A stretch of 64,000 nt of DNA from Agromyces sp. NDB4Y10. Lineage in GTDB: Bacteria > Actinomycetota > Actinomycetes > Actinomycetales > Microbacteriaceae. Below, piece by piece: positions 1-64,000 of the stretch (position 1 is its first letter; the number at the start of each line of letters is the position of its first letter). The stretch lies in assembly GCF_001620055.1 (NCBI RefSeq), contig NZ_LQGY01000024.1, forward strand, positions 1 to 64,000, given 5' to 3'. Below the pieces are notes generated by a model. That model saw only the letters and a list, made by a program, of their open reading frames with translations, made no database searches and was not told where the DNA came from. The position numbers were made by a program, and so were the translations under genes.

Positions 1-252
1 CTCGGGCGCTGCGGGGGGCTTCGGACCGGGCTTGGGGCCCGGCTTCGCCGACGAGGCCTTGGGCGCCTCGGCGGGCTTGCTCGCGCCGCCGACCGCCTCG
101 AGGGCGGCCCGCAGGCGACGGGCGACGGGGGGTTCGATCGAGGACGACGGGCCCTTGACGTATTCGCCCATCTCCTTCAGCTTCTCGAGCGCGACCTTGC
201 TGTCGACGCCGAGTTCGCTGGCGATCTCGTGTACGCGTGGTTTGGCAGCCAC
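1..252 (-). CDS. infB: Translation initiation factor IF-2, N-terminal part (cut by window edge)
   Basis: The first 84 codons of IF-2, the GTPase that brings initiator tRNA to the 30S subunit, are present; the rest lies beyond the left edge. The reading frame starts at a GTG at 252 and opens with [18 protein letters not shown], the IF2_N helical domain that begins actinobacterial IF-2. It then runs into the usual Pro/Ala/Lys-rich disordered linker with repeated KPGPKP units. A strong ribosome site (AGGAGAG) lies 2 to 3 nt before the GTG, which fixes the start. It is last in the visible nusA-ylxR-infB run and shares its strand. No GTPase motif is visible because of the truncation. Confidence 0.93.
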
Positions 253-337
253 TTCTCTCCTGTTCCGGGTCCACCCCGAAACAGGGGGACCATCAATGAC
301 GGACGGGTCTCATTTCGAGCCGCTCATGAGTTGTCCA

Positions 338-583
338 TTAGCCGTTCAGCCTGTTCTCCAGATCGGATGTGTCCAGCTCGCCGGTCACGCGGAGCGCGCG
401 CCCGAAGGCGCGGCGTCGCTGGGCGAGTCGGAGGCACTCGAGCGTCGGATGGAGCCACGCACCCCGCCCGGGGAGCACCGCCGACGTATCGGCGAGGACT
501 CGGGATTGCTGGGCGACGACCCTCAGAAGTGAGGACCGCGGAGCGCGCGAACGGCATCCGATGCACGTTCTGACGGGATCCAT
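338..583 (-). CDS. ylxR: YlxR/DUF448 family RNA-binding protein
   Basis: This 81-residue basic protein has the YlxR signature near its start: MDPVRTCIGCRSR, with the paired Cys of the conserved CIGC segment, followed by the GRGAWLHP block. The family (RnpM in Bacillus) binds RNA and is encoded almost universally between nusA and infB, exactly as here. The gap to infB is about 85 bases and to nusA about 51 bases, with no hairpin that would separate them, so cotranscription with nusA is likely. The length is normal for the family. Its role in this organism is inferred from family and position only. Confidence 0.9.
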   Translation of the reverse strand: MDPVRTCIGCRSRAPRSSLLRVVAQQSRVLADTSAVLPGRGAWLHPTLECLRLAQRRRAFGRALRVTGELDTSDLENRLNG

Positions 584-634
584 CCTACACCTCCGGCCTG
601 TGCGTCTCCGGACAACGCCCGGAGCGCGGCCGAG

Positions 635-1633
635 TCACGCCTGGTCGAGGACCGAGTCCGGCTGGATGTCGATCTTCGCGCCGGTCAGCTTGGCGGCCAG
701 GCGGGCGTTCTGGCCCTCCTTGCCGATCGCGAGCGACAGCTGGTAGTCGGGCACGAGCGCGCGCACGGCACGCGTGCCCTCGTCGATCACGAAGGCGCTC
801 GTGACCTTGGCCGGCGACAGCGCCGACGCGACGAACGTCGCCAGGTCCTCGTTCCAGTCGACGATGTCGATCTTCTCGTTGCCGAGCTCGGCGGTGACCG
901 CACGGACGCGCTGGCCGAGCTCGCCGATGCACGCGCCCTTGGCGTTCACGCCGGGCTGGTTCGCGCGGACGGCGATCTTGGTGCGGTGTCCGGCCTCGCG
1001 GGCGAGGGAGACGATCTCGACGACGCCCGAGGCGATCTCGGGGACCTCGAGCGCGAAGAGCTTGCGCACGAGTGCGGGGTGCGTGCGCGAGACCGTGATC
1101 GACGGCCCCTTGGCGCCCTTCGCGACGCTCGTGACGTACACGCGGATGCGCTGGCCGTGCGGGTACTCCTCGCCGGGCACCTGCTCCTCGGGGGGCAGGA
1201 TCGCCTCGACGGTGCCGAGGTCGATGTGCACCATCCGCGGATTGGGGCCCTGCTGGATGACGCCCGCGACGATGTCGCCCTCGCGCCCGCGGAACTCACC
1301 GAGCACGGCGTCGTCGGCGAGGTCGCGAAGGCGCTGGTTGATGACCTGCTTCGCGGCGAACGCGGCGATGCGGCCGAAGTCGCTCGGCGAGTCCTCGGCC
1401 TCGCCGATGACGTTGCCCTCGTCGTCGAGCTCGGGCACGTAGATCGAGACGTGACCCGTCTTGCGGTCGAGGTGGGCGCGGGCGCCGCGCGGGTTGGCGT
1501 GCCCGTGCTGCGCGGGGTTGGTGTGCTTGAGGTAGGCCATCAGGATCGCCTGCTCGATGATCTGCACCAGTTCGTCGAACGGGATCTCCTTCTCGCGCTC
1601 CATCATGCGGAGCACGCTGAGGTCGATGTCCAT
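635..1633 (-). CDS. nusA: Transcription termination/antitermination factor NusA
   Basis: This 332-residue protein has the NusA order: N-terminal RNA-polymerase-binding domain (start MDIDLSVLRMMEREKEIP), an S1 domain around residues 110-180, and two KH domains (GELGQRVRAVTAELG and the C-terminal LAIGKEGQNARLAAKLTG). It binds the nascent transcript and RNA polymerase and modulates pausing, termination and rRNA antitermination. It lacks the C-terminal acidic repeats of enterobacterial NusA, as is usual in Actinobacteria. The ATG at 1633 is preceded by a strong GAGGAGG ribosome site. It heads the nusA-ylxR-infB run. The usual upstream neighbour rimP is absent; the next gene is a divergent TetR regulator. 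Confidence 0.96.
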   Translation of the reverse strand: MDIDLSVLRMMEREKEIPFDELVQIIEQAILMAYLKHTNPAQHGHANPRGARAHLDRKTGHVSIYVPELDDEGNVIGEAEDSPSDFGRIAAFAAKQVINQRLRDLADDAVLGEFRGREGDIVAGVIQQGPNPRMVHIDLGTVEAILPPEEQVPGEEYPHGQRIRVYVTSVAKGAKGPSITVSRTHPALVRKLFALEVPEIASGVVEIVSLAREAGHRTKIAVRANQPGVNAKGACIGELGQRVRAVTAELGNEKIDIVDWNEDLATFVASALSPAKVTSAFVIDEGTRAVRALVPDYQLSLAIGKEGQNARLAAKLTGAKIDIQPDSVLDQA

Positions 1634-1749
1634 TCCGGCCTCCTCTATTCAACTCTCGGGTCCGCTCCCCCACCGGGCGGAACACTCAAGCGTAGCGGAT
1701 GCCGTGGACGACCTCATCCGCAGGACGGGAGATTCCGTGTGTACGGGTA

Positions 1750-1778
1750 TTGACACCGAAACAGAGTTCAGCGTTAAT
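1750..1778 (+). promoter_or_regulatory. Sigma70-type promoter for the TetR/glycosyltransferase pair
   Basis: A perfect TTGACA (1750-1755) is followed after 17 bases by GTTAAT (1773-1778, four of six matches to the -10 consensus). Transcription would start about 1785, a few bases before the ATG at 1789, so the mRNA would be nearly leaderless. The spacing and the -35 match make this the most textbook promoter in the window. As TetR regulators usually control themselves, an operator is expected here, but I see no clear palindrome. Confidence 0.55.
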
Positions 1779-1788
1779 GGGGACTGAC

Positions 1789-2394
1789 ATGAAATCCACT
1801 CGCGCGTACACCATGCGCGTCCGGGCCGACCGAGTGCAGCAGACCCGCGAGCGCATCCTCGACGCGGTCGTCTCACTCGCCGGAGACCGGCCGCTCGCCC
1901 GATGCACGCTGCCGGCGATCGCCGAGCGCGCGGGGGTCTCGGTGCAGACGGTCCTCCGCGCCTACGGCACGCGCGACGACCTGTTCGCCGCGGCCCGCGA
2001 GCGGGCCACCGCGCACGTCCTCGCCGAGCGGAGGATCGATCCCGACGACGTGCCCGCGACCGTCGCCGCCCTCGTCGACCACTACGAGGCCCGGGGCGAC
2101 GGCGTCCTGCTGCTCGTGGGCCAGGAACGGTGGGAACCGCTGGCCGCCGAGATCACGGCGGGCGGGCGCCGACTGCACCGCGAATGGGTCGCACGCACGT
2201 TCGCGCACACCCTCGGCCGGCTGCCCGTCGACCGTCGTGAACGGGCGGTGGACCTGCTCGTGGCCGCCACCGACCTCTCGGTGTGGAAGCTGTGGCGGCG
2301 CGACGCCGGCCGCACTCGCGACGAGACGCTCGAGCGCATGCTCGCGCTCGTGGCATCCGTCACCCGCCGACTCGACCCGGACACCGCGCACTGA
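1789..2394 (+). CDS. TetR/AcrR family transcriptional regulator
   Basis: This 201-residue protein has an N-terminal helix-turn-helix of TetR type: QTRERILDAVVSLAG followed by LPAIAERAGVSVQTVLRAYGTRDDLFAAARE (about residues 17-60). The C-terminal half is the variable ligand-binding and dimerisation domain. Starts at 1777, 1789 and 1813 are all in frame; 1789 is chosen because GGGGA lies just upstream and it sits correctly behind the promoter at 1750-1778. The next gene, a glycosyltransferase, begins 11 bases after its stop, so the regulator probably controls that gene and itself. The ligand is unknown. Confidence 0.88.
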   Translation: MKSTRAYTMRVRADRVQQTRERILDAVVSLAGDRPLARCTLPAIAERAGVSVQTVLRAYGTRDDLFAAARERATAHVLAERRIDPDDVPATVAALVDHYEARGDGVLLLVGQERWEPLAAEITAGGRRLHREWVARTFAHTLGRLPVDRRERAVDLLVAATDLSVWKLWRRDAGRTRDETLERMLALVASVTRRLDPDTAH

Positions 2395-2405
2395 GGGAGA
2401 TCGCC

Positions 2406-3545
2406 ATGTCCGCCATCGCCATCGCCATCGTCACCGTCGACGCGGGCGGCAACGTCCCGCCGGCGCTCCGCATCGCCGACGAGCTCGCAGGCCGGGGCCA
2501 TCGCGTCGAGGTGCTGGGCCACCGGCGCCAGGCCGCCTCGGTCGCACGCGCGGGGCACGGATTCCGCCCGCTCGCGTCGCTGGACTTCTGGGACTCCGGC
2601 GTGCGCCGCTCCGTGCCCGCCGCGATCGCCGAGACCACCCGGCTGGCCGCCGACCGGGCCCTCGAGGACGAGGTCCGCCGGGCGACCGCCGGTTCGGACG
2701 CCGCGATCGTGGACTGCCTCATGTCCTCGTCGGTGCGCGGCGCGGGAGCCGTCTCGGTCCCGACGGCCGTGCTCTTCCACACCTACCTGGAGTTCTGGCA
2801 GCGGTCGTACCGACGCGGCCCCGTCGGCGTCGCGGCCCGGCTGCGGGGCACCGACCCGCTGACCGCGTGGTCGCGCGCGGCAGGACGCATCGTGACCTCG
2901 GACGTTGCGCTCGACCCCGCGTCGGCGCGGCGGACGCCGCTCGCGCAGGCGTCGGAGTGGGTCGGCCCGATCGAGGCCGGCGCGGCGGTCGAACCGCAGC
3001 TCGCCGCTCCCCCGCTCGTGGTCGTGAGCCTCTCGACCACGTGGTTCCCCGGCCAGACGGAGGCCTACCAGCGCATCGCGAACGCGCTCGGCTCGCTGCC
3101 GGTCCGCGGCGTGCTCACGCTCGGGGGCCTGCCGCCGGACCGACCGCTGCGGGTGCCGCGGAACGTGCGCGTGCTCGAGCGAGTCGACCACGGCGAGCTG
3201 TTCCCGCGGGCGTCGCTCCTCATCGGGCACGGCGGTCACTCCACGACCTTCCGCGCCCTCGCGCACGGCCTGCCCGTGATCACCATGCCGATGCACCCCC
3301 TGCTCGACCAGCCCCTGATCGGCCGCTCCGTCCAACGCGTCGGGGCCGGGATCGTGCTCCCGAAATCGGCACCCTCCGAGCGGATCGCCCGAGTGGTGAC
3401 GGCCATGCTCGCCGACGACGGGGCGCGGGCCGGGGCCGCCCGACTCGGCCGCAGACTGCGGGAGGCGGATGCCGCCGGGGCGGCCGCCGACGCCGTCGAG
3501 CGTTTGGCGCACGAGCGCCTCCGGCGCACGGCACCACCGCGCTGA
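2406..3545 (+). CDS. MGT/UGT-type glycosyltransferase (GT-B fold)
   Basis: This 379-residue protein resembles macrolide-type and UDP-glycosyl-type transferases. The N-terminal half begins with a Rossmann-like strand and a GGNVPPALRIADELAGRGH acceptor-side motif. The C-terminal half has the donor-binding signature GHGGHSTTFRALAHGLP followed by MPMHPLLDQP (about residues 278-305), the counterpart of the HGGxGT...P..DQ nucleotide-sugar loop. It likely moves a sugar from a nucleotide donor to a small hydrophobic acceptor in the cytoplasm, often a detoxification step. GAGGGAGA before the ATG at 2406 supports this start. It is cotranscribed with the TetR gene 11 bases upstream. Acceptor and sugar cannot be told from sequence. 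Confidence 0.85.
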   Translation: MSAIAIAIVTVDAGGNVPPALRIADELAGRGHRVEVLGHRRQAASVARAGHGFRPLASLDFWDSGVRRSVPAAIAETTRLAADRALEDEVRRATAGSDAAIVDCLMSSSVRGAGAVSVPTAVLFHTYLEFWQRSYRRGPVGVAARLRGTDPLTAWSRAAGRIVTSDVALDPASARRTPLAQASEWVGPIEAGAAVEPQLAAPPLVVVSLSTTWFPGQTEAYQRIANALGSLPVRGVLTLGGLPPDRPLRVPRNVRVLERVDHGELFPRASLLIGHGGHSTTFRALAHGLPVITMPMHPLLDQPLIGRSVQRVGAGIVLPKSAPSERIARVVTAMLADDGARAGAARLGRRLREADAAGAAADAVERLAHERLRRTAPPR

Positions 3546-3603
3546 CCTCGGCCGCCCGGCACGCACCCGCCCGTGATGCGCGGGCGATCGGCCGCCCGAC
3601 TGG

Positions 3604-3615
3604 CATGCTGGGCGC
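3604..3615 (+). promoter_or_regulatory. -10 element of a leaderless promoter (AGCS symporter)
   Basis: CATGCT at 3604-3609 is followed by exactly six bases and the ATG at 3616, so the transcript should start at or next to the A of the start codon. No ribosome site is present, which agrees with leaderless translation. Confidence 0.45.
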
Positions 3616-5121
3616 ATGGATGCGCTGAACGACCTCGTGCTCGCCGCGGGCGACACCCTCTGGACCTGGATCGTGCTGCCCGTGGTGGCGATCCTCGGGA
3701 TCTACTTCACGGTGCGCTCGGGCGTCGTGCAGTTCCGGCTCATCCCGGAGATGTTCCGCACGCTCACCGACAAGACGCCCCGCGACGAGACGGGCCGCCC
3801 GCAGTCCGTCTCGGCGTTCCAGGCCTTCACGATCTCGGCGGCGTCCCGCGTGGGCGTGGGCAACATCGCGGGCGTCGGCACGGCCATCGCGGTGGGCGGT
3901 GCCGGCGCGATCTTCTGGATGTGGCTCATGGCCTTCATCGGCGGGGCGTCGGCGTTCGTCGAGTCCTCCCTCGGCCAGCTGTTCAAGGTGCGCGACAAGG
4001 ACGGCTTCCGCGGCGGCCCGGCGTACTACATCGAGCGCGGCCTCAAGGCGCGCTGGGCCGGCATCCTCTTCGCGGTCATCCTCATCCTCTGCTTCCCCTT
4101 CGCCTTCTCGTCGCTGCAGGCGAACACCATCAGCGCGAGCTTCACCTCGACGGTCGCGCCCGACGGGGCTGCGGGCTGGGTCGCCTGGGCCGTCGGGGCG
4201 GTCCTCGCGACGCTGACCGGACTCGTCGTCTTCGGCGGCGTGCGGCGCATCGCGCACGTGACGCAGGCCGTCGTGCCGCTCATGGCCCTCATCTACCTGC
4301 TCGTCGGACTCGTGATCGTCGCCATGAACATCACGCGCCTGCCCGAGGTGTTCGCGTCGATCTTCACGCAGGCCTTCGGCTACAACGAACTCCTCGGCGC
4401 CGCCCTCGGCACGATCATCATGACCGGCGTCAAGCGGGGCATGTTCTCGAACGAGGCCGGCCTCGGTTCGGCGCCGAACGCGGGCGCGAGCGCCGCGGTC
4501 ACCCACCCGGTCAAGCAGGGCCTCGTGCAGACCCTCGGGGTCTACTTCGACACCTTCCTCGTGTGCTCCATCACGGCGTTCATCATCCTCGTCTCGAACC
4601 CCGACCTCGCGAACGCCGAGCGCGGCATCGGGCTCACGCAGGACGCGATGGTGGCGAACCTCGGCGGCTGGGCGAGCATCCTGCTCACGGTCGTCGTGTT
4701 CCTCCTCGCCTTCTCGTCGATCCTCGGCAACTACTACTACGGCGAGTCCAACATCGAGTTCATCACCACGCGGCCGTGGGTGCTCACGACGTACCGTTCG
4801 CTCGTCGTGGTGGCCATCTTCGTGGGCTCGATCGCGGGCAGCGACCTCATCTGGAACACCGCCGACGGCATCATGGGGCTGATGGCGCTCGTGAACCTCA
4901 TCGCGATCGGCCTGCTGTCGGGCCTGGCGTTCCGGTTGATGCGCGACTACACCCACCAGCGACGGCAGGGCCGCGACCCGGTGTTCACGCGCGACCTCAT
5001 GCCCGACGTCACGGGCATCGAGTGCTGGACCGACGAGCGCTCGGTCACCGGCCCCATCGACGTGGCGACCGCGCGCCGGCAGGCGACGAAGCACCGCGAC
5101 CACCTGCACCACGAGGACTGA
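3616..5121 (+). CDS. Sodium:alanine/glycine symporter, AGCS family
   Basis: This 501-residue polytopic membrane protein has about ten hydrophobic segments and the AGCS hallmarks: SAFQAFTISAASRVGVGNIAG near residue 75, GGPAYYIERGL near residue 134, and TGVKRGMFSNEAGLGSAP near residue 272. Members couple inward sodium or proton movement to uptake of alanine, glycine or related small amino acids. The length fits the family. There is no ribosome site at the ATG; a -10-like box sits six bases upstream. It ends in a strong hairpin shared with the converging phosphatase gene. The exact substrate is not predictable. Confidence 0.92.
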   Translation: MDALNDLVLAAGDTLWTWIVLPVVAILGIYFTVRSGVVQFRLIPEMFRTLTDKTPRDETGRPQSVSAFQAFTISAASRVGVGNIAGVGTAIAVGGAGAIFWMWLMAFIGGASAFVESSLGQLFKVRDKDGFRGGPAYYIERGLKARWAGILFAVILILCFPFAFSSLQANTISASFTSTVAPDGAAGWVAWAVGAVLATLTGLVVFGGVRRIAHVTQAVVPLMALIYLLVGLVIVAMNITRLPEVFASIFTQAFGYNELLGAALGTIIMTGVKRGMFSNEAGLGSAPNAGASAAVTHPVKQGLVQTLGVYFDTFLVCSITAFIILVSNPDLANAERGIGLTQDAMVANLGGWASILLTVVVFLLAFSSILGNYYYGESNIEFITTRPWVLTTYRSLVVVAIFVGSIAGSDLIWNTADGIMGLMALVNLIAIGLLSGLAFRLMRDYTHQRRQGRDPVFTRDLMPDVTGIECWTDERSVTGPIDVATARRQATKHRDHLHHED

Positions 5122-5129
5122 GCACGAGA

Positions 5130-5160
5130 GGCGACGGATGCCGCCGCGGCATCCGTCGCC
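5130..5160. terminator. Bidirectional terminator hairpin built on GGATGCC/GGCATCC
   Basis: A perfect 14-bp inverted repeat (5130-5143 with 5147-5160, 3-base loop) lies between the converging symporter and phosphatase stops. Its arms contain the genome-wide word CGGATGCC and its complement. There is no long U-tract, as is usual in high-GC Actinobacteria, so it probably serves both strands. Confidence 0.75.
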
Positions 5161-5172
5161 CCCTGCTCGGCG

Positions 5173-7215
5173 TCAGCCGCGCCAGACCTGCACCACCGAC
5201 GGACGCGGCGCAGCGGCCGCGCCCGGTGCCGTCGAGCCGTAGTCGGGGAACCGGGAGGTCGGCGCCGCGAACGTGCCGTCCTCGCCCGGGTGCTGCACAG
5301 CCACGAACACCATGCCCTCGTCGTCGCGGATGATCGGCCCGCACGTCTCGGCGTCGCGCGGCACCGAGAGGAACTGCTGCACGCGCCCCCGCTCGGGTCC
5401 CTCCAGCGGCACCTTGAACAGCCCGTCGTTCTTCCGGATCGTCGACGGCGCGCCATCGGTGGAGATCCAGAGGTTGCCCTCGCCGTCGAACGCGACGTTG
5501 TCGGGGCACGAGATGGGCGAGACGAGCTCCTTCGGGTAGCCGGCGAAGTAGGTCTGCGAGATGCCCGCGGGGTCGCCGCAGAGCAGCAGGATGCTCCACG
5601 AGAACCGGGTGCCGCCCTGCCCGTCGAGCTCGGTCAGCTCGATGACGTGGCCGTCGCGGTTCGCGGCGCGTGGGTTCGCCTCGTCGACCGCGTAGTCGAG
5701 CCCGCGACGCGTGTTGTTCGTGCAGGCCACGTACACCCGCCCGGTCGTCGGGTGCGGCTCGACGTCCTCGCAGCGGTCCATCTTCGTCGCCCCGACCCGG
5801 TCGGCGGCGAGGCGCGTGTGCACGAGCACCTCCTCGACGCTCATGCCGGGGACGGCGCTGCGCCCCTTCCGCGTCAGCGCGATCCACTCCCCCGTGCCGT
5901 CGAAGGCCCCGTCGGAGGGCAGGGCGCCCGTTCCGGTGATCTCGGAGGCCGGCGAGTCGCCCGAGAACCGGGCGACGAACAGGTCGCCCTCGGCGAGCAG
6001 TCGCAGGTTCTGCTTCCGGGCCGCGGCATCCGCTCGATTCGGGTTGTAGCGGTGCTTCGAGACGAACTTGTAGAGGTAGTCGCCGCGCTCGTCGTCGCCC
6101 ATGTACGCGACCACGCGGCCGTCCTCGGCGATGCGGACGTTGGCGCCCTCGTGCTTGAAACGCCCCATCGCGGTGTGCTTCACGGGCGTGGACGTCGGGT
6201 CCTGCGGGTCGATCTCGACGATGTAGCCGAACCGGTTCGCCTCGTTCTCGTACCCCGGCGCGGTGCCGTCGAAGCGACGGTCCCACGTCTCCCACCCGGT
6301 GGAGGTCGGTGCCTGACGGAACCCGTATCGCGCCCGCGAGGGCGTGTCGGCCGGTGCGGAGAAGTAGCCGTTGAAGTTCTCCTCGCCCGAGAGCACCGTG
6401 CCCCACGGCGTCGTGCCGCCCGCGCAGTTGCCCAGCGTGCCGAGCACCGTCCGGCCCGACGGGTCGGCCGCCGTGCGCACGAGGTCGGAGCCCGCGGCCG
6501 GACCCGTGAGCGCGAACTCGCTGTCGACCGTGAGCCGGCGGTTCCGGCGACCCCCGACGACGATGCGCCAAGGCGCGCCGATCGCATCGCGCTCGACCTC
6601 GACGACGGCCATGCCCTGCGCCGCCTTGTAGATCTCGCTGCGCATGCGGAGCTCGGCCGGATCGCTCGACGGCGGGAACATGATCGCGGGATTCACGTAC
6701 TCGTGGTTCGCGACGAGCACGCCCGTGAGCCCGCCCTCGTCGGCGATGACGTCGATGTAGTCGACGTTGTAGCCGAACTGGCGCGCCTGCGCGGCCGGGG
6801 TCTGGTTCGCGAGGTCGAAGCCGGGTGCGTCCGGGAAGATCGGGTCGCCCCACCGCACGAGCGCCGACCACCGGTATCCGGCGGGCACGGTGAACTCGTC
6901 GACGGTCGACGCGACGGGGGCGATCGGCTCGAAGGGCAGTCCGGATGCCGCGACGGCACCCCTGCCCGGGGCCGCCTGCGCCGGCGCCGCGCCGAACGCG
7001 TCGCCCACGGCGATCGCGACCGCCCCGGCCGCCCCCATGCCGAGCAGGGCGCGCCGCGACAGCGCGGCCGAGGCGAGCGAGCGGAACTCGGGGTTCGCGG
7101 ACGTGTTGCACTCGGGGCCGAGGCACGCGTCGGCGCACTTCAGTCGGCACGTCACGGGCGATCGCTTGCCGCGTGCGTGGTCCACGACGGACAGTCGGAG
7201 GTCGGGCAGGGCCAT
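5173..7215 (-). CDS. phoX: PhoX family (DUF839) alkaline phosphatase, Tat-exported
   Basis: This 680-residue protein belongs to the PhoX/DUF839 family of calcium- and iron-dependent periplasmic or extracellular phosphatases that release phosphate from organic esters. The N-terminus carries the family's Cys-containing leader (TCRLKCADACLGPECNTS, residues 22-39). This is followed by a twin-arginine signal, SRRALLGMG (Arg54-Arg55), and a hydrophobic Ala/Gly stretch ending near AQAAPG. Long DUF839 beta-propeller segments follow (GNCAGGTTPWGTVLSGEENFNGYF; HVIELTELDG). GAGGAG before the ATG at 7215 supports the start. It stands alone, convergent with the symporter. No Pho box was recognised, so phosphate control is only a guess from the family. 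Confidence 0.88.
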   Translation of the reverse strand: MALPDLRLSVVDHARGKRSPVTCRLKCADACLGPECNTSANPEFRSLASAALSRRALLGMGAAGAVAIAVGDAFGAAPAQAAPGRGAVAASGLPFEPIAPVASTVDEFTVPAGYRWSALVRWGDPIFPDAPGFDLANQTPAAQARQFGYNVDYIDVIADEGGLTGVLVANHEYVNPAIMFPPSSDPAELRMRSEIYKAAQGMAVVEVERDAIGAPWRIVVGGRRNRRLTVDSEFALTGPAAGSDLVRTAADPSGRTVLGTLGNCAGGTTPWGTVLSGEENFNGYFSAPADTPSRARYGFRQAPTSTGWETWDRRFDGTAPGYENEANRFGYIVEIDPQDPTSTPVKHTAMGRFKHEGANVRIAEDGRVVAYMGDDERGDYLYKFVSKHRYNPNRADAAARKQNLRLLAEGDLFVARFSGDSPASEITGTGALPSDGAFDGTGEWIALTRKGRSAVPGMSVEEVLVHTRLAADRVGATKMDRCEDVEPHPTTGRVYVACTNNTRRGLDYAVDEANPRAANRDGHVIELTELDGQGGTRFSWSILLLCGDPAGISQTYFAGYPKELVSPISCPDNVAFDGEGNLWISTDGAPSTIRKNDGLFKVPLEGPERGRVQQFLSVPRDAETCGPIIRDDEGMVFVAVQHPGEDGTFAAPTSRFPDYGSTAPGAAAAPRPSVVQVWRG

Positions 7216-7438
7216 GGCAGCTCCTCGTTCAGGCGCGCAGGTCGGGCGCGGTTCGGGTCGCGGGGACGCGCCGAGCCTCGCGGGGCGCGGTGACGGTCCG
7301 GCGTCCGCACGTCGACGCCGGGGTGAACGCCGCCCGACCGGCGCGGGAACGGCGGACCGGCGACCGCTCGCCCTAGCACTGCGCGAACCGCGCGGGCAAG
7401 CACTCGGCGGCCACTGCCGTTCGAGGGCCTCCCCTCAC

Positions 7439-7450
7439 TACGCTGAGCGC
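7439..7450 (+). promoter_or_regulatory. -10 element of a leaderless promoter (DUF1206 gene)
   Basis: TACGCT (7439-7444) is followed by six bases and the ATG at 7451; there is no ribosome site. The 235-base gap 7216-7450 between the divergent phosphatase and this gene shows no other recognisable element. Confidence 0.5.
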
Positions 7451-8260
7451 ATGAGCTCGGCTACCGGCAAGTCGGCCGCCAACGCGGCGCAGAACTCCCG
7501 CATCCTCAAGTCCCTCGCCCGCATCGGATACGTGGTCCTCGGGATCGTCCACATCGTCATCGGGACGATCGCCATCTCGGTCGCGCAGGGCGCCGGCGGG
7601 GAGGCCGACCAGGGCGGGGCCATGCAGCAGGTCGCCAGCTGGCCGTTCGGGCTCGTGCTGCTGTGGCTCATCGCGCTCGGCCTGTTCGCGCTCGGGCTCT
7701 GGCAGGTGGCCGAGGCCTTCCTCGTGCGCGACCCCGATTCGAAGAAGAAGTGGGGCTACCGGGTCAAGTACGTCGGCACGGCGATCGCCTACGTCACGAT
7801 CGGCGTCACCGCCCTCGTCTACGCGCTCGGCGGGCGGTCGGACGGCGACCAGTCCACCCAGACGCTCAGCGCGCAGCTGCTCGCCACGCCGGGCGGCGTG
7901 TTCCTCCTGGTGCTCGTGGGCCTCGTCGTCGCGGGCGTCGGCGTCGCCTTCGTCTACCGCGGTGCGACGCGCAAGTTCGAGGAGCACCTGGAGCTGCCGG
8001 GCAGCGGCGCCGCCCGGCGCGGCATCCTCGTCTTCGGCACCGTCGGGTACATCGCCAAGGGCATCGCGGTCGGCATCGTCGGCGTGCTGTTCGTCGTCGC
8101 GGCCGTCACCGCGGACGCAGAGGCCGCGGGAGGTCTGGATGCGGCGCTGAAGAGCCTGTCCGACCTGCCGTTCGGCGTGGTCATCCTCTGGCTCGTCGGG
8201 GCCGGGCTCGTGGTCTACGGCATCTTCTGCTTCGCCCGGGCCCGCTACGCCAAGATGTGA
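7451..8260 (+). CDS. DUF1206 domain membrane protein
   Basis: This 269-residue protein has six predicted membrane segments arranged as three similar two-helix units, the DUF1206 pattern. Each unit begins with a short amphipathic helix and a motif like ARIGYVVLGIVHIVIG or FGTVGYIAKGIAVGIVG. A repeated DLPFGVVILWLVGAGLVVYG-type segment closes units one and three. The function of DUF1206 is unknown; these proteins are widespread in Actinobacteria and may be stress-related membrane proteins. The ATG at 7451 is preceded directly by a -10 box, pointing to a leaderless message. It converges on proS with a strong hairpin between. Confidence 0.82.
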   Translation: MSSATGKSAANAAQNSRILKSLARIGYVVLGIVHIVIGTIAISVAQGAGGEADQGGAMQQVASWPFGLVLLWLIALGLFALGLWQVAEAFLVRDPDSKKKWGYRVKYVGTAIAYVTIGVTALVYALGGRSDGDQSTQTLSAQLLATPGGVFLLVLVGLVVAGVGVAFVYRGATRKFEEHLELPGSGAARRGILVFGTVGYIAKGIAVGIVGVLFVVAAVTADAEAAGGLDAALKSLSDLPFGVVILWLVGAGLVVYGIFCFARARYAKM

Positions 8261-8278
8261 GGCGCACCGACCACGATG

Positions 8279-8319
8279 CGCGAACGCCCCCGGCCCGTGA
8301 GGGCTCGGGGGCGTTCGCG
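8279..8319. terminator. Bidirectional terminator hairpin between DUF1206 gene and proS
   Basis: CGCGAACGCCCCCG (8279-8292) and CGGGGGCGTTCGCG (8306-8319) form a perfect 14-bp stem. The 13-base interior can extend it by four more G-C pairs with one bulge. It lies between converging stops at 8260 and 8340. Confidence 0.8.
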
Positions 8320-8339
8320 TTCGCGGAGCGCGGTGCGGG

Positions 8340-10106
8340 TCAGGACCCGAGGGCCGCGACCACGCCGTCGATCGGCACGCTCGTGCGTTCCCCGGTCGCC
8401 CGGTCCCACACCTCGACGACGCCGTCGGCGACCCCGCGGCCGGCGATGACGATCTTCGGAACGCCGATGAGCTCGGCGTCGGCGAACTTCACGCCCGGCG
8501 AGAGCTTCGGACGGTCGTCGAAGAGGACCTCGAACCGGGCCGCCTCGAGGTCGGCGACGATGCGCTCGGCCGCCTCGAACGCCGCGGCGTCCTTGCCGGT
8601 CGCGAGCACGTGCACGTCGAAGGGGGCGACGGCGGCGGGCCAGATGAGGCCCTTGTCGTCGTTGTGCAGCTCGGCGATGATCGCCAGGATGCGGGTCACG
8701 CCGATCCCGTACGAGCCCATGGTCACGGTGGCGAGCTTGCCGTTCTCGTCGAGCACCTTGAGGCCGAGCGCGTCGGCGTACTTGCGGCCCAGCTGGAACA
8801 CGTGGCCGATCTCCATGCCGCGGGCGAGCTCCACCGGTCCCGAGCCGTCGGGGGCCGGGTCGCCGGCGCGCACGTTCGCCGCCTCGACGGTGCCGTCGGC
8901 GACGAAGTCGCGTCCCGCGACGAGGCCGAACACGTGCTTCTCGTCGAGGTTGGCCCCGGTGATCCACTCGGTGCCGTCGACGACGCGCGGGTCGACGAGG
9001 TAGCGGATGCCGGTGACGGACTCGGCCCCGAGCACGGCTCCGTCGGGCGACCACGGCCCGATGTAGCCCTTGACCAGCCCGGGATTGCGCGCGAAGTCCT
9101 CCTCGGTCGCGGCCTCGACCTCGGCCGGCGCGAAGGCCACCTCGACGCGCTTGGCGTCGACCTCGCGGTCGCCCGGGATGCCGACGACGACGAGCTCGCG
9201 CGTGCCATCCGGGTGGGTGAGGGCGAGCACCACGTTCTTCAGCGTGTCGGCCGCCGTCCACGGGCGCCCGTCGGGGCGCGGGTAGCGGTCGTTGGCGAGG
9301 TCGACGAGCGTCTGGATCGTCGGCGTGTTCGGCGAGTCGAGGATCACCGCGGGCGGCAGGTCGTCGAACGGGATCGGCTCGGGCGCGACGGTCGTGAACG
9401 CCTCGACGTTGGCGGCGTAGCCGCCGGCCGAGCGGACGAAGGTGTCCTCGCCGACGGGAGTGGGGTGGAGGAACTCCTCGCTCTTGGACCCGCCCATGGC
9501 GCCGGCGTCGGCCTGCACGATCACGTAGTCGAGGCCGAGGCGCTGGAAGATGCGCTCGTAGGCGTCGCGCTGCGCCTGGTACGACGCGTCGAGGCCCGCA
9601 TCGCTCACGTCGAACGAGTACGCGTCCTTCATCGTGAACTCACGGCCCCGGAGGAGGCCCGCGCGCGGACGCGCCTCGTCGCGGTACTTGTCCTGGATCT
9701 GGTAGATCGTGAGCGGCAGTTCCTTGTACGAGGAGTAGAGGTCCTTCACGAGCAGCGTGAAGACCTCCTCGTGCGTGGGCGCCAGGAGGTAGTCGGCGTC
9801 CTTGCGGTCCTTCAACCGGAACAGCGCGTCGCCGTACTCGGTCCACCGGCCGGTCTGCTCGTACGGCTCACGCGGGAGCAGCGCCGGGAAGTGCACCTCG
9901 TGCGCGCCCGCCCGCTCCATCTCCTCGCGGATGACGCGCTCGATCTTCGCCTTCACCCGCAGGCCGAGCGGCAGCCAGGCGAACACGCCGGGCGCCTGCC
10001 GGCGGATGTAGCCGGCGCGGACGAGCAGCTTATGGCTCGTGACCTCCGCGTCGGCGGGGTCTTCGCGGAGCGTGCGGAGGAAGAAGTTCGTCAGGCGTGT
10101 GGGCAC
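8340..10106 (-). CDS. proS: Prolyl-tRNA synthetase
   Basis: This 588-residue class II aminoacyl-tRNA synthetase charges tRNA-Pro with proline. Class II motifs are visible: motif 1/2 in the N-terminal third ([53 protein letters not shown]) and motif 3 in [17 protein letters not shown]. Between motifs 2 and 3 lies a large insertion domain of the bacterial editing type (residues about 230-400, which removes mischarged alanine). An anticodon-binding domain ends the protein. The start is the GTG at 10106; a TAGAAT box six bases upstream implies leaderless expression. The next gene upstream is ispG with a 40-base gap. Confidence 0.96.
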
Positions 10107-10118
10107 CCGGGAATTCTA
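10107..10118 (-). promoter_or_regulatory. -10 element of a leaderless promoter (proS)
   Basis: On the minus strand TAGAAT (10118-10113) is followed by six bases and the GTG at 10106. This is one of the best -10 matches in the series and leaves no room for a ribosome site. Confidence 0.6.
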
Positions 10119-10146
10119 CCGACGGCGGATGCCGCGCCCGGACCGA

Positions 10147-11298
10147 TCAGGACGTGACGACCTGCGGGGTGCCGACGGGCGCGTCGGCGCCCATCTCGTC
10201 GGCGATGCGGTTCGCCTCGGCGATGAGGGTCTGGACGATCTCGGACTCGGGGACGGTCTTGATGACCTCGCCCTTGACGAAGATCTGGCCCTTGCCGTTG
10301 CCGGATGCGACGCCGAGGTCGGCTTCGCGGGCCTCGCCCGGGCCGTTGACGACGCAGCCCATGACCGCGACGCGCAGCGGCACGCTCATGCCCTCGAGGC
10401 CGTCGGTCACGTCGTTGGCGAGCTTGTACACGTCGACCTGGGCGCGGCCGCACGACGGGCACGACACGATCTCGAGCTTGCGCTCGCGGAGGTTCAGGGA
10501 CTGCAGGATCTGCAGGCCGACCTTCACCTCCTCGACGGGCGGCGCCGACAGGGACACGCGGATGGTGTCGCCGATGCCCTCGCCGAGCAGGATCCCGAAC
10601 GCGGTCGCCGACTTGATGGTGCCCTGGAACGCCGGGCCGGCCTCGGTCACGCCGAGGTGCAGCGGCCAGTCGCCCCGCTCCGCCAGCATCCGGTACGCCT
10701 TCACCATGACGATCGGGTCGTTGTGCTTGACCGAGATCTTGAAGTCGTGGAAGTCGTGCTCCTCGAACAGACTCGCCTCCCACACGGCCGACTCGACGAG
10801 CGCCTCGGCGGTCGCCTTGCCGTACTTCTGCAGCAGGCGCGGGTCGAGCGAGCCGGCGTTCACGCCGATGCGGATCGAGACGCCCGCCTCCTTGGCGCGC
10901 CGAGCGATCTCGCCGACCTGGTCGTCGAACTTGCGGATGTTGCCCGGGTTCACGCGCACCGCGGCGCAGCCGGCGTCGATGGCGGCGTACACGTAGTTCG
11001 GCTGGAAGTGGATGTCGGCGATGACCGGGATCTGGCTCTTCTTCGCGATGATCGGGAGCGCCTCGGCGTCGTCGCGGCTCGGCACGGCGACGCGGACGAT
11101 GTCGCAGCCGGAGGCGGTGAGCTCGGCGATCTGCTGGAGGGTCGCATTGATGTTCGGCGTCGGCGTGGTGGTCATCGACTGCACGCTCACGGGCGCGTCA
11201 CCGCCGACGAGCACCTTGCCCACCTTGATCTGGCGCGACTTGCGTCGGGGGGCCAGGACTTCGGGGACCTTCGGCATTCCGATATTCACAGCAGGCAC
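10147..11298 (-). CDS. ispG: 4-hydroxy-3-methylbut-2-enyl diphosphate synthase
   Basis: This 383-residue GcpE/IspG protein carries out the penultimate step of the methylerythritol phosphate route to isoprenoids. The N-terminal TIM barrel is seen in [22 protein letters not shown] and [17 protein letters not shown]. The C-terminal domain has the [4Fe-4S] ligands in SCPSCGR and in [13 protein letters not shown]. The start is a GTG at 11298, with TAAACT ending six bases upstream. Within the window it works in the same pathway as dxr (20901), with rseP and proS interspersed, a conserved actinobacterial neighbourhood. Confidence 0.96.
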
Positions 11299-11310
11299 GG
11301 TGTCAGTTTA
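11299..11310 (-). promoter_or_regulatory. -10 element of a leaderless promoter (ispG)
   Basis: TAAACT (11310-11305, minus strand), six bases, then the GTG at 11298. It has the same geometry as proS, rseP and dxr. Confidence 0.6.
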
Positions 11311-11364
11311 GGGCGGCCCCGCTGGGCGGCACCTCAATCGAACGGATGCTTCGCGGCCGGCGTC

Positions 11365-12468
11365 CTACCGCCCGGAATCCTCCCCGTCGCCGTCGCCGCG
11401 CGCCTCGGCGCGCTGCTTCGCCGCGGTGTTCGCCTCGCGGAGGCGACGGCCGATGCGGACGTCCTCCTTGCGCTTCTCCTCCGCCTTGTCCATCTTCCGG
11501 GTGTCCCGCGGCGGGAGCTGGATCCGCTCCTCGGCGGGGATCCCCGCCTGCAGTTCGCGTCCGCGCTCGAGCTCGGCGTCGAACTCCGCGCCGAACAGGA
11601 GGGCGTTGTTCGCGATCCAGAGCCACAGCAGGAACACGATGGCGCCCGCGAGCGACCCGTAGGTGCGGTCGTAGTTCGAGAAGTTGGCGACGTAGAGCGC
11701 GAAGCCCGCGGACGCGATGACCAGCACGATGATCGCCAGCAGCGCGCCGAGGCTGATCCAGCGGAACTTCGGCTGCTTGGCGTTGGGGGTCGCGTGGTAG
11801 AGCAGCGCGACGATGACGACGACGATGACCGCGAGCAACGGCCACTTCGCGATCTCCCAGACGATCCGGACGGACTCGCCCAGCCCGAGCGCCGACCCGA
11901 TGGCCTCGGTCACGGGTCCGGAGACGACGAGGATCACGGCGACCACGGCCACCAGCACGACGGCCGCGACGGTCACGCCGAGCTGGATCGGGCGGAGCTT
12001 CCAGAACGGCCGCCCCTCCTCGATCTCGTAGATGCGGTTCATGGCGCGGCCGAACGCGCCCACGTAGCCGGACGCGGACCACAGCGCGATCACGAGACCC
12101 GTGACGAAGCCGAGTCCGGCCGCCGGCGAGTCGGCGAAGTTCCGCAGCGGTTCGCTGAGCACCTGGAGCACCTCGGGCGGCGCCACGCCCTCGAGCACCC
12201 GCAGCAGCTCGTCGATCGCGCTGCCGCCCTGGCCGACGAGCGCGAGCAGCGACGTGAGCGCCAGCAGCCCCGGGAACAGCGCGAGCACACCGTAGTACGT
12301 GAGCGCGGCAGCACTGTCCTGGCACTGGTCGTCGACGAACTCCCGGAACGTCTTCCGGATCACGTACTTCCACGACCGCTTCGAGACCTCGGGCGGGGAG
12401 TCGGGCTTCCGCGCGTCCTCGGGGTCGGGAGCGATGCGATCGTCGTGGACGGCTTGTGCGTCGGTCAT
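11365..12468 (-). CDS. YihY/BrkB (UPF0761) family inner-membrane protein
   Basis: This 367-residue membrane protein has six hydrophobic segments and the YihY/BrkB signatures AALTYYGVLALFPGLLAL near the N-terminus, WSASGYVGAFGRAMNRIYE in the middle, and YGSLAGAIVFLLWLWIANNALLFGAEFDAELE near the end. A charged C-terminal tail of about 50 residues, rich in Lys, Arg and Glu, lies in the cytoplasm. The family was once called ribonuclease BN, which is now considered wrong; its real role is unsettled. The ATG at 12468 was chosen because the longer frame upstream lacks a ribosome site, while a weak -10-like CACGAT lies six bases before 12468. Confidence 0.85.
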   Translation of the reverse strand: MTDAQAVHDDRIAPDPEDARKPDSPPEVSKRSWKYVIRKTFREFVDDQCQDSAAALTYYGVLALFPGLLALTSLLALVGQGGSAIDELLRVLEGVAPPEVLQVLSEPLRNFADSPAAGLGFVTGLVIALWSASGYVGAFGRAMNRIYEIEEGRPFWKLRPIQLGVTVAAVVLVAVVAVILVVSGPVTEAIGSALGLGESVRIVWEIAKWPLLAVIVVVIVALLYHATPNAKQPKFRWISLGALLAIIVLVIASAGFALYVANFSNYDRTYGSLAGAIVFLLWLWIANNALLFGAEFDAELERGRELQAGIPAEERIQLPPRDTRKMDKAEEKRKEDVRIGRRLREANTAAKQRAEARGDGDGEDSGR

Positions 12469-12560
12469 CCCACCATCGTGCGCACCGCACCTCGGCGCCC
12501 GCGAGGGACTGGCGGACACGGCACGGGGCATCTATCCTGCGCGCGGACGGCCCCGCCGAT

Positions 12561-13202
12561 TCACTCGCAGACGTCGGTGTAGACGGGCGCGCGGACGACG
12601 ACGACCGTGGAGCTGCCGTCGACCTCGACGCCCTGCGTGCCGACCGTCTCGGCCATCGCCGAGTTGCAGGCCGACCTCTCGAGGCCGGCCGGGACGGGAT
12701 CGCCGACCCGGATGCCGTCGATCGCGAGGAGGTCGATTCCGCCCGCCGACGCGGACTCGAGCCGGACGCCCCAGGTCGGCGCATCGGGGACGTCGGCCAC
12801 CATACCGGCGGGGAACTCCTCGATGGCGAGGCCGTCCCAGCGGTGCAGCGTGCCCATGCCCTCGGTGTACCGGGACTCGTAGGTCTCGACGACGGGGTCC
12901 CCGAGCAGCTCGGTGAGCCGGGCGAGCGCGGCGTCGACCGGGTCGGCGTAGGCATCCCGCGTGTCCCGCACCGGTGCGCCGGAGGCGTCGAGGTACTCGA
13001 CCGCGTCCGCGCGGACGAGGATGGCGGCGACCTCCCCGCCGTCGGCGTCGGGCGTCGGCGTCTCGGTGACCGGCGTCTCGGCCGGCGTCGGCGTCGGCGT
13101 GGTGGCGGGGGCTGTTGCGGGCTCGGCCGTGCACCCGACGAGCGCGAGGCCCGCGATCAGCACGAGGGTGGCCAGAGCGGTGCGGCGCGCGGGTCGGGTC
13201 AA
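12561..13202 (-). CDS. Putative lipoprotein, function unknown
   Basis: This 213-residue protein has a classic lipoprotein signal: positive TRPARRTALATL, a hydrophobic core, then LALVGC with the modified Cys near residue 23. A 40-residue Thr/Pro-rich linker (TPTPTPAETPVTETPTPDADGG) follows. The mature domain contains segments such as WGVRLESASAGGIDLLAIDGIRVGDPVPAG that suggest a small beta-rich domain. I do not recognise the family. The start is the TTG at 13202, supported by CAGGAG six bases upstream; a longer open frame beyond it lacks such a site. It is followed by the YihY gene on the same strand. Confidence 0.72.
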   Translation of the reverse strand: MTRPARRTALATLVLIAGLALVGCTAEPATAPATTPTPTPAETPVTETPTPDADGGEVAAILVRADAVEYLDASGAPVRDTRDAYADPVDAALARLTELLGDPVVETYESRYTEGMGTLHRWDGLAIEEFPAGMVADVPDAPTWGVRLESASAGGIDLLAIDGIRVGDPVPAGLERSACNSAMAETVGTQGVEVDGSSTVVVVRAPVYTDVCE

Positions 13203-13253
13203 CGGAGCTCCTGTTCGGAAGGGCGGTGGGGAACCGTCGACGCCAGCATGGCA

Positions 13254-13283
13254 GCGGGGGTGCGCCGGCCGGCGCACCCCCGC
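13254..13283. terminator. Perfect 30-bp palindrome acting as terminator of the CoA-transferase operon
   Basis: GCGGGGGTGCGCCGG and its exact reverse complement abut with no spacer (13254-13283), giving a potential 13-bp stem with a 4-base loop. It lies 28 bases beyond the stop of the CoA-transferase beta gene and just upstream of the lipoprotein start. A terminator is the simplest reading; a protein-binding site is possible. Confidence 0.7.
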
Positions 13284-13310
13284 GTCACGGATCGGTATCG
13301 CTTCCCCGCT

Positions 13311-13961
13311 TCACGCGAGCGCGGCCACCGCGGACGTGTCGAGCGGCGGCTGGGTCTTCTCGACGACCTCGTCGACGGTCACGCCGGGCGCGAGCTCGAC
13401 GAGTTTGAGCCCGTCGGGCGTCACGTCGATCACGGCGAGGTCGGTGATGATGCGGTCGACGACGCCCCTGCCGGTGAGCGGCAGCGAGCAGGAGTCGACG
13501 ATCTTCGGCGAGCCGTCCTTCGCGACGTGCTCCATGAGTACGATGCGGCGTCGTGCACCGTGCACGAGGTCCATCGCGCCGCCCGGGCCCTTGACCATCT
13601 TCCCCGGGATCATCCAGTTGGCGAGGTCGCCGTCCTTCGACACCTGCATCGCGCCGAGGATCGCCGCGTCGACCTTGCCGCCGCGGATCATGCCGAAGCT
13701 CGTGGCCGAGTCGAAGTAGGCCGCGCCGGGCAGCACGGTGACGGTCTCCTTGCCGGCGTTGATCAGATCGGGGTCGACCTGGTCCTCGGTCGGGTACGGA
13801 CCGACGCCGAGGATGCCGTTCTCGGATTGCAGCACCACGGTGACGCCGTCGGGCACGTAGTTCGGCACGAGCGTGGGCAGGCCGATGCCGAGGTTGACGT
13901 ACGAGCCGTCGCCGAGCTCCTTCGCCGCACGCGCGGCCATCTCGAGGCGGGTGAGCGCCAT
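13311..13961 (-). CDS. scoB: 3-oxoacid CoA-transferase, subunit B
   Basis: This 216-residue beta subunit of succinyl-CoA:3-ketoacid CoA-transferase has the family pattern [22 protein letters not shown] and the catalytic-glutamate segment [43 protein letters not shown] follows. With subunit A it moves CoA from succinyl-CoA to acetoacetate. The ATG at 13961 lies 2 bases after the stop of scoA, with GAGGGGA overlapping the end of scoA as ribosome site, so the two are translationally coupled. It is followed by the palindrome at 13254-13283. Confidence 0.92.
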
Positions 13962-13963
13962 GG

Positions 13964-14737
13964 TCAGTTCCCCTCTCGCACGGTGCGGCGTTCGATGCGC
14001 TTCTCGATGTCGGCGCCGACCTCGACGACGCGGTCGACGAAGATGCCCGGCAGGTGCACGGCGTCGGGGTCGATCTCGCCGGGCTCGACGAGTTCCTCGA
14101 CCTGGGCGATGCAGATCCGGCCGGCCATCGCGGCCAGCGGCGAGAAGTTCCGCGCCGACTTGTCGAACACGAGGTTGCCGTGCCGGTCGCCCTTCAGCGC
14201 GTGCACGAGCGCGAAGTCGGTGGTGATGGCCTCCTCGAGCACGAACTCGTGCTCCTCGCCGCGCACCGTGAACGTCTGCACGGGCTTCGGCTTCGACGCG
14301 ACCGCGATCGAACCGTCGGCCCCGTACTTCTGCGGGAGTCCGCCCTCGGCGACCTGCGTGCCGACGCCGGTCTGCGTGTAGAACGCGGCGATGCCCGCGC
14401 CGCCCGCGCGGAGCTTCTCGGCGAGCGTGCCCTGCGGGGTGAGTTCGAGCTCGAGTTCGCCCGAGAGGTACTGCCGCTCGAACTCCTTGTTCTCGCCGAC
14501 GTACGACGAGGTCATCTTCCGGATGAGTCCGGCGCCGAGGAGCACGCCGAGACCCCAGTCGTCGACGCCGCAGTTGTTCGAGACGACCGACAGGTCGCCG
14601 ACCTTCCGCTCGAGGAGGGCCTGGATCAGCACCATGGGGATGCCGCAGAGCCCGAACCCGCCGACGGCGAGCGACGCGCCGTGCGGGATGTCGGCGACGG
14701 CCTCCTCGGCCGATCCGACGGTCTTGTCCAGTGTCAT
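13964..14737 (-). CDS. scoA: 3-oxoacid CoA-transferase, subunit A
   Basis: This 257-residue alpha subunit starts with the CoA-transferase signature [21 protein letters not shown] (residues 18-38), then [15 protein letters not shown] and [48 protein letters not shown]. The AHELAGNLVF-like block is here [23 protein letters not shown]. The product pairs with ScoB to form the active tetramer. An AGGAGG-like ribosome site precedes the ATG at 14737. The neighbours are a 3-hydroxybutyrate-dehydrogenase-like gene upstream on the same strand and, beyond it, a divergent thiolase, which together complete ketone-body oxidation. Confidence 0.93.
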
Positions 14738-14853
14738 CGTGTGACCTCCTTGTCAGCGATTCGCGACCGCGGGGCGCCGGCATCCGTTCTGCGAACGCCG
14801 CGACCCGATCGCGAGGGTACAGGGCCGCGGGCCGGTCGGGCAGCCGCCGCGGC

Positions 14854-15600
14854 TCACCGGGCGCTCCAACCGCCGTCCATCGTGTAGCTCGCGCCCGTGA
14901 CCATGCGGGCGTCGTCGCTCGCGAGCCAGCGCACGAGGCTCGCCACCTCGCCGGGCTCGACGAGCTGCTTGATCGCCGATTCGGTGAGCATGACCCGCTC
15001 GACGACGTCCTCCTCGGGGATGCCGTGCACCGCCGCCTGGTCGGCGATCTGCCGCTCGACGAGCGGGGTCCGCACGTACCCCGGATTCACGCAGTTCGAG
15101 GTGACGCCGTGGCGTCCGGCCTCGAGCGCGGTCGCCTTCGACAGGCCCTCGAGGCCGTGCTTGGCCGACACGTACGCGGACTTGTACGGCGACGCGCGGA
15201 GCCCGTGCACGCTCGAGACGTTGACGATCCGCCCGAACCCCCGCTCGTACATGGCCGGCAGCGCGGCGCGGATGAGCAGGAACGGCGCCTCGAGCATGAC
15301 CCGCAGGAGCAGCGAGAACCGCTCCGGCTCGAACTGCTCGATGGGGCGAACGTGCTGCAGCCCCGCGTTGTTCACGAGGATGTCGACGTCGAGGGAGAGG
15401 TCCGCGAGCGCGGCGGTGTCGCCGAGGTCGACGGTCCAGGCCTCGCCGCCGAGCCGCGTTGCGACGGCCGCCGCGGCCTCGCCGTCGAGGTCGGCGATGA
15501 TGACGTGGGCGCCGGCATCGGCGAGGGTCTCGGCGCAGGCGAGCCCGATGCCGCTCGCCCCGCCGGTCACGAGCGCGCGCCGTCCGGTCAGTGAGGTCAT
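14854..15600 (-). CDS. SDR oxidoreductase, probable 3-hydroxybutyrate dehydrogenase
   Basis: This 248-residue short-chain dehydrogenase has the NAD-binding motif TGGASGIG (residues 11-18), the NNAG motif, the catalytic Ser in NVSSVHG and YxxxK in YVSAKHG. The C-terminal portion ([37 protein letters not shown]) closely follows bacterial 3-hydroxybutyrate dehydrogenases of the BdhA type. These oxidise D-3-hydroxybutyrate to acetoacetate. Its position beside scoAB, which takes acetoacetate onward, supports that choice over generic SDRs. The ATG at 15600 has GGAAG upstream. A 116-base gap to scoA leaves room for a separate promoter. Confidence 0.8.
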
Positions 15601-15784
15601 GCGTCTTCCGTTCCTCGGGGCAACCGCCGCGGCAGCCGCCGCTCCAGTGCGACTTCCGCCACCGTACCGATGTGCGTCCACGCAGAGTCAAGGCGGAGAT
15701 TCGCAGTACGGATGTGCAGTCCTGTGCATCGTCGATCGGGGGCCTCGGCGGCCGCACGGCGGCGGCGGCGACCCTCCGCGGGCA

Positions 15785-15813
15785 TAGACTCGAAGCATCC
15801 CGAGACGAAGGAG
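15785..15813 (+). promoter_or_regulatory. -10 element and ribosome site of the thiolase gene
   Basis: TAGACT (15785-15790) is a plausible -10 box, and AAGGAG (15808-15813) lies 10 bases before the ATG at 15824. Unlike many neighbours this gene therefore has a leader. The 223-base divergent gap 15601-15823 probably carries both promoters; no operator was recognised. Confidence 0.4.
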
Positions 15814-15823
15814 TCCACCCGAC

Positions 15824-17008
15824 ATGAGCTTCCCCGACGTCGTCATCGTCGCCGGCGCCCGCACCCCGTTCGGCCGCATCGCCGGCAGCCTCGGCACCCG
15901 CACCGCCGTCGAACTCGGCACCGTCGCCATCCGCGGCGCCCTCGAGAAGGCCGGCGTCTCCCCCGACGACGTCGACGCCGTCATCATGGGCCAGGTGCTC
16001 CAGGCGGGGGCCGGGCAGAATCCCGCGAAGCAGTCAGCGGTCGCCGCGGGCATCCCGTGGCGCGTGCCCGCGATGACCATCAACAAGGTCTGCCTCTCCG
16101 GTCTCGTCGCGGTGACGGATGCCGCGCGCATGATCCGACTCGGCGAGGCCGACGTCGTCGTCGCCGGCGGCCAGGAGTCGATGACCAACGCGCCCCACGT
16201 GCTGCCCGGCTCCCGGAAGGGCCACCTCTACGGATCGATCGAACTGCTCGACACCACCGCGCACGACGGGCTGACCGATGCCTTCGACCACGAGTCGATG
16301 GGCTCCTCGACCGAGCGCTTCAACGAACGCTACGGACTCGGGCGCGCCGAACAGGACGAGATCGCCGCGGCCTCCCACGTGCGCGCGGGCCGCGCCCAGG
16401 CCGACGGCCTCTTCGACGACGAGATCGTGCCCGTCGAGATCCCGCAGCGCAAGGGCGACCCCGTGGTCGTCACGACCGACGAGGGCGTCCGCCCCGACTC
16501 CACGCCCGAGACGCTCGCCAGGCTCCGCCCGGCGTTCGCCGAGGGCGGCGCCATCACCGCCGGCAACTCCTCGCCCATCTCCGACGGCGCGGCGGCCGTG
16601 GTCGTCGCGAGCCGCGCGTGGGCCGAGGAGCGCGGCCTGCCCTGGCTCGCCGTCGTGGGGGCCTCCGGTCAGGTCGCCGGTCCCGACAACTCCCTGCACT
16701 CGCAGCCGTCCAACGCGATCGCCGCTGCGCTCGACCGTGCCGGATGGTCGGCCGGCGACCTCGACCTCGTCGAGATCAACGAGGCGTTCGCGGCGGTGTC
16801 GCTGCAGTCGATGAAGGACCTCTCGCTCGACCACGAGAAGGTCAACGTCCACGGCGGCGCGATCGCCCTGGGGCACCCCATCGGCGCGTCCGGGGCCCGC
16901 CTCGCGCTCCACGCGGCGCTCGAACTGGCCCGCCGCGGCGACGGCCGGGCCGCCGTGGCGCTCTGCGGAGGCGGCGGCCAGGGCGAGGCGCTGCTGCTGT
17001 CCCGCTAG
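15824..17008 (+). CDS. Acetyl-CoA C-acetyltransferase (thiolase)
   Basis: This 394-residue thiolase II has all catalytic signatures: nucleophilic Cys90 in [10 protein letters not shown], the NEAFA motif ([11 protein letters not shown]), the His of [16 protein letters not shown] and the second Cys in [11 protein letters not shown]. It interconverts two acetyl-CoA with acetoacetyl-CoA. Next to 3-hydroxybutyrate dehydrogenase and CoA-transferase, the degradative direction is most likely: 3-hydroxybutyrate to acetoacetate to acetoacetyl-CoA to acetyl-CoA. A biosynthetic role in polyhydroxybutyrate cannot be excluded, but no phaB or phaC is in the window. Confidence 0.94.
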
Positions 17009-17097
17009 GTCCGTTCCGACCGGGTGACGCGTCCGCGTCGTCGCTGAGGCATGATGTCAGCACGACGCGGGCGCGCGCCCGCCCCGAGAGGGGTCGT

Positions 17098-18378
17098 ATG
17101 AGCGAGACCACCACCGACGACGCCGGGCACGCGGCATCCGTGCCGGCACGGCTCGATCACCGCATCCGTCGCATGACCGGGCGCGACCCGGACGAGCCGC
17201 ACCGCTCGGCCACGCCGCTCGAGCTGTTCTTCGACCTGGTCTTCGTCGTCGCGTTCGCCCAGGCCGGAACCGAGACCGCCCACCTCCTCGAGCTCGGCCA
17301 CGTCGTGCCCGCCGTGTTCGGGTTCGTGTTCGCAGTGTTCGCGATCTCGTGGGCGTGGATCAACTACGCGTGGCTCGCCTCGGCGTACGACAACGACGAC
17401 GTCTTCTTCCGCGTCGCCACCATGGTCGTGATGATCGGCGTGATCCTGCTCGCGCTCGGCATTCCCGCCACCTTCGACTCGATCGACGCGGGCGGCGAAC
17501 TCGAGAACACGGTGGTCGTCATCGGCTACGTGATCATGCGCGTGGCCGTGCTCGCGCTCTGGCTCCGGGCGGCCCGCCACGACCCGGCGCATCGGCGCAC
17601 CGCGATCCGGTACGCGGTGCTCATCGCCATCGCGCAGGCCGGCTGGATCGCACTGCTCATCGTCGACCCGCCGCTCGAGGGCGCCATCGTCGCCTGGGTC
17701 CTGCTCGTCGCCTTCGAGATGGCCGGGCCGATCATCGCCGAGCACGCCGGCACCGGCACCCCGTGGCACGCGCACCACATCGCCGAGCGGTACGGCCTGC
17801 TCGTGATCATCACGCTCGGCGAGGTCGTCCTCGGCACCATCCTCGCCATCAGCGCCGTGGTGGAGGAACAGGGATGGGACCTCGAGGCGGTCCTCGTCAC
17901 CGTGGGCGGCACGATGCTCGCGTTCGGCCTGTGGTGGGTGTACTTCATCATGCCGTCGGGCAGCGTGCTCGCACGCCACCGCGAACGCGGCTTCGTCTGG
18001 GGATACGGGCACATCGTGATCTTCGCCTCGATCGCGGCCACCGGGGCCGGGCTCCACGTCGCCGCCTACGTCATCGAGGGCGTGGCGCACATCGACGACA
18101 CCGCCGCGCTGCTCACGGTCGTCGTCCCGGTGGCCGTGTTCTCGGTCGCGCTCTTCACGCTCTACAGCCTGCTGCTCCGGGAGTTCGACCCCTTCCACAT
18201 CGGCCTGTTCGTCGCGAGCCTCGCCCCGCTCGCCGGCGCGGTCTGGGCCGTCGCCGCCGGGGCGAGCATGGGCACGGGCATCGTGCTCGCGGCGCTCTCG
18301 CCGGTGGTCGTCATCGTCGGCTACGAGACGGTCGGGCACCGCCACCAGGCGGACGCCCTCCGACGCTCGCTGGCCTGA
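17098..18378 (+). CDS. Low temperature requirement protein A (LtrA) family membrane protein
   Basis: This 426-residue protein has about ten to twelve membrane segments and the LtrA motifs TPLELFFDLVFVVAFAQ near residue 39 and HIAERYGLLVIITLGEVVLG near residue 223. LtrA was named from a cold-sensitive Listeria mutant; the biochemical role is unknown. GAGAGGGG before the ATG at 17098 is a clear ribosome site. Its stop (18376-18378) directly abuts the stop of converging rseP (18379-18381), so there is no intergenic space for a terminator on either side. Confidence 0.82.
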   Translation: MSETTTDDAGHAASVPARLDHRIRRMTGRDPDEPHRSATPLELFFDLVFVVAFAQAGTETAHLLELGHVVPAVFGFVFAVFAISWAWINYAWLASAYDNDDVFFRVATMVVMIGVILLALGIPATFDSIDAGGELENTVVVIGYVIMRVAVLALWLRAARHDPAHRRTAIRYAVLIAIAQAGWIALLIVDPPLEGAIVAWVLLVAFEMAGPIIAEHAGTGTPWHAHHIAERYGLLVIITLGEVVLGTILAISAVVEEQGWDLEAVLVTVGGTMLAFGLWWVYFIMPSGSVLARHRERGFVWGYGHIVIFASIAATGAGLHVAAYVIEGVAHIDDTAALLTVVVPVAVFSVALFTLYSLLLREFDPFHIGLFVASLAPLAGAVWAVAAGASMGTGIVLAALSPVVVIVGYETVGHRHQADALRRSLA

Positions 18379-19704
18379 TCAGAGCACGCTGATGGGCTTG
18401 ACGATGTCGGCGTAGATGAGCAGCGCGCTCATGCCGCCGAGCACGATCACCACCGCGAAGGTCAGCGGCATGAGGCGTGCGAGGTCGACGGGACCCGGAT
18501 CGGGTCGCCGGCGCAGCTTGGCCCATCCGCGGCGGATCGCCTCCCACAGCGCGCCCGCGATGTGCCCGCCGTCGAGCGGCAGCAGCGGGATCAGGTTGAA
18601 CACGAACAGCGCCACGTTGAGCGAGGCGAGCAGGCCCACGAGGAAGGCCGCGCGCGAGGCCACGGGCACCTCATCGAGGCTCGCGACCTCGCCGGCGACG
18701 CGGCCCACGCCGACGACGCTGATCGGGCCGTTCGCGTCGCGCTCCTCGGGTCCGAACGCGGCCTCGGCGACGTCCACCATGCGCTGGGGCAGGTTCAGGA
18801 TGATGTTCGCCACGCCCGTGATGTTCTCGCCGACCGTGGGCAGGATCGCCGTCGCGGGTTGCCGCACCGTCTCCGACGCCGGCCCGATGCCGATGAAGCC
18901 GACCTCGACCGTGACCGGCTCCCCCGCGTCATCCGTCACGACCCGACCGCGCTCGTCGGTGACGTACCGTTCGCTGAGCAGCGGCGTGACCTCGAGGGTC
19001 ACCTCCTCGCCGTCGCGCAGCACGACCACGTCGATGGGCTGACCGGGGTGGTCGCGGATGATCGCGGTCGACTCCGTCCACGAGGCGATGGCGGTGCCAT
19101 CGACCGAGAGGAGCTCGTCGCCGGGCTGCAGGCCGGCTTCGGCGCCGGGCGCCTCGGGATCACCGGGTTCGCAGGTCTGCCGCTCGCTCGTGGCCGGGAG
19201 CGCGCACTCGGAGACCGAGCCGATGGTCGTGGACGGCTGTGCGACGCCGAACCCCATGAGCAGGATCGCGAACAGCACGATCGCGAGCAGGAGGTTCATC
19301 AGCGGGCCGCCGAACATCACGATGACGCGCTTCCACACCGGCAGCAGGTAGAACGCGCGGTGCTCGTCGCCCGGGGTGATCGACTCGGCGCTCGAGGCGC
19401 GCGCATCCTGCACCATGCCGCGGAGGAAGCTCGTACTCCCCTCGCCGGCCTGCTCGCCCTTGCCCGGCGGGAACATGCCGATCATCGCGATGTAGCCGCC
19501 GAGCGGGATCGCCTTGATGCCGTACTCGGTCTCGCCGCGCCGCTTCGACCAGATCGTCGGGCCGAAGCCGATCATGTACTGCGTCACCTTGACGCCGAAG
19601 AGCTTGGCGGGCACGAGGTGTCCGATCTCGTGCAGGCCGATGGAGACGGCGAGGCCGACGACGATGATCAGGACGCCGACGACGAAGGCGAGCACGGTTT
19701 CCAC
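18379..19704 (-). CDS. rseP: RseP/RIP site-2 metalloprotease
   Basis: This 441-residue intramembrane zinc protease has the active-site HEIGH motif at residues 25-29 (GLHEIGHLVPAKLFGV) and the second catalytic motif LLPLDGGHIAG near the C-terminus. A PDZ domain lies in between (about residues 190-250, AEAGLQPGDELLSVDGTAI). Four membrane segments fit the family. It cleaves anti-sigma factors or leftover signal peptides within the membrane. The start is a GTG at 19704, behind TACGAT with six-base spacing. Its stop touches that of the LtrA gene. Confidence 0.94.
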   Translation of the reverse strand: METVLAFVVGVLIIVVGLAVSIGLHEIGHLVPAKLFGVKVTQYMIGFGPTIWSKRRGETEYGIKAIPLGGYIAMIGMFPPGKGEQAGEGSTSFLRGMVQDARASSAESITPGDEHRAFYLLPVWKRVIVMFGGPLMNLLLAIVLFAILLMGFGVAQPSTTIGSVSECALPATSERQTCEPGDPEAPGAEAGLQPGDELLSVDGTAIASWTESTAIIRDHPGQPIDVVVLRDGEEVTLEVTPLLSERYVTDERGRVVTDDAGEPVTVEVGFIGIGPASETVRQPATAILPTVGENITGVANIILNLPQRMVDVAEAAFGPEERDANGPISVVGVGRVAGEVASLDEVPVASRAAFLVGLLASLNVALFVFNLIPLLPLDGGHIAGALWEAIRRGWAKLRRRPDPGPVDLARLMPLTFAVVIVLGGMSALLIYADIVKPISVL

Positions 19705-19716
19705 CCCGTCATCGTA
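19705..19716 (-). promoter_or_regulatory. -10 element of a leaderless promoter (rseP)
   Basis: TACGAT (19716-19711, minus strand), six bases, then the GTG at 19704; no ribosome site. Confidence 0.55.
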
Positions 19717-19777
19717 GGGCCGGCGGCTCGGTGCGCGCTGTCCGTGCGCTGTGAGCGGATGCCTCGGGCGGGCACCG

Positions 19778-19806
19778 GTCGCGTGGTCGCGCCGACGACC
19801 CGCGAC
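19778..19806 (-). terminator. Probable terminator after dxr
   Basis: GTCGCGTGGTC (19778-19788) pairs with GACCCGCGAC (19797-19806) as a 10-bp stem with one bulged base and an 8-base loop. It begins 9 bases beyond the dxr stop. With a separate -10 box in front of rseP, this suggests that dxr and rseP are not one transcript. Confidence 0.45.
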
Positions 19807-19815
19807 GGGACGCGA

Positions 19816-20901
19816 TCAGCGCCGCGCGATGCGCAGGTCGGCCTGCCGTCGCGCGGTGCGCTCGGCCTCGGCGAGCGCGTCGACGCTGAGCTCGCCCGAG
19901 GACGCCTCGTGCGACTCGACCACGTCGCCGACGGTGTCGACGATGTCGGTGAAGCCGATGCGCCCGTCGTGGAAGGCCGCGACGGCCTGCTCGTTGGCGG
20001 CGTTGAAGACGGCCGGGTACTCGCCTCCCGCCCGGCCCACCTGCTTGGCGAGCCGCACGGCCGGGAACGCCGCCTCGTCGAGCGGCTCGAACGTCCACTG
20101 CTGCGCCGTGGTCCAGTCGAGCGGACGCCCGGCGGCCGCGACGCGGTGCGGCCAGTCGAGGCCGAGGGAGATCGGCAGCCGCATGTCGGGCGGCGACGCC
20201 TGCGCGATCGTCGAGCCGTCGATGAACTCGACCATCGAGTGCACGATCGACTGCGGGTGCACGACCACGTCGATGCGATCGTAGTCGACGTCGAAGAGCA
20301 GGTGCGCCTCGATGACCTCGAGGCCCTTGTTCACGAGCGTGGCCGAGTTGGTCGTCACGACGAGCCCCATGTCCCACGTGGGGTGCGCGAGCGCGTCGGC
20401 GGGCGTCACGTCGCCGAGCTCGTCCCGCGTCCTCCCGCGGAAGGGTCCACCCGACGCCGTGAGCACGAGCCGGCGCACCTCGTGGTCGGTGCCCGAGCGC
20501 AGCGCCTGCGCGATGGCGGAGTGCTCCGAGTCCACGGGCACGATCTGCCCGGGCGCGGCGAGCCGCGTCACCAGGTCGCCGCCGACGATGAGCGACTCCT
20601 TGTTCGCCAGGGCGAGCGTCATACCGCGCTCGAGGGTCGCGATCGTCGGGCCGAGGCCCACCGATCCGGTGATGCCGTTCAGCACGACGTCGGCGTCGAC
20701 GCTGCGCACGAGCTGCACGGCCTCCTCGACGCCGACCGCGGTGTGCTCCACGCCGAACTCCTCGGCCTGGCGCTCGAGCTCGGCGCGGTTGGAGCCGACG
20801 GCGAGCCCCACCACGTCGAAGCGGTTGGGGTTCGCGCGGATGACGTCGAGCGCCTGCGTGCCGATGGAACCCGTGGACCCGAGGATGATGACGCTGCGCA
20901 C
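19816..20901 (-). CDS. dxr: 1-deoxy-D-xylulose-5-phosphate reductoisomerase
   Basis: This 361-residue enzyme of the methylerythritol phosphate isoprenoid route converts deoxyxylulose phosphate to methylerythritol phosphate with NADPH. The N-terminal dinucleotide fold is [16 protein letters not shown] (residues 6-21). [13 protein letters not shown] and VDSEHSAI follow, together with the substrate-binding segment [10 protein letters not shown] and the metal region around HPTWDMG. The length is slightly short of the E. coli enzyme, as in other Actinobacteria. The GTG start at 20901 is preceded by TAGAGT with six-base spacing. Confidence 0.96.
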
Positions 20902-20913
20902 GCGACCACTCTA
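20902..20913 (-). promoter_or_regulatory. -10 element of a leaderless promoter (dxr)
   Basis: TAGAGT (20913-20908, minus strand), six bases, then the GTG at 20901. It lies in the 26-base gap after the gene at 20928-21569. Confidence 0.55.
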
Positions 20914-20927
20914 GGCCGGGGGTGCGC

Positions 20928-21569
20928 TCAGTCGCGCGGCAGCACGGCGACGGATGCCGCGACCCGTCCCGGCACGGCGACGTCGTGCAACCGCACCCGA
21001 TCCCACCGCGACCCGAACTCCGGCAGGGTGCGCGTGATCCGTCCGATCCCGTCGTCGTGCACCGGGTCGGAGACCGCGAGGAGCGCGGGTTCGATGACGC
21101 CCACGTGGCCGACCGCCCGGAGCAGCGCCGACTTCCGCGCCCACAGCTGCGCGCGGACGAGCGGGCGCGCCACGGGATCGAGGTCGGCGAGGCGCTCCCG
21201 TTCCTCCGGGTGCAGCGCGGCCTCGTCGACGAGCGGCGCCGACGCGATGGTCGCCGGTTCGAGGCCCACCCCGAGCGGATGCCGCGTGCCGACGGCCGCG
21301 ACCACGACGCTGCCGGCGATCCCGGCATCGGCGTACCAGCGCCCGCCGGCCGCGGTCGTGGGGTAGACCACCGTCGGGCTGCCGTGCCGTGCGCCGCACT
21401 CCGCGCAGCCGTGGTCGAGTTCGATGTCGTCCGCGGGCACGTCGGCCGAGTCGGCCAGGTGGGCGCGGAGCACGGCCTCGACGGCGGGAGCCCGTCGACC
21501 GCCGACGACGACCACGGCGCTGGCGCCCGTGTCGCCCAGGGCGACGACGTCGTGCTCGGTGAGGTCCAT
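20928..21569 (-). CDS. 4'-phosphopantetheinyl transferase superfamily-like protein
   Basis: This 213-residue protein shows a weak but coherent match to Sfp/HetI-type phosphopantetheinyl transferases, which load carrier proteins with the coenzyme A arm. A CAECGARHGSPTV block (residues about 55-67) resembles the C..C...HG.P.V segment of these enzymes. The helix LHPEERERLADLDPVARPLVRAQLWARKSALLRAVG matches the region that normally carries the W.xKEA magnesium/CoA motif. Here that motif reads WARKSA, so the acidic residue is replaced by Ser. The start is set at the ATG 21569, with CATCAT six bases upstream. Given the changed motif, loss of activity is possible. Confidence 0.58.
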   Translation of the reverse strand: MDLTEHDVVALGDTGASAVVVVGGRRAPAVEAVLRAHLADSADVPADDIELDHGCAECGARHGSPTVVYPTTAAGGRWYADAGIAGSVVVAAVGTRHPLGVGLEPATIASAPLVDEAALHPEERERLADLDPVARPLVRAQLWARKSALLRAVGHVGVIEPALLAVSDPVHDDGIGRITRTLPEFGSRWDRVRLHDVAVPGRVAASVAVLPRD

Positions 21570-21642
21570 GCGCCAATGATGGCGCACCTGCGGCATGCGT
21601 CCGAGCCCGCGGGATATTCCGCTGCGCGCATGGGCCGTGGCG

Positions 21643-21654
21643 TACCGTCGGACC
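21643..21654 (+). promoter_or_regulatory. -10 element of a leaderless promoter (acyltransferase gene)
   Basis: TACCGT (21643-21648), six bases, then the GTG at 21655. On the opposite strand CATCAT (21581-21576) lies six bases before the ATG at 21569, so both divergent genes have the same architecture. Confidence 0.5.
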
Positions 21655-22416
21655 GTGAGTGAGATCGAGGCCGACGCCGTTCCCGCCCCGCGGTCGAAGC
21701 CGGGCCCCGTCTACGGCATCGTCCGAGGCGTCCTCCGCCCGCTCGTCCGCCTCATCTACCGGCCGCGCATCACGGGCGCCGAGCTCGTGCCGAAGTCCGG
21801 ACCGGTCATCCTCGCCTCCAACCACCTGTCCTTCGTCGACAGCGTGGTGATCCCGCTCGCCGCACCCCGCCCCGTGCAGTTCCTCGCCAAGTCGCACTAC
21901 TTCACCGGCACGGGCGTGAAGGGCTGGCTGTCTCGCACCTTCTTCACGGCGATCGGCGCCGTGAGCGTCGAGCGCGGCGCGGGCGCGCAGGCGCAGGCGG
22001 CGCTCGACCAGGGGCGGCGGATCCTCGAGTCCGGCAGCGCGTTCGCGCTGTACCCGGAGGGCACGCGCTCGCTCGACGGGCGCCTCTACCGCGGCCGGAC
22101 GGGGGTGGCCTGGCTGGCCCTGACCACGGGTGCCCGCGTGGTCCCGGTGGGACTCGTCGGCACGCAGGAGATCCAGCCCGTGGGTTCCCGGATGCCGCGC
22201 GTGCGGCCGGTGCAGGTGCACTTCGGCGCGCCGATCGACGTCAGCCGCCACGGCGCGGCGACCTCGGGTCGCGCACGCCGCGCCGCGACGGACGAGATCA
22301 TGGCCGCCATCCACGCCCTGACCGGACAGGATCTCGCCGAGGCCTACAACGAGGCCCCGCCGCAGGGCACGCTCGCGCGCCTCGCCGACCGCGTCGCACC
22401 GCGCGAGCGGGTCTGA
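21655..22416 (+). CDS. 1-acyl-sn-glycerol-3-phosphate acyltransferase (PlsC family)
   Basis: This 253-residue membrane-associated acyltransferase has the HX4D catalytic motif in SNHLSFVDS (about residues 64-72). Substrate motif FAKSHYF-like LAKSHYFTGTGVKGWLSRTFF follows, then EGTRSLDGRLYRGRTGVAWLAL with the phosphate-binding EGTRS. It likely transfers an acyl chain to lysophosphatidate during phospholipid synthesis. A longer open frame upstream exists, but the GTG at 21655 sits six bases behind a TACCGT box and begins the normal family N-terminus. The next gene, a lipoprotein, starts 46 bases downstream. Confidence 0.88.
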   Translation: MSEIEADAVPAPRSKPGPVYGIVRGVLRPLVRLIYRPRITGAELVPKSGPVILASNHLSFVDSVVIPLAAPRPVQFLAKSHYFTGTGVKGWLSRTFFTAIGAVSVERGAGAQAQAALDQGRRILESGSAFALYPEGTRSLDGRLYRGRTGVAWLALTTGARVVPVGLVGTQEIQPVGSRMPRVRPVQVHFGAPIDVSRHGAATSGRARRAATDEIMAAIHALTGQDLAEAYNEAPPQGTLARLADRVAPRERV

Positions 22417-22449
22417 TCGCGCGTTCAGCCTTCGGGAAGCGCCCTTCGC

Positions 22450-22462
22450 TAGGGTCGTGCCG
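22450..22462 (+). promoter_or_regulatory. -10 element of a near-leaderless promoter (lipoprotein gene)
   Basis: TAGGGT (22450-22455) is followed by seven bases and the ATG at 22463, with no ribosome site. Confidence 0.45.
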
Positions 22463-23374
22463 ATGAGGACGAGGGTGCGCACGTGGATCGCCGCGATCGC
22501 GGCATCCGTCGCCCTCGTGCTCGCCGGGTGCGCGCCGCAGCCCGGGTTCGACCGCGGCGACGAGCCGTCCGAGCGCCGCATCCCCTCGACCGACGCGTTC
22601 GACCCGGGCTTCATCGTGAGCGACGACGCGTTCTTCGACGGCCGGGCGATGGACGAGCGCGAGATCCAGGAGTTCCTCGAGGCGCGTGACTGCCGCCCCG
22701 TCGACGACGTGCCGTGCCTGGCCGACCACGTCGAACCGGTCGCGCCGGTGCCGGCCGTCGGGCCCCGCCACTGCGATGCCGTCGAGGGCGGCGACGCGGT
22801 GCCCGCGAGCCGGATCATCGCCGCGGTCGCGGAGGCCTGCGGCGTGAGCCCGCGCGTGCTGCTCGTGCTCCTGCAGAAGGAGCAGTCGCTGCTCACCCGT
22901 CCCAGCGTGTTCGGCTACGAGCGCGCGACCGGCTACGCGTGCCCCGACGACGCCGACTGCGATGCCCGCTACTTCGGCTTCTTCAACCAGGTCTACCGGG
23001 CGGGCTGGCAGTTCCGGCAGTACACCGCCGAGCCCGACCGGCAGTACCGGGTGGGTTCGGTCGAGGTCGGGTACCACCCGGATGCCGCGTGCGGGTCGAG
23101 CACCGTCCGCATCCGCAACCAGGCCACCGCGAACCTCTACAACTACACGCCGTACCAGCCGAACGAGGCGGTGCTCGCCGACCCGTCGGGCGGCGACGAC
23201 TGCTCGGCGTACGGGAACCTCAACTTCTGGCGGCTCTGGCACCGCTGGTTCGGCGACCCGCAGGCCGAGCGGCTCCCGGCGTACTTCCCGCCCTGCTCGC
23301 GGCTGGTCGGCGGCTACACCTGCCCGCCGGCGGTGCCCCCGGTGCCGGACGCCGATCCGCGCGCGGCCGGCTGA
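22463..23374 (+). CDS. Secreted lipoprotein with an uncharacterised actinobacterial extracellular domain
   Basis: This 303-residue protein has a lipoprotein signal (MRTRVRTWIAAIAASVALVLAGC; the Cys near residue 23 follows LAG). The mature part holds a conserved-looking module: ARVLLVLLQKEQSLLT-type helix (SPRVLLVLLQKEQSLLTRPS), then GFFNQVYRAGWQFRQY, VRIRNQATANLYNYTPYQPN, and YGNLNFWRLWHRWFGD. I remember similar modules in secreted actinobacterial proteins near peptidoglycan- or carbohydrate-active domains, but no biochemical role. The helix with KEQS and the Tyr/Asn-rich segments suggest a lysozyme-like or glycan-binding fold; that is inference. Six Cys in the mature part could form disulphides. 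Confidence 0.7.
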   Translation: MRTRVRTWIAAIAASVALVLAGCAPQPGFDRGDEPSERRIPSTDAFDPGFIVSDDAFFDGRAMDEREIQEFLEARDCRPVDDVPCLADHVEPVAPVPAVGPRHCDAVEGGDAVPASRIIAAVAEACGVSPRVLLVLLQKEQSLLTRPSVFGYERATGYACPDDADCDARYFGFFNQVYRAGWQFRQYTAEPDRQYRVGSVEVGYHPDAACGSSTVRIRNQATANLYNYTPYQPNEAVLADPSGGDDCSAYGNLNFWRLWHRWFGDPQAERLPAYFPPCSRLVGGYTCPPAVPPVPDADPRAAG

Positions 23375-23383
23375 CCCGCCGGG

Positions 23384-23869
23384 TCAGTCGTCGACCCCGC
23401 GCACGACGGCGACGGGCTCGTGGCGGACCGGGAAGTTCACCGACGCGGCGATGAAGCACTTCTCGGACGCCTCGTGGTGCAGCGCGTCGGCGAGCTCGCG
23501 CATGGACGGATCCGCCACGGTGACGCGGGGGCGCAGCACGGCCTCGACGAGGCGCCCGCCGCCCCGACCGTCCTCCTGCATCGTCGCCGTCGCGGCATCC
23601 GAGTACCCGACGACGACCACGCCATGATTGGTCGCGACGTGGAGGTACGAGAGCATGTGGCACTGGCTGAGCGCCGCCAGCACGAGCTCCTCGGGGTTCC
23701 AGCGGTCGCGGTCGCCGTGGAACGCCCGGTCGCTCGAGCCGGCGATCTCGTGCAACTTGCCCTCGGCGCGCACCACGTGCTGCCGCCCGTAGGCGCGATA
23801 CGACGCCGTGCCCTCGCCTCGGTCGCCCTGCCACTCGAGTTCGATCGCGTACCGGTGCTCGCCGAGCAT
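23384..23869 (-). CDS. OsmC family peroxiredoxin-like protein
   Basis: This 161-residue protein has the OsmC fold signatures. WNPEELVLAALSQCHMLSYLHVA carries the first redox Cys, and HHEASEKCFIAASVNFPV carries the second. OsmC/Ohr proteins reduce organic hydroperoxides through this Cys pair. The central SQCH rather than the Ohr-type SACF points to a general OsmC member. The start is the ATG at 23869 with a strong GGAGGAGG site. It converges with the lipoprotein gene, only 9 bases between the stops, and diverges from gabT. Confidence 0.87.
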   Translation of the reverse strand: MLGEHRYAIELEWQGDRGEGTASYRAYGRQHVVRAEGKLHEIAGSSDRAFHGDRDRWNPEELVLAALSQCHMLSYLHVATNHGVVVVGYSDAATATMQEDGRGGGRLVEAVLRPRVTVADPSMRELADALHHEASEKCFIAASVNFPVRHEPVAVVRGVDD

Positions 23870-23949
23870 GGGGCCTCCTCCCGGCAGCGGATGCCGCCTC
23901 GTCGTCGATTCTGCACGAGCCCGCCGACGGCCCGTCGGGTCCGCGGCGA

Positions 23950-23964
23950 TAAGCTGGTCCGACC
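23950..23964 (+). promoter_or_regulatory. -10-like element before gabT
   Basis: TAAGCT (23950-23955) is followed by nine bases and the ATG at 23965. The message would have a leader of zero to three bases. Confidence 0.4.
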
Positions 23965-25353
23965 ATGACTGACACCCAGATCCCCGTCGAGTCCCTCCCC
24001 GCCGAGTCGAGCGCGCAGGCCGCCGCCGTGCCGCAGGAGCGACGGGTCGTCACCGCCATCCCCGGCCCGAAGTCGCAGGAACTCCACGCCCGGCGCACCG
24101 CGGTCGTGTCCTCGGGCGTCTCGAGCGTGCTGCCCGTCTACATCGAGCGCGCGAACGGCGCGATCCTCGTCGACGTCGACGGCAACCGATTCCTCGACTT
24201 CGGCGCCGGCATCGGCGTGACCACCGCCGGCCACACGCCCGCCAACGTGGTCGAGGCGATCACCGGGCAGGCGCGCGACGTACTGCACACGCTCTTCACC
24301 ATCACGCCGTACGAGGAGTACGTGCGCGTCGCCGAGCTGCTCGCCGAGCACACCCCCGGCGACTTCCCGAAGAAGACGGTGCTCGTGAACTCCGGTGCCG
24401 AGGCGGTCGAGAACGGCGTGAAGATCGCCCGCAAGCACACCGGCCGCCGTGCCGTGGCCGTGCTCGACCACGCCTACCACGGCCGCACGAACCTCACGAT
24501 GGCCATGAACTACAAGGCCATGCCGTACGCGACCGGCTTCGGTCCGCTCGCGGGGGACGTCTACCACGCGCCGAGCTCCTACCCCTTCCGCGACGGGCTC
24601 TCGGGCGAGGAGGCGGCCGAGCGCACCATCGGCTACCTCGAGAAGGTCGTCGGCGCCACCGACCTGGCCTGCCTCGTCGTCGAGCCGATCCAGGGCGAGG
24701 GCGGCTTCATGGTCTACGCCGACGGGTTCCTCCCGGCGCTGCAGGAGTGGTGCACGGCGAACGGCGTCGTGATGATCGCCGACGAGATCCAGTCGGGCAT
24801 GGCCCGGACGGGCCGCTACTACGCCGCCGAGCACTTCGGCTGGGTGCCCGACCTGGTGCTCACCGCGAAGGGCATCGCCGCGGGCATGCCGCTCGCCGCC
24901 GTCACCGGTCGCGCCGAGATCATGGATGCGTCGCAGCCCGGCGGGCTCGGTGGCACCTTCGGCGGCAACCCGGTGGCGTGCGCCGCCGCGGTCGCCGTCT
25001 TCGAGGCGATCGAGCAGGAGGACCTGCTCGCCGAGGGCCGCCGCATCGAGGCGACCCTGACCGCCGGGCTCGATCGGCTCCGCGAGAAGTACGACGTGAT
25101 CGGCGACATCCGCGGCCGCGGCGCGATGATCGCGATCGAGCTCGTGAAGCCGGGCACCGCCGAGACGACGAAGGAGCCGAACCCCGGGGCGGTGTCGGCG
25201 CTCGTCGCGCACGCCGCCCAGCAGGGCGTGCTGTTCCTCAGCGCCGGCACGTGGGGCAACGTCCTCCGCTTCCTCCCGAGCCTGCGCATGACCGACGAGC
25301 TCATCGCCGACGCGCTCGGCGTGCTCGACGACGCGTTCGCGACCCTCGCCTGA
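23965..25353 (+). CDS. gabT: 4-aminobutyrate transaminase
   Basis: This 462-residue class III aminotransferase is PLP-dependent. DHAYHGRTNLTMAMNYKAMPY is the cofactor phosphate region, VVEPIQGEGGF and IADEIQSGMARTG carry the conserved Glu and Asp, and TAKGIAAGMPLAAVTGR carries the PLP lysine. GGNPVACAAA follows. It moves the amino group of 4-aminobutyrate to 2-oxoglutarate, giving succinate semialdehyde. It is followed after 2 bases by an asparaginase gene, and downstream the polyamine transporter converges on it. With the aldehyde dehydrogenase at 48529 it would complete conversion of putrescine carbon to succinate. Confidence 0.92.
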   Translation: MTDTQIPVESLPAESSAQAAAVPQERRVVTAIPGPKSQELHARRTAVVSSGVSSVLPVYIERANGAILVDVDGNRFLDFGAGIGVTTAGHTPANVVEAITGQARDVLHTLFTITPYEEYVRVAELLAEHTPGDFPKKTVLVNSGAEAVENGVKIARKHTGRRAVAVLDHAYHGRTNLTMAMNYKAMPYATGFGPLAGDVYHAPSSYPFRDGLSGEEAAERTIGYLEKVVGATDLACLVVEPIQGEGGFMVYADGFLPALQEWCTANGVVMIADEIQSGMARTGRYYAAEHFGWVPDLVLTAKGIAAGMPLAAVTGRAEIMDASQPGGLGGTFGGNPVACAAAVAVFEAIEQEDLLAEGRRIEATLTAGLDRLREKYDVIGDIRGRGAMIAIELVKPGTAETTKEPNPGAVSALVAHAAQQGVLFLSAGTWGNVLRFLPSLRMTDELIADALGVLDDAFATLA

Positions 25354-25355
25354 AC

Positions 25356-26345
25356 GTGGAGGGCACCTTCCGCGCCTCCGATGCCGTCGAGCTCGCCGTG
25401 GTCGAGCGGGGCGGCTTCGCCGAGTCCCGCCACGTCGGCTCGGCGATCGTGCTCGCGCCCGACGGCGAGGTGGTCCGCACGCTCGGCGATGTGCGGACGC
25501 CGATCCTCCCCCGCTCGAGCATGAAGCCGTTCCAGGCCGTCGCCGCGATGACCTCGGGCGTGAGCCTCCGCGGTGAGGATGCGGCCATCGCGACCGCGAG
25601 CCATACCGGCACCGCGCGCCACGTCGCGCTCGTCCGCGCGCTGCTCGCGCGGGCCGCCCTGCCCGCGTCCGCGCTCCGCTGCCCCGCCGAGTACCCCACC
25701 GACCGCGAGGCGCGCGACGAGCTCGTGCGGCAGGGGCTGCGGCCCGAGTCGATCACGATGAACTGCTCGGGCAAGCACGCCGCGATGCTGCTCGCCTGCC
25801 ACGCCAACGAGTGGCCCCTCGACGGGTACCTCGACCTCGACCACCCCCTGCAGAAGCGGGTGCTCGACGTGGTCGAGCGGCTCACCGGCGAGCGTCCCGC
25901 CGCCACGGTGATCGACGGCTGCGGCGCGCCCGTGCACGCCCTCAGCCTCACCGCCCTCGCCCGTGGGATCCAGAAGATCACCACGTCGTCGACCTCCTCG
26001 CCGTTCGCGCTGTTCCGCGAGGCGGCGGCGCTCACCGAGGCGGTGCGCGCCAACGGCTGGGCCGTCGCCGGCCCGGGCCGCACCGACACCGTCGCGATCG
26101 AGCGGCTCGGCGTCTTCGCCAAGTTCGGCGCCGAGGGCGTCCAGGTCATGACCGCCCCCGACGGCACCACGGTCGCGCTCAAGATCCTCGACGGCTCCCC
26201 GCGCGCCCTCGCGATCGTCGCCGCGCGCCTGCTCGCCGCCGCGGGAGCGCTCGAGGCGTCGGCCGTCGACGCGGCCGAGCCCGCCCTCGGCCTCGAGGTC
26301 CTCGGCGGCGGCGCCGTGGTCGGCCGGATCCGCGCGACGGTCTGA
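25356..26345 (+). CDS. L-asparaginase, Rhizobium etli type (asparaginase II family)
   Basis: This 329-residue protein belongs to the asparaginase family without the threonine-type fold. RSSMKPFQAVAAMTSG (near residue 50), ASHTGTARHVALVRALL, and MNCSGKHAAMLLACHANEW are its hallmark blocks, followed by VIDGCGAPVHALSLTALARG. The SK pairs (SMK and SGK) fit the serine-lysine active site described for the R. etli enzyme. It releases ammonia from asparagine. The GTG start at 25356 lies two bases after the gabT stop, so the two are coupled; no ribosome site stands out. A regular hairpin follows its stop. Confidence 0.85.
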   Translation: MEGTFRASDAVELAVVERGGFAESRHVGSAIVLAPDGEVVRTLGDVRTPILPRSSMKPFQAVAAMTSGVSLRGEDAAIATASHTGTARHVALVRALLARAALPASALRCPAEYPTDREARDELVRQGLRPESITMNCSGKHAAMLLACHANEWPLDGYLDLDHPLQKRVLDVVERLTGERPAATVIDGCGAPVHALSLTALARGIQKITTSSTSSPFALFREAAALTEAVRANGWAVAGPGRTDTVAIERLGVFAKFGAEGVQVMTAPDGTTVALKILDGSPRALAIVAARLLAAAGALEASAVDAAEPALGLEVLGGGAVVGRIRATV

Positions 26346-26395
26346 GTCGGCGCCGGCGAACCGGACCCCGCGCACGCAGCCGACGCCTGGACGAC

Positions 26396-26437
26396 CGAGC
26401 GGATGCCGCGCCCTGCTCGGGTCGCGGCATCCGCTCG
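26396..26437. terminator. Bidirectional terminator hairpin built on GGATGCC/GGCATCC
   Basis: A perfect 15-bp inverted repeat (26396-26410 with 26423-26437, 12-base loop) lies between the converging asparaginase and potC stops. As at 5130-5160, the arms contain CGGATGCCGCG and its complement. Confidence 0.75.
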
Positions 26438-26455
26438 TCGCTGCGTCGGGGCGGG

Positions 26456-27358
26456 TCAGCCCGCGGCGTTCGCCAATCGCTTGGCGCGTGCGGCGCGGGA
26501 GACCTGCGCGATGACCACGATCGCCAGCGCGAGGATGAACACCGCCGACGCGATGACGTTCGCCTCGGCGGGGATCCCGCGCGAAGCGGAGATGTACACG
26601 TACTTCGGGAACGTCGTCACCGAACCCGAGTTGAAGTTCGTGATGATGAAGTCGTCGAAGCTCAGGGCGAACGCGAGCAGCGCCGCCGCCATGATCCCCG
26701 GCACGAGCAGCGGGAACGTCACGCGCCAGAACACCGCGCGCGGCGAGCCGTAGAGGTCGCGGCCCGCCTCCTCGAGCGCCGGGTCGAGGCTCGCCACGCG
26801 CGCCTTCACCGTCACGACCACGAAGCTGATGCAGAACATCGTGTGGGCCAGGATGATCGTCAGCATGTCCTTGGGCACGCCGACCGCGAGGAACTGCGCG
26901 GCGAGCCCCGCGCCGAGCACGACCTCGGGCGTCGCCATCGGCAGGAACAGCAGGAGGCTGATGGCCGAGCGCGCCCGGAACCGGTAGCGGACCAGCGCGA
27001 TCGCGATCATCGTGCCGAGCGTCGTCGCGGCGACCGTCGAGACGAGCGCGATCACGATGCTGTTGCCGAAGGCCTCGCAGACCGCCCCGCCCTCGACGTT
27101 GCAGACGTTCAGCCACTTGTCGAAGGTGAACCCGCGCCACGAGATGTTCGACTTGATCGAGTCGTTGAACGAGAAGACGAACGTGTACGCGATCGGGATG
27201 AGCAGGAACACGAACGCGATGGTCACGTAGACGGGCAGCAGCCAGTCGCCGAGTCCGACGCGCCGGCGGCGCGGCGCCTGCGGCGGTCGCCGCTGCTCGA
27301 GTTCCTCGCTGCCGGCCAGTCCGCCGAGGACCGCCCCGGCCTGTGCTTCGCCGCTCAC
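26456..27358 (-). CDS. potC: Spermidine/putrescine ABC transporter permease PotC
   Basis: This 300-residue permease of the polyamine importer has six membrane segments, the first after a charged N-terminal tail (about residues 40-60). The cytoplasmic EAA loop reads LDPALEEAGRDLYGSPRAVFWRVTFPLLVPGI. It begins at GTG 27358, which overlaps the stop of potB by four bases (GTGA), so translation is coupled. It is the last gene of potDABC. The typical PotC segment FNDSIKSNISWRGFTFDKW is present. Substrate specificity (putrescine, spermidine or related amines) is inferred from family and from amine-degrading neighbours. Confidence 0.92.
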   Translation of the reverse strand: MSGEAQAGAVLGGLAGSEELEQRRPPQAPRRRRVGLGDWLLPVYVTIAFVFLLIPIAYTFVFSFNDSIKSNISWRGFTFDKWLNVCNVEGGAVCEAFGNSIVIALVSTVAATTLGTMIAIALVRYRFRARSAISLLLFLPMATPEVVLGAGLAAQFLAVGVPKDMLTIILAHTMFCISFVVVTVKARVASLDPALEEAGRDLYGSPRAVFWRVTFPLLVPGIMAAALLAFALSFDDFIITNFNSGSVTTFPKYVYISASRGIPAEANVIASAVFILALAIVVIAQVSRAARAKRLANAAG

Positions 27359-28266
27359 AGCAGGTCCTCCGTTCCGGATCGCTTCACGTAGACGCCGACG
27401 AGCACGAGGATCGCCGCCATCAGGATGATCGACAGCGCTGCGGCCGCCGGGTAGTTGAGCAGCACGAGGAAGTTCGCCTCGATGACGTTGCCCATCATCT
27501 GCGTGTCGGGCCCGCCGAGGAAGTCGCGGCTGGCGTTCACGTAGTCGCCCGCTGCGGGGATGAAGGTGAGCAGCGTGCCGGCCACGATGCCGGGCATCGA
27601 CAGCGGGATGGTCACCTTGCGGAAGACGGTGACCGGGTTCGCGTACAGGTCGCTGCCCGCCTCGAGGTACCGGGTGTCGAGTCGCTCGAGCGTGGTGTAC
27701 AGCGGCAGCGTCATGAACGGGATGAAGTTGTAGGTCAGGCCGAAGATGACCGCGAACGGCGTGCCGGTGAAGTACGCGTCGGGCGCCAGCAGGGAGAGGG
27801 CCTTCAGCGACGTGATGATGATCGACTCGTCGGACAGGATCTGCTTCCACGCGAGCGTGCGGAGCAGGAAGCTGATGAAGAACGGAGCGATCACGAGCAC
27901 GAGCAGCAGGCTCTGCAGCAGAGGGCGGCGCCGCGCCTTGACGCCGATGAAGTAGGCGATCGGGTAGCTGATCACCAGGGCGAGCACCGTCGCCGCGAGG
28001 GCGTAGCCGAACGAACGCAGGATGTGCGGCCAGTAGGCGTTGACGACGTCGACGTAGTTCTGCCAGTTGAACGCGTAGTCGTACATCCCGATGTCGCCGA
28101 ACTCCGACGGCGCCTGCAGCGACGTCAGCAGTAGCGAGATCAGCGGCGTGAGGAAGAACAGGACGAGGTAGAGGATGCCGGGCAGGAGCAGGAGCAGCGC
28201 GATGCGGCTCCGCTTGCGGGGTGCCTGCGGCTGCGCCTCCGTCGTCGCGAATGCTGCGAAGGCCAT
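27355..28266 (-). CDS. potB: Spermidine/putrescine ABC transporter permease PotB
   Basis: This 303-residue inner-membrane permease has six hydrophobic segments and the EAA-loop RYLEAGSDLYANPVTVFRKVTIPLSMPGIVAG (about residues 195-225). PFFISFLLRTLAWKQILSDE is typical of PotB-type subunits. It pairs with PotC to form the channel driven by PotA. The ATG at 28266 is three bases after the potA stop, and its own stop overlaps the potC start, so the four genes form one operon. Confidence 0.92.
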   Translation of the reverse strand: MAFAAFATTEAQPQAPRKRSRIALLLLLPGILYLVLFFLTPLISLLLTSLQAPSEFGDIGMYDYAFNWQNYVDVVNAYWPHILRSFGYALAATVLALVISYPIAYFIGVKARRRPLLQSLLLVLVIAPFFISFLLRTLAWKQILSDESIIITSLKALSLLAPDAYFTGTPFAVIFGLTYNFIPFMTLPLYTTLERLDTRYLEAGSDLYANPVTVFRKVTIPLSMPGIVAGTLLTFIPAAGDYVNASRDFLGGPDTQMMGNVIEANFLVLLNYPAAAALSIILMAAILVLVGVYVKRSGTEDLL

Positions 28267-28269
28267 GGA

Positions 28270-29469
28270 TCAGCTGCCCTCGAGCTCCGAGATGAGCGCC
28301 TCGCGCCGCTGCACCGCGATCGACCGGGTGTCGTCGTCGGCCGGGAACCGGTCGGACTCCTCCGGCTCGTCGGCGAGGCCGAAGCCGTGCTCGACCTGCC
28401 AGCTGACCCACACCTCGTCGCCCTCGTGCGCGACGGGACCGAACCCGACGTTCTGCGCGAAGACCGACAGCGTGCCGGCGCCGGGGACGGCGACGATGTA
28501 CTCCGTGCTGACGCCCGCGAAGGAGACGTCGATGACCCGGCCCGGGCCGAGCACGTTCCGGGTGGATGCGGCATCCGGCGCCTCGAGATGGAGCGCGACC
28601 TTCTCGGGTCGCACGCCGACGGTCACGAGACCCTGGTGGCGTTGGGCCCGGGCGACCGGCACCGTGATGCGGTGCCCCGCGACGTCGACCGAGAGCGCCT
28701 CGCTCGTGGTGCCCACGACGTCGCCGGTGAAGAGGTTCGACTTGCCGAGGAAGTTCGCGACGAAGGCGGTGCGCGGCAGCTCGTAGAGCTCCTCGGGCGC
28801 GCCCATCTGCTCGATCGCGCCCTTGTTCATCACGGCCACGGTGTCGGCCATGGTCATGGCCTCCTCCTGGTCGTGCGTGACGTGGAGGAAGGTCAGGCCG
28901 ACCTCCTCCTGGATCGTCTTGAGCTCGAGCTGCATCTGCCGGCGCAGCTTCAGGTCGAGCGCGCCGAGCGGCTCATCGAGCAGCAGCAGGGCGGGACGGT
29001 TGACGATCGCACGGGCGAGGGCGACGCGCTGCTGCTGGCCGCCGGAGAGCTGGGCGGGACGCCGCTGCGCGAGGTGGTCGAGCTCGACCAGCTTCAGCGC
29101 CTCGTGCGCCTTGCCCATCGGGTCGTCCATGCGGCGACGCTTCAGCCCGAACGCGACGTTCTCGATGATCGACATGTGCGGGAACAGGGCGTAGCTCTGG
29201 AACACCGTGTTCACCGGGCGCTGGTGCGCCTTGGTGTCGGTGACGTCCCTGCCGCCGATCAGGATGCGGCCCTGCGTGGGCTCCTCGAGCCCGGCGACGA
29301 GCCGCAGGGTCGTCGTCTTGCCGCAGCCGGACGGACCGAGCAGGGCGAAGAAGGACCCGGCGGGGATCGTGAGGTCGAGCTCCTCGATGGCGGTGAATCC
29401 CGGGAAGCGCTTCTGGATGCCGACCAGCTCGAGGTCGGCGCCGCGCTCGGCGAACTCGCGACCGGACAT
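28270..29469 (-). CDS. potA: Spermidine/putrescine ABC transporter ATPase PotA
   Basis: This 399-residue ATPase has the Walker [13 protein letters not shown] (near residue 45), signature [14 protein letters not shown], Walker [13 protein letters not shown] and the switch His in [10 protein letters not shown]-terminal TOBE domain (residues about 250-390, [13 protein letters not shown]) regulates polyamine or similar importers. Its ATG at 29469 shares one base with the potD stop (TGATG). A second long DNA strand reading frame opposite it is not a gene. It energises PotB and PotC. Confidence 0.94.
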
Positions 29470-30683
29470 CACGACCCCAGCAGGATCTGCTGGAACTGCG
29501 CCTGGTACTTCTGCTCCTCGGCGCCCGACAGCGCACGGAAGATGTACGCGTTGGAGAGGGTCTCCTCGTTCGGGAAGATGAGCTGGTTCTCGGCGAGTTC
29601 GGGGTCGATGGCCGCTGCGGCCTCCTGCGCGCCCACGACGGGCGTGATGTAGTTCACCCATGCCGCGACCTCGGCGGCGACCGCGGGGTCGTAGTAGTAG
29701 TTGATGAGCGTCTCGGCGTTCGTCTTGCGGGGCGAGCCGACGGGGATGAGGAAGTTGTCGTTCCAGAGGGTGCCGCCCGCATCGGGGATGGCGAACTGCC
29801 ACTTGTCGCCCGCCTCGGCGTTCAGGACGGTGATGTCGCCCGACCAGCAGATCGCCGCGAGCGTGTCCTCGCTCTTCAGGTCCTCCAGGTAGGAGTTGCC
29901 CTTGATGTTGCGGATCTGCCCGTTGGCGACCTGCTCGTCGAGGGTCTCGATGGCCGCCTCGAACTCGGCGTCGCCCCAGTCGCCCGAGATGTCCACGCCG
30001 TTCTGCAGCATGATCAGGCCCATGGTGTCGCGCATCTCGGAGAGGACGCCGACGCGCCCCTTCAGGTCGGCGCTCCAGAGGTCCTGGACCTCGCGGAGCC
30101 CGCCCGGCACCTTCTCGGTGTTCCAGCAGATGCCCGCGAACCCGCCCTGCCACGGCAGCGAGTGCTTCCGGCCCTCGTCGAAGTCGGGGTTCTGCAGCGC
30201 CGGAGTCAGGTTCGCGATGTTCGGGATGTTGTCGTGGTCGAGCTCCTGCGTGTAGCCGAGGCGGATCCAGCGCGAGACCATCCAGTCGGTGAGGCAGACG
30301 GTGTCGGCGCCGATGTCCTGGCCGAGCGCGAGCTGGTCCTTGACCTTGCCGTAGTACGTGTTGTTGTCGTCGACCGCGACCTCGTAGTTGACGGAGATCC
30401 CCGTCTCCTCCTCGAAGCGGTCGAGGGTCGGGTAGTTGCCCGCATCGTCCTCGTCGATGTAGGCGGCCCAGTTGGCCCAGTTGAGCGTCTTGTCGCTGTC
30501 GGAGCGGTCGGCGGCCGCGGTGGGGCGAGCCTGGCCGCCGCCCGTGGAGCACGCGGCGAGCGCGAGCGCGGACGCGCCGGCGGCGCCGCCCGCGAGCAGC
30601 GTGCGACGGGTGAGCTGCGCCTGCCGGGCCTGGGCGATCAGAGCGCGGACGACTGGGTCCTGGGGAAGGGGTCGGCTGGTCAC
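29469..30683 (-). CDS. potD: Polyamine ABC transporter substrate-binding lipoprotein PotD, Tat signal
   Basis: This 404-residue extracellular binding protein begins with a twin-arginine lipoprotein signal: LTRRTLLAGGAAGASALALAAC, with the acylated Cys near residue 42. The mature part has PotD/PotF features: LNWANWAAYIDE at the start of the domain, FEEETGISVNYEV, and a C-terminal INYYYDPAVAAEVAAWVNYITPV block. The GTG at 30683 is chosen because GAGGAG lies about 8 bases upstream; the ATG at 30698 has no such site. The protein would be folded before export and lipid-anchored on the outer face of the membrane. It heads the operon. Confidence 0.92.
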   Translation of the reverse strand: MTSRPLPQDPVVRALIAQARQAQLTRRTLLAGGAAGASALALAACSTGGGQARPTAAADRSDSDKTLNWANWAAYIDEDDAGNYPTLDRFEEETGISVNYEVAVDDNNTYYGKVKDQLALGQDIGADTVCLTDWMVSRWIRLGYTQELDHDNIPNIANLTPALQNPDFDEGRKHSLPWQGGFAGICWNTEKVPGGLREVQDLWSADLKGRVGVLSEMRDTMGLIMLQNGVDISGDWGDAEFEAAIETLDEQVANGQIRNIKGNSYLEDLKSEDTLAAICWSGDITVLNAEAGDKWQFAIPDAGGTLWNDNFLIPVGSPRKTNAETLINYYYDPAVAAEVAAWVNYITPVVGAQEAAAAIDPELAENQLIFPNEETLSNAYIFRALSGAEEQKYQAQFQQILLGS

Positions 30684-30768
30684 GCGGGGGCTCCTCATCG
30701 GCTTCGATGTTCGTGCAGGGGTGCGAAGATGATGCCACACTGCGTGGCGGAAATCACGAGTTGATGTC

Positions 30769-30780
30769 CGAATCGTTAAT
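30769..30780. promoter_or_regulatory. Candidate regulator site upstream of potD
   Basis: CGAATCGTTAAT (30769-30780) matches CGAATCGTTGAT at 50049-50060 in 11 of 12 positions, in the same orientation to the gene it precedes. It lies about 90 bases before the potD start and about 40 bases upstream of a CATCAT -10-like box (30733-30728). A shared Lrp-type operator is inferred. The rest of the gap 30684-30834 holds the promoter-like box and two copies of CGGAATCAGT (30799-30808, 30830-30839). Confidence 0.45.
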
Positions 30781-30834
30781 TTCTCGCGTCGTCACGCACG
30801 GAATCAGTGCCCGATCGCGCCGAGAGCGTCGGAA

Positions 30835-33705
30835 TCAGTCGTGCCGCGGAATCCAAGATCGGCGCTCCGGCGGGGCCTCCGGCGGGACCACCCAGCACTG
30901 CCGACGGTGGTCGTCGAGGAGCGGCGGCGGAGCGGCGTCCCGGGCGAGTGCGCGGTACTCCCCCGTCCCGCCGTGCACGACGATCGCGGCGCGACCGCGC
31001 GCATGCGCCGCGAGGGCCCAGTTCGTCGTCCACGACTCGGCGTCGCCCACCACGATCCGCGTCGATCCGGGCTCGGGCCCGTGCTGCAGCACGGCCGTCG
31101 CACGAGCGGCTGCCTCGGGACCGTCGCCCAGCAGCACCACCTCCGCCTCCGGACATGCGGCGGCGATCGCGGCGGCGTCCGCTCTCGGCGTGCGCGAGCA
31201 GACGGCCGTCAACGGATGCCGCGCCGGCTCGTAGGGCAGCGGCGGGCGCGGCGTCCCCGCCGGCGGCCGCGGTGCGGCGAGGAACTGGGCTCGGAGACCG
31301 TGCCACTGCCCGGAGCCCGGCACCGCGTCGGGTTCCCAGGGGGCCCCGTCCCCGCCCGCCTGCACGAGGTCGGCACGCGTCGGGTGCCGCAGGAGCACGG
31401 TCGATCCCAGGGCGTCGCGCACGCCGGCACCGAGCCCCGTGAGCCGGGCCGCCGACACGACGACGGCCGACCGGAGGTCGCGGACGCCCCGCAGGATCGA
31501 TTCGACCCGGGCGATCCCGGTGAAGCGCGCCTCGTCGGGCCACGCGGCGAAACACGAGTCCAGGCCGTCGAGCACGACGAGCGCGGGAAGGCGCCGACCG
31601 TCGGCGAGCGCACGATCGAGCTCGTCGAGCGCGTCCCACACGGCGCTCCGGGGACCCTCGATCCGGAGCACCCCGTCGGGACCGCGCCGTTCGGCGACCT
31701 GGTTGGCGATCGCTGCGAGCAGTGCGGTCCGACCGGAGCCCGGCGCCCCGAGCACGGCCAGCGGTCCGTCGCTCGCGGGACGCCACTCGATCGGAACCCG
31801 GCGCTGACGATCCGGTTCGTCGGCCACGCCGAGCAGGATCGCATCGGGATCCGGACGCTCCGGACCGAGGACGGCACCGACGCTGCCGAGCGTGAGCGAG
31901 CGTGGGAGCGGATCGAGCCACGGGCGGCGCGGCAGGGCGACCGCGGCGTGGCGATCGGCGGCCGATCGGATCGCGGCGTCATCGGCGAGCGCCGATTGGA
32001 ACCGGACGACGCGCCCGTCACCGGCATCCGCGATCCCTCGCCCCGGCGTGCTCGCCTCGATCGACGCGGCCGCCTCGGTTCCCACCACCGCGGTGCTGTC
32101 GGCTCGCTGGAGCACGCGCAGCGAGACCCGGATCCCGCAGTTGGCGGTCACGTTCTCCCGCACGACGCCGTTCGGGCGCTGCGAGGCGAGGATCAGGTGC
32201 ACCCCGAGCGATCGGCCGCGCGCGGCGACGTCGGCGATCACGGCCCCCAGCTCCGGGAACCGCTCGACCATGGCCTGGAACTCGTCGATGACGACGACCA
32301 GGCGAGGGAGCACTGTGTCGGGCCCCAGGCTCGCGAGGTCGCGCGCACCCACGGAGGCCAGGACGTGCTCGCGATGCCGGAGTTCGGCGCGGATGCTCGC
32401 CACCGCCCGCCCGGCCTCCGACTCGGCGAGGTCGGTCACGACACCCGTCACGTGCGGAAGCGCGGCGACCGGGTCGAACGCCGCCCCGCCCTTGAAGTCG
32501 ACGAGGAGGAAGGCCACGCGGTCGGGCGGGTGGATGGCCGCGAGGGCCGCCACCCAGGTGACCAGGAACTCGCTCTTGCCACTGCCCGAGGTCCCGGCCA
32601 CGAGCGCGTGCGGTCCAGTGGCGAGGTCGAGGTGGAGCGGGCCGGACTCGCTCGCACCGACCGGAACCCGCAGGCTCGACCGATCACCGGCTGCCGGAGC
32701 CAGGTCGAGCTCGGACAGCGCGACCCGGGCCGGCAGCGCCGCCGCACCGTCCATGCCCGCCCGGCGACCTGCGATGGCGGCTCGTCCCACCCAGGCTCGC
32801 GCTTCGACGGTGCCGGCGAGTTCCGGGACGACGGGGATGGCCGCTCCGCGTCCGACCACGGCGAGTCCGCGGTGCCTCAGCTCGACGACCGTGGCGAGAC
32901 CCGGGGGAAGCTCATCGGGGGTGGCGCCGACCGCGATGAGGTGCACCCGGTCGCCGTCCGCCTCGCGACTGACGGCGGCAGCGGCGCCGTCGATGACCCG
33001 CAGTCGAGCTCGAGCCGGCACCGTCACGTGCGGGAGGCCTGCGATCCACTGCCAGGGCTCGGTGCCGGGCGCCTCGATCGCGATCGTGCCCGGGGGCACG
33101 GCGTCCGCGCACTGCACGAGCGCCGCCCGCGCCGCGGCGAGCGCGAGACTCCGGGGACCGGTGAAGCCGAGTCCGCCGTCCACCTCCGCGGTCAGCGGCG
33201 CCTCGGCGAGCCGACCCGCCGACCGCAGCAGGTCGGCGTCGTCGTCATCGGACGGCATGCCGTCGATTCGCACCCGACTGGGCAGCGTCGCGGCGCCGAG
33301 GACCACGGGCCCCGGCTCGGTGGCCCGCCACGCCGGGATGCCTCGCTCCATCACGCGACGGGCGCCGGGCGCCAGGCGCCAGGCCGCCTCGCGCTCGAGG
33401 TCGTGTCGGAGCGCGATCTCCTGTCGGAGCCGTTCGAGGGCAGCTCGGCGCTCGCCTGCCGACCGCCGGCGTTCGCGACGGGACTGGCGGCGCCCGTCGA
33501 GCATCGAGGCGACCGCGACCAGTGGACCGAGCACGGCGAACAGCAGCGCGAACGTCGATCCGGTGACCGCCCAGATCGCCGTCGCACCGACGACGGGCGC
33601 AGCCGACGCGATCCAGGGGAACCCGGGCCGAGTCGGTTCCGGGGGCCGCGGCGGGAGGGCGAGCGGGATGAGGCCGGGCGGGGACCAGTGGCTCGGATCG
33701 GACAC
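30835..33705 (-). CDS. FtsK/SpoIIIE-type ATPase resembling EccC/EssC of type VII secretion
   Basis: This 956-residue protein has two hydrophobic segments near the N-terminus (about residues 30-68), a 300-residue linker, then an FtsK-type ATPase. Walker A is GTSGSGKSEF at 371-380 and Walker B VVVIDEFQAM at about 470-479, with ASQRPNGVVRENV after it. A second P-loop-like motif, GAPGSGRT (653-660), marks another ATPase module without an obvious Walker B acidic pair. This layout (membrane anchor, then tandem ATPases with GTSGSGKSE) is that of EccC/EssC, not of chromosome-segregating FtsK, which has a gamma domain. It would drive transport at the membrane. The start is the GTG or ATG at 33705. It is last in the 17.7 kb cluster, 91 bases after the zinc-ribbon FHA gene. 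Confidence 0.82.
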   Translation of the reverse strand: MSDPSHWSPPGLIPLALPPRPPEPTRPGFPWIASAAPVVGATAIWAVTGSTFALLFAVLGPLVAVASMLDGRRQSRRERRRSAGERRAALERLRQEIALRHDLEREAAWRLAPGARRVMERGIPAWRATEPGPVVLGAATLPSRVRIDGMPSDDDDADLLRSAGRLAEAPLTAEVDGGLGFTGPRSLALAAARAALVQCADAVPPGTIAIEAPGTEPWQWIAGLPHVTVPARARLRVIDGAAAAVSREADGDRVHLIAVGATPDELPPGLATVVELRHRGLAVVGRGAAIPVVPELAGTVEARAWVGRAAIAGRRAGMDGAAALPARVALSELDLAPAAGDRSSLRVPVGASESGPLHLDLATGPHALVAGTSGSGKSEFLVTWVAALAAIHPPDRVAFLLVDFKGGAAFDPVAALPHVTGVVTDLAESEAGRAVASIRAELRHREHVLASVGARDLASLGPDTVLPRLVVVIDEFQAMVERFPELGAVIADVAARGRSLGVHLILASQRPNGVVRENVTANCGIRVSLRVLQRADSTAVVGTEAAASIEASTPGRGIADAGDGRVVRFQSALADDAAIRSAADRHAAVALPRRPWLDPLPRSLTLGSVGAVLGPERPDPDAILLGVADEPDRQRRVPIEWRPASDGPLAVLGAPGSGRTALLAAIANQVAERRGPDGVLRIEGPRSAVWDALDELDRALADGRRLPALVVLDGLDSCFAAWPDEARFTGIARVESILRGVRDLRSAVVVSAARLTGLGAGVRDALGSTVLLRHPTRADLVQAGGDGAPWEPDAVPGSGQWHGLRAQFLAAPRPPAGTPRPPLPYEPARHPLTAVCSRTPRADAAAIAAACPEAEVVLLGDGPEAAARATAVLQHGPEPGSTRIVVGDAESWTTNWALAAHARGRAAIVVHGGTGEYRALARDAAPPPLLDDHRRQCWVVPPEAPPERRSWIPRHD

Positions 33706-33796
33706 CGGTCCAGCCCAGCACCCCGGTCACCCGTCGTCACGCGGATCGGGGCCCAGTGGTGCGTCGGCGACATCCTGCGGCGCTGGGGAGGACGGG

Positions 33797-34459
33797 TCAG
33801 GCGACGGTGAAGGCCTGCTCGCCGATCTCGACGCGACTGCCGCGCGGGACGAGCACCCGCCGCCCGGGTTCGCAGCGCACCCCGCCCTCGCCCGGCCGAC
33901 GGACGACCGTGCCGTTGGATGAGAACCGGTCGGCGACCCAGAGGTCGCCGTCATGCTCGCCGAACTCGAGGTGCGTCTTCGACACCGACAGTCCCCGATC
34001 GACGATCTGCACGAGGTGCGCGAACCGCTCCCCCGGCTGCGGCATCGGCCGCCGCCCGACGAGCCCCGAGCCGGAGACGCTGACGACCTCGCCGGTCGTG
34101 AAGCGCAGTACCCAGACGGCGGACCCGGCGTCGGGGTCCCCCGCGGGCTCGGCGGGCTCGGCAGGCCCCGCCGGAACCGGGGGCTCGGCGGGCCAGGTCA
34201 CGCCGCCCGCGAGTCCGGACGGCGTCGCGTCCGGACCGGGTGGGGAGACCTCCGGCTCGGCCCGGCGCTCGGCACCGACGGGTCCCCCGACGACGGGGAT
34301 GCTGATCACGCCGCTCTCCGAGCGGTGCAGGACGGAGGTGTCGCCCGGCCGTGGGTCGACCGGTCGACGCGACTCGGGCGTGGCCGACGTCGAGCTGCCG
34401 CACTCGCCGCAGAACATCGCGCCCTCGGGCAGGTCAGCGCCGCAGATCCGGCAGGTCAC
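33797..34459 (-). CDS. Zinc-ribbon and FHA domain protein
   Basis: This 220-residue protein begins with a zinc ribbon (MTCRICGADLPEGAMFCGECG; Cys3, 6, 17 and 20) and has an acidic, Pro-rich linker with a GDTSV site. It ends in a forkhead-associated domain (about residues 115-220) with the phosphothreonine-binding residues in GLVGRR, SVSKTHLEF and FSSNGTVV. It would recognise a Thr-phosphorylated partner, most simply a substrate of the kinase at 45029. Its GTG start lies 26 bases inside the 3' end of the transglutaminase-fold gene, an unusually long overlap. It precedes the EccC-like ATPase; in Firmicutes EssC the FHA domains are fused to the ATPase, here they are separate. Confidence 0.88.
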   Translation of the reverse strand: MTCRICGADLPEGAMFCGECGSSTSATPESRRPVDPRPGDTSVLHRSESGVISIPVVGGPVGAERRAEPEVSPPGPDATPSGLAGGVTWPAEPPVPAGPAEPAEPAGDPDAGSAVWVLRFTTGEVVSVSGSGLVGRRPMPQPGERFAHLVQIVDRGLSVSKTHLEFGEHDGDLWVADRFSSNGTVVRRPGEGGVRCEPGRRVLVPRGSRVEIGEQAFTVA

Positions 34460-36821
34460 GAGCCGCCTCCCTTCGATTGCCAGCGTAGCGGCCGAACGAG
34501 GCGAGGGAGACGGCCGCGCGCAGGCGCTCTCGCCACGATCGTGGGGCGGCGATGCGCTGCTGCAGCTCGTCGACCGCCGACCAGATGCGTTCGTCGTCGC
34601 CCTCGTCCGGGCCGTCCGGCGCGTAGACGGCTCGGTCGATGACCGCGGCGAGCACGAGCGGCTCCAACCCGCCGACGGTGGCCGCCTGCTCGGCGCGGGT
34701 CGCGCCCGCAGAGATGGGGTAGCCGTAGTCGGCGGCGGTGTCGGTGAACTCGTGCCAGCCGCCCTCGATGCGCTCGACGGGAGTCGGCGCCCGCCGCCGG
34801 ATGCGGCGTCGGCGCGCCTTGGCGAGCACGATCGCGAGGAACGGGCTGAGGGTCAGGAGGAGGGCGGCCAGCCCGATGCCGACGACGCGGGCGACGGCGA
34901 GCAGGGCCTCGAGCCACGCGGCGCGATCGTCGTCTCGGTCGTCGGCCCCCGTATCCGGCTCGACGACGAGGTCGTCGATCGGGGTCCGCTCCTCGGGCGG
35001 TGGGAGGGCGGACTGCGGCCGGGAGACGATGGTGGGCTCGTCCGGCTGCCGTTCGGGAACCGGGCGACGCTCGGGATTCGGGTCGACCTGGATCCAGGCT
35101 CCCGTGCTGGCCTGCACCTCGATCCACGCCTGCAGCTCGTCGCTGCGGAACACGCGCCTGCCCGCGTCGTCCTCGCTCGGGTCCTCGCCGGGGAGGTAGC
35201 CCACCACGACCCGGGCCGGGAACCCGATCGCGCGCGCCATGAGGGCGGCGGCCACCGCGTACTGTTCGCCATCGCCGAGCATCGGCTTGACGGTCGCGAG
35301 CTCCGCGATGCGGTCGAGGGAATGACCGGATCGGCTCGGCTTGTCGTCGCCGACGCCGTGGCTGACGTAGCCCTGGCCGTGGAACCCGTCGATGACCTTC
35401 GCGAGTCGGACGCCCGGCGGATCGGAGGCCGGCGCCCACGAGTCGAGGAGCTGCAGCAGCTCCTCGGGCGGGTCGGGCGCCTCCGGCAGCACCGCGCCGC
35501 CCGGCCGCAGCTCGGCGAGATCGACGTCGTCGATCGAGGCGACGGACCGTGCCTCGTACCGGTCGCCTTCACGTAGGCCGGTCCGGACGCCGCCCGTGCC
35601 GGTCACGTCGTTGTAGTGGAACTCCTCGGTGAGGGCCGGGGCGCGATCGCTCGGCGACCGGAAGCGGATGCGCTCGAGCCGCCCGATCCCCGGCACCCAC
35701 ACGTCGTCGTAGCCGAGCACCTCGACCGCGATCTCGACCGACTGCCCGGGCGTCCCGGTCTGGTCGAGCCGGAACGGCAGGCGGGTGAACTGGCCGGATG
35801 CCGCCGAGCGGTCGGCTCCGCCGACGGAGTAGACGATGCCGTCGTACGTGTCAAGCGTCGCCACGCGCAGCCCGGCCCCGTCGGGAAGGCCGCTGACGGC
35901 GAGCATCGGGGTGGCTGCGACATCCGGATCGAAGGCGCGGCGGAAGCCGGCAAGGGGGCTGTCGAAGTCGTCGGGTTCGAACGGCGGCTGGAGCTGCGCG
36001 CGCACGACCTCGCGGGGGCCGGGCGGGATGACGAAGGCGGCGGCGGTGGCCCCCACGAGTGCGACTGCGACGAGGGCGCTCGCTCCGACGATGCGGCGGA
36101 CCCCCGCGAGCGCGGCCTCCGAAGGCCGCTCGCCGATGATCGCCCGGTGCGACGCGAGTCCGACCCGGACGAGCCAGGCCACGCACGCCACGAGGAACGC
36201 GAGCCCGGACTGGACGGCGAGCTCATCGTGGATCACGCCGAGCGCGATGCCCGCGACGAGCAGGAGTGCCGGAGGGAGTGCAGCGGCCGCGGGCCGCGCG
36301 GTGCGCAGGGCGATCGACACTGCCGCGGTGGTCGCGATCAGTCCGAGGATGAATGGCGGGACGAGCAGGGCCTGGTAGCTGCCGACCGGGACGGCGATGG
36401 TGACGAGCTGCTTCCACGACAGCGCCGTGCCGGCGACGAGCTCGACGAGGCCCTCCGAGGTCGGGAGCACGGTCCCGAACGCCCGGCCCGGCACCGCGAC
36501 CGGCACGCCGAGCACCAGGTAGGCGCCGGCCACGGCGGCGACCACCGCCCACGACGGCCACCGCCGTACGGCGCCGATCACGCCGATCGCCGAGCCCACG
36601 AGGATCGCCACGGCCGCGGCCACCACGAACGAACGGCTTTCGTACACCGGCCACCACGGCACCATCGCGGCGGCGGTCATCGCCGCGACCATCACGACCG
36701 AGACCAGGGCCGAGCGCGGCGATGACGCACGCCCGACCGCCCACCGCTCCCGCCGACGCCCGGTGCGCCGGACCGGTTCGGCGCCGCCGAACCGCTCCGG
36801 GCCGATGATCCGCTCGCTCAT
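34434..36821 (-). CDS. Membrane protein with transglutaminase-like domain lacking catalytic Cys and His
   Basis: This 795-residue protein has about six N-terminal membrane segments (residues 38-265). A large extracellular domain (about 270-620) and a last membrane segment near 640-660 with a cytoplasmic tail follow, the TgpA layout. The transglutaminase core is present: LGDGEQYAVAAALMARAIGFPARVVVGYLPG (515 onward), then ELQAWIEVQ and WIQVDPNP. In active members the first block has Cys at the place of Gly518 (GDC), and the second has His where Gln564 stands (HAW); only Asp580 of the triad is kept. I conclude that it is a pseudoenzyme, possibly a binding or scaffold protein. The ATG at 36821 overlaps the stop of the DUF58 gene (ATGA). 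Confidence 0.87.
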   Translation of the reverse strand: MSERIIGPERFGGAEPVRRTGRRRERWAVGRASSPRSALVSVVMVAAMTAAAMVPWWPVYESRSFVVAAAVAILVGSAIGVIGAVRRWPSWAVVAAVAGAYLVLGVPVAVPGRAFGTVLPTSEGLVELVAGTALSWKQLVTIAVPVGSYQALLVPPFILGLIATTAAVSIALRTARPAAAALPPALLLVAGIALGVIHDELAVQSGLAFLVACVAWLVRVGLASHRAIIGERPSEAALAGVRRIVGASALVAVALVGATAAAFVIPPGPREVVRAQLQPPFEPDDFDSPLAGFRRAFDPDVAATPMLAVSGLPDGAGLRVATLDTYDGIVYSVGGADRSAASGQFTRLPFRLDQTGTPGQSVEIAVEVLGYDDVWVPGIGRLERIRFRSPSDRAPALTEEFHYNDVTGTGGVRTGLREGDRYEARSVASIDDVDLAELRPGGAVLPEAPDPPEELLQLLDSWAPASDPPGVRLAKVIDGFHGQGYVSHGVGDDKPSRSGHSLDRIAELATVKPMLGDGEQYAVAAALMARAIGFPARVVVGYLPGEDPSEDDAGRRVFRSDELQAWIEVQASTGAWIQVDPNPERRPVPERQPDEPTIVSRPQSALPPPEERTPIDDLVVEPDTGADDRDDDRAAWLEALLAVARVVGIGLAALLLTLSPFLAIVLAKARRRRIRRRAPTPVERIEGGWHEFTDTAADYGYPISAGATRAEQAATVGGLEPLVLAAVIDRAVYAPDGPDEGDDERIWSAVDELQQRIAAPRSWRERLRAAVSLASFGRYAGNRREAARDLPDLRR

Positions 36822-38161
36822 GCCACCGACGCCGATCTCGCGATCATCGCGCGCAGGTCGTCGAGGTAGCCGAGATCGAGCACCGTGAGGGCGCCGATCG
36901 AACGCGCCGCCGCCTCGCCCTCGGCGCTGCACCGCACGACGACGCCCTCGACGCCGGGGTGCAGGCGGGAGGCGGCGTGACGGAGTTCGGCGACCGGACG
37001 GGCGGCTCCCGTGACGAGGAAGGCGAGCGAGACCCCCGTCACCGACTCGGATGCGGATCGGACGGTCTCGGCGAGTCCGGCGGCGCGCGCGTCGGTCTCC
37101 ACGACGCAGAGCCCGTCGAGCAGCCGGTCGCGCGAGGCGGTCGCCAGTTCCCGCATGGCGGGGCCGCGGCGCCGGTCCCCGTCGTCCGAGGCGCGGCGGG
37201 CGCTCCGAGCACGACCCGACACGACGAAGCTGATGCTCCGGGCGTCGCGGATGGCGCGGGCCCCGAGGGAAGCGGCCGCGCTGACGGCGAGTTCGAAGTC
37301 GTCCTCCTCGTCGTAGGCGTCGGCCGCGAGGTCGAGCACGACCATCATGCGGCTGCGACGGGTCTCCTCGAACTGCCGCACCATGAACGTTCCGGTCTTC
37401 GCCGAGCTGCGCCAGTGGATGAAGCGCCGGTCGTCCCCGGGTTGGTACTCGCGCAGCGCGTGGAACGAGATGTCGCTGATCGTGAGGTCGCGGGTCGCCG
37501 TGCCCTCCAGGTCGCGGAGGTAGCCCGTGCTGAGCGGCGAGACCGCGATCGTGCGGGGGTGGACGTGCAGCATTCGCACGCCCGACCACTCGATCTCGCG
37601 ACGCATCAGGCCGATCGGATCGGCGCGGACGGTCTGCACCGGGCCCACCTCGACGATGCCGCGACGGCGGGTCGGAATCGCGACGCGCTCGTCGAACACC
37701 GCGCCGTGCGCGAGCGGCGGCAGGACCTTCGCGACGACGCGGTCCCCGACCGGGAGCTCGAGGCGGGCCGCCGCGAACCGCCGGCGGCCGGGGTTGCGCA
37801 CGACGAGCCGCGCCTCCGCCTCCTCGCCGACGGCGACGCGCGCGACGGGCAGCGAGAGGTCGATGCTGCCCGCGCCGCGGCCGGCGAGATACGCCGAGGC
37901 GAGCGCGACGAGCAGGCCGAATCCCCAGCCGATGACGACCAGTTCCGCCCATCCCCAGCCGTAGCCGATGACGAGCGCCGCCGCTGCGGCCGCGACCACG
38001 CCCCAGCCGAGGGGGGTGACGACGCCGCGGGCCGTCGCCCACCATCGTCCGACGACGGATGCCGCAGCCTGCACGGCCGCGACCGCGCGCCCGATCACGA
38101 CCGCGAGCAGGCCCTCGGTGGCCGCCTCCTCGGGGATCGTGGAGCGGGTCTGGAACGTCAC
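36818..38161 (-). CDS. DUF58 domain protein (MoxR partner)
   Basis: This 447-residue protein has two N-terminal membrane segments (about residues 45-95) and the DUF58 signature REYQPGDDRRFIHWRSSAKTGTFMVRQFE (about residues 235-265). A von-Willebrand-A-like region with MVVLDLAADAY follows. DUF58 proteins are regularly encoded beside MoxR AAA+ ATPases and transglutaminase-fold membrane proteins; the trio is thought to act in assembly or activation of cell-surface complexes. The GTG at 38161 overlaps the moxR stop by four bases (GTGA), and its own stop overlaps the next start. The exact client is unknown. Confidence 0.9.
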   Translation of the reverse strand: MTFQTRSTIPEEAATEGLLAVVIGRAVAAVQAAASVVGRWWATARGVVTPLGWGVVAAAAAALVIGYGWGWAELVVIGWGFGLLVALASAYLAGRGAGSIDLSLPVARVAVGEEAEARLVVRNPGRRRFAAARLELPVGDRVVAKVLPPLAHGAVFDERVAIPTRRRGIVEVGPVQTVRADPIGLMRREIEWSGVRMLHVHPRTIAVSPLSTGYLRDLEGTATRDLTISDISFHALREYQPGDDRRFIHWRSSAKTGTFMVRQFEETRRSRMMVVLDLAADAYDEEDDFELAVSAAASLGARAIRDARSISFVVSGRARSARRASDDGDRRRGPAMRELATASRDRLLDGLCVVETDARAAGLAETVRSASESVTGVSLAFLVTGAARPVAELRHAASRLHPGVEGVVVRCSAEGEAAARSIGALTVLDLGYLDDLRAMIARSASVA

Positions 38162-39129
38162 CCGGCCTGCCTCGCCGACGGCGGAGGGGTCTCGATGAGC
38201 ACCTGCGCGATCATGTTCGACGCGGTCACCCCGTCGAACTCGGCCTCGGGGTCGAGGATGAGGCGATGGGCGAGCACGGGCTCGGCCAGCGCCTTCACGT
38301 CGTCGGGCACGACGTAGTGCCGGCCTCGACCGGCCGCATGGGTCTTCGCCGCCCGCACGAGCGCGAGTGCGCCGCGGACGCTGACGCCGAGCCGCACCTC
38401 CTTCGCGGTCCGCGTGGACTCGACCAGTCGGGACACGTAGTCGTGGATGGTCGGATCGACGTACACGGTCCGCGCGAGCGCCGCCATCCGAACGATGTCC
38501 GCCGCGCCCAGCCGCGGTTCGACGCGGTGGTCGTGGGCGCGCTGGTCGGTTCCCTCGAGGATCCGGATGGTCGAGGCGTGATCGGGGTAGCCGATCGAGG
38601 TCCGCATCAGGAAGCGGTCGAGCTGCGCCTCGGGCAGCCGGTACGTTCCGGCCTGCTCGACGGGGTTCTGCGTGGCGATCACCATGAACGGCCGGCCGGC
38701 CGGGTGGGTCTGCCCGTCGACGGTGACCTGGCCCTCCTCCATGACCTCGAGCAGTGCGGACTGGGTCTTCGGGCTCGCGCGGTTGATCTCGTCGGCGAGC
38801 ACGATGTTCGCGAAGATCGGACCCGGATGGAACTCGAACGCGCCGGTGCGCTGGTCGTACACGGACACGCCCGTGATGTCGCCCGGCAGGAGGTCGGGAG
38901 TGAACTGGACCCGGTTGCTCGACCCCGCGACGGACTGCGCCATCGCGCGGGCCAGTGAGGTCTTGCCGGTCCCCGGCACGTCCTCGAGGAGCAGGTGCCC
39001 CTCGCTGAGCAGCGCGGTGAAGGCGAGGCGGATGACGCGGTTCTTGCCGAGCAGGACCTCCTCGACCGCCCCCACCAGTCGGTCCAGGTCCGCGGCGAAC
39101 CGCGTCGCGTCCTCAGGGGTCATGGTCAT
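38158..39129 (-). CDS. moxR: MoxR family AAA+ ATPase
   Basis: This 323-residue MoxR ATPase has Walker A EDVPGTGKTSLARA (residues 49-62), Walker B NIVLADEINRASPKTQSALLEVMEE, sensor 1 VIATQNPVEQAGTYRLPEAQLDRFL and a C-terminal lid domain. MoxR proteins act as chaperones for cofactor insertion or complex assembly, with VWA/DUF58 partners. The start at 39129 is preferred: AGGAG lies five bases upstream. An in-frame ATG at 39156 would give the ATGA overlap seen elsewhere in this operon, so nine extra N-terminal residues are possible. Confidence 0.92.
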   Translation of the reverse strand: MTMTPEDATRFAADLDRLVGAVEEVLLGKNRVIRLAFTALLSEGHLLLEDVPGTGKTSLARAMAQSVAGSSNRVQFTPDLLPGDITGVSVYDQRTGAFEFHPGPIFANIVLADEINRASPKTQSALLEVMEEGQVTVDGQTHPAGRPFMVIATQNPVEQAGTYRLPEAQLDRFLMRTSIGYPDHASTIRILEGTDQRAHDHRVEPRLGAADIVRMAALARTVYVDPTIHDYVSRLVESTRTAKEVRLGVSVRGALALVRAAKTHAAGRGRHYVVPDDVKALAEPVLAHRLILDPEAEFDGVTASNMIAQVLIETPPPSARQAG

Positions 39130-39152
39130 GCGTGCTCCTGCTCCCTGCGAGT

Positions 39153-42100
39153 TCATCGGGCCTCGAATCTCGCGGTGACGCCCGCGACCTCAACATCCAA
39201 CCAGACGCGGTCGCCCGGGGCGGCGCCGGGGACCTGGCACGAGGTCGGCGACTGCGCCGCCCGGCTCTCGGAACCGCCCACGACACCGCACCGGTACGCG
39301 GCCGGCAGCCCGCCGTTCGCGGGATCGGCGGTCCACGTCCACGTCACGCTCGCCGGATCGTACGCGCGCCCCGGCAGGGCGAAGGTGAGCGACGGCGTCT
39401 CGCCGGACGGCTGCGTCTCGGACCAGGGCCCGCACGAGCCCCACACCGAGCAGGCACGGACCTGGAACCGCGCGGTCTCGCCGAACGGCCGGTTCAGCAG
39501 GGCGCGAAGCCACCCCGAGCCGGAGAAGTCGCGCGGCGTCCCGATGCGCACGCCGTTGGCGTCGACCGCGATGATCTGCAGGCGCCGGGTGCCGGCGTCG
39601 ACGTTCGACACGTAGCGGTCCCACGTCTCGGCGTTCAGCCAGTCCATCGCGCTGTCCACGCCCGAGACGGCCCCGGGGGCGGGCCGGACCACCGTCCCGG
39701 CGACGGCGGTGTGCACGCAGCCGGCCCGGTTGTGACCCCACACGATGAACGAGTACCGCGCGGACTCGGTCGACGTTCCCGTGAACGACACGCTCGAGAC
39801 ATCCGGGCCCACCCTGACGACCTCGGCCACAGTGCCGCCCGCCGTGGGTGCGACGACCGTACCCGGAGCCGGCCGCGTGACCGAGCACGCCTGCGCGCCG
39901 GTGGGCACGCCGGACTCGCCCTCGACGAGGCGCTCGACGTAGTAGCCGCCGATGGCGTCGCCGTTGCCGGCGAACGGCGTCCACGACACCACGACGGCCC
40001 CGGCGGCGGGATCCGCGGCCACGGCGATGTCACCCGGGATCGGCGCGCCGAAGGGCGTCCCGGTGGTGGTCGCCTCGGTCCACTGGGCGAGCGCCGGGAA
40101 CGCGCCGTTGCGCGCGCTCACGGACACGGCCGCGCTGCTGCCGTTCGCGAGCTGCTGCGATTCGGTCGCGCACCGGGTGGCGGTGCAGACGCGCGACGCG
40201 GAGACCTCCACCGGCGAGCCCGCGACGGTGACCACGTAGGTGCTGACGGGGCTGCCGGAACCGGTCGACACCGGCGCCCACTCGATGCGGAGCCGTCCGT
40301 CGAGCGGCATGGCGCGCAGGCCGGACGCCGGCCCGGGCACCACGTCCGACCAGACCGGACTCGGCAGCTCGACCGGGTCGGACAGGCCGATGCCGTTGCG
40401 CGCCTGGATGCGCACGCGGACGGCCGATTCGGGTCCGTTGCCCGGCGTGGCGACCGTGCACGTCGTCGCGCCGCACTCGGTCGCCGCGACCTCGCGGCCG
40501 TCCCGGGGGTCGGCGAGCGAGATGCGGTAGCCCTGGATCGGCGAGTTGTTGAAGGCGCCGGCGCCGAACGCGACGTCGAGCGCGCCGTCGCCGAAGCCCG
40601 TCAGGCGCGCGTCGCTGACCGGGTCGGGGCGGTCCTGCACCGAGACCGTCACGGTGCCCCAGGCGTACCGGCTGCGGTCGCCGGTGGCGTCGGCCACCTG
40701 GTACTGGACGACGGTGTTCACGGGCGCCGCGTTGGCGGAGACGGTGATCGACAGCCGCGAGCGGTCCGCGTTCGGCGTGATGGACACCCCGGCCGGGAGG
40801 TCCCCCGAATCCAGGCCGCGCACCGCGATCACCCGCAGCGGCGTGTCCGGGAACGGGTTGCCGGCGGCGTCGTTCGCGAGCACGTCGACCGTGGTGCTGC
40901 GGCCGCGCGGCGCGACGGCGGTGTCGGGAGCCGGCTGCGCGAGGGGGCGGGTGGAGGGGACGACCCGCAGCTCGATCCGCCCGGGCGTGCCCTCCACGTC
41001 ACCGTCGACGACCGCGATCGTGATGGCGCCGCGCGTGCCGTGGGGCGTCGCCTCAGCGGCGCGCAGGCGGAGCTCTCCGCCGTCGACCGAGGCCTCGAAC
41101 CCCTCGGGCACGTCGCCGACGACGCGGTACGCCAGCTCGGCGCCGCCCTCGTCGTCGGGTCGGTTGGTCAGCCGTTCCAGGGCGATGGTCCGCGACTGGC
41201 CGGGTTCGAAGTCGATCATGCCGCCGACGAACGTCGGTGGCTGGTCCTCGTTCGGGCGCACGTCGATCGGAATGACGATCGTGCCGGTGCGCCCGTCCGG
41301 GTCGTCGGCCGACGCCCCGTCCGTGACCGTGAACGAGATCGACGCGGGGCCGAAGTAGCCCGCCTCGCTGCGGAAGCGGAGGGTGTCGGCGTCGACGACC
41401 AGGTCGCTGCCGTCCGAGTGCGAGGCCCGCACGGTCGCGGCATCCGTCAACCGGACCGGCCGCCCGGACGCCGCGACGACGTGGTCCTCGAGCTCCAGCA
41501 CGACCTCCTCGCCGGTGGTGACGCGCACCTGCGGGGCGTCGCGCCGCAACTGCGGGAGGGCATCGTCGCGGCCGGGAACCCAGATGAAGGCGAACGCGCG
41601 CAGGTCGGGGTCGTCCGGGTGGCCGACCGAGTAGGGGATGATGCGGCGCCGGTCCTGCACCTCGACCTCGATCGAGCCGTCCGAGGTCACCCGTGCGCCG
41701 CCGTCGTACCCCTCGACCAGCGAGACCGGGGCGTCGCGCTGGTCGGCATCCGCGATGAACACCTCGCCCAGGATGTCGACGTCGACGCGCTCCTCGTCGA
41801 GCACGTCGCTGAGGCTCAGCACCACGTCGGCGGCTTCGGGCCTGATCAGGGGCGCATCGTCGCGCGCGTCGACGCGGAGGAAGGCCGTGGTCGCCCCGAG
41901 ACGCTCGTTCTCGACGGTGTAGATGAAGCTGTGGTCGCCCTCGCCGGCGGGCACGTCGACGCGGATCACGTCGCCGTCCACCTCGGCGGTGGCGCTGCCG
42001 GTGTTCGGCTCGACTCCCACGATCGAGAGCGACGCGCCGTCCGGGTCGGAGTCGTTCGCGAGCACGCGCACGGCGAGCGAGCGACCGGGTCGGACGGTGA

Positions 42101-45032
42101 TGCGATCGTCGAGGGCGACCGGGGCGCGCACGCCGTCGAGACCCGGCGCCACGCCGACGCGGACGACGCCGGTCGCACGTGCGCCGAGCGCGTCGACGAC
42201 CGAGTACTCGAAGGTGTCCGTGCCGGCCGAGTACTCCCCCGCCTCGTACTCGAGCCAGTCGGTGCCGCGGTCGACGACGGCACCCCGCTCGGGATTCGAC
42301 TCCTGACCGAGCAGCTGCACGGAATCGCCGTCGGGGTCCACGCCGGCCAGTGGGATCCGGACGCGGACCGTGTCGCCCGCGAGCACGCGGGCCGTTGCGG
42401 TCGCCGGGACGGGCGGGGAGTTCGTCGCCGGGTCGGCCTCGCGCACCGTGATCGCGACGGATGCCGTGGCGTTCTGCCCGTCCGGACCGAGGACGCGATA
42501 CGACGCCTCGAAGACGCCCGGCTCGCCGGGCGCCTGGAATCGGAGCCGGTTGCCCGCGGCGAACAGCAGACCGGCCGACGGCGCCGACACCAGCTCGGGG
42601 TCGAGCTCCAGCGCCTCGCCGTCGGGGTGCTGGTCGTTGTCGAGCACCGGGATGTCGATCACATCACCCGTGCGCGCCGATGCCGTGTCGGGCGCGGCGA
42701 CGGGGGGCTGCGGCATGCCGGGCGGCGGCACCTGCACGACCGTGACCGTGCCCTCGGCATCGGCCAGCCCGTTGCTGACGCGGTAGCCGAAGGTCGCCGA
42801 TCCCTGCTCGAGCGGGCTCGTGAGGCTGACGCGCAGGATCCGGTGCTCGATCACCTCGACGCGCACGCCGGGGTCGTCGGGCGCCTCCCCCAGCCCGGTG
42901 ATGACGAGCAGCCCGCCGGTCGGATCGATGTCGCCCGCGAGGACGTCGACCTCCACGGGCTGGTCCTGGCGGAGGAACGCGGTGTGCGGCACGGTGATCG
43001 GGGTGGTGTCGCGCTCCGGCGGGGCGGCGACCTCGACGCGGACGGTGCCCGTCGCGGTCTGACCGCCGTCGGTCACGGTGTACTCGAGGAAATGGGTGCG
43101 CACGGCGGCGCTCGAGAACCGGAAGGTGCCCTTGTCGAAGTCCGGTGCCAGGTCGGCCTCGGGCTTGGACGGAACCGCCGAGAGCCGGGCCTCTCCCGAA
43201 CCGCCGCGGACGTGGCGGAGGGGCTCGAGCCGGATCTCCTCGCCCGCCGTGGCGAGCGCCACGAACGACTCCGCGATGAGCGGCGCCTCGCCCGGCGCCC
43301 GGACCCGAACCTCGAGCGTGCCCGTGCCCTCGTCGCGCCCGTCCGACACGATGAGACCGACGCGGCGACGGTCGCCCTCGCCGCCGCGCTCGTCGAAGAC
43401 CACCACGCCGTCGGCGGTGGAGGTCGCGTCGTCCGGGTCGCTCGCCGTGGCGGCGCGGAGGAACATGGGGTCGCCGTCCGGGTCGACCCACTCGCCGAGC
43501 ACCGGGGTGTTCACCCGGCCGCCGGCTTCGACCACTGCGCTCACCGGACGGACTTGCGCCGGAGGGCCGTTCTCGTCCGGCTCCCGCACGGTGACCCGCG
43601 CGAGCGCCTGGGCGACGCCGCCGCGACCGTCGTCGATGTCGTAGCGGAGGTCGAAAACGCCCGTGACCGTCTCGTCGAGCGTGAGCTGCAGCTGCTGCCC
43701 GTTCGAGACGAGGTCGACCCGCGCGCCGGCCGGGAGGTTCCCCGAGGTGCTGCGCACGACGAGGACATCGCCATTGGCGTCGTAATCGTTCAGCAGCACG
43801 GGCAGCAGCGTCGCCCGCCCCGGACGCGCGCCGAACTCGTCGTCGACGGCGACGGGTGGGACCTGGCTCTTCTCGGTCGCCACGGGCGAGTCGGGATCGT
43901 TCTGCTCGACGCGGCGCTCGTCCCGCTCGATCTCGATCAGCTTCGCCCAGTTGTCGATGAGCTCGTAGTCGCCCGCGGCCGACCAGGTCGCCCCGGTCTG
44001 CGGGTCGTTCAGCACCAGCGCGTCGCCGTTCGCGAGGAAGCGCGGACCGGGCGCGGCGATGCGCCGGCCGAGGGGCGTGGGCTGGCCGGTCGCACCGTCG
44101 CAGGCCCGCCACGCCGTGCCGCCGCCCCAGGCGGCGTGGACGCATTCGCCGTGGCGGACGGGGCGCGCCGGGCTCCCGGTCATGCTGTCGGCCAGGATCA
44201 TCGGCTCGGCGCCGTCGAAGGGCACCTCGACGAGTCCTTCGCGGGTCGCGAGGAGGACCCCGTCGCCGTCGAGCGAGGGCCGCTGGAGGACCGTCCGCTC
44301 ACCGCTCGCGGCGACGTCGGAGAGGTCCACCGACCGACCGTCGAGGTGCAGCAGTCGCGCACCGGCGTCCCACACCGCCCAGCGACCGCCGACCGAGGTC
44401 ACCTGCGCGTTCTCGGGTCGATCGATCGGGCCGACCTGCCACGTGTCGACCGGGCTCTCGGGCGCCGTCGCGTCGACCTGCCGGAGGTCGCCCGTGGACG
44501 GGGTGTAGCCGAACACGCGTCCCGCCTCGTCGACCGACGTCACGGACTGGGCGCCGAACTCGAACGCGGGTTCGTCCTCGCTCCTGAAGTCGCCGAACTG
44601 CTCGATCGGCTCGACCCACAGGTCGCCGTCGGCCGTGACCACGACCCGGTCGCCGGCGAGGGCGATCTCGGCGCCGGCGGGCGGCATCGAGACGGTGTCG
44701 GCGACGGCGGCAGTGGCCGGATCGACGATGCCGACGCTCGAGCGGTCCCGGTCGAGGACCAGCACGGTCGCGCCGCGCTGCACGATCTCGGGACTGGCGC
44801 CGCCCGCCTCGACGACGGCGTTGAGCTCGCCGACGGCCGTGTTGGCCCGGCCGACGGACTCGTAGGTCTGGTTGGCCACCCACACCGAAGCGTCGCCGAG
44901 ATCGATGCGCTGCGCCGAGTAGCCGCCCGAGGCGACCGCCACCCCGGCGACGACGGCCACGACGACGCCGACCGCCGTGCCGGTCAGGAGCGGCCCGCGG
45001 CGGGCCCGCCAGATCTCGGCGACGTCGATCAC
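39153..45032 (-). CDS. Giant membrane-anchored Ig-like/fibronectin type III protein
   Basis: At 1959 residues this is by far the largest gene. A 13-residue cytoplasmic start is followed by one membrane segment (about 14-37), then a region of about 340 residues with repeated short beta-units (WAVWDAGARLLHLDG and similar) that looks like a beta-propeller. About eleven Ig/cadherin-like repeats of roughly 97 residues follow (385 to about 1460), many with a VAxDD...VLxNDxDPDG start. Three or four fibronectin type III domains make up the last 500 residues. There is no LPXTG or second anchor. It would stick out 30 nm or more from the membrane through the wall. The GTG at 45032 overlaps the kinase stop by four bases (GTGA), so it is coupled to the kinase gene. 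Confidence 0.9.
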   Translation of the reverse strand: MIDVAEIWRARRGPLLTGTAVGVVVAVVAGVAVASGGYSAQRIDLGDASVWVANQTYESVGRANTAVGELNAVVEAGGASPEIVQRGATVLVLDRDRSSVGIVDPATAAVADTVSMPPAGAEIALAGDRVVVTADGDLWVEPIEQFGDFRSEDEPAFEFGAQSVTSVDEAGRVFGYTPSTGDLRQVDATAPESPVDTWQVGPIDRPENAQVTSVGGRWAVWDAGARLLHLDGRSVDLSDVAASGERTVLQRPSLDGDGVLLATREGLVEVPFDGAEPMILADSMTGSPARPVRHGECVHAAWGGGTAWRACDGATGQPTPLGRRIAAPGPRFLANGDALVLNDPQTGATWSAAGDYELIDNWAKLIEIERDERRVEQNDPDSPVATEKSQVPPVAVDDEFGARPGRATLLPVLLNDYDANGDVLVVRSTSGNLPAGARVDLVSNGQQLQLTLDETVTGVFDLRYDIDDGRGGVAQALARVTVREPDENGPPAQVRPVSAVVEAGGRVNTPVLGEWVDPDGDPMFLRAATASDPDDATSTADGVVVFDERGGEGDRRRVGLIVSDGRDEGTGTLEVRVRAPGEAPLIAESFVALATAGEEIRLEPLRHVRGGSGEARLSAVPSKPEADLAPDFDKGTFRFSSAAVRTHFLEYTVTDGGQTATGTVRVEVAAPPERDTTPITVPHTAFLRQDQPVEVDVLAGDIDPTGGLLVITGLGEAPDDPGVRVEVIEHRILRVSLTSPLEQGSATFGYRVSNGLADAEGTVTVVQVPPPGMPQPPVAAPDTASARTGDVIDIPVLDNDQHPDGEALELDPELVSAPSAGLLFAAGNRLRFQAPGEPGVFEASYRVLGPDGQNATASVAITVREADPATNSPPVPATATARVLAGDTVRVRIPLAGVDPDGDSVQLLGQESNPERGAVVDRGTDWLEYEAGEYSAGTDTFEYSVVDALGARATGVVRVGVAPGLDGVRAPVALDDRITVRPGRSLAVRVLANDSDPDGASLSIVGVEPNTGSATAEVDGDVIRVDVPAGEGDHSFIYTVENERLGATTAFLRVDARDDAPLIRPEAADVVLSLSDVLDEERVDVDILGEVFIADADQRDAPVSLVEGYDGGARVTSDGSIEVEVQDRRRIIPYSVGHPDDPDLRAFAFIWVPGRDDALPQLRRDAPQVRVTTGEEVVLELEDHVVAASGRPVRLTDAATVRASHSDGSDLVVDADTLRFRSEAGYFGPASISFTVTDGASADDPDGRTGTIVIPIDVRPNEDQPPTFVGGMIDFEPGQSRTIALERLTNRPDDEGGAELAYRVVGDVPEGFEASVDGGELRLRAAEATPHGTRGAITIAVVDGDVEGTPGRIELRVVPSTRPLAQPAPDTAVAPRGRSTTVDVLANDAAGNPFPDTPLRVIAVRGLDSGDLPAGVSITPNADRSRLSITVSANAAPVNTVVQYQVADATGDRSRYAWGTVTVSVQDRPDPVSDARLTGFGDGALDVAFGAGAFNNSPIQGYRISLADPRDGREVAATECGATTCTVATPGNGPESAVRVRIQARNGIGLSDPVELPSPVWSDVVPGPASGLRAMPLDGRLRIEWAPVSTGSGSPVSTYVVTVAGSPVEVSASRVCTATRCATESQQLANGSSAAVSVSARNGAFPALAQWTEATTTGTPFGAPIPGDIAVAADPAAGAVVVSWTPFAGNGDAIGGYYVERLVEGESGVPTGAQACSVTRPAPGTVVAPTAGGTVAEVVRVGPDVSSVSFTGTSTESARYSFIVWGHNRAGCVHTAVAGTVVRPAPGAVSGVDSAMDWLNAETWDRYVSNVDAGTRRLQIIAVDANGVRIGTPRDFSGSGWLRALLNRPFGETARFQVRACSVWGSCGPWSETQPSGETPSLTFALPGRAYDPASVTWTWTADPANGGLPAAYRCGVVGGSESRAAQSPTSCQVPGAAPGDRVWLDVEVAGVTARFEAR

Positions 45033-46444
45033 GGCGCCCCCGCTTCCACGCATCGCTCGGCGCTCGGCGGACCGGAGCGGCCGTCGCGCGACACCGACAC
45101 CGTCGCGCACACCGACGCGCCCGCATCGGCCGGCGCCGTCGCGACGGTCTCCCGCTGCGGAGGACGGTCGCTCCCGCCGACGGTCACGATGTACGTGTCG
45201 CCCGGCCGCAGTCCGGGGTCATCCCAGGAGAAGACGACGTTCTCGCCCACGACCTCGGCGCGCACGTCGGAGACGACCGGGATCGACGCCGCCCCCCGGG
45301 CGACGGTGAGCAGTCCCGCTGCGACGAGTCCCACGAAGACGGCCGCCGCGATGCCGACGCCCCACATGAGCCGACGAGGCGGCGGCGGTGCGGTCGCGCG
45401 CCGCGCCCCGGAGCCGCGGGCGGTCCCCCGGGATCGCGAGTCGGCGGTCGCCGCGCCGGCTCGCGTGGCGGACGACCGGCGACGACGCGACCGGGACGCC
45501 GCGGCATCCGCCGAACTGCCGGCGCCCAGTCGGGTGCGCTCGTCGAGGTCGACGGCGGTCGCGAGCGCCCAGTCGTCCATGGCCACCTCGAGCGGCGTCT
45601 GCGGCAGGTTCAGCTCCTCCTCGACCGACTGGAGGTCGCGGATGAACTCGAGGGCGCCCGCCTGGCGGTCCGCGGGTCGCTTTGACATCGCCCGAGCGAG
45701 GACCGCTTCGAGGCTGCGGGGAACGTCGGGTCGACCGGTCGGCGGGAGCTTGGTCCGTTCGATCCGGGCGATGAGCGCCCGCGTGCCGTTGTCGCCGCCG
45801 GGCACCTCGAACGGGCTCCGTCCGGCGAGGAGGGAGTACACGGTCGCGCCGAGCGACCACACCTCGCTCGCCACCGTGCCCGAGACCTCGTCGAGCAGCA
45901 CCTCCGGTGCCGACCACGGGATGGACAGCCCGACCGCGTCGCTCGCCTCGGCCTGGCCGAGCGTGGCCGCGATGCCGAAGTCGGCGAGGACGGGGTGGCC
46001 GTATGCGGTGGTGAGGATGTTCGACGGCTTGATGTCGCGATGCAGGACGCCCTGCCGGTGCGCAGTCTCGATCGCGCTCGCGATCCGCACGCCGATCGAG
46101 AGCACCTCGGCGATCGGGAGCTGCACGGCCCGGTACCGCTGGCCGAGCGTGGCCGAGCAGTACTCCATGACGAGGTAGGGGCGTCCGTCCGCCGCGACGC
46201 TCGCCTGGTACACGGTGAGGATCGACGGGTGGCTCGACAGCTGTGCCATGAGGTTCGCCTCGGCCTGGAACATCCGCCGGACGTCGTCGTTCACGACCTC
46301 GGCGAGCAGCACCTTCACCGCCACCAGGCGCCGCGGCATGTTCTGCTCGTAGAGGAAGACGTCGGCGAAGCCGCCGGCTCCGAGCACCCGGATGAACGAG
46401 AACCCGGGGAGGTTCGGCGGCGTGGACGGAAGTCGCCTCGTCAC
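45029..46444 (-). CDS. PknB-like transmembrane Ser/Thr protein kinase
   Basis: This 471-residue kinase has the glycine loop LGAGGFADVF (21-30), catalytic Lys44 in VAVKVLL, HRDIKPSN with Asp137, DFG at 155-157 and SAPE. A basic linker (310-355) leads to one membrane segment (359-383) and a small extracellular domain (388-471) with an fn3-like look. Unlike PknB there are no PASTA repeats. The activation loop (GQAEASDAVGLSIPWSAPE) lacks the TxT threonines of mycobacterial PknB. The start is the GTG at 46444 with GGGAGGAA immediately upstream; longer versions are unlikely. The adjacent PP2C phosphatase and two FHA proteins form the rest of the signalling set. Confidence 0.93.
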   Translation of the reverse strand: MTRRLPSTPPNLPGFSFIRVLGAGGFADVFLYEQNMPRRLVAVKVLLAEVVNDDVRRMFQAEANLMAQLSSHPSILTVYQASVAADGRPYLVMEYCSATLGQRYRAVQLPIAEVLSIGVRIASAIETAHRQGVLHRDIKPSNILTTAYGHPVLADFGIAATLGQAEASDAVGLSIPWSAPEVLLDEVSGTVASEVWSLGATVYSLLAGRSPFEVPGGDNGTRALIARIERTKLPPTGRPDVPRSLEAVLARAMSKRPADRQAGALEFIRDLQSVEEELNLPQTPLEVAMDDWALATAVDLDERTRLGAGSSADAAASRSRRRRSSATRAGAATADSRSRGTARGSGARRATAPPPPRRLMWGVGIAAAVFVGLVAAGLLTVARGAASIPVVSDVRAEVVGENVVFSWDDPGLRPGDTYIVTVGGSDRPPQRETVATAPADAGASVCATVSVSRDGRSGPPSAERCVEAGAP

Positions 46445-46512
46445 GTTCCTCCCTGCGGGCTCGGGCACCGGCAGCATCTCCGGCGCGCGGCTCCCGCCCG
46501 GTGCATCGCCTT

Positions 46513-46518
46513 ATTGTA
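46513..46518 (-). promoter_or_regulatory. -10-like box upstream of the kinase gene
   Basis: TACAAT on the minus strand (46518-46513) is a five-of-six match to TATAAT and lies 68 bases before the kinase start in the 104-base gap after the phosphatase stop. No good -35 is seen. If used, the kinase and everything downstream could be transcribed apart from the phosphatase and FHA genes. Confidence 0.4.
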
Positions 46519-46548
46519 GGTCGGCGGATGCCGCGGGGCGCGGTGACT

Positions 46549-47358
46549 TCACGCGGTCCCGGTCTCGCCTGCGCCGGGGCGCTCGACCCGCAGCACGTCG
46601 ACGACGACGACGGTGATGTTGTCGCGCCCGCCGTTGCCGACCGCGGCCTCGACGAGCTGGTGCACCGCCTGCTCGGGCCGGCGCCCGGAGATGAGGAAGT
46701 GGCGGATGCCGTAGGAGGTCAGCTCCTTGGTCAGCCCGTCGGAGCACACCAGCAGACGCATGCCCTCCTCGAGCGCGATGGCCCGGTAGTCGGGGATCGG
46801 TGCCTCGTGGAACCCGACCGCTCGCGTGATCACGTTGGAGTGCGGGTGCGTGTCCGCCTCCTCGCGCGAGATCTGACCCGCGTCCACGAGCTCCTGGACG
46901 ATGGAGTGGTCGACCGTGAGCTGCTCCAGGACCCCGCCGACCAGCCGGTAGACGCGCGAGTCGCCGATGTTGAACACGATCCAGGCGGGCTGGTCGCCGA
47001 TCACGCCGAGCGCGATGCCGGTCACCGTGGTGCCGCTGCCCTCGTCCGTCACGCCCGCGCCGCGCCCCATGTCCTGCACGGCGAGCTGGAGCGCGGCGTC
47101 GATGTCCGAGGTGCCGACGGCGGGCTTGCCGCCGTGCTCGGCCAGGCGCGTGACGACGGCGGCGCTCGCGAAGTCGCCGGCCGCGTGGCCGCCCATCCCG
47201 TCGGCCACCGCGAACAGCGGGGCCTGCGCGACGAAGCTGTCCTCGTTCACGGCGCGACGCAGTCCCGTGTCGGTCGCCGCCGCCCACGAGAGGGTCACCT
47301 CCGTGCCGTCCGGCAGCGCGACGCGGTGCCGGCTGTTGCCGTTGCCGATCTGCGTCAC
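46549..47358 (-). CDS. PP2C-type Ser/Thr protein phosphatase
   Basis: This 269-residue phosphatase has the PP2C motif series: RRAVNEDSF, PLFAVADGMGGHAAGDFAS, GSGTTVTGIAL, FNIGDSRVYRL, LLVCSDGLTKELT and GGRDNITVVVVDV, including all metal-binding Asp residues. There is no membrane segment, so it is cytoplasmic. It would reverse the action of the kinase encoded next. The GTG at 47358 lies 25 bases after the stop of the FHA gene, with GGGG upstream as a modest ribosome site. The length matches PstP-type catalytic domains without the membrane tail. Confidence 0.93.
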   Translation of the reverse strand: MTQIGNGNSRHRVALPDGTEVTLSWAAATDTGLRRAVNEDSFVAQAPLFAVADGMGGHAAGDFASAAVVTRLAEHGGKPAVGTSDIDAALQLAVQDMGRGAGVTDEGSGTTVTGIALGVIGDQPAWIVFNIGDSRVYRLVGGVLEQLTVDHSIVQELVDAGQISREEADTHPHSNVITRAVGFHEAPIPDYRAIALEEGMRLLVCSDGLTKELTSYGIRHFLISGRRPEQAVHQLVEAAVGNGGRDNITVVVVDVLRVERPGAGETGTA

Positions 47359-47383
47359 CTGGTCCGCCCCTGTCCGGTGGAGG

Positions 47384-48496
47384 TCATGCGTCGATGCCTC
47401 CGAGGTCCGTGAGGATCTCGACGATCGTATCCCCTCCGAGCTGGAGCGTCGTTCCCGCGGCCACGACCACGGACTCCCCGGGCCGGAGCCGCCGGACGCC
47501 CGCGGCGGAGTTGACGATGGTGCCGTTCGTCGACCGGAGGTCGGTCGCGACCACGCGGCCGCCCTCACGGCGGAGCTCGAGATGGGTCGCTGACACGACC
47601 TCGGCGGGCGACTCGACGCGGACGAGCACGACGTCGCCCTGCGGCATCCGCGGCGGGCTCGGGCTGCGCCCGATGATCACGGGCGCGTCGATCACCCCGG
47701 CCGGACCGCCCACGACGCGGTAGGCGGTCGCGGGGATCGGCAGCTCGAGGGTGTCGCCGGCGTCGTCGTCCCGGGCGGCGACCGTGTCGTCCTCGATGAC
47801 GAGCTCGGGGCGCGGCACCCGGACGGTGCTCGTCGAGCCGCTTCGCGCGGGCGAGCGGATCGTGTCGGCGTCCTCGACGATGGGCATCGGCGCGGTCGGC
47901 GGCGCGTGCCGGAGGGAGCGGACGGTGTCGGGATCGGGCGCGGCGTCCGCGGGCGGACGGCGGGCCAGCACCGTGTCGGCGTCGAGCGCGTACGGGTCGG
48001 CGCGCTCGGGCAGTTCCCGCCACGCCCACTCGATCGCGGCGGCCCGGAACGCGGCGCGCTGCGACGGTACCCCCTCGCCGGCCACGGCCGCGTGCCGGAC
48101 GGCCTCGAGGGGCGAGCCGGCGGCCGCGATCCGCAGCCGCGTGACGGCCGAGAACTCGGCGAGATGCCAGGGCGTGATGCCGCGCGCGTCGAGCCGGCGG
48201 GCACCGCCGGGCGAGGCGAGGTCGACGACGGCTCGGCCGCGCACGAGCGCCGTGAGCGGGTCGCCGCCCCGCGGCCACCACACGAGGGCGAGGTCCTCGA
48301 TCCCGGCGGGTCCCATCGGGATGCGGGCGACGAGGTCCTCGACCTCGACCGACTCGTCGCCTGCCAGGGCGGCCATCGCGCTGGTCACCCGGTCGGGCGC
48401 CGGCGCCGCGAGCGCGACGATGAAGCGGGCCCCCCCCACCACGTCCCACTGGGGCGCCTCGGGGTCGATCCTGCTGCGCACTGCCCCCTCGACCAT
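47384..48496 (-). CDS. FHA domain protein with repeated Asp-Thr sites
   Basis: This 370-residue protein has an N-terminal unknown domain (1-165), an acidic low-complexity linker (166-260) and a C-terminal FHA domain (about 265-365). The phosphothreonine-reading residues are visible as VIIGRSPS, VVSATHLELRR and RSTNGTIVN. The linker carries five D-T-(V/I/L) sites, Thr175, 191, 212, 238 and 249, each preceded by acidic residues (LDADTV, PDPDTV, EDADTI, EDDTV, AGDTL), which look like kinase acceptor sites. It starts the signalling cluster. Its ATG at 48496 is 32 bases after the stop of the aldehyde dehydrogenase gene on the same strand; no ribosome site is obvious. Confidence 0.85.
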   Translation of the reverse strand: MVEGAVRSRIDPEAPQWDVVGGARFIVALAAPAPDRVTSAMAALAGDESVEVEDLVARIPMGPAGIEDLALVWWPRGGDPLTALVRGRAVVDLASPGGARRLDARGITPWHLAEFSAVTRLRIAAAGSPLEAVRHAAVAGEGVPSQRAAFRAAAIEWAWRELPERADPYALDADTVLARRPPADAAPDPDTVRSLRHAPPTAPMPIVEDADTIRSPARSGSTSTVRVPRPELVIEDDTVAARDDDAGDTLELPIPATAYRVVGGPAGVIDAPVIIGRSPSPPRMPQGDVVLVRVESPAEVVSATHLELRREGGRVVATDLRSTNGTIVNSAAGVRRLRPGESVVVAAGTTLQLGGDTIVEILTDLGGIDA

Positions 48497-48528
48497 GGGA
48501 ACCAGTGTCCCACCGACCGCGCCGCCGG

Positions 48529-49959
48529 TCAGCCGATGAAGCTCATGACGTGCTTGATGCGCGTGTAGTCCTCGAAGCCGTACTGGGAGAGGTCCTTGCC
48601 GTAGCCGGAGTGCTTGAACCCGCCGTGCGGCATGTCGGAGACGAACGGGATGTGCGTGTTGATCCACACGCATCCGAAGTCGAGGTCGCGCGCGAAGCGC
48701 ATGGCGCGGCCGTGATCGCGGGTCCAGACGGAGGCGGCGAGCGCGTAGTCGACGCCGTTGGCCATGGCGACGGCGTCGCGTTCCTCGCGGAACGGCTGGA
48801 CGGTCAGCACGGGCCCGAAGATCTCGCGCTGCACGGCCTCGTCCTCCTGTCGGAGCCCGGTGACGATGGTCGCCTCCCAGAAGTACCCGCGGTCGCCCTG
48901 CCGTCGGCCGCCCGTGGCGATGTCGGCGTGGTCGGGCAGCCGGTCGACGAAGCCGGCGACGTTGGCGAGTTGGGTCGGGTTGTTGAGCGGACCGAAGAAG
49001 ACCCCGTCCTCGCGGGGGCCGCCGGTGCGGGCGTGGGTACGTGCGCGTTCGACGAGCACCGAGACGAGCTCGTCGTGGACGGACTCGTGCACGAGCACGC
49101 GGGTCGCGGCCGTGCAGTCCTGGCCGGCGTTGAAGTAGGCGGCGGCGACGATGCCCTCGGCCGCCTGCTCGAGGTCGACGTCGTCGAAGACGATCGCGGG
49201 CGCCTTGCCGCCGAGCTCGAGGTGCACGCGCTTGAGGTCGGATGCCGCGGCGCGCGCGACCTCCATGCCGGCGCGGACGGAGCCGGTGATGGCCACCATC
49301 TCGGGGGTGGGGTGCTGCAGCAGGGCCGCGCCGGTGGCGCGGTCGCCGGTGACGACGTTGAGGACGCCGGCGGGCAGGAACTCCGCGGCGACCTCGGCGA
49401 GCTTCAGCGTGGCCAGCGGCGTGGTGTCGGACGGCTTGAGAACGACGGTGTTGCCGGCGGCGATCGCCGGGGCCACCTTCCACACCGCCATGTTGAGCGG
49501 GTAGTTCCACGGGGCGACCTGGCCGATGACGCCGATGGGTTCGCGGCGCACGAACGAGGTGTGGTCGGCGACGTACTCGCCCGCGGAGCGTCCCTCGAGG
49601 TTGCGGGCGGCGCCGGCGAAGAACCGCAGCTGGTCGACCGATTGGAGGATCTCGTCGGCGACGAGCGTGGCACGGGGCTTGCCGGTGTCCTGCGACTCGA
49701 GGTCGGCGAACTCGTCGGCCCTCGCCTCCATGGCGTCGGCGATGCGCGTGAGTGCGAGCTGTCGTTCGGCCGGCGTGGTACGGCCCCAGGCGTCGAACGC
49801 CGCGGACGCCGCCGCGTAGGCGGCGTCGATGTCGGCTGCCGTCGAGACGGGTGCCCGTCCGTATACCTCCTCGGTCGCGGGATCCACGAGGTCGAGCACC
49901 TCCTCGCCGCGGGCGTCGACGTACTCGTTGCCGATGAAGTTGCGCAGGGTCTCGGTCAC
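48529..49959 (-). CDS. Gamma-aminobutyraldehyde dehydrogenase (aldehyde dehydrogenase family)
   Basis: This 476-residue NAD(P)-dependent aldehyde dehydrogenase has the cofactor segment GQVAPWNYPLNMAVWKVAPAIAAGNTVVLKPSD. The catalytic Glu lies in LELGGKAPAIVFDD and the catalytic Cys in YFNAGQDCTAATRV. The FNAGQDCTA form and SDMPHGGFKHSGYGKDLSQYGFEDYTRIKHVM end are typical of 4-aminobutyraldehyde dehydrogenases (PuuC/PatD type), which produce 4-aminobutyrate from putrescine breakdown. The neighbours, an aminotransferase and an amine oxidase behind a divergent Lrp regulator, support this. The GTG at 49959 has GGAGG six bases upstream. The signalling cluster follows on the same strand. Confidence 0.87.
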   Translation of the reverse strand: MTETLRNFIGNEYVDARGEEVLDLVDPATEEVYGRAPVSTAADIDAAYAAASAAFDAWGRTTPAERQLALTRIADAMEARADEFADLESQDTGKPRATLVADEILQSVDQLRFFAGAARNLEGRSAGEYVADHTSFVRREPIGVIGQVAPWNYPLNMAVWKVAPAIAAGNTVVLKPSDTTPLATLKLAEVAAEFLPAGVLNVVTGDRATGAALLQHPTPEMVAITGSVRAGMEVARAAASDLKRVHLELGGKAPAIVFDDVDLEQAAEGIVAAAYFNAGQDCTAATRVLVHESVHDELVSVLVERARTHARTGGPREDGVFFGPLNNPTQLANVAGFVDRLPDHADIATGGRRQGDRGYFWEATIVTGLRQEDEAVQREIFGPVLTVQPFREERDAVAMANGVDYALAASVWTRDHGRAMRFARDLDFGCVWINTHIPFVSDMPHGGFKHSGYGKDLSQYGFEDYTRIKHVMSFIG

Positions 49960-50048
49960 GGGGTCCTCCGGTGGGTGGGGCGGATGCCGCGGTCGGAGGC
50001 GTGGGGGTGCCCGGCGCGGCGCTCGCGATGCGCACCATCGTGCCACGG

Positions 50049-50078
50049 CGAATCGTTGATCGGAAGGGCATTGACGAT
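50049..50078. promoter_or_regulatory. Candidate Lrp/AsnC operator in the divergent ALDH-lrp region
   Basis: CGAATCGTTGAT (50049-50060) matches 11 of 12 bases of the site upstream of potD. Within this region ATCGTTGAT (50052-50060) and ATTGACGAT (50070-50078) form an imperfect inverted repeat (7 of 9 pairs), a typical form for Lrp-family sites. It lies midway in the 194-base gap 49960-50153. Confidence 0.5.
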
Positions 50079-50140
50079 GGAATCCGTTGCGAATCGCGCA
50101 CATCTCGACGGAATCACTTGTGGATGGACGAAGCGACTGT

Positions 50141-50153
50141 CATGATCGGACGC
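50141..50153 (+). promoter_or_regulatory. -10-like element before the Lrp gene
   Basis: CATGAT (50141-50146) is followed by seven bases and the ATG at 50154, with no ribosome site. An alternative in-frame ATG at 50142 would overlap this box. Confidence 0.4.
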
Positions 50154-50636
50154 ATGTCGAACGGCAACCGCACGTCCGGCCATCGGCCGGTGCAACTCGA
50201 CGACGTCTCGAAGGCGATCATCGAGCAGCTCCAGGCCGACGGTCGCCGCTCCTATGCCGACATCGGCAAGGCCGTCGGCCTCTCGGAGGCCGCCGTGCGC
50301 CAGCGCGTGCAGCGCCTGACCGAGGCCGGCGTGATGCAGATCGTCGCGGTGACCGACCCGATGCAGCTCGGCTTCACCCGCCAGGCGATGATCGGCATCC
50401 GTGCGACCGGTGACACGCGCGCGCTCGCGGAGGCGCTCGCGGAGATCCCGGAGATCGACTACGTCGTCCTCACCGCGGGCAGCTTCGACCTCATGGCCGA
50501 GGTCGTCTGCGAGAACGACGACCAGCTCATCACCCTGCTGAACTCGCGGATCCGCAACCTCGACGGCGTCCAGACCACCGAGACGTTCGTCTACCTGAAG
50601 CTGCAGAAGCAGTTCTACAACTGGGGCACCCGCTGA
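50154..50636 (+). CDS. Lrp/AsnC family transcriptional regulator
   Basis: This 160-residue regulator has an N-terminal helix-turn-helix (LDDVSKAIIEQLQADGRRSYADIGKAVGLSEAAVRQRVQRL, about residues 16-58). The C-terminal RAM effector-binding domain has the usual VLTAGSFDLMAEVVCENDDQL pattern. Such proteins sense amino acids or related amines and control their own transport and catabolism. It diverges from the aldehyde dehydrogenase gene and precedes the aminotransferase gene by 26 bases. It is the obvious candidate to bind the repeated CGAATCGTT(A/G)AT site. Confidence 0.9.
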   Translation: MSNGNRTSGHRPVQLDDVSKAIIEQLQADGRRSYADIGKAVGLSEAAVRQRVQRLTEAGVMQIVAVTDPMQLGFTRQAMIGIRATGDTRALAEALAEIPEIDYVVLTAGSFDLMAEVVCENDDQLITLLNSRIRNLDGVQTTETFVYLKLQKQFYNWGTR

Positions 50637-50662
50637 CCGCGGGCCGCCCGGAAGGAGATCCG

Positions 50663-52078
50663 ATGACCACCCTCGATGCAGCCCCGAGCCTGGGTTCGGC
50701 CGGCTTCGACGACGCCGCGCTGCAGCAGAAGGCGAAGGACCACCTGTGGATGCACTTCGCCCGCCAGTCCACGATGGAGGAGAACGGCGTCCCGATCATC
50801 ACGCGCGGTGACGGGCACCATGTCTTCGACATCAACGGCCGCAAGTACTTCGACGGGCTCTCCGGGCTCTTCGTGGTGAACGCCGGCCACGGCCGCCGTC
50901 GGCTCGCCGAGGTCGCCGCACGCCAGGCGGAGGAGCTCGCGTTCTTCCCCATCTGGTCGTACGCGCACCCCGCGGCCATCGAGCTCGCCGACCGCCTGGC
51001 CGACTACGCCCCCGGCGACCTGAACCGCGTCTTCTTCTCGACCGGCGGCGGCGAGGCGGTCGAGACCGCCTTCAAGCTCGCGAAGTACTACTGGAAGCTG
51101 CGCGGCATCCCGACCAAGCACAAGGTCATCTCGCGTGCCGTGGCGTACCACGGCACGCCGCAGGGCGCCCTCGCCATCACCGGCATCCCCGCGATGAAGC
51201 AGATGTTCGAACCGCTCACCCCCGGCGGGTTCCGCGTGCCCAACACCAACTTCTACCGCGCCGCCGAGATGGGCGGCCCCACCGACGACATCGAGACCTT
51301 CGGACGCTGGGCCGCCGACCGCATCGAGGAGATGATCCTCTTCGAGGGCCCCGAGACCGTGGCCGCCGTCTTCCTCGAGCCGATCCAGAACTCCGGCGGA
51401 TGCTTCCCGCCGCCGCCCGGCTACTTCCAGCGCGTGCGCGAGATCTGCGACAAGTACGACGTGCTGATGGTCTCCGACGAGGTCATCGCGGCGTTCGGTC
51501 GCGTGGGCCACATGTTCGCGTGCGACGCCTACGGCTACGTGCCCGACATGATCACGTGCGCCAAGGCGATGACCTCCGGCTACTCGCCCATCGGCGCGAC
51601 GATCGTCTCCGAGAAGATCTACGAGCCGTTCAAGTCCGGCACGACGTCGTTCTACCACGGCTACACCTTCGGCGGACACCCGGTCTCGGCGGCCGTCGCC
51701 CTCGAGAACCTCGACATCTTCGAGGAGGAGCGACTCAACGAGCGGGTCCGCGAGAACTCGCCGCTGTTCCGCGCCGAGCTCGAGAAGCTCCTCGACCTGC
51801 CGATCGTCGGCGACGTGCGCGGCGACGGCTACTTCTTCGGCATCGAGCTCGTGAAGGACAAGGCCACCAGGGAGACCTTCGACGACGACGAGTCGGAGCG
51901 CCTGCTCCGCGGGTTCCTGTCGAAGGCGCTCTTCGACGCGGGCCTGTACTGCCGCGCCGACGACCGCGGCGACCCCGTCATCCAGCTGGCACCGCCCCTG
52001 ACGATCGGACCGTCGGAGTTCCGCGAGATCGAGCAGATCCTCCGCGGCGTCCTCACCGAGGCGTGGAGCCGCCTCTGA
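50663..52078 (+). CDS. Class III (omega) aminotransferase, probable putrescine/diamine or beta-alanine type
   Basis: This 471-residue PLP enzyme has the class III signatures: FFSTGGGEAVETAFKLAKYYW, SRAVAYHGTPQGALAITG, VFLEPIQNSGGCFPPPPGYF, MVSDEVIAAFGRVG and the PLP lysine in TCAKAMTSGYSPIGATIV. Class III transaminases of this subgroup act on diamines, polyamines or omega-amino acids with pyruvate or 2-oxoglutarate. GGAAGGAGA before the ATG at 50663 supports the start. Its stop shares one base with the start of the oxidase gene (TGATG). A role in putrescine breakdown is inferred from context. Confidence 0.88.
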   Translation: MTTLDAAPSLGSAGFDDAALQQKAKDHLWMHFARQSTMEENGVPIITRGDGHHVFDINGRKYFDGLSGLFVVNAGHGRRRLAEVAARQAEELAFFPIWSYAHPAAIELADRLADYAPGDLNRVFFSTGGGEAVETAFKLAKYYWKLRGIPTKHKVISRAVAYHGTPQGALAITGIPAMKQMFEPLTPGGFRVPNTNFYRAAEMGGPTDDIETFGRWAADRIEEMILFEGPETVAAVFLEPIQNSGGCFPPPPGYFQRVREICDKYDVLMVSDEVIAAFGRVGHMFACDAYGYVPDMITCAKAMTSGYSPIGATIVSEKIYEPFKSGTTSFYHGYTFGGHPVSAAVALENLDIFEEERLNERVRENSPLFRAELEKLLDLPIVGDVRGDGYFFGIELVKDKATRETFDDDESERLLRGFLSKALFDAGLYCRADDRGDPVIQLAPPLTIGPSEFREIEQILRGVLTEAWSRL

Positions 52079-53526
52079 TGACGGCGGTCGGCGACGCGAC
52101 GGATGCCGTTCCGGCGGGGTACCGCCGCGCGAGCTTCTGGCTCGACGACCTCGCCGCGCGCGGGCTGGACGACCTCCGCCCGCGCGCGGCGCTCACGCGG
52201 GACGCGCGATTCGACGTGTGCCTCATCGGCGGCGGCCTGACGGCGCTCTGGACCGCGTATGCGCTGAATGCGGCCGATCCGGACCTGAGGATCGCCGTGC
52301 TCGAACGGGAGATCGCCGGCTTCGGCGCGTCGGGTCGAAACGGCGGCTGGTGTTCGGCGCTGTTCCCAAGGTCGGCGAGTTCGCTCGAACGCTCGCACGG
52401 CCGCGACGCGGCCGTGGCGATGCGTCGGGCGATGGTCGACACCGTCGCCGAGGTGGGGCGCGTGGTCGACGTCGAGGGCATCGACTGCGATTTCGCCCAG
52501 GGCGGGACGGTGCTGTTCGCCCGTGACGAGGTCCAGCGCGGTGCGGCGCGGGCGGAGGTGCTCGAGGCCGACCGGTTCGGCGTCGACGCGCTCGAGTACT
52601 GGGATGCCGACGCCGTCGCCGACCGGTTCGGTGCCGTCGGACTCGACGGGCGAGTCCCGGCGGCGGTGTTCGACCCGGCCACCGCCAGGGTCCATCCCGC
52701 CAAGCTGGTGCGCGGACTCGCCCGTGTCCTCGAGGCGCGCGGCGTCGCGATCTTCGAACGCACCGAGGTCGTCGACTTCGCGGCCGGGCGCGTGCGGTTC
52801 CGAGCGCTCGACGGCAGCGACGCCGAGGGGACCCTCACCGCGCGCCACGTGATCGTGGCCACCGAGGGGTACGGGCCCGGTCTCCCCCGCGTACGGCGGC
52901 GCATCCTGCCGATCTACTCGCTCATGATCGCCACCGAGCCGCTCCCCGACGCCGTCTGGGACGAGATCGGGATCCAGCACGGCCAGACGTTCAGCGACTT
53001 CCGGCACCTCTTGGTCTACGGCCAGCGCACCGCCGACAATCGCGTCGCGTTCGGCGGACGGGGCGCGCACTACCACTTCGGCAGCGCCGTGGACCCACGC
53101 TTCGAGCGTTCGGACGCGGTCTTCACCCATCTCCGCCGCGCGCTCCGAGACCTGTTCCCCGCCGTCGGGGATGCCGCGATCACCCATCGCTGGGGCGGAC
53201 CGCTGGGCATCTCGCGCGACTGGCATGCGACCGCCAGCTACAACCCGCGCACGGGAGTCGGCTTCGCCGGCGGGTACGTGGGCGACGGCCTCTCGACGAC
53301 CAACCTCGCCGGACGCACGCTCGCCGACCTCGTGCTCGGGCGTCGCAGCGATCTCACCGAGCTGCCGTGGGCGAACCATCGCTCGCCGCTCTGGGAGCCG
53401 GAGCCCATCCGCTGGGTGCTCGCGAACCTCGGCATCACCGGCATGGCGATCGCCGACGCCGAGGAGCGCGCGACCAGGCGGCCCTCCATGCTGGCGAGGA
53501 TGATCGGCCCGTTCACCGGTCACTGA
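52078..53526 (+). CDS. FAD-dependent amine/amino-acid oxidoreductase (DAO family, PuuB-like)
   Basis: This 482-residue protein has the FAD-binding motif CLIGGGLTALWTAYAL (about residues 49-63), IAVLEREIAGFGASGRNGGWCS as the second nucleotide contact and VGFAGGYVGDGLSTTNLAGRTLADLVLG near the end. This fits the DadA/PuuB group, which oxidises primary or gamma-glutamylated amines. The SGRNGGW segment is typical of gamma-glutamylputrescine oxidase and sarcosine-oxidase relatives. No puuA-like glutamine synthetase is in the window, so the substrate may be a free amine. It is coupled to the aminotransferase (TGATG) and ends 7 bases inside the converging DUF4192 gene. Confidence 0.82.
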   Translation: MTAVGDATDAVPAGYRRASFWLDDLAARGLDDLRPRAALTRDARFDVCLIGGGLTALWTAYALNAADPDLRIAVLEREIAGFGASGRNGGWCSALFPRSASSLERSHGRDAAVAMRRAMVDTVAEVGRVVDVEGIDCDFAQGGTVLFARDEVQRGAARAEVLEADRFGVDALEYWDADAVADRFGAVGLDGRVPAAVFDPATARVHPAKLVRGLARVLEARGVAIFERTEVVDFAAGRVRFRALDGSDAEGTLTARHVIVATEGYGPGLPRVRRRILPIYSLMIATEPLPDAVWDEIGIQHGQTFSDFRHLLVYGQRTADNRVAFGGRGAHYHFGSAVDPRFERSDAVFTHLRRALRDLFPAVGDAAITHRWGGPLGISRDWHATASYNPRTGVGFAGGYVGDGLSTTNLAGRTLADLVLGRRSDLTELPWANHRSPLWEPEPIRWVLANLGITGMAIADAEERATRRPSMLARMIGPFTGH

Positions 53527-54737
53527 CCCGTCCGGCGCTCCCATGCGGCATCCGCCGGCGGCTGGAACGCCCACTCCGGCAGCGTGCCGGATCCGAAGAG
53601 GCGGGCGAGCACCTGGGACATGCCGTGTTCGGCGTCCGACTCGAGGGCGAGTTCGATGAGCGCGCCCGCAGCCGAGCCGCGGCCGAGCGCCCACGACAGC
53701 CATGCCGCGACGCACAGCGCGCCGGCGCGGTGCGATACCGGAGCGTTCGCGGTGGCGACGGTGAGCGTCTCGAGCGCCCGTTCGATGCGTCGGCGCTCGG
53801 GCCTGGCGGCGGCCTGGCCGAGCAGCAGGCGGGTGAGGAACGCGTCGACCGACTCGGCATCGGCCTCGTCGAACTCGCGCCGCATGAGCTCCTCGAGGCT
53901 GGCATCCGCGTCGCGTGCGCGGAGCGCGGCGTCCTCGGCGGAGTCGAGGGCGAGCTCCCCGATCACCGCACCGAAGGCCACCTGCAGGAGCACTGCGTCG
54001 CGGAACATGGGCCGGTCGAGCAGGTGCACGAGCCAGGCGAGGCCGGCAGGCGAGGCGATCTCGCCCCGCGCGAGCTGCTCCGCGGCGACGACGGGATCGA
54101 GCGCGTCGCCCAGTTCGCGCTCGAGTTCGTCGAGCGCCGCCCGCCGCCGTTCGCACTCGACGACCTCGTCCGCGCCGTCGACCGGGCTGTCGAGCTCGCC
54201 GAGCAGGCGGGCGATCTCGCCGCTCACCAGCGGGTCCGGTTCCGGCAGGCGCGCGAGCGTCGACGGCGAGTCCGCGACCGGCCCGTGCTCCTCCGCCCGT
54301 GCGGCGAGCGCGCTCTCGGCGACGAGGCTGAGCTCGCGCCCTCCGGACGGCAGGTCGTCGTCGAGCAGCGAACCCCAGGCGTCCGCGGCGACGCACAACG
54401 CGTCCCGCACCAGGAAGCCGGCCTCCTCGGCCCGTCGGACGATCGCCTCGAGCAGGTCGCGATGCGGCATGCCGCCGTCCTCCGCGAATTCCCGGTCGGT
54501 GTACACGATGGGGACGACGGCATCGGCCTCGGCGAGCCGGCACATCGTGCCGACCATCGTCGAGACGAGCGCGTCGGCCGATTCCGGATCTGCGGGAAGG
54601 TCGTGGCGCAGCACCCCGCCCGTGCGGTTGCCGCTGAACGCCACGCAGAGCACGGATCGGGCGGGACGGTAGCCCACGAGGGCGGGGACGAGGGCGAGGA
54701 AGTCGTGCGCCGAGCCGGCGCGGATGATCGTCGTCAT
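53520..54737 (-). CDS. DUF4192 family protein
   Basis: This 405-residue cytoplasmic protein opens with the DUF4192 pattern: AHDFLALVPALVGYRPARSVLCVAFSGNRTGGVLRHDLP, followed by VVPIVYTDREFA. The C-terminal part (residues 280-405) is helical with AHRAGALCVAAWLSWALGRGSAAGALIELALE, a typical feature. The function is unknown; it is common in Actinobacteria. The ATG at 54737 has a weak -10-like GACGCT six bases upstream. The 186-base gap to the divergent ogt gene shows nothing else recognisable. Confidence 0.85.
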   Translation of the reverse strand: MTTIIRAGSAHDFLALVPALVGYRPARSVLCVAFSGNRTGGVLRHDLPADPESADALVSTMVGTMCRLAEADAVVPIVYTDREFAEDGGMPHRDLLEAIVRRAEEAGFLVRDALCVAADAWGSLLDDDLPSGGRELSLVAESALAARAEEHGPVADSPSTLARLPEPDPLVSGEIARLLGELDSPVDGADEVVECERRRAALDELERELGDALDPVVAAEQLARGEIASPAGLAWLVHLLDRPMFRDAVLLQVAFGAVIGELALDSAEDAALRARDADASLEELMRREFDEADAESVDAFLTRLLLGQAAARPERRRIERALETLTVATANAPVSHRAGALCVAAWLSWALGRGSAAGALIELALESDAEHGMSQVLARLFGSGTLPEWAFQPPADAAWERRTGQ

Positions 54738-54911
54738 GCGCCAAGCGTCGGCGACGGGCGACCGCCTCGGAGGCGGCGCATCCTGCCGGTGGGCGGCGCG
54801 GCGCCATGGCCGCCTGGGGAGGACCGGTCGGACCCCTCCTCCACAGGCCGCGGTCTCGGACGCCGCACGAGCAGTGTCCGATTCCCGCCAGTCGATGACG
54901 GATGCCGCGGC

Positions 54912-54923
54912 TAGCCTCGAAGC
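54912..54923 (+). promoter_or_regulatory. -10 element of a leaderless promoter (ogt)
   Basis: TAGCCT (54912-54917), six bases, then the ATG at 54924; no ribosome site. Confidence 0.5.
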
Positions 54924-55415
54924 ATGACCTCCCCGTACCTCCTTCGCTTCGACAGCCCCGTCGGCCGCATCGAGCTGCAGGCCGATGACACGCACCTGAC
55001 CTCGCTCACCATGGAGCGCGACGGGACGCTCCCCCACGACGACGAGCCGGAGCGCCCCAATCCCCTGCTGGAGTCGGCACGCCGCCAACTCACGGAGTAC
55101 TTCGCGGGCACGCGCACGGAGTTCGACCTCCCGGTCCGGCTGGTGGGTACGCCCTTCCAGCAGGCGGTCTGGTCGGAGCTCGGGCGGCTCGGGTGGGGCG
55201 AGGCCACGTCGTACGGCGCGCTGGCTGCCGCCGTCGGCCGCCCGGGTTCGGCTCGCGCCATCGGCGGGGCCGTCGGGGCGAATCCCGTGCCGATCATCGT
55301 GGGGTGCCACCGCGTGCTCGCCTCCGACGGGCGGATCACGGGATACTCGGGCGGGGAGGGCGTCCCCACCAAGCTGTGGTTGCTCGCTCACGAACGCATC
55401 GGGTTCGCCGCATGA
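54924..55415 (+). CDS. ogt: Methylated-DNA-protein-cysteine methyltransferase
   Basis: This 163-residue DNA repair protein takes the methyl group from O6-methylguanine onto its own Cys. The C-terminal domain is TPFQQAVWSELGRLGWGEATSYGALAAAVGRPGSARAIGGAVGANP, followed by the active-site segment IIVGCHRVLA with Cys128. In nearly all members the residue before the Cys is Pro (PCHRV); here it is Gly127. The Cys, His and Arg are kept, so activity is likely. It overlaps the next gene (ATGA), making an alkylation-repair operon with tag. Confidence 0.9.
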   Translation: MTSPYLLRFDSPVGRIELQADDTHLTSLTMERDGTLPHDDEPERPNPLLESARRQLTEYFAGTRTEFDLPVRLVGTPFQQAVWSELGRLGWGEATSYGALAAAVGRPGSARAIGGAVGANPVPIIVGCHRVLASDGRITGYSGGEGVPTKLWLLAHERIGFAA

Positions 55416-56017
55416 CGACCTCCGTCGACGTGGTCCTGGGCGAAGACGGTCTCGCCCGCTGCGCGTGGGGGGCGGCGGATCCCGAGTACCGGCGGTACCA
55501 CGACGAGGAATGGGGCCGTCCGCAACACGACCCCGTGCGCCTCTACGAGAAGCTCTGCCTCGAGGGCTTCCAGGCCGGGCTGTCCTGGATCACGATCCTC
55601 CGGCGACGTCCCGCGTTCCGCGAGGTCTTCCACGACTTCGCTCCCGAGCGAGTGGCGGAGATGCACGAGGCCGACGTCGAGCGTCTGCTCGCCGACGCCC
55701 GCATCATCCGACACCGCGGCAAGATCGAGGCGACCATCTCGAACGCCCGTGCCGTGCTCGCCCTCGACGAGCCCCTCGACCGCTTCCTGTGGCGGTTCGC
55801 GCCTCCGCGACGCGGGCGCGCGCCTCGTTCCTTCGCCGAGGTGCCCGCCGTGACGACGGAATCCACCGCCATGAGCCGCGCGCTCCGCTCGCACGGCTTC
55901 CGATTCGTCGGACCCACGACGATGTACGCGCTCATGCAGGCGACCGGCATGGTCGACGACCACGTGGCCGGATGCTTCAGAGCCGGAGCCGGAGCCGAGG
56001 ACGCTCCGCGGCGCTGA
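55412..56017 (+). CDS. tag: DNA-3-methyladenine glycosylase I
   Basis: This 201-residue enzyme removes 3-methyladenine from DNA. It has the Tag pattern RCAWGAADPEYRRYHDEEWGRP and LYEKLCLEGFQAGLSWITIL. The zinc ligands Cys17, His30, His184 and Cys188 are all present. Its ATG overlaps the stop of ogt (ATGA), so both are translated from one message. It converges with yaaA, 33 bases between the stops, and no strong hairpin is seen there. Confidence 0.94.
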   Translation: MTTSVDVVLGEDGLARCAWGAADPEYRRYHDEEWGRPQHDPVRLYEKLCLEGFQAGLSWITILRRRPAFREVFHDFAPERVAEMHEADVERLLADARIIRHRGKIEATISNARAVLALDEPLDRFLWRFAPPRRGRAPRSFAEVPAVTTESTAMSRALRSHGFRFVGPTTMYALMQATGMVDDHVAGCFRAGAGAEDAPRR

Positions 56018-56050
56018 CGGCTCGGGCGCTGCGGCACGGACGGGCCCCGG

Positions 56051-56812
56051 TCAGGCGACGAGTTCGAGCTCGTCCGGCCGAGCCCCGTCGAGGGCGGCTC
56101 CTGCGTCGAGGGTGAAGCCTGCGGCACGGGCCCACTGGATGAGGTCGTCCCGGTCGTGGAGGACCGGCTGGTCGCCGAGCAGCGCCCGCACGAACAGGCC
56201 CTTGGCGCGCTTGTTGAAGTGGTTCAGCGCACGCCGACGCCCCTGCGCGTCGGCGGAGACGACGCGCAGGTAGACGGAGTCGCGGCGCGCGGGAGCCGGT
56301 CCGAGGTCGGCGTACCCCTCCGACCGCAGGTCGACCACGAGTCCCGCGTGGTCGGAGAGCACCTCGGCGATGCGTTCCCGCCACAGCGACTTCAGTCGGA
56401 GACCCGGCAGCCGGGAGTCGTGGGACAGGCGATACGCGGGAATGCGGTCGAGCGCGCCGACGAGCCCGAAGAGCGCCGAGTGCACCGCCAGGTGCGACGC
56501 GGCGTACCGACGCGCCTCCTCGCCGAGGGTCGGCGCATCGAGGGCGTCGAACAGGACGCCGGTGTAGCGATCGATCGCCGCCATGGTCGGCGATTCCCGC
56601 AGCGTGCGGTTGCGCTCCACCTCCCCGGCCTGGCGGGGTCCGAGCTTCAGGGCGCGCATCATCGCGTCGGGATCCTCGGCGAGCGACGTCACCGCCGCCA
56701 CCACCTCGGCCCGCGGCTCCGCGAGCGTCGGGAAGGAGAGCTGCGACGGCTCGAACGGACCATGGGTCCCACCGTCGCGCTTGGTCTCGGACGGCGGCAG
56801 CAGGAGCAGCAC
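56051..56812 (-). CDS. yaaA: YaaA family peroxide stress protein (DUF328)
   Basis: This 253-residue protein begins with the YaaA signature LLLLPPSETKRDGG and continues with ALFGLVGALDRIPAYRLSHDSRLPGL and VDLRSEGYADLGP. The C-terminal NHFNKRAKGLFVRALL block also fits. In E. coli YaaA lowers free iron during peroxide stress and binds DNA. The GTG at 56812 shares one base with the stop of the upstream P-loop kinase gene (TAGTG). Thus it belongs to the tail of the run that begins with atp genes, if transcription reads through. Confidence 0.88.
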   Translation of the reverse strand: MLLLLPPSETKRDGGTHGPFEPSQLSFPTLAEPRAEVVAAVTSLAEDPDAMMRALKLGPRQAGEVERNRTLRESPTMAAIDRYTGVLFDALDAPTLGEEARRYAASHLAVHSALFGLVGALDRIPAYRLSHDSRLPGLRLKSLWRERIAEVLSDHAGLVVDLRSEGYADLGPAPARRDSVYLRVVSADAQGRRRALNHFNKRAKGLFVRALLGDQPVLHDRDDLIQWARAAGFTLDAGAALDGARPDELELVA

Positions 56813-57384
56813 TACGAGCCGATGAACGCCAGCGCGGCGTCGACGTTCGCGCCGAGCGACTGCGCGCTGTCGATCGTCACGCGCGGCAGCGCCGAAGACG
56901 GCCCCGTCCAGGGTGCGTACCCCTCGAGGCTCTGCTCCACGGCACGCCAGGTGGTCTCGTCGAGGTGCGGGAGGTGTCGTTCGCGCTTCTCGAGACGCTG
57001 CCGGTGCAGCGCTTCGTCCGAGCAGACGACCTCGATCACGCGAAGGCGGACGTCGTTGCGCTGGGCGAGGTCCCGCCACTGCAGTCGGGCGGACTCCGCG
57101 GCGTTCACCGCGTCGACGATCACCGTGCGCCCGGATTCGAGCTCCTTCTCGGCGATCTGCTCGGCCACGAGGTACGCGGCGAGGCCGGTCGGCTGGTCGG
57201 CGTCGATCCCCGCACGGAGGATCGCGGACTCGATCGGGTCGACCGAGACGACCGTGGCGCCGAGGCGGGCGCCGACGATCTCACCGATCGTCGACTTGCC
57301 CGCGCCCGGCAGCCCGGCCATCACGATGAGCTGGGTGACGCTCAGGTCACCGAACTGGCGGTCGAACGGCTGCTCCCCCTGCAT
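56812..57384 (-). CDS. AAA/P-loop kinase of unknown substrate
   Basis: This 190-residue protein is a small P-loop enzyme: Walker A MAGLPGAGKSTIGEIVG (about residues 22-38), VVSVDPIESAILRAG and VIDAVNAAESARLQWRDLA. Arg-rich RQRLEKRERHLPHL follows as lid region. It resembles nucleoside, gluconate or antibiotic kinases of the AAA_33 group; the substrate cannot be told. The ATG at 57384 has AGAGG seven bases upstream and is 10 bases after the atpC stop. It is coupled to yaaA by a one-base overlap. Confidence 0.75.
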   Translation of the reverse strand: MQGEQPFDRQFGDLSVTQLIVMAGLPGAGKSTIGEIVGARLGATVVSVDPIESAILRAGIDADQPTGLAAYLVAEQIAEKELESGRTVIVDAVNAAESARLQWRDLAQRNDVRLRVIEVVCSDEALHRQRLEKRERHLPHLDETTWRAVEQSLEGYAPWTGPSSALPRVTIDSAQSLGANVDAALAFIGS

Positions 57385-57394
57385 CCGCAGCCTC

Positions 57395-57655
57395 TCAGGC
57401 GAGCGCGGCCCGCGAGGCCACGACCTGCACGGCGTCGGACTGCACGGACAGGAATCCGTCCTCCGCGTTGGCGGTGATCTTCTCACCACCGGGCAGGGTG
57501 ACGCGCACCTCGCCGCCGGCGAGGATCGCGAGCATCGGCTCGTGACCCGGCAGGATGCCGATCTCGCCTTCGACCGTGCGCGCCACCACCATGGCCGCCT
57601 CGCCGGACCAGACCTCCTGGTCCGCCGAGACGACGCTCACGTTGAGGGCGGCCAT
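57395..57655 (-). CDS. atpC: ATP synthase epsilon chain
   Basis: This 86-residue epsilon subunit has the beta-sandwich domain (LNVSVVSADQEVWSGEAAMVVARTVEGEIGILPGHEPMLAIL), but it lacks the C-terminal two-helix domain of about 45 residues found in E. coli. The short form is common in Actinobacteria. It links the gamma stalk to the c-ring. The ATG is two bases after the atpD stop. Confidence 0.93.
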   Translation of the reverse strand: MAALNVSVVSADQEVWSGEAAMVVARTVEGEIGILPGHEPMLAILAGGEVRVTLPGGEKITANAEDGFLSVQSDAVQVVASRAALA

Positions 57656-57657
57656 GA

Positions 57658-59142
<1,485 letters not shown>

Positions 59143-60051
59143 CTACTTGGAGGAGGAGAGCGCGTCGGCTCCACCCACGATTTCGGCGATCTGCTGCGTG
59201 ATCTCGGACTGACGGGCCTCGTTGGCCAGTCGCGTGTAGTCCGTGATGAGCTTGTCGGCGTTGTCGGTGGCCGACTTCATCGCCTTCTGCGTCGCCGCGT
59301 GCTTCGCCGCCGCGGACTGCAGCATCGCGTTGAAGATGCGGCTCTCGATGTAGACGGGGAGGAGCCCGTCGAGGACGGTCTCGGCGTCGGGCTCGAACTC
59401 GTAGAGCGGGAACACCTCCGCCTTGCCGGTGGGCGCCTGCTCCTCCTCGGCCTCGACGACCTCGAGCGGCAGCAGTCGGGTGACGACCGGCACCTGCGTG
59501 ATCCGGCTCACGAACCGGTTGTAGACGATGTGGATCTCGTCGACGCCGCCGTCGGCGGAGTCGCGGAGGAATGCCTCGAGCACGGCGTCGGCGACCTCCT
59601 TGGCGGTGTCGAACTCGGGGTTGTCGGTCCCGCCGATCCAGCTGCGCTCGTAGTCCCGGCGTCGGAACGTGAAGTACCCCACCGACTTGCGGCCGATGAG
59701 GAAGTACACGACCTGCTTGCCCTGGCTGCGAAGCAGCTCGGCGAGCTCCTCCGCCTCACGGAGTACCTGCGAGTTGAAGGCGCCCGCGAGGCCGCGGTCC
59801 GACGTGAAGATCACGATCGCGGCGCGGTCGACGCGCTCGGGCTCGGTCGTGAGCACGTGCGAGACGTTCGAGTAGCTCGCCACCGCCGACACCGCGCGAG
59901 TGATCGCGTCGGAGTACGGCGTCGACGCGGCGACGCGCGCCTGCGCCTTCTGGATCCGCGAGGCGGAGATGAGCTCCATCGCTCGCGTGATCTTCTTGGT
60001 CGTCTGCGCCGACTTGATCTTCTGGCGGTAGACCCGAAGCTGCGCTCCCAT
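59143..60051 (-). CDS. atpG: ATP synthase gamma chain
   Basis: This 302-residue rotating central stalk subunit begins [37 protein letters not shown] and ends with the conserved [38 protein letters not shown] helix. The two terminal helices form the coiled coil inside the head. It lies between atpA and atpD. The 83-base gap to atpA (60052-60134) holds a small 6-bp hairpin (60097-60112) of unknown use. Confidence 0.96.
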
Positions 60052-60134
60052 GTTTCTCCTGTGTCCTGATTTCCTGTTCCCGGACCCTCACGCCGGCTCG
60101 GCCGACGCCGAGGGCCCGGGGACGAAGGAATCGA

Positions 60135-61772
60135 CTAGCGACGACCCTTGACGATCTTCTCCTGGACGACCTCTTCCTCGGCGATCGCCTCGAACTGCTC
60201 GCTGCCGACCGAGGCGAGCGGCTTGCCCTCACCGGTCTGGAACTCGAGCTTGAACTTGTCGACCTCGGACTCGAGGGTTGCGACCGTCTCGTCGGAGAGC
60301 ACGTTCGACTCGCGGAGGTCCGAGAGCACCGAGGTGTTGCGGCCGAGGTAGTCGAGGAACTCGCGCTCGAAGCGCAGGATGTCCTCGACGGGGACCTCGT
60401 CGAGCTTGCCGTTGGTGCCCGCCCAGATCGAGACGACCTGCTCCTCGACGGGGTACGGCGAGTACTGCGGCTGCTTGAGCAGCTCCGTGAGGCGCGCGCC
60501 GCGCTCGAGCTGGCGGCGGCTGGCCGCGTCGAGGTCGGACGCGAACATCGCGAAGGCCTCGAGTGCGCGGTACTGCGCGAGCTCGAGCTTGAGCGTGCCG
60601 GAGACCTTCTTGATCGACTTGACCTGCGCGTCACCGCCGACTCGCGACACCGAGATGCCGACGTCGACCGCGGGGCGCTGGTTCGAGTTGAACAGGTCGG
60701 ACTGGAGGAAGATCTGTCCGTCGGTGATCGAGATCACGTTGGTCGGGATGTAGGCCGAGACGTCGTTCGCCTTGGTCTCGATGATCGGCAGACCGGTCAT
60801 CGAACCCGCGCCGAGCTCGTCCGACAGCTTCGCGCAACGCTCGAGGAGCCGCGAGTGCAGGTAGAAGACGTCGCCGGGGTACGCCTCACGGCCCGGCGGG
60901 CGGCGCAGCAGCAGCGACACCGCGCGGTAGGCCTCGGCCTGCTTGGACAGGTCGTCGAAGATGATGAGCACGTGCTTGCCGGCGTACATCCAGTGCTGGC
61001 CGATGGCCGAGCCGGTGTACGGCGCGAGGTACTTGAAGCCCGCGGGGTCCGACGCCGGCGCCGCGACGATGGTGGTGTACTCCATCGCACCGGCGTCCTC
61101 GAGCGCGCCCTTCACCGAGGCGATGGTCGAGCCCTTCTGGCCGATCGCGACGTAGATGCAGCGCACCTGCTTGGTGGGGTCGCCCGACTCCCAGTTCGAC
61201 TTCTGGTTGATGATGGTGTCGATGGCGATGGCGGTCTTGCCGGTCTGGCGGTCGCCGATGATGAGCTGGCGCTGGCCGCGGCCGACGGGGATCATCGCGT
61301 CGATCGCCTTGATGCCGGTCTGCAGCGGCTCGTGCACCGACTTGCGCTGCATCACGCCGGGCGCCTGGAGCTCGAGCGCGCGGCGCCCCTCGCTCGCGAT
61401 CTCGCCGAGGCCGTCGATCGGGTTGCCGAGCGGGTCGACGACGCGCCCGAGGTAGCCCTCGCCGACGGGCACCGAGAGGACCTCGCCAGTGCGGGTCACC
61501 TCCATGCCCTCCTCGATGCCGGTGAACTCGCCGAGCACGACGACACCGATCTCGTCCTCGTCGAGGTTGAGCGCGAGGCCGAGCGTGCCGTCCGCGAAGC
61601 GCACGAGCTCGTTCGCCATGACCGAGGGCAGGCCCTCGACGTGGGCGATGCCGTCGGCGGCGTCGACGACGTAGCCGACCTCGGTCTTCTGCGCCGCGCC
61701 CGGCTCGTAGTCCCGGGCGAACTCCGAGAGAGCCGAACGGATCTCGTCGGGGCTGATGGAGAGTTCTGCCAT
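60135..61772 (-). CDS. atpA: ATP synthase subunit alpha
   Basis: This 545-residue non-catalytic nucleotide-binding subunit has Walker [14 protein letters not shown] (about residue 170) and the visible block [36 protein letters not shown]. The start is set at the second ATG, 61772, because AAGGA lies seven bases before it; the first in-frame ATG at 61778 is too close to that site. The C-terminal tail extends slightly beyond the E. coli protein, as in Actinobacteria. Confidence 0.96.
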
Positions 61773-61866
61773 TGCCATTTCCTTTTCTGAGGGCCAGGCC
61801 CTGTCCTGTACCGGGGTACAGCTGCTGGTGGGTCGCGGCGCGGACGCCGGTCGGATGGGGCCGGCG

Positions 61867-62661
61867 TCAGCCGGCGAGCTGCTGCCTCAGGTCGTTGAGG
61901 CGGCTGGCGACGCTGCCGTCGATGACGTCGTCGCCGATCTGCACCCGCACGCCGCCGAGGACCTCGGGGTCGACGATCGAGTCGAAGCGGATGCGGCGGC
62001 CGGCCTGGCTTCCGAGCGTGCGCTCGAGCCGGGCGACCTGGTCGTCGGTGAGCGGAACCGCGCTCGTGACGGTGGCGACGTCGAAGCCGCGCTGGTCGGC
62101 GACGACGGATGCCGCGTGCCGCAGCATCTCGCCGATGCGGCGGCCTCGCGGCTGCTGCACCAGGTGTCCGACGATCATCGTGGTGGCCGCCGACGCGCGC
62201 GGGGCGAGCAGCCGCTCGACCAGCCGGACCTTGGCGTCGGTCGAACCGAGCTTCGATCCGAGCGCGAGCTCGAGCTCGGCGTCGGATGCGACCGCGCGCT
62301 GGAACGCGTACAGCTCGGCGTCGACCTCGACCGACTCGCCCGCCGCCTCGGCGGCGACGCGGAGCCCGAGGTCCTCGAGCCCGCCGAGGAAGTCCTCGGC
62401 CGAGGACCAGCGCTGCGACGCCGCGCTCACGAGGAGCGCCGCGGCCGCAGGCTGGAGACGGCCGCCGAAGACGCGCTCGACGAGCGCGCGCTTCTGGTCA
62501 GGACCGGCCTCGTTGTCGGTGAGGGCCGTCCGCAGCTGCGGCGTGGCGCCGATGACCCGGGTCGCGGCGAGGAGGTCGCCGGCGACCGGGAGCTCGGCCC
62601 GGCCGAGCGTCGCGAGCTCCGCTCGCGTCCCGGCCAGGGCCCCTCTCGTAGCGCTGCCCAT
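61867..62661 (-). CDS. atpH: ATP synthase delta chain
   Basis: This 264-residue peripheral stalk subunit is longer than the E. coli delta (about 177 residues), as usual in Actinobacteria. The OSCP signature is visible in its C-terminal part: [64 protein letters not shown]. An N-terminal helical domain binds alpha. The ATG is three bases after the atpF stop. A 94-base gap separates it from atpA. Confidence 0.94.
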
Positions 62662-62664
62662 GGA

Positions 62665-63225
62665 CTACTTCTTCCCTCCTGCGGCGGCCTGCTCGGACGC
62701 CTCGAGGTCGGCGAGGAAGCGGTCGACGACGGCCTTGGCCTTCTGGTCGTCGGTGAGGGTCTCCCCCACCACGCCGGAGGCGAGGTCGATCGCGATGGTG
62801 CCGACCTCGGAGCGGAGCGAGACGAGCGCGGTCTGGCGCTCCGCCTCGATCTGCGCCTGCGCGCTCGCGGTGATGCGAGCCGCCTCGGTCGATGCCTGCT
62901 CCTTCGCGTCGGCGACGATCTTCTTGCCGTCTTCGCGAGCGGTCTCGCGGATCCGGCCGGCCTCGGCACGCGCGTCGGCGAGCTGGGCGGTGTACTCCTC
63001 GAGCGCCGCCTCGGCCTTGCGCTGGGCCTCGTCGGCCTTCGCGATGTTGCCCTCGATCGCCTCGGCACGCTCATCGAGCAGCTTCTGGAGTCGGGGCAGC
63101 GCATAGCGCCAGAAGAAGAGCAGCAGCACCGCGAAGATGACCGCCGACCAGATGATGTCGTAGTCGGCCGGCAGCAGCGGGTTGTACTCCCCCTCGGTAG
63201 CAGCACTCACGACTGCATGAAGCAC
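62665..63225 (-). CDS. atpF: ATP synthase subunit b
   Basis: This 186-residue stator subunit has one N-terminal membrane segment (about residues 24-42, IIWSAVIFAVLLLFFWRYALP) and a long charged coiled coil rich in Ala, Glu and Arg that reaches up to delta. The GTG at 63225 has GAGGAGG six bases upstream. It lies between atpE and atpH. Confidence 0.95.
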   Translation of the reverse strand: MLHAVVSAATEGEYNPLLPADYDIIWSAVIFAVLLLFFWRYALPRLQKLLDERAEAIEGNIAKADEAQRKAEAALEEYTAQLADARAEAGRIRETAREDGKKIVADAKEQASTEAARITASAQAQIEAERQTALVSLRSEVGTIAIDLASGVVGETLTDDQKAKAVVDRFLADLEASEQAAAGGKK

Positions 63226-63253
63226 GATTGCCTCCTCGGTGTGCGTGGCCCGA

Positions 63254-64000
<747 letters not shown>

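What the first reader, a model, noticed from the sequence alone, without database searches (positions are those of the whole stretch)
30835..33705. Type VII-like ATPase without visible WXG100, EccB, EccD or EccE
The GTSGSGKSEF motif, N-terminal membrane pair and second P-loop mark an EccC/EssC-type motor. No small WXG100 frame and no other type VII membrane core gene is visible in 64 kb. The FHA domain that is fused to EssC in Firmicutes occurs here as the neighbouring zinc-ribbon protein. This may be a secretion system with a non-WXG substrate or a motor adopted by the giant-protein cluster.
Basis: partly seen in the sequence, partly recalled or inferred. Interest (0 to 1): 0.6.

Follow-up and report, generated by a model that had tools for sequence, protein, structure and literature searches.

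The report
Stripped-down type VII secretion ATPase
A family of soil and water bacteria (Microbacteriaceae) keeps a shrunken type VII secretion motor, in some tiny genomes a single-domain miniature, together with one small candidate export protein encoded far away, which hints at a type VII-like system far simpler than any described.

Summary
Window 30835-33705 (-) encodes a 956-aa membrane ATPase of the EccC/EssC (type VII) family, not an FtsK: best solved match EccC, FtsK split off 100/100 in the D1 tree, and a predicted fold that follows EccC through the transmembrane pair, DUF, D1 and D2. D1 keeps its ATP site; D2 mostly has Arg for the Walker lysine, and D3 looks like a short remnant. No WXG100 gene lies in the window or in 74 orthologous loci. 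The genome nevertheless has two: one beside a full-length FHA-EssC on another contig, one beside groEL. The short ATPase is a single-clade, family-wide gene (117 of 199 genomes; 14 more by profile). The PFNA-type giant-protein module is not beside it in 19 of 74 loci, nor in the 14 loci with divergent ATPases, six of which encode 318-346-aa miniatures. All 51 genomes that I classed as having a short or mini ATPase but no long EssC have exactly one WXG100; in the 26 examined it lies beside groEL and carries WxG and YxxxE. Best reading: a reduced, phospho-controlled T7-type motor whose likeliest partner is that unlinked Esx protein. Identity is firm; substrate and export are inferred.

The parts
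30835..33705 (-). Short T7-type membrane ATPase (956 aa): TM pair, DUF/D0, active-type D1, D2 with Arg for the Walker lysine, probable D3 remnant
33797..34459 (-). Zn-ribbon + FHA protein; canonical phosphothreonine-binding pattern; counterpart of the FHA gene that precedes EssC in T7SS loci
   Evidence: (motif in 58 of 58 located ORFs)
34434..36821 (-). TgpA-like membrane transglutaminase (tgm of PFNA)
36818..38161 (-). DUF58 protein
38158..39156 (-). MoxR-type AAA+ ATPase
39153..45110 (-). Giant envelope protein, about 1985 aa: one N-terminal hydrophobic segment (by eye), Big_9/cadherin-like tandem-95 repeats
45029..46477 (-). Ser/Thr protein kinase, with the HRD and DFG motifs visible in the sequence
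46549..47358 (-). PP2C-type phosphatase (start taken at the conserved VTQIG)
47384..48496 (-). FHA protein (FHA2); the start is uncertain
48529..50103 (-). Aldehyde dehydrogenase: upstream border of the conserved site, not part of the system
29469..30740 (-). PotD-like polyamine-binding lipoprotein: downstream border of the conserved site, not part of the system
   Evidence: name by inspection of the sequence and of the neighbouring transporter genes

Best explanation
The gene is a short paralogue of the type VII secretion ATPase EccC/EssC that forms one clade across Microbacteriaceae (shown: single clade within T7-type ATPases; D1 site intact, D2 and D3 degenerate; that it arose once before or early in the family's radiation is inferred). 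It most likely works as a membrane-anchored, D1-driven ring motor whose activity is set by Ser/Thr phosphorylation: the kinase and PP2C of the cluster act on a partner that the Zn-ribbon-FHA protein reads (inferred from gene order and intact motifs). Its most probable client is the conserved WXG100 (Esx) protein encoded beside groEL, carrying WxG and YxxxE, rather than the giant protein next door (inferred from co-occurrence in 51 of 51 genomes classed as short or mini without long EssC). With D3 reduced, the D3 pocket that reads the EsxB tail in ordinary T7SS cannot be used as known, so the client must be read by D1/D2 or by an adaptor (inferred). The PFNA-type module (kinase, giant Ig protein, MoxR, DUF58, TgpA) is an accessory that also sits in some true T7SS loci; it probably matures an envelope-spanning protein like TsdI (inferred).
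For: T7 identity: PDB phmmer EccC 1.6e-59 against FtsK 3.7e-18; careful D1 tree: short clade of 24 rows 100/99, FtsK apart 100/100, and 63 short rows as one clade in the larger quick tree. Model pLDDT 87.3; residues 325-956 align to EccC 4nh0 with Z 34.6 (602 aligned, rmsd 6.9), residues 1-316 to the EccC N-terminus of ESX-3/ESX-5 with Z about 19. D1 Walker lysine and DE 80 of 80 rows; D2 Arg 54, Lys 19 of 80 (two genomes are in twice). Family-wide: 117 of 199 genomes, 51 of 85 genera. 74 loci: full cluster in 30 of 34 plus 25 of 40; of the 19 without the giant, 15 keep PP2C within 2 kb upstream. Divergent and mini ATPases in 14 of 16 further genomes; the L197-L199 miniatures (three genomes of one genus) lie exactly between Aldedh and PotD; mini L197 matches EccC at 2.8e-22 and FtsK at 2.4e-4. 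WXG100 (E <= 1e-6): 37 of 37 short-without-long genomes (combined by hand) and 14 of 14 of the divergent or mini ones have exactly one. Of 34 WXG100 loci examined 32 are beside GroEL and 34 carry WxG and YxxxD/E; 26 of the 51 genomes were examined, 26 of 26 beside GroEL. None of the 15 genomes without a WXG100 hit scores for the short ATPase at E <= 1e-72.
Against: No secretion data. The groEL-adjacent WXG100 is near-universal in the family and also occurs in another family (L195) whose T7-type match is long, so co-occurrence could reflect two core genes. G220 and G125 have WXG100 hits but no short ATPase by profile; G125 lies in a genus whose other two sampled members have it. Eight more genomes have unclassed T7-type hits between 1e-42 and 1e-72: seven have one WXG100 (G208 with a 1524-aa frame), but G120 (75% complete) has none. 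Ten of the 15 genomes without a WXG100 hit do have a long EssC, so the search at this threshold misses divergent WXG100 proteins or real T7SS loci without one exist. The mirror-tree signal (partial r 0.50) is hardly better than a control pair (0.47). Of the miniatures, those of g35 score weakly (42-60 bits), and one (L200) matches EccC at 2.5e-9 but HerA at 6.9e-7. The D3-remnant reading rests on weak fold matches (Z 7.4). D1 alone fits FtsK structures well too (Z 28.9 over 272 residues). The sister relation to the EssC clade I label T7SSd-like is weak (82/31).
Confidence: 0.5

Rival explanations
1. Envelope-assembly motor for the giant protein: the short ATPase drives export or anchoring of the Ig-repeat giant with MoxR/DUF58/TgpA, without a WXG100 protein.
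For: Full cluster in 55 of 74 loci; 4-nt overlaps giant-MoxR-DUF58-TgpA and 91 nt from FHA to ATPase on one strand. T7SSd also has a giant Ig protein, TsdI. Where the giant is not beside the ATPase, 17 of 18 genomes tested encode a giant-type protein elsewhere, three of them at 45-50% identity over nearly the whole length.
Against: 19 of 74 loci lack the giant beside the ATPase (L172 with only 1.9 kb upstream held), and 14 of 14 loci with divergent or mini ATPases show no giant, MoxR, DUF58, TgpA or kinase hit (the rest of those genomes was not searched for the giant). The giant has its own N-terminal hydrophobic segment, so Sec could insert it.
Confidence: 0.2
2. Motor for an unknown non-WXG client, possibly tied to the polyamine uptake and breakdown genes that flank it.
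For: PotD follows the ATPase in 28 of 34 Agromyces loci, and the site between Aldedh and PotD is kept even around the miniatures L197-L199.
Against: No PotD or Aldedh was found in the stretch held (about 16 kb up, 1.5 kb down) of several loci, for example L154, L157, L163, L171, L176; no transport domain besides the T7 motor.
Confidence: 0.17
3. Accessory or decoy subunit of the full T7SS encoded elsewhere in the genome.
For: The own genome has FHA-EssC + WXG100 on contig C38 and many relatives have both ATPases.
Against: 37 genomes have the short ATPase without any long EssC at the thresholds used; Agromyces G012 and G035 gave only the short ATPase and an FtsK-type match.
Confidence: 0.08
4. 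FtsK/HerA-like DNA translocase.
For: The RecA-like D1 also matches FtsK structures (Z 28.9); one miniature has a HerA match at 6.9e-7.
Against: Tree split 100/100; EccC-type TM/DUF region Z about 19; the genome has its own FtsK on C50.
Confidence: 0.02

Closest known systems
EccC/EssC (TsxC) ATPases of type VII secretion, e.g. Thermomonospora curvata EccC (4nh0)
   Same: TM pair, stalk, DUF, D1 with intact site, D2 fold, tree placement
   Different: 956 aa against about 1300-1500; D2 Walker Lys to Arg in most; D3 reduced without a visible P-loop; no FHA fused; no WXG100 beside it; in two streamlined genera TM + D1 only
T7SSd (Garrett et al. 2024, PMC11217815): TsdA, C, D, H, I
   Same: Kinase and giant Ig-repeat protein beside a T7 ATPase in Actinomycetota; no ubiquitin-like protein found
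   Different: No WXG100 in the locus, ATPase truncated and FHA separate; MoxR, DUF58, TgpA and PP2C added. The words microbacteri*, MoxR and transglutaminase do not occur in that paper's main text
PFNA operon of Bifidobacterium (pkb2-fn3-aaa-atp-duf58-tgm, +prpC, fha; PMC8430577, PMC6803598)
   Same: Same order: kinase, giant, MoxR, DUF58, TgpA, with FHA after it; PP2C present
   Different: PP2C and a second FHA lie upstream and a T7-type ATPase ends the cluster; ftsK and type VII do not occur in PMC8430577, nor ftsK in PMC6803598
Long EssC + WXG100 T7SS locus of the same genome (C38, L008)
   Same: FHA gene directly upstream of a T7 ATPase
   Different: Full-length ATPase with FHA, WXG100 downstream, no PFNA-type hit in the 10 kb held

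Membership tests
EccC/EssC T7 ATPase | N-terminal TM pair and DUF domain | tested here: met
   Model residues 1-316 align to EccC of ESX-3/ESX-5, Z about 19
EccC/EssC T7 ATPase | Intact D1 ATP site | tested here: met
   Walker A Lys and Walker B DE 80 of 80 rows
EccC/EssC T7 ATPase | Three FtsK-like domains with nucleotide sites D1-D3 | tested here: not met
   D2 Lys to Arg in 54 of 80. No D3 P-loop found in 73 of 74 by a loose pattern (in 7 of these D2 itself was not located) that also missed 5 of 13 long ATPases; in the window protein 304 residues follow the D2 site, medians 310 short against 458 long
EccC/EssC T7 ATPase | Curated NCBIfam equivalog cut-off | tested here: not met
   238.9/778.4, 219.6/509.15, 176.5/346.55 bits; the genome's own long EssC also misses them (539.2, 342, 318.3)
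EccC/EssC T7 ATPase | Phylogenetic placement with T7 ATPases, apart from FtsK | tested here: met
   FtsK split 100/100, short clade 100/99
Type VII secretion system | WXG100 gene in the locus | tested here: not met
   0 in the window and 74 loci; controls positive
Type VII secretion system | WXG100 protein encoded in the genome | tested here: met
   C38 and C39 hits; 51 of 51 genomes classed short-or-mini without long have one
Type VII secretion system | Ubiquitin-like YukD/EccD component | tested here: not met
   0 in the own genome; control rang in B. subtilis. T7SSd lacks it too
Type VII secretion system (T7SSa) | EccB | tested here: inconclusive
   No hit, but the control rang nowhere
Type VII secretion system (T7SSa) | EccE | not tested
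   No search made
Type VII secretion system | ATPase-dependent secretion of an Esx protein | not testable with these tools
   Needs a secretome experiment
T7SSd | Kinase TsdD and giant Ig protein TsdI beside the ATPase | tested here: met
   Pkinase 4.7e-40 and Big_9 6.8e-64; as kinds of protein only, orthology to TsdD/TsdI not tested
T7SSd | ATPase with fused FHA, WXG100 TsdA in the locus | tested here: not met
PFNA cluster | Order kinase-giant-MoxR-DUF58-transglutaminase | tested here: met
   Window and 55 of 74 loci; order as given in PMC8430577
PFNA cluster | FN3 domains in the giant protein | tested here: inconclusive
   Pfam gives Big_9/cadherin repeats and one sub-threshold Ig-like hit near the C-terminus
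FtsK DNA translocase | Groups with FtsK | tested here: not met

The most novel reading that the evidence does not exclude
Microbacteriaceae carry a minimal, genetically split type VII system made of one T7-type ATPase and one Esx protein encoded elsewhere (beside groEL). In two streamlined genera the motor shrinks to a 318-346-residue protein with a TM pair and a single D1 domain. This would be the simplest known T7 apparatus, with no EccD-type component found (EccB inconclusive, EccE untested), no D3 signal pocket and phospho-control through a separate FHA protein, and it would make the PFNA operon of bifidobacteria a relative of a T7SS accessory module.
Probability: 0.35. Interest if true: 0.85.

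Novelty: new variant of a known kind. Interest (0 to 1): 0.66.

Why it matters
Why T7 ATPases need three nucleotide domains, and what the minimal T7 export unit is, are open questions. Here is a natural size series of relatives: the long paralogue (about 1490 aa, D1-D3), the short one (about 960 aa, only D1 intact) and miniatures (about 330 aa, TM + D1). Short forms and some miniatures keep the same chromosomal site, and the 131 family genomes in which a short or mini ATPase was established all have a WXG100 hit.

Tried and rejected
FtsK/HerA-type DNA translocase: rejected by tree and N-terminal fold.

FHA split off EssC: rejected; the FHA protein hits the RDD-FHA protein, not EssC.

WXG100 hidden in the cluster: rejected.

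'FtsK-only' genomes: my first class, from TIGR03928, was wrong for most tested; a profile found short or mini ATPases in 14 of 16 such genomes.

Mirror-tree test of ATPase against WXG100: inconclusive. C-terminal domain alone: weak matches only, E >= 0.086 and best Z 7.4. EccB search uninformative. Own long EssC ORF of 1913 aa probably has a false N-terminal extension; the core starts near L008:2190. The large quick tree was not finished by the careful method; a 57-row tree was. The named set is the best 80 of at least 569 relatives, so spread outside the family was not determined; one Micrococcales assembly (L069) falls in the short clade.

Rows dropped: 6 of 166 proteins had no long enough D1 match (L134, L135, L136, L141, L142, L143); one search used 16 of 34 Agromyces loci; one search used 57 chosen rows; one search lost 1 of 19 genomes for want of control genes. 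L177 was missing for want of an ATPase hit at its threshold. L172 holds only 1.9 kb upstream of its ATPase. L055 encodes a shortened ATPase frame and was left as it is. L064 and L066 repeat genomes already present as L038 and L035.

Possible prior art: the listings (some capped; one search found no paper) showed no paper on this ATPase family, on a PFNA-T7SS link or on the groEL-adjacent WXG100; most subscription papers and bioRxiv preprints are not held.
Full report
1. The gene. Window 30835-33705 (-) is a 956-aa ORF. Pfam sees FtsK_SpoIIIE (2.1e-27). NCBIfam sees parts of EssC, EccCa and EccCb, far above FtsK but below their full-length cut-offs. In solved structures the best hit is T. curvata EccC (1.6e-59), then YukB and EccC5; FtsK follows at 3.7e-18.

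2. What it is not. In a careful tree of D1 domains (57 rows, 241 columns) the FtsK rows split off with 100/100; 24 short ATPases form one clade (100/99) inside the T7-type ATPases. A larger quick tree has 63 short rows as one clade. The nearest relatives are actinobacterial EssC-type proteins, among them the genome's own long EssC and Bifidobacteriaceae proteins (two, one), but that sister relation is weak (82/31). The label T7SSd-like for this group is mine.

3. Anatomy. The AlphaFold model (22-row alignment, mean pLDDT 87.3) has the TM pair and stalk, a DUF-like domain, D1, D2 and a small C-terminal domain. Residues 325-956 align with EccC 4nh0 at Z 34.6 (602 aligned, rmsd 6.9), residues 1-316 with EccC N-termini of ESX-3 and ESX-5 at Z about 19; D1 alone also fits FtsK (Z 28.9). 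D1 has its Walker A lysine and Walker B DE in 80 of 80 rows; in D2 the Walker lysine is Arg in 54 and Lys in 19 of 80. The C-terminal domain folded alone matches D3 of EccC5 best, but only at Z 7.4, and shows no P-loop by eye. In mycobacterial EccC the D3 (ATPase3) domain, about 270 residues, holds the pocket that reads the EsxB tail (PMC6954902, passages read); here about 130 residues stand in that place.

4. The neighbourhood. Right to left the window has FHA2, PP2C, Ser/Thr kinase, giant Ig-repeat protein, MoxR, DUF58, TgpA, Zn-ribbon-FHA, ATPase. Four-base overlaps join giant-MoxR-DUF58-TgpA, and the ATPase starts 91 nt after the FHA gene. [quoted passage not shown] A 2025 review compares PFNA with the mycobacterial moxR operon (PMC12067865, passages read).

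5. Link to T7SS. In Microbacterium (L073, L074), Pseudoclavibacter (L075), Pseudarthrobacter (L072) and Demequina (L076), PFNA-type genes lie in the same direction beside a full-length EssC, with a WXG100 hit in L073, L074 and L076: 5 of 16 long-EssC loci examined, the other 11 showing no MoxR, DUF58, TgpA, giant or kinase hit in the stretch held; 11 of 16 have a relative of the window's FHA gene directly before EssC. Among 18 genomes whose ATPase locus lacks the giant, 17 encode a giant-type protein elsewhere; by my reading of the coordinates, in 9 of these 17 one lies within about 30 kb of a long T7 ATPase on the same contig. T7SSd of Garrett et al. (PMC11217815; abstract, passages and sections 9 and 16 read) has a kinase, a giant Ig protein (TsdI), an FHA-ATPase and WXG100. 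So the window locus looks like a T7SS-type operon that lacks its WXG100 and has a truncated ATPase.

6. Spread. The short ATPase is found in 35 of 36 same-genus genomes, one of them as a fragment, and at E <= 1e-72 in 117 of 199 family genomes, 51 of 85 genera. Of 74 loci fetched, 55 hold the full kinase-to-ATPase cluster (30 of 34 Agromyces, 25 of 40 others); 19 lack the giant (L172 with little upstream sequence held), and 15 of these keep PP2C within 2 kb upstream. The FHA protein has the phosphothreonine-binding pattern in 58 of 58 located ORFs (one of these, L169, is probably the other FHA gene).

7. Reduction series. Where a full-length-EssC profile had suggested little more than FtsK, a short-ATPase profile found relatives in 14 of 16 genomes tested, down to frames of 318-349 aa (ORFs of 318-346 aa in six genomes of two genera). 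None of the 14 loci shows a giant, MoxR, DUF58, TgpA or kinase hit; PP2C remains in two and the FHA gene in three. Streamlining alone does not remove the cluster: L166 (a 1.7-Mb genome) has all of it. In three genomes of one genus (L197-L199, 1.3-1.4 Mb) the miniature sits exactly between the aldehyde dehydrogenase and PotD that border the window cluster. The L197 miniature matches EccC at 2.8e-22 and FtsK at 2.4e-4. The g35 miniatures are weaker (42-60 bits; L200 has EccC at 2.5e-9 and HerA at 6.9e-7) and lie on the other side of the same neighbours. Their membrane pair is read by eye.

8. WXG100. The window and the 74 loci have none. The own genome has two: one after the long EssC on contig C38, and one on C39 beside groEL. 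In the 199 genomes 184 have a WXG100 hit at E <= 1e-6, and none of the 15 without scores for the short ATPase. I combined by hand: 37 genomes with the short ATPase and no long EssC, and 14 with divergent or mini ATPases, all have exactly one WXG100. Of 34 WXG100 loci examined, 32 lie beside GroEL and all 34 carry WxG and YxxxD/E (the two others are one from another family and a second copy in G125); 26 of the 51 genomes are among them, all 26 beside GroEL. If genomes were independent, no overlap between 131 and 15 of 199 would have a chance of 3e-8; they are not independent, so this number only describes the table.

9. Counter-evidence. Both genes may simply be core genes. G220 and G125 have a WXG100 hit and no short ATPase by profile, though two congeners of G125 have it. 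Of eight genomes with unclassed T7-type hits (G064, G075, G118, G120, G146, G186, G203, G208) seven have one WXG100 and G120, 75% complete, has none. Ten of the 15 genomes without a WXG100 hit have a long EssC, so the WXG100 search is not exhaustive. Mirror-tree partial correlation is 0.50 for ATPase-WXG100 and 0.47 for a control pair.

10. Conclusion. Identity (T7-type, reduced, one clade) is shown. Phospho-control is likely from anatomy. Export of the groEL-adjacent Esx protein is the leading but unproven function; the giant-protein module looks like a separable accessory, though a link at a distance is not excluded. G089 has the published genome length of Pontimonas salivibrio (1,760,810 bp), described as having no type VII systems (PMC6106888, passages read), yet it has a short ATPase, an FHA hit beside it and one WXG100.

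Noticed in passing
L008 (own genome contig C38, 1-10075): A separate T7SS locus: FHA gene, full-length FHA-EssC, WXG100; groups with Microbacterium, Bifidobacteriaceae and a Mycobacterium sp. protein in the D1 trees.
   Followed up: partly
L009:9437-10009 and 31 further loci: A WXG100 gene beside groEL, mostly also beside a response regulator and histidine kinase, conserved across the family with a YxxxE...[LM]F-type tail.
   Followed up: yes
window 28270-30740 and 48529-52078: The cluster sits inside a conserved polyamine-type neighbourhood (aminotransferase, aldehyde dehydrogenase, PotD/A/B); whether this matters for function is unknown.
   Followed up: partly
L072-L076: PFNA-type genes beside full-length EssC in Micrococcales: a T7SS organisation whose MoxR and transglutaminase are not named in the main text of the T7SS variant paper.
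   Followed up: partly
L055, and G010:C1:1720658-1723585: Two same-genus ATPase genes look interrupted (shortened frame; one TGA in the match); could be sequencing error or decay.
   Followed up: no
L080 (Mycobacterium sp. GA-2829): A 1466-aa EssC-like ATPase that groups with the EssC clade labelled T7SSd-like, not with the EccC references.
   Followed up: no
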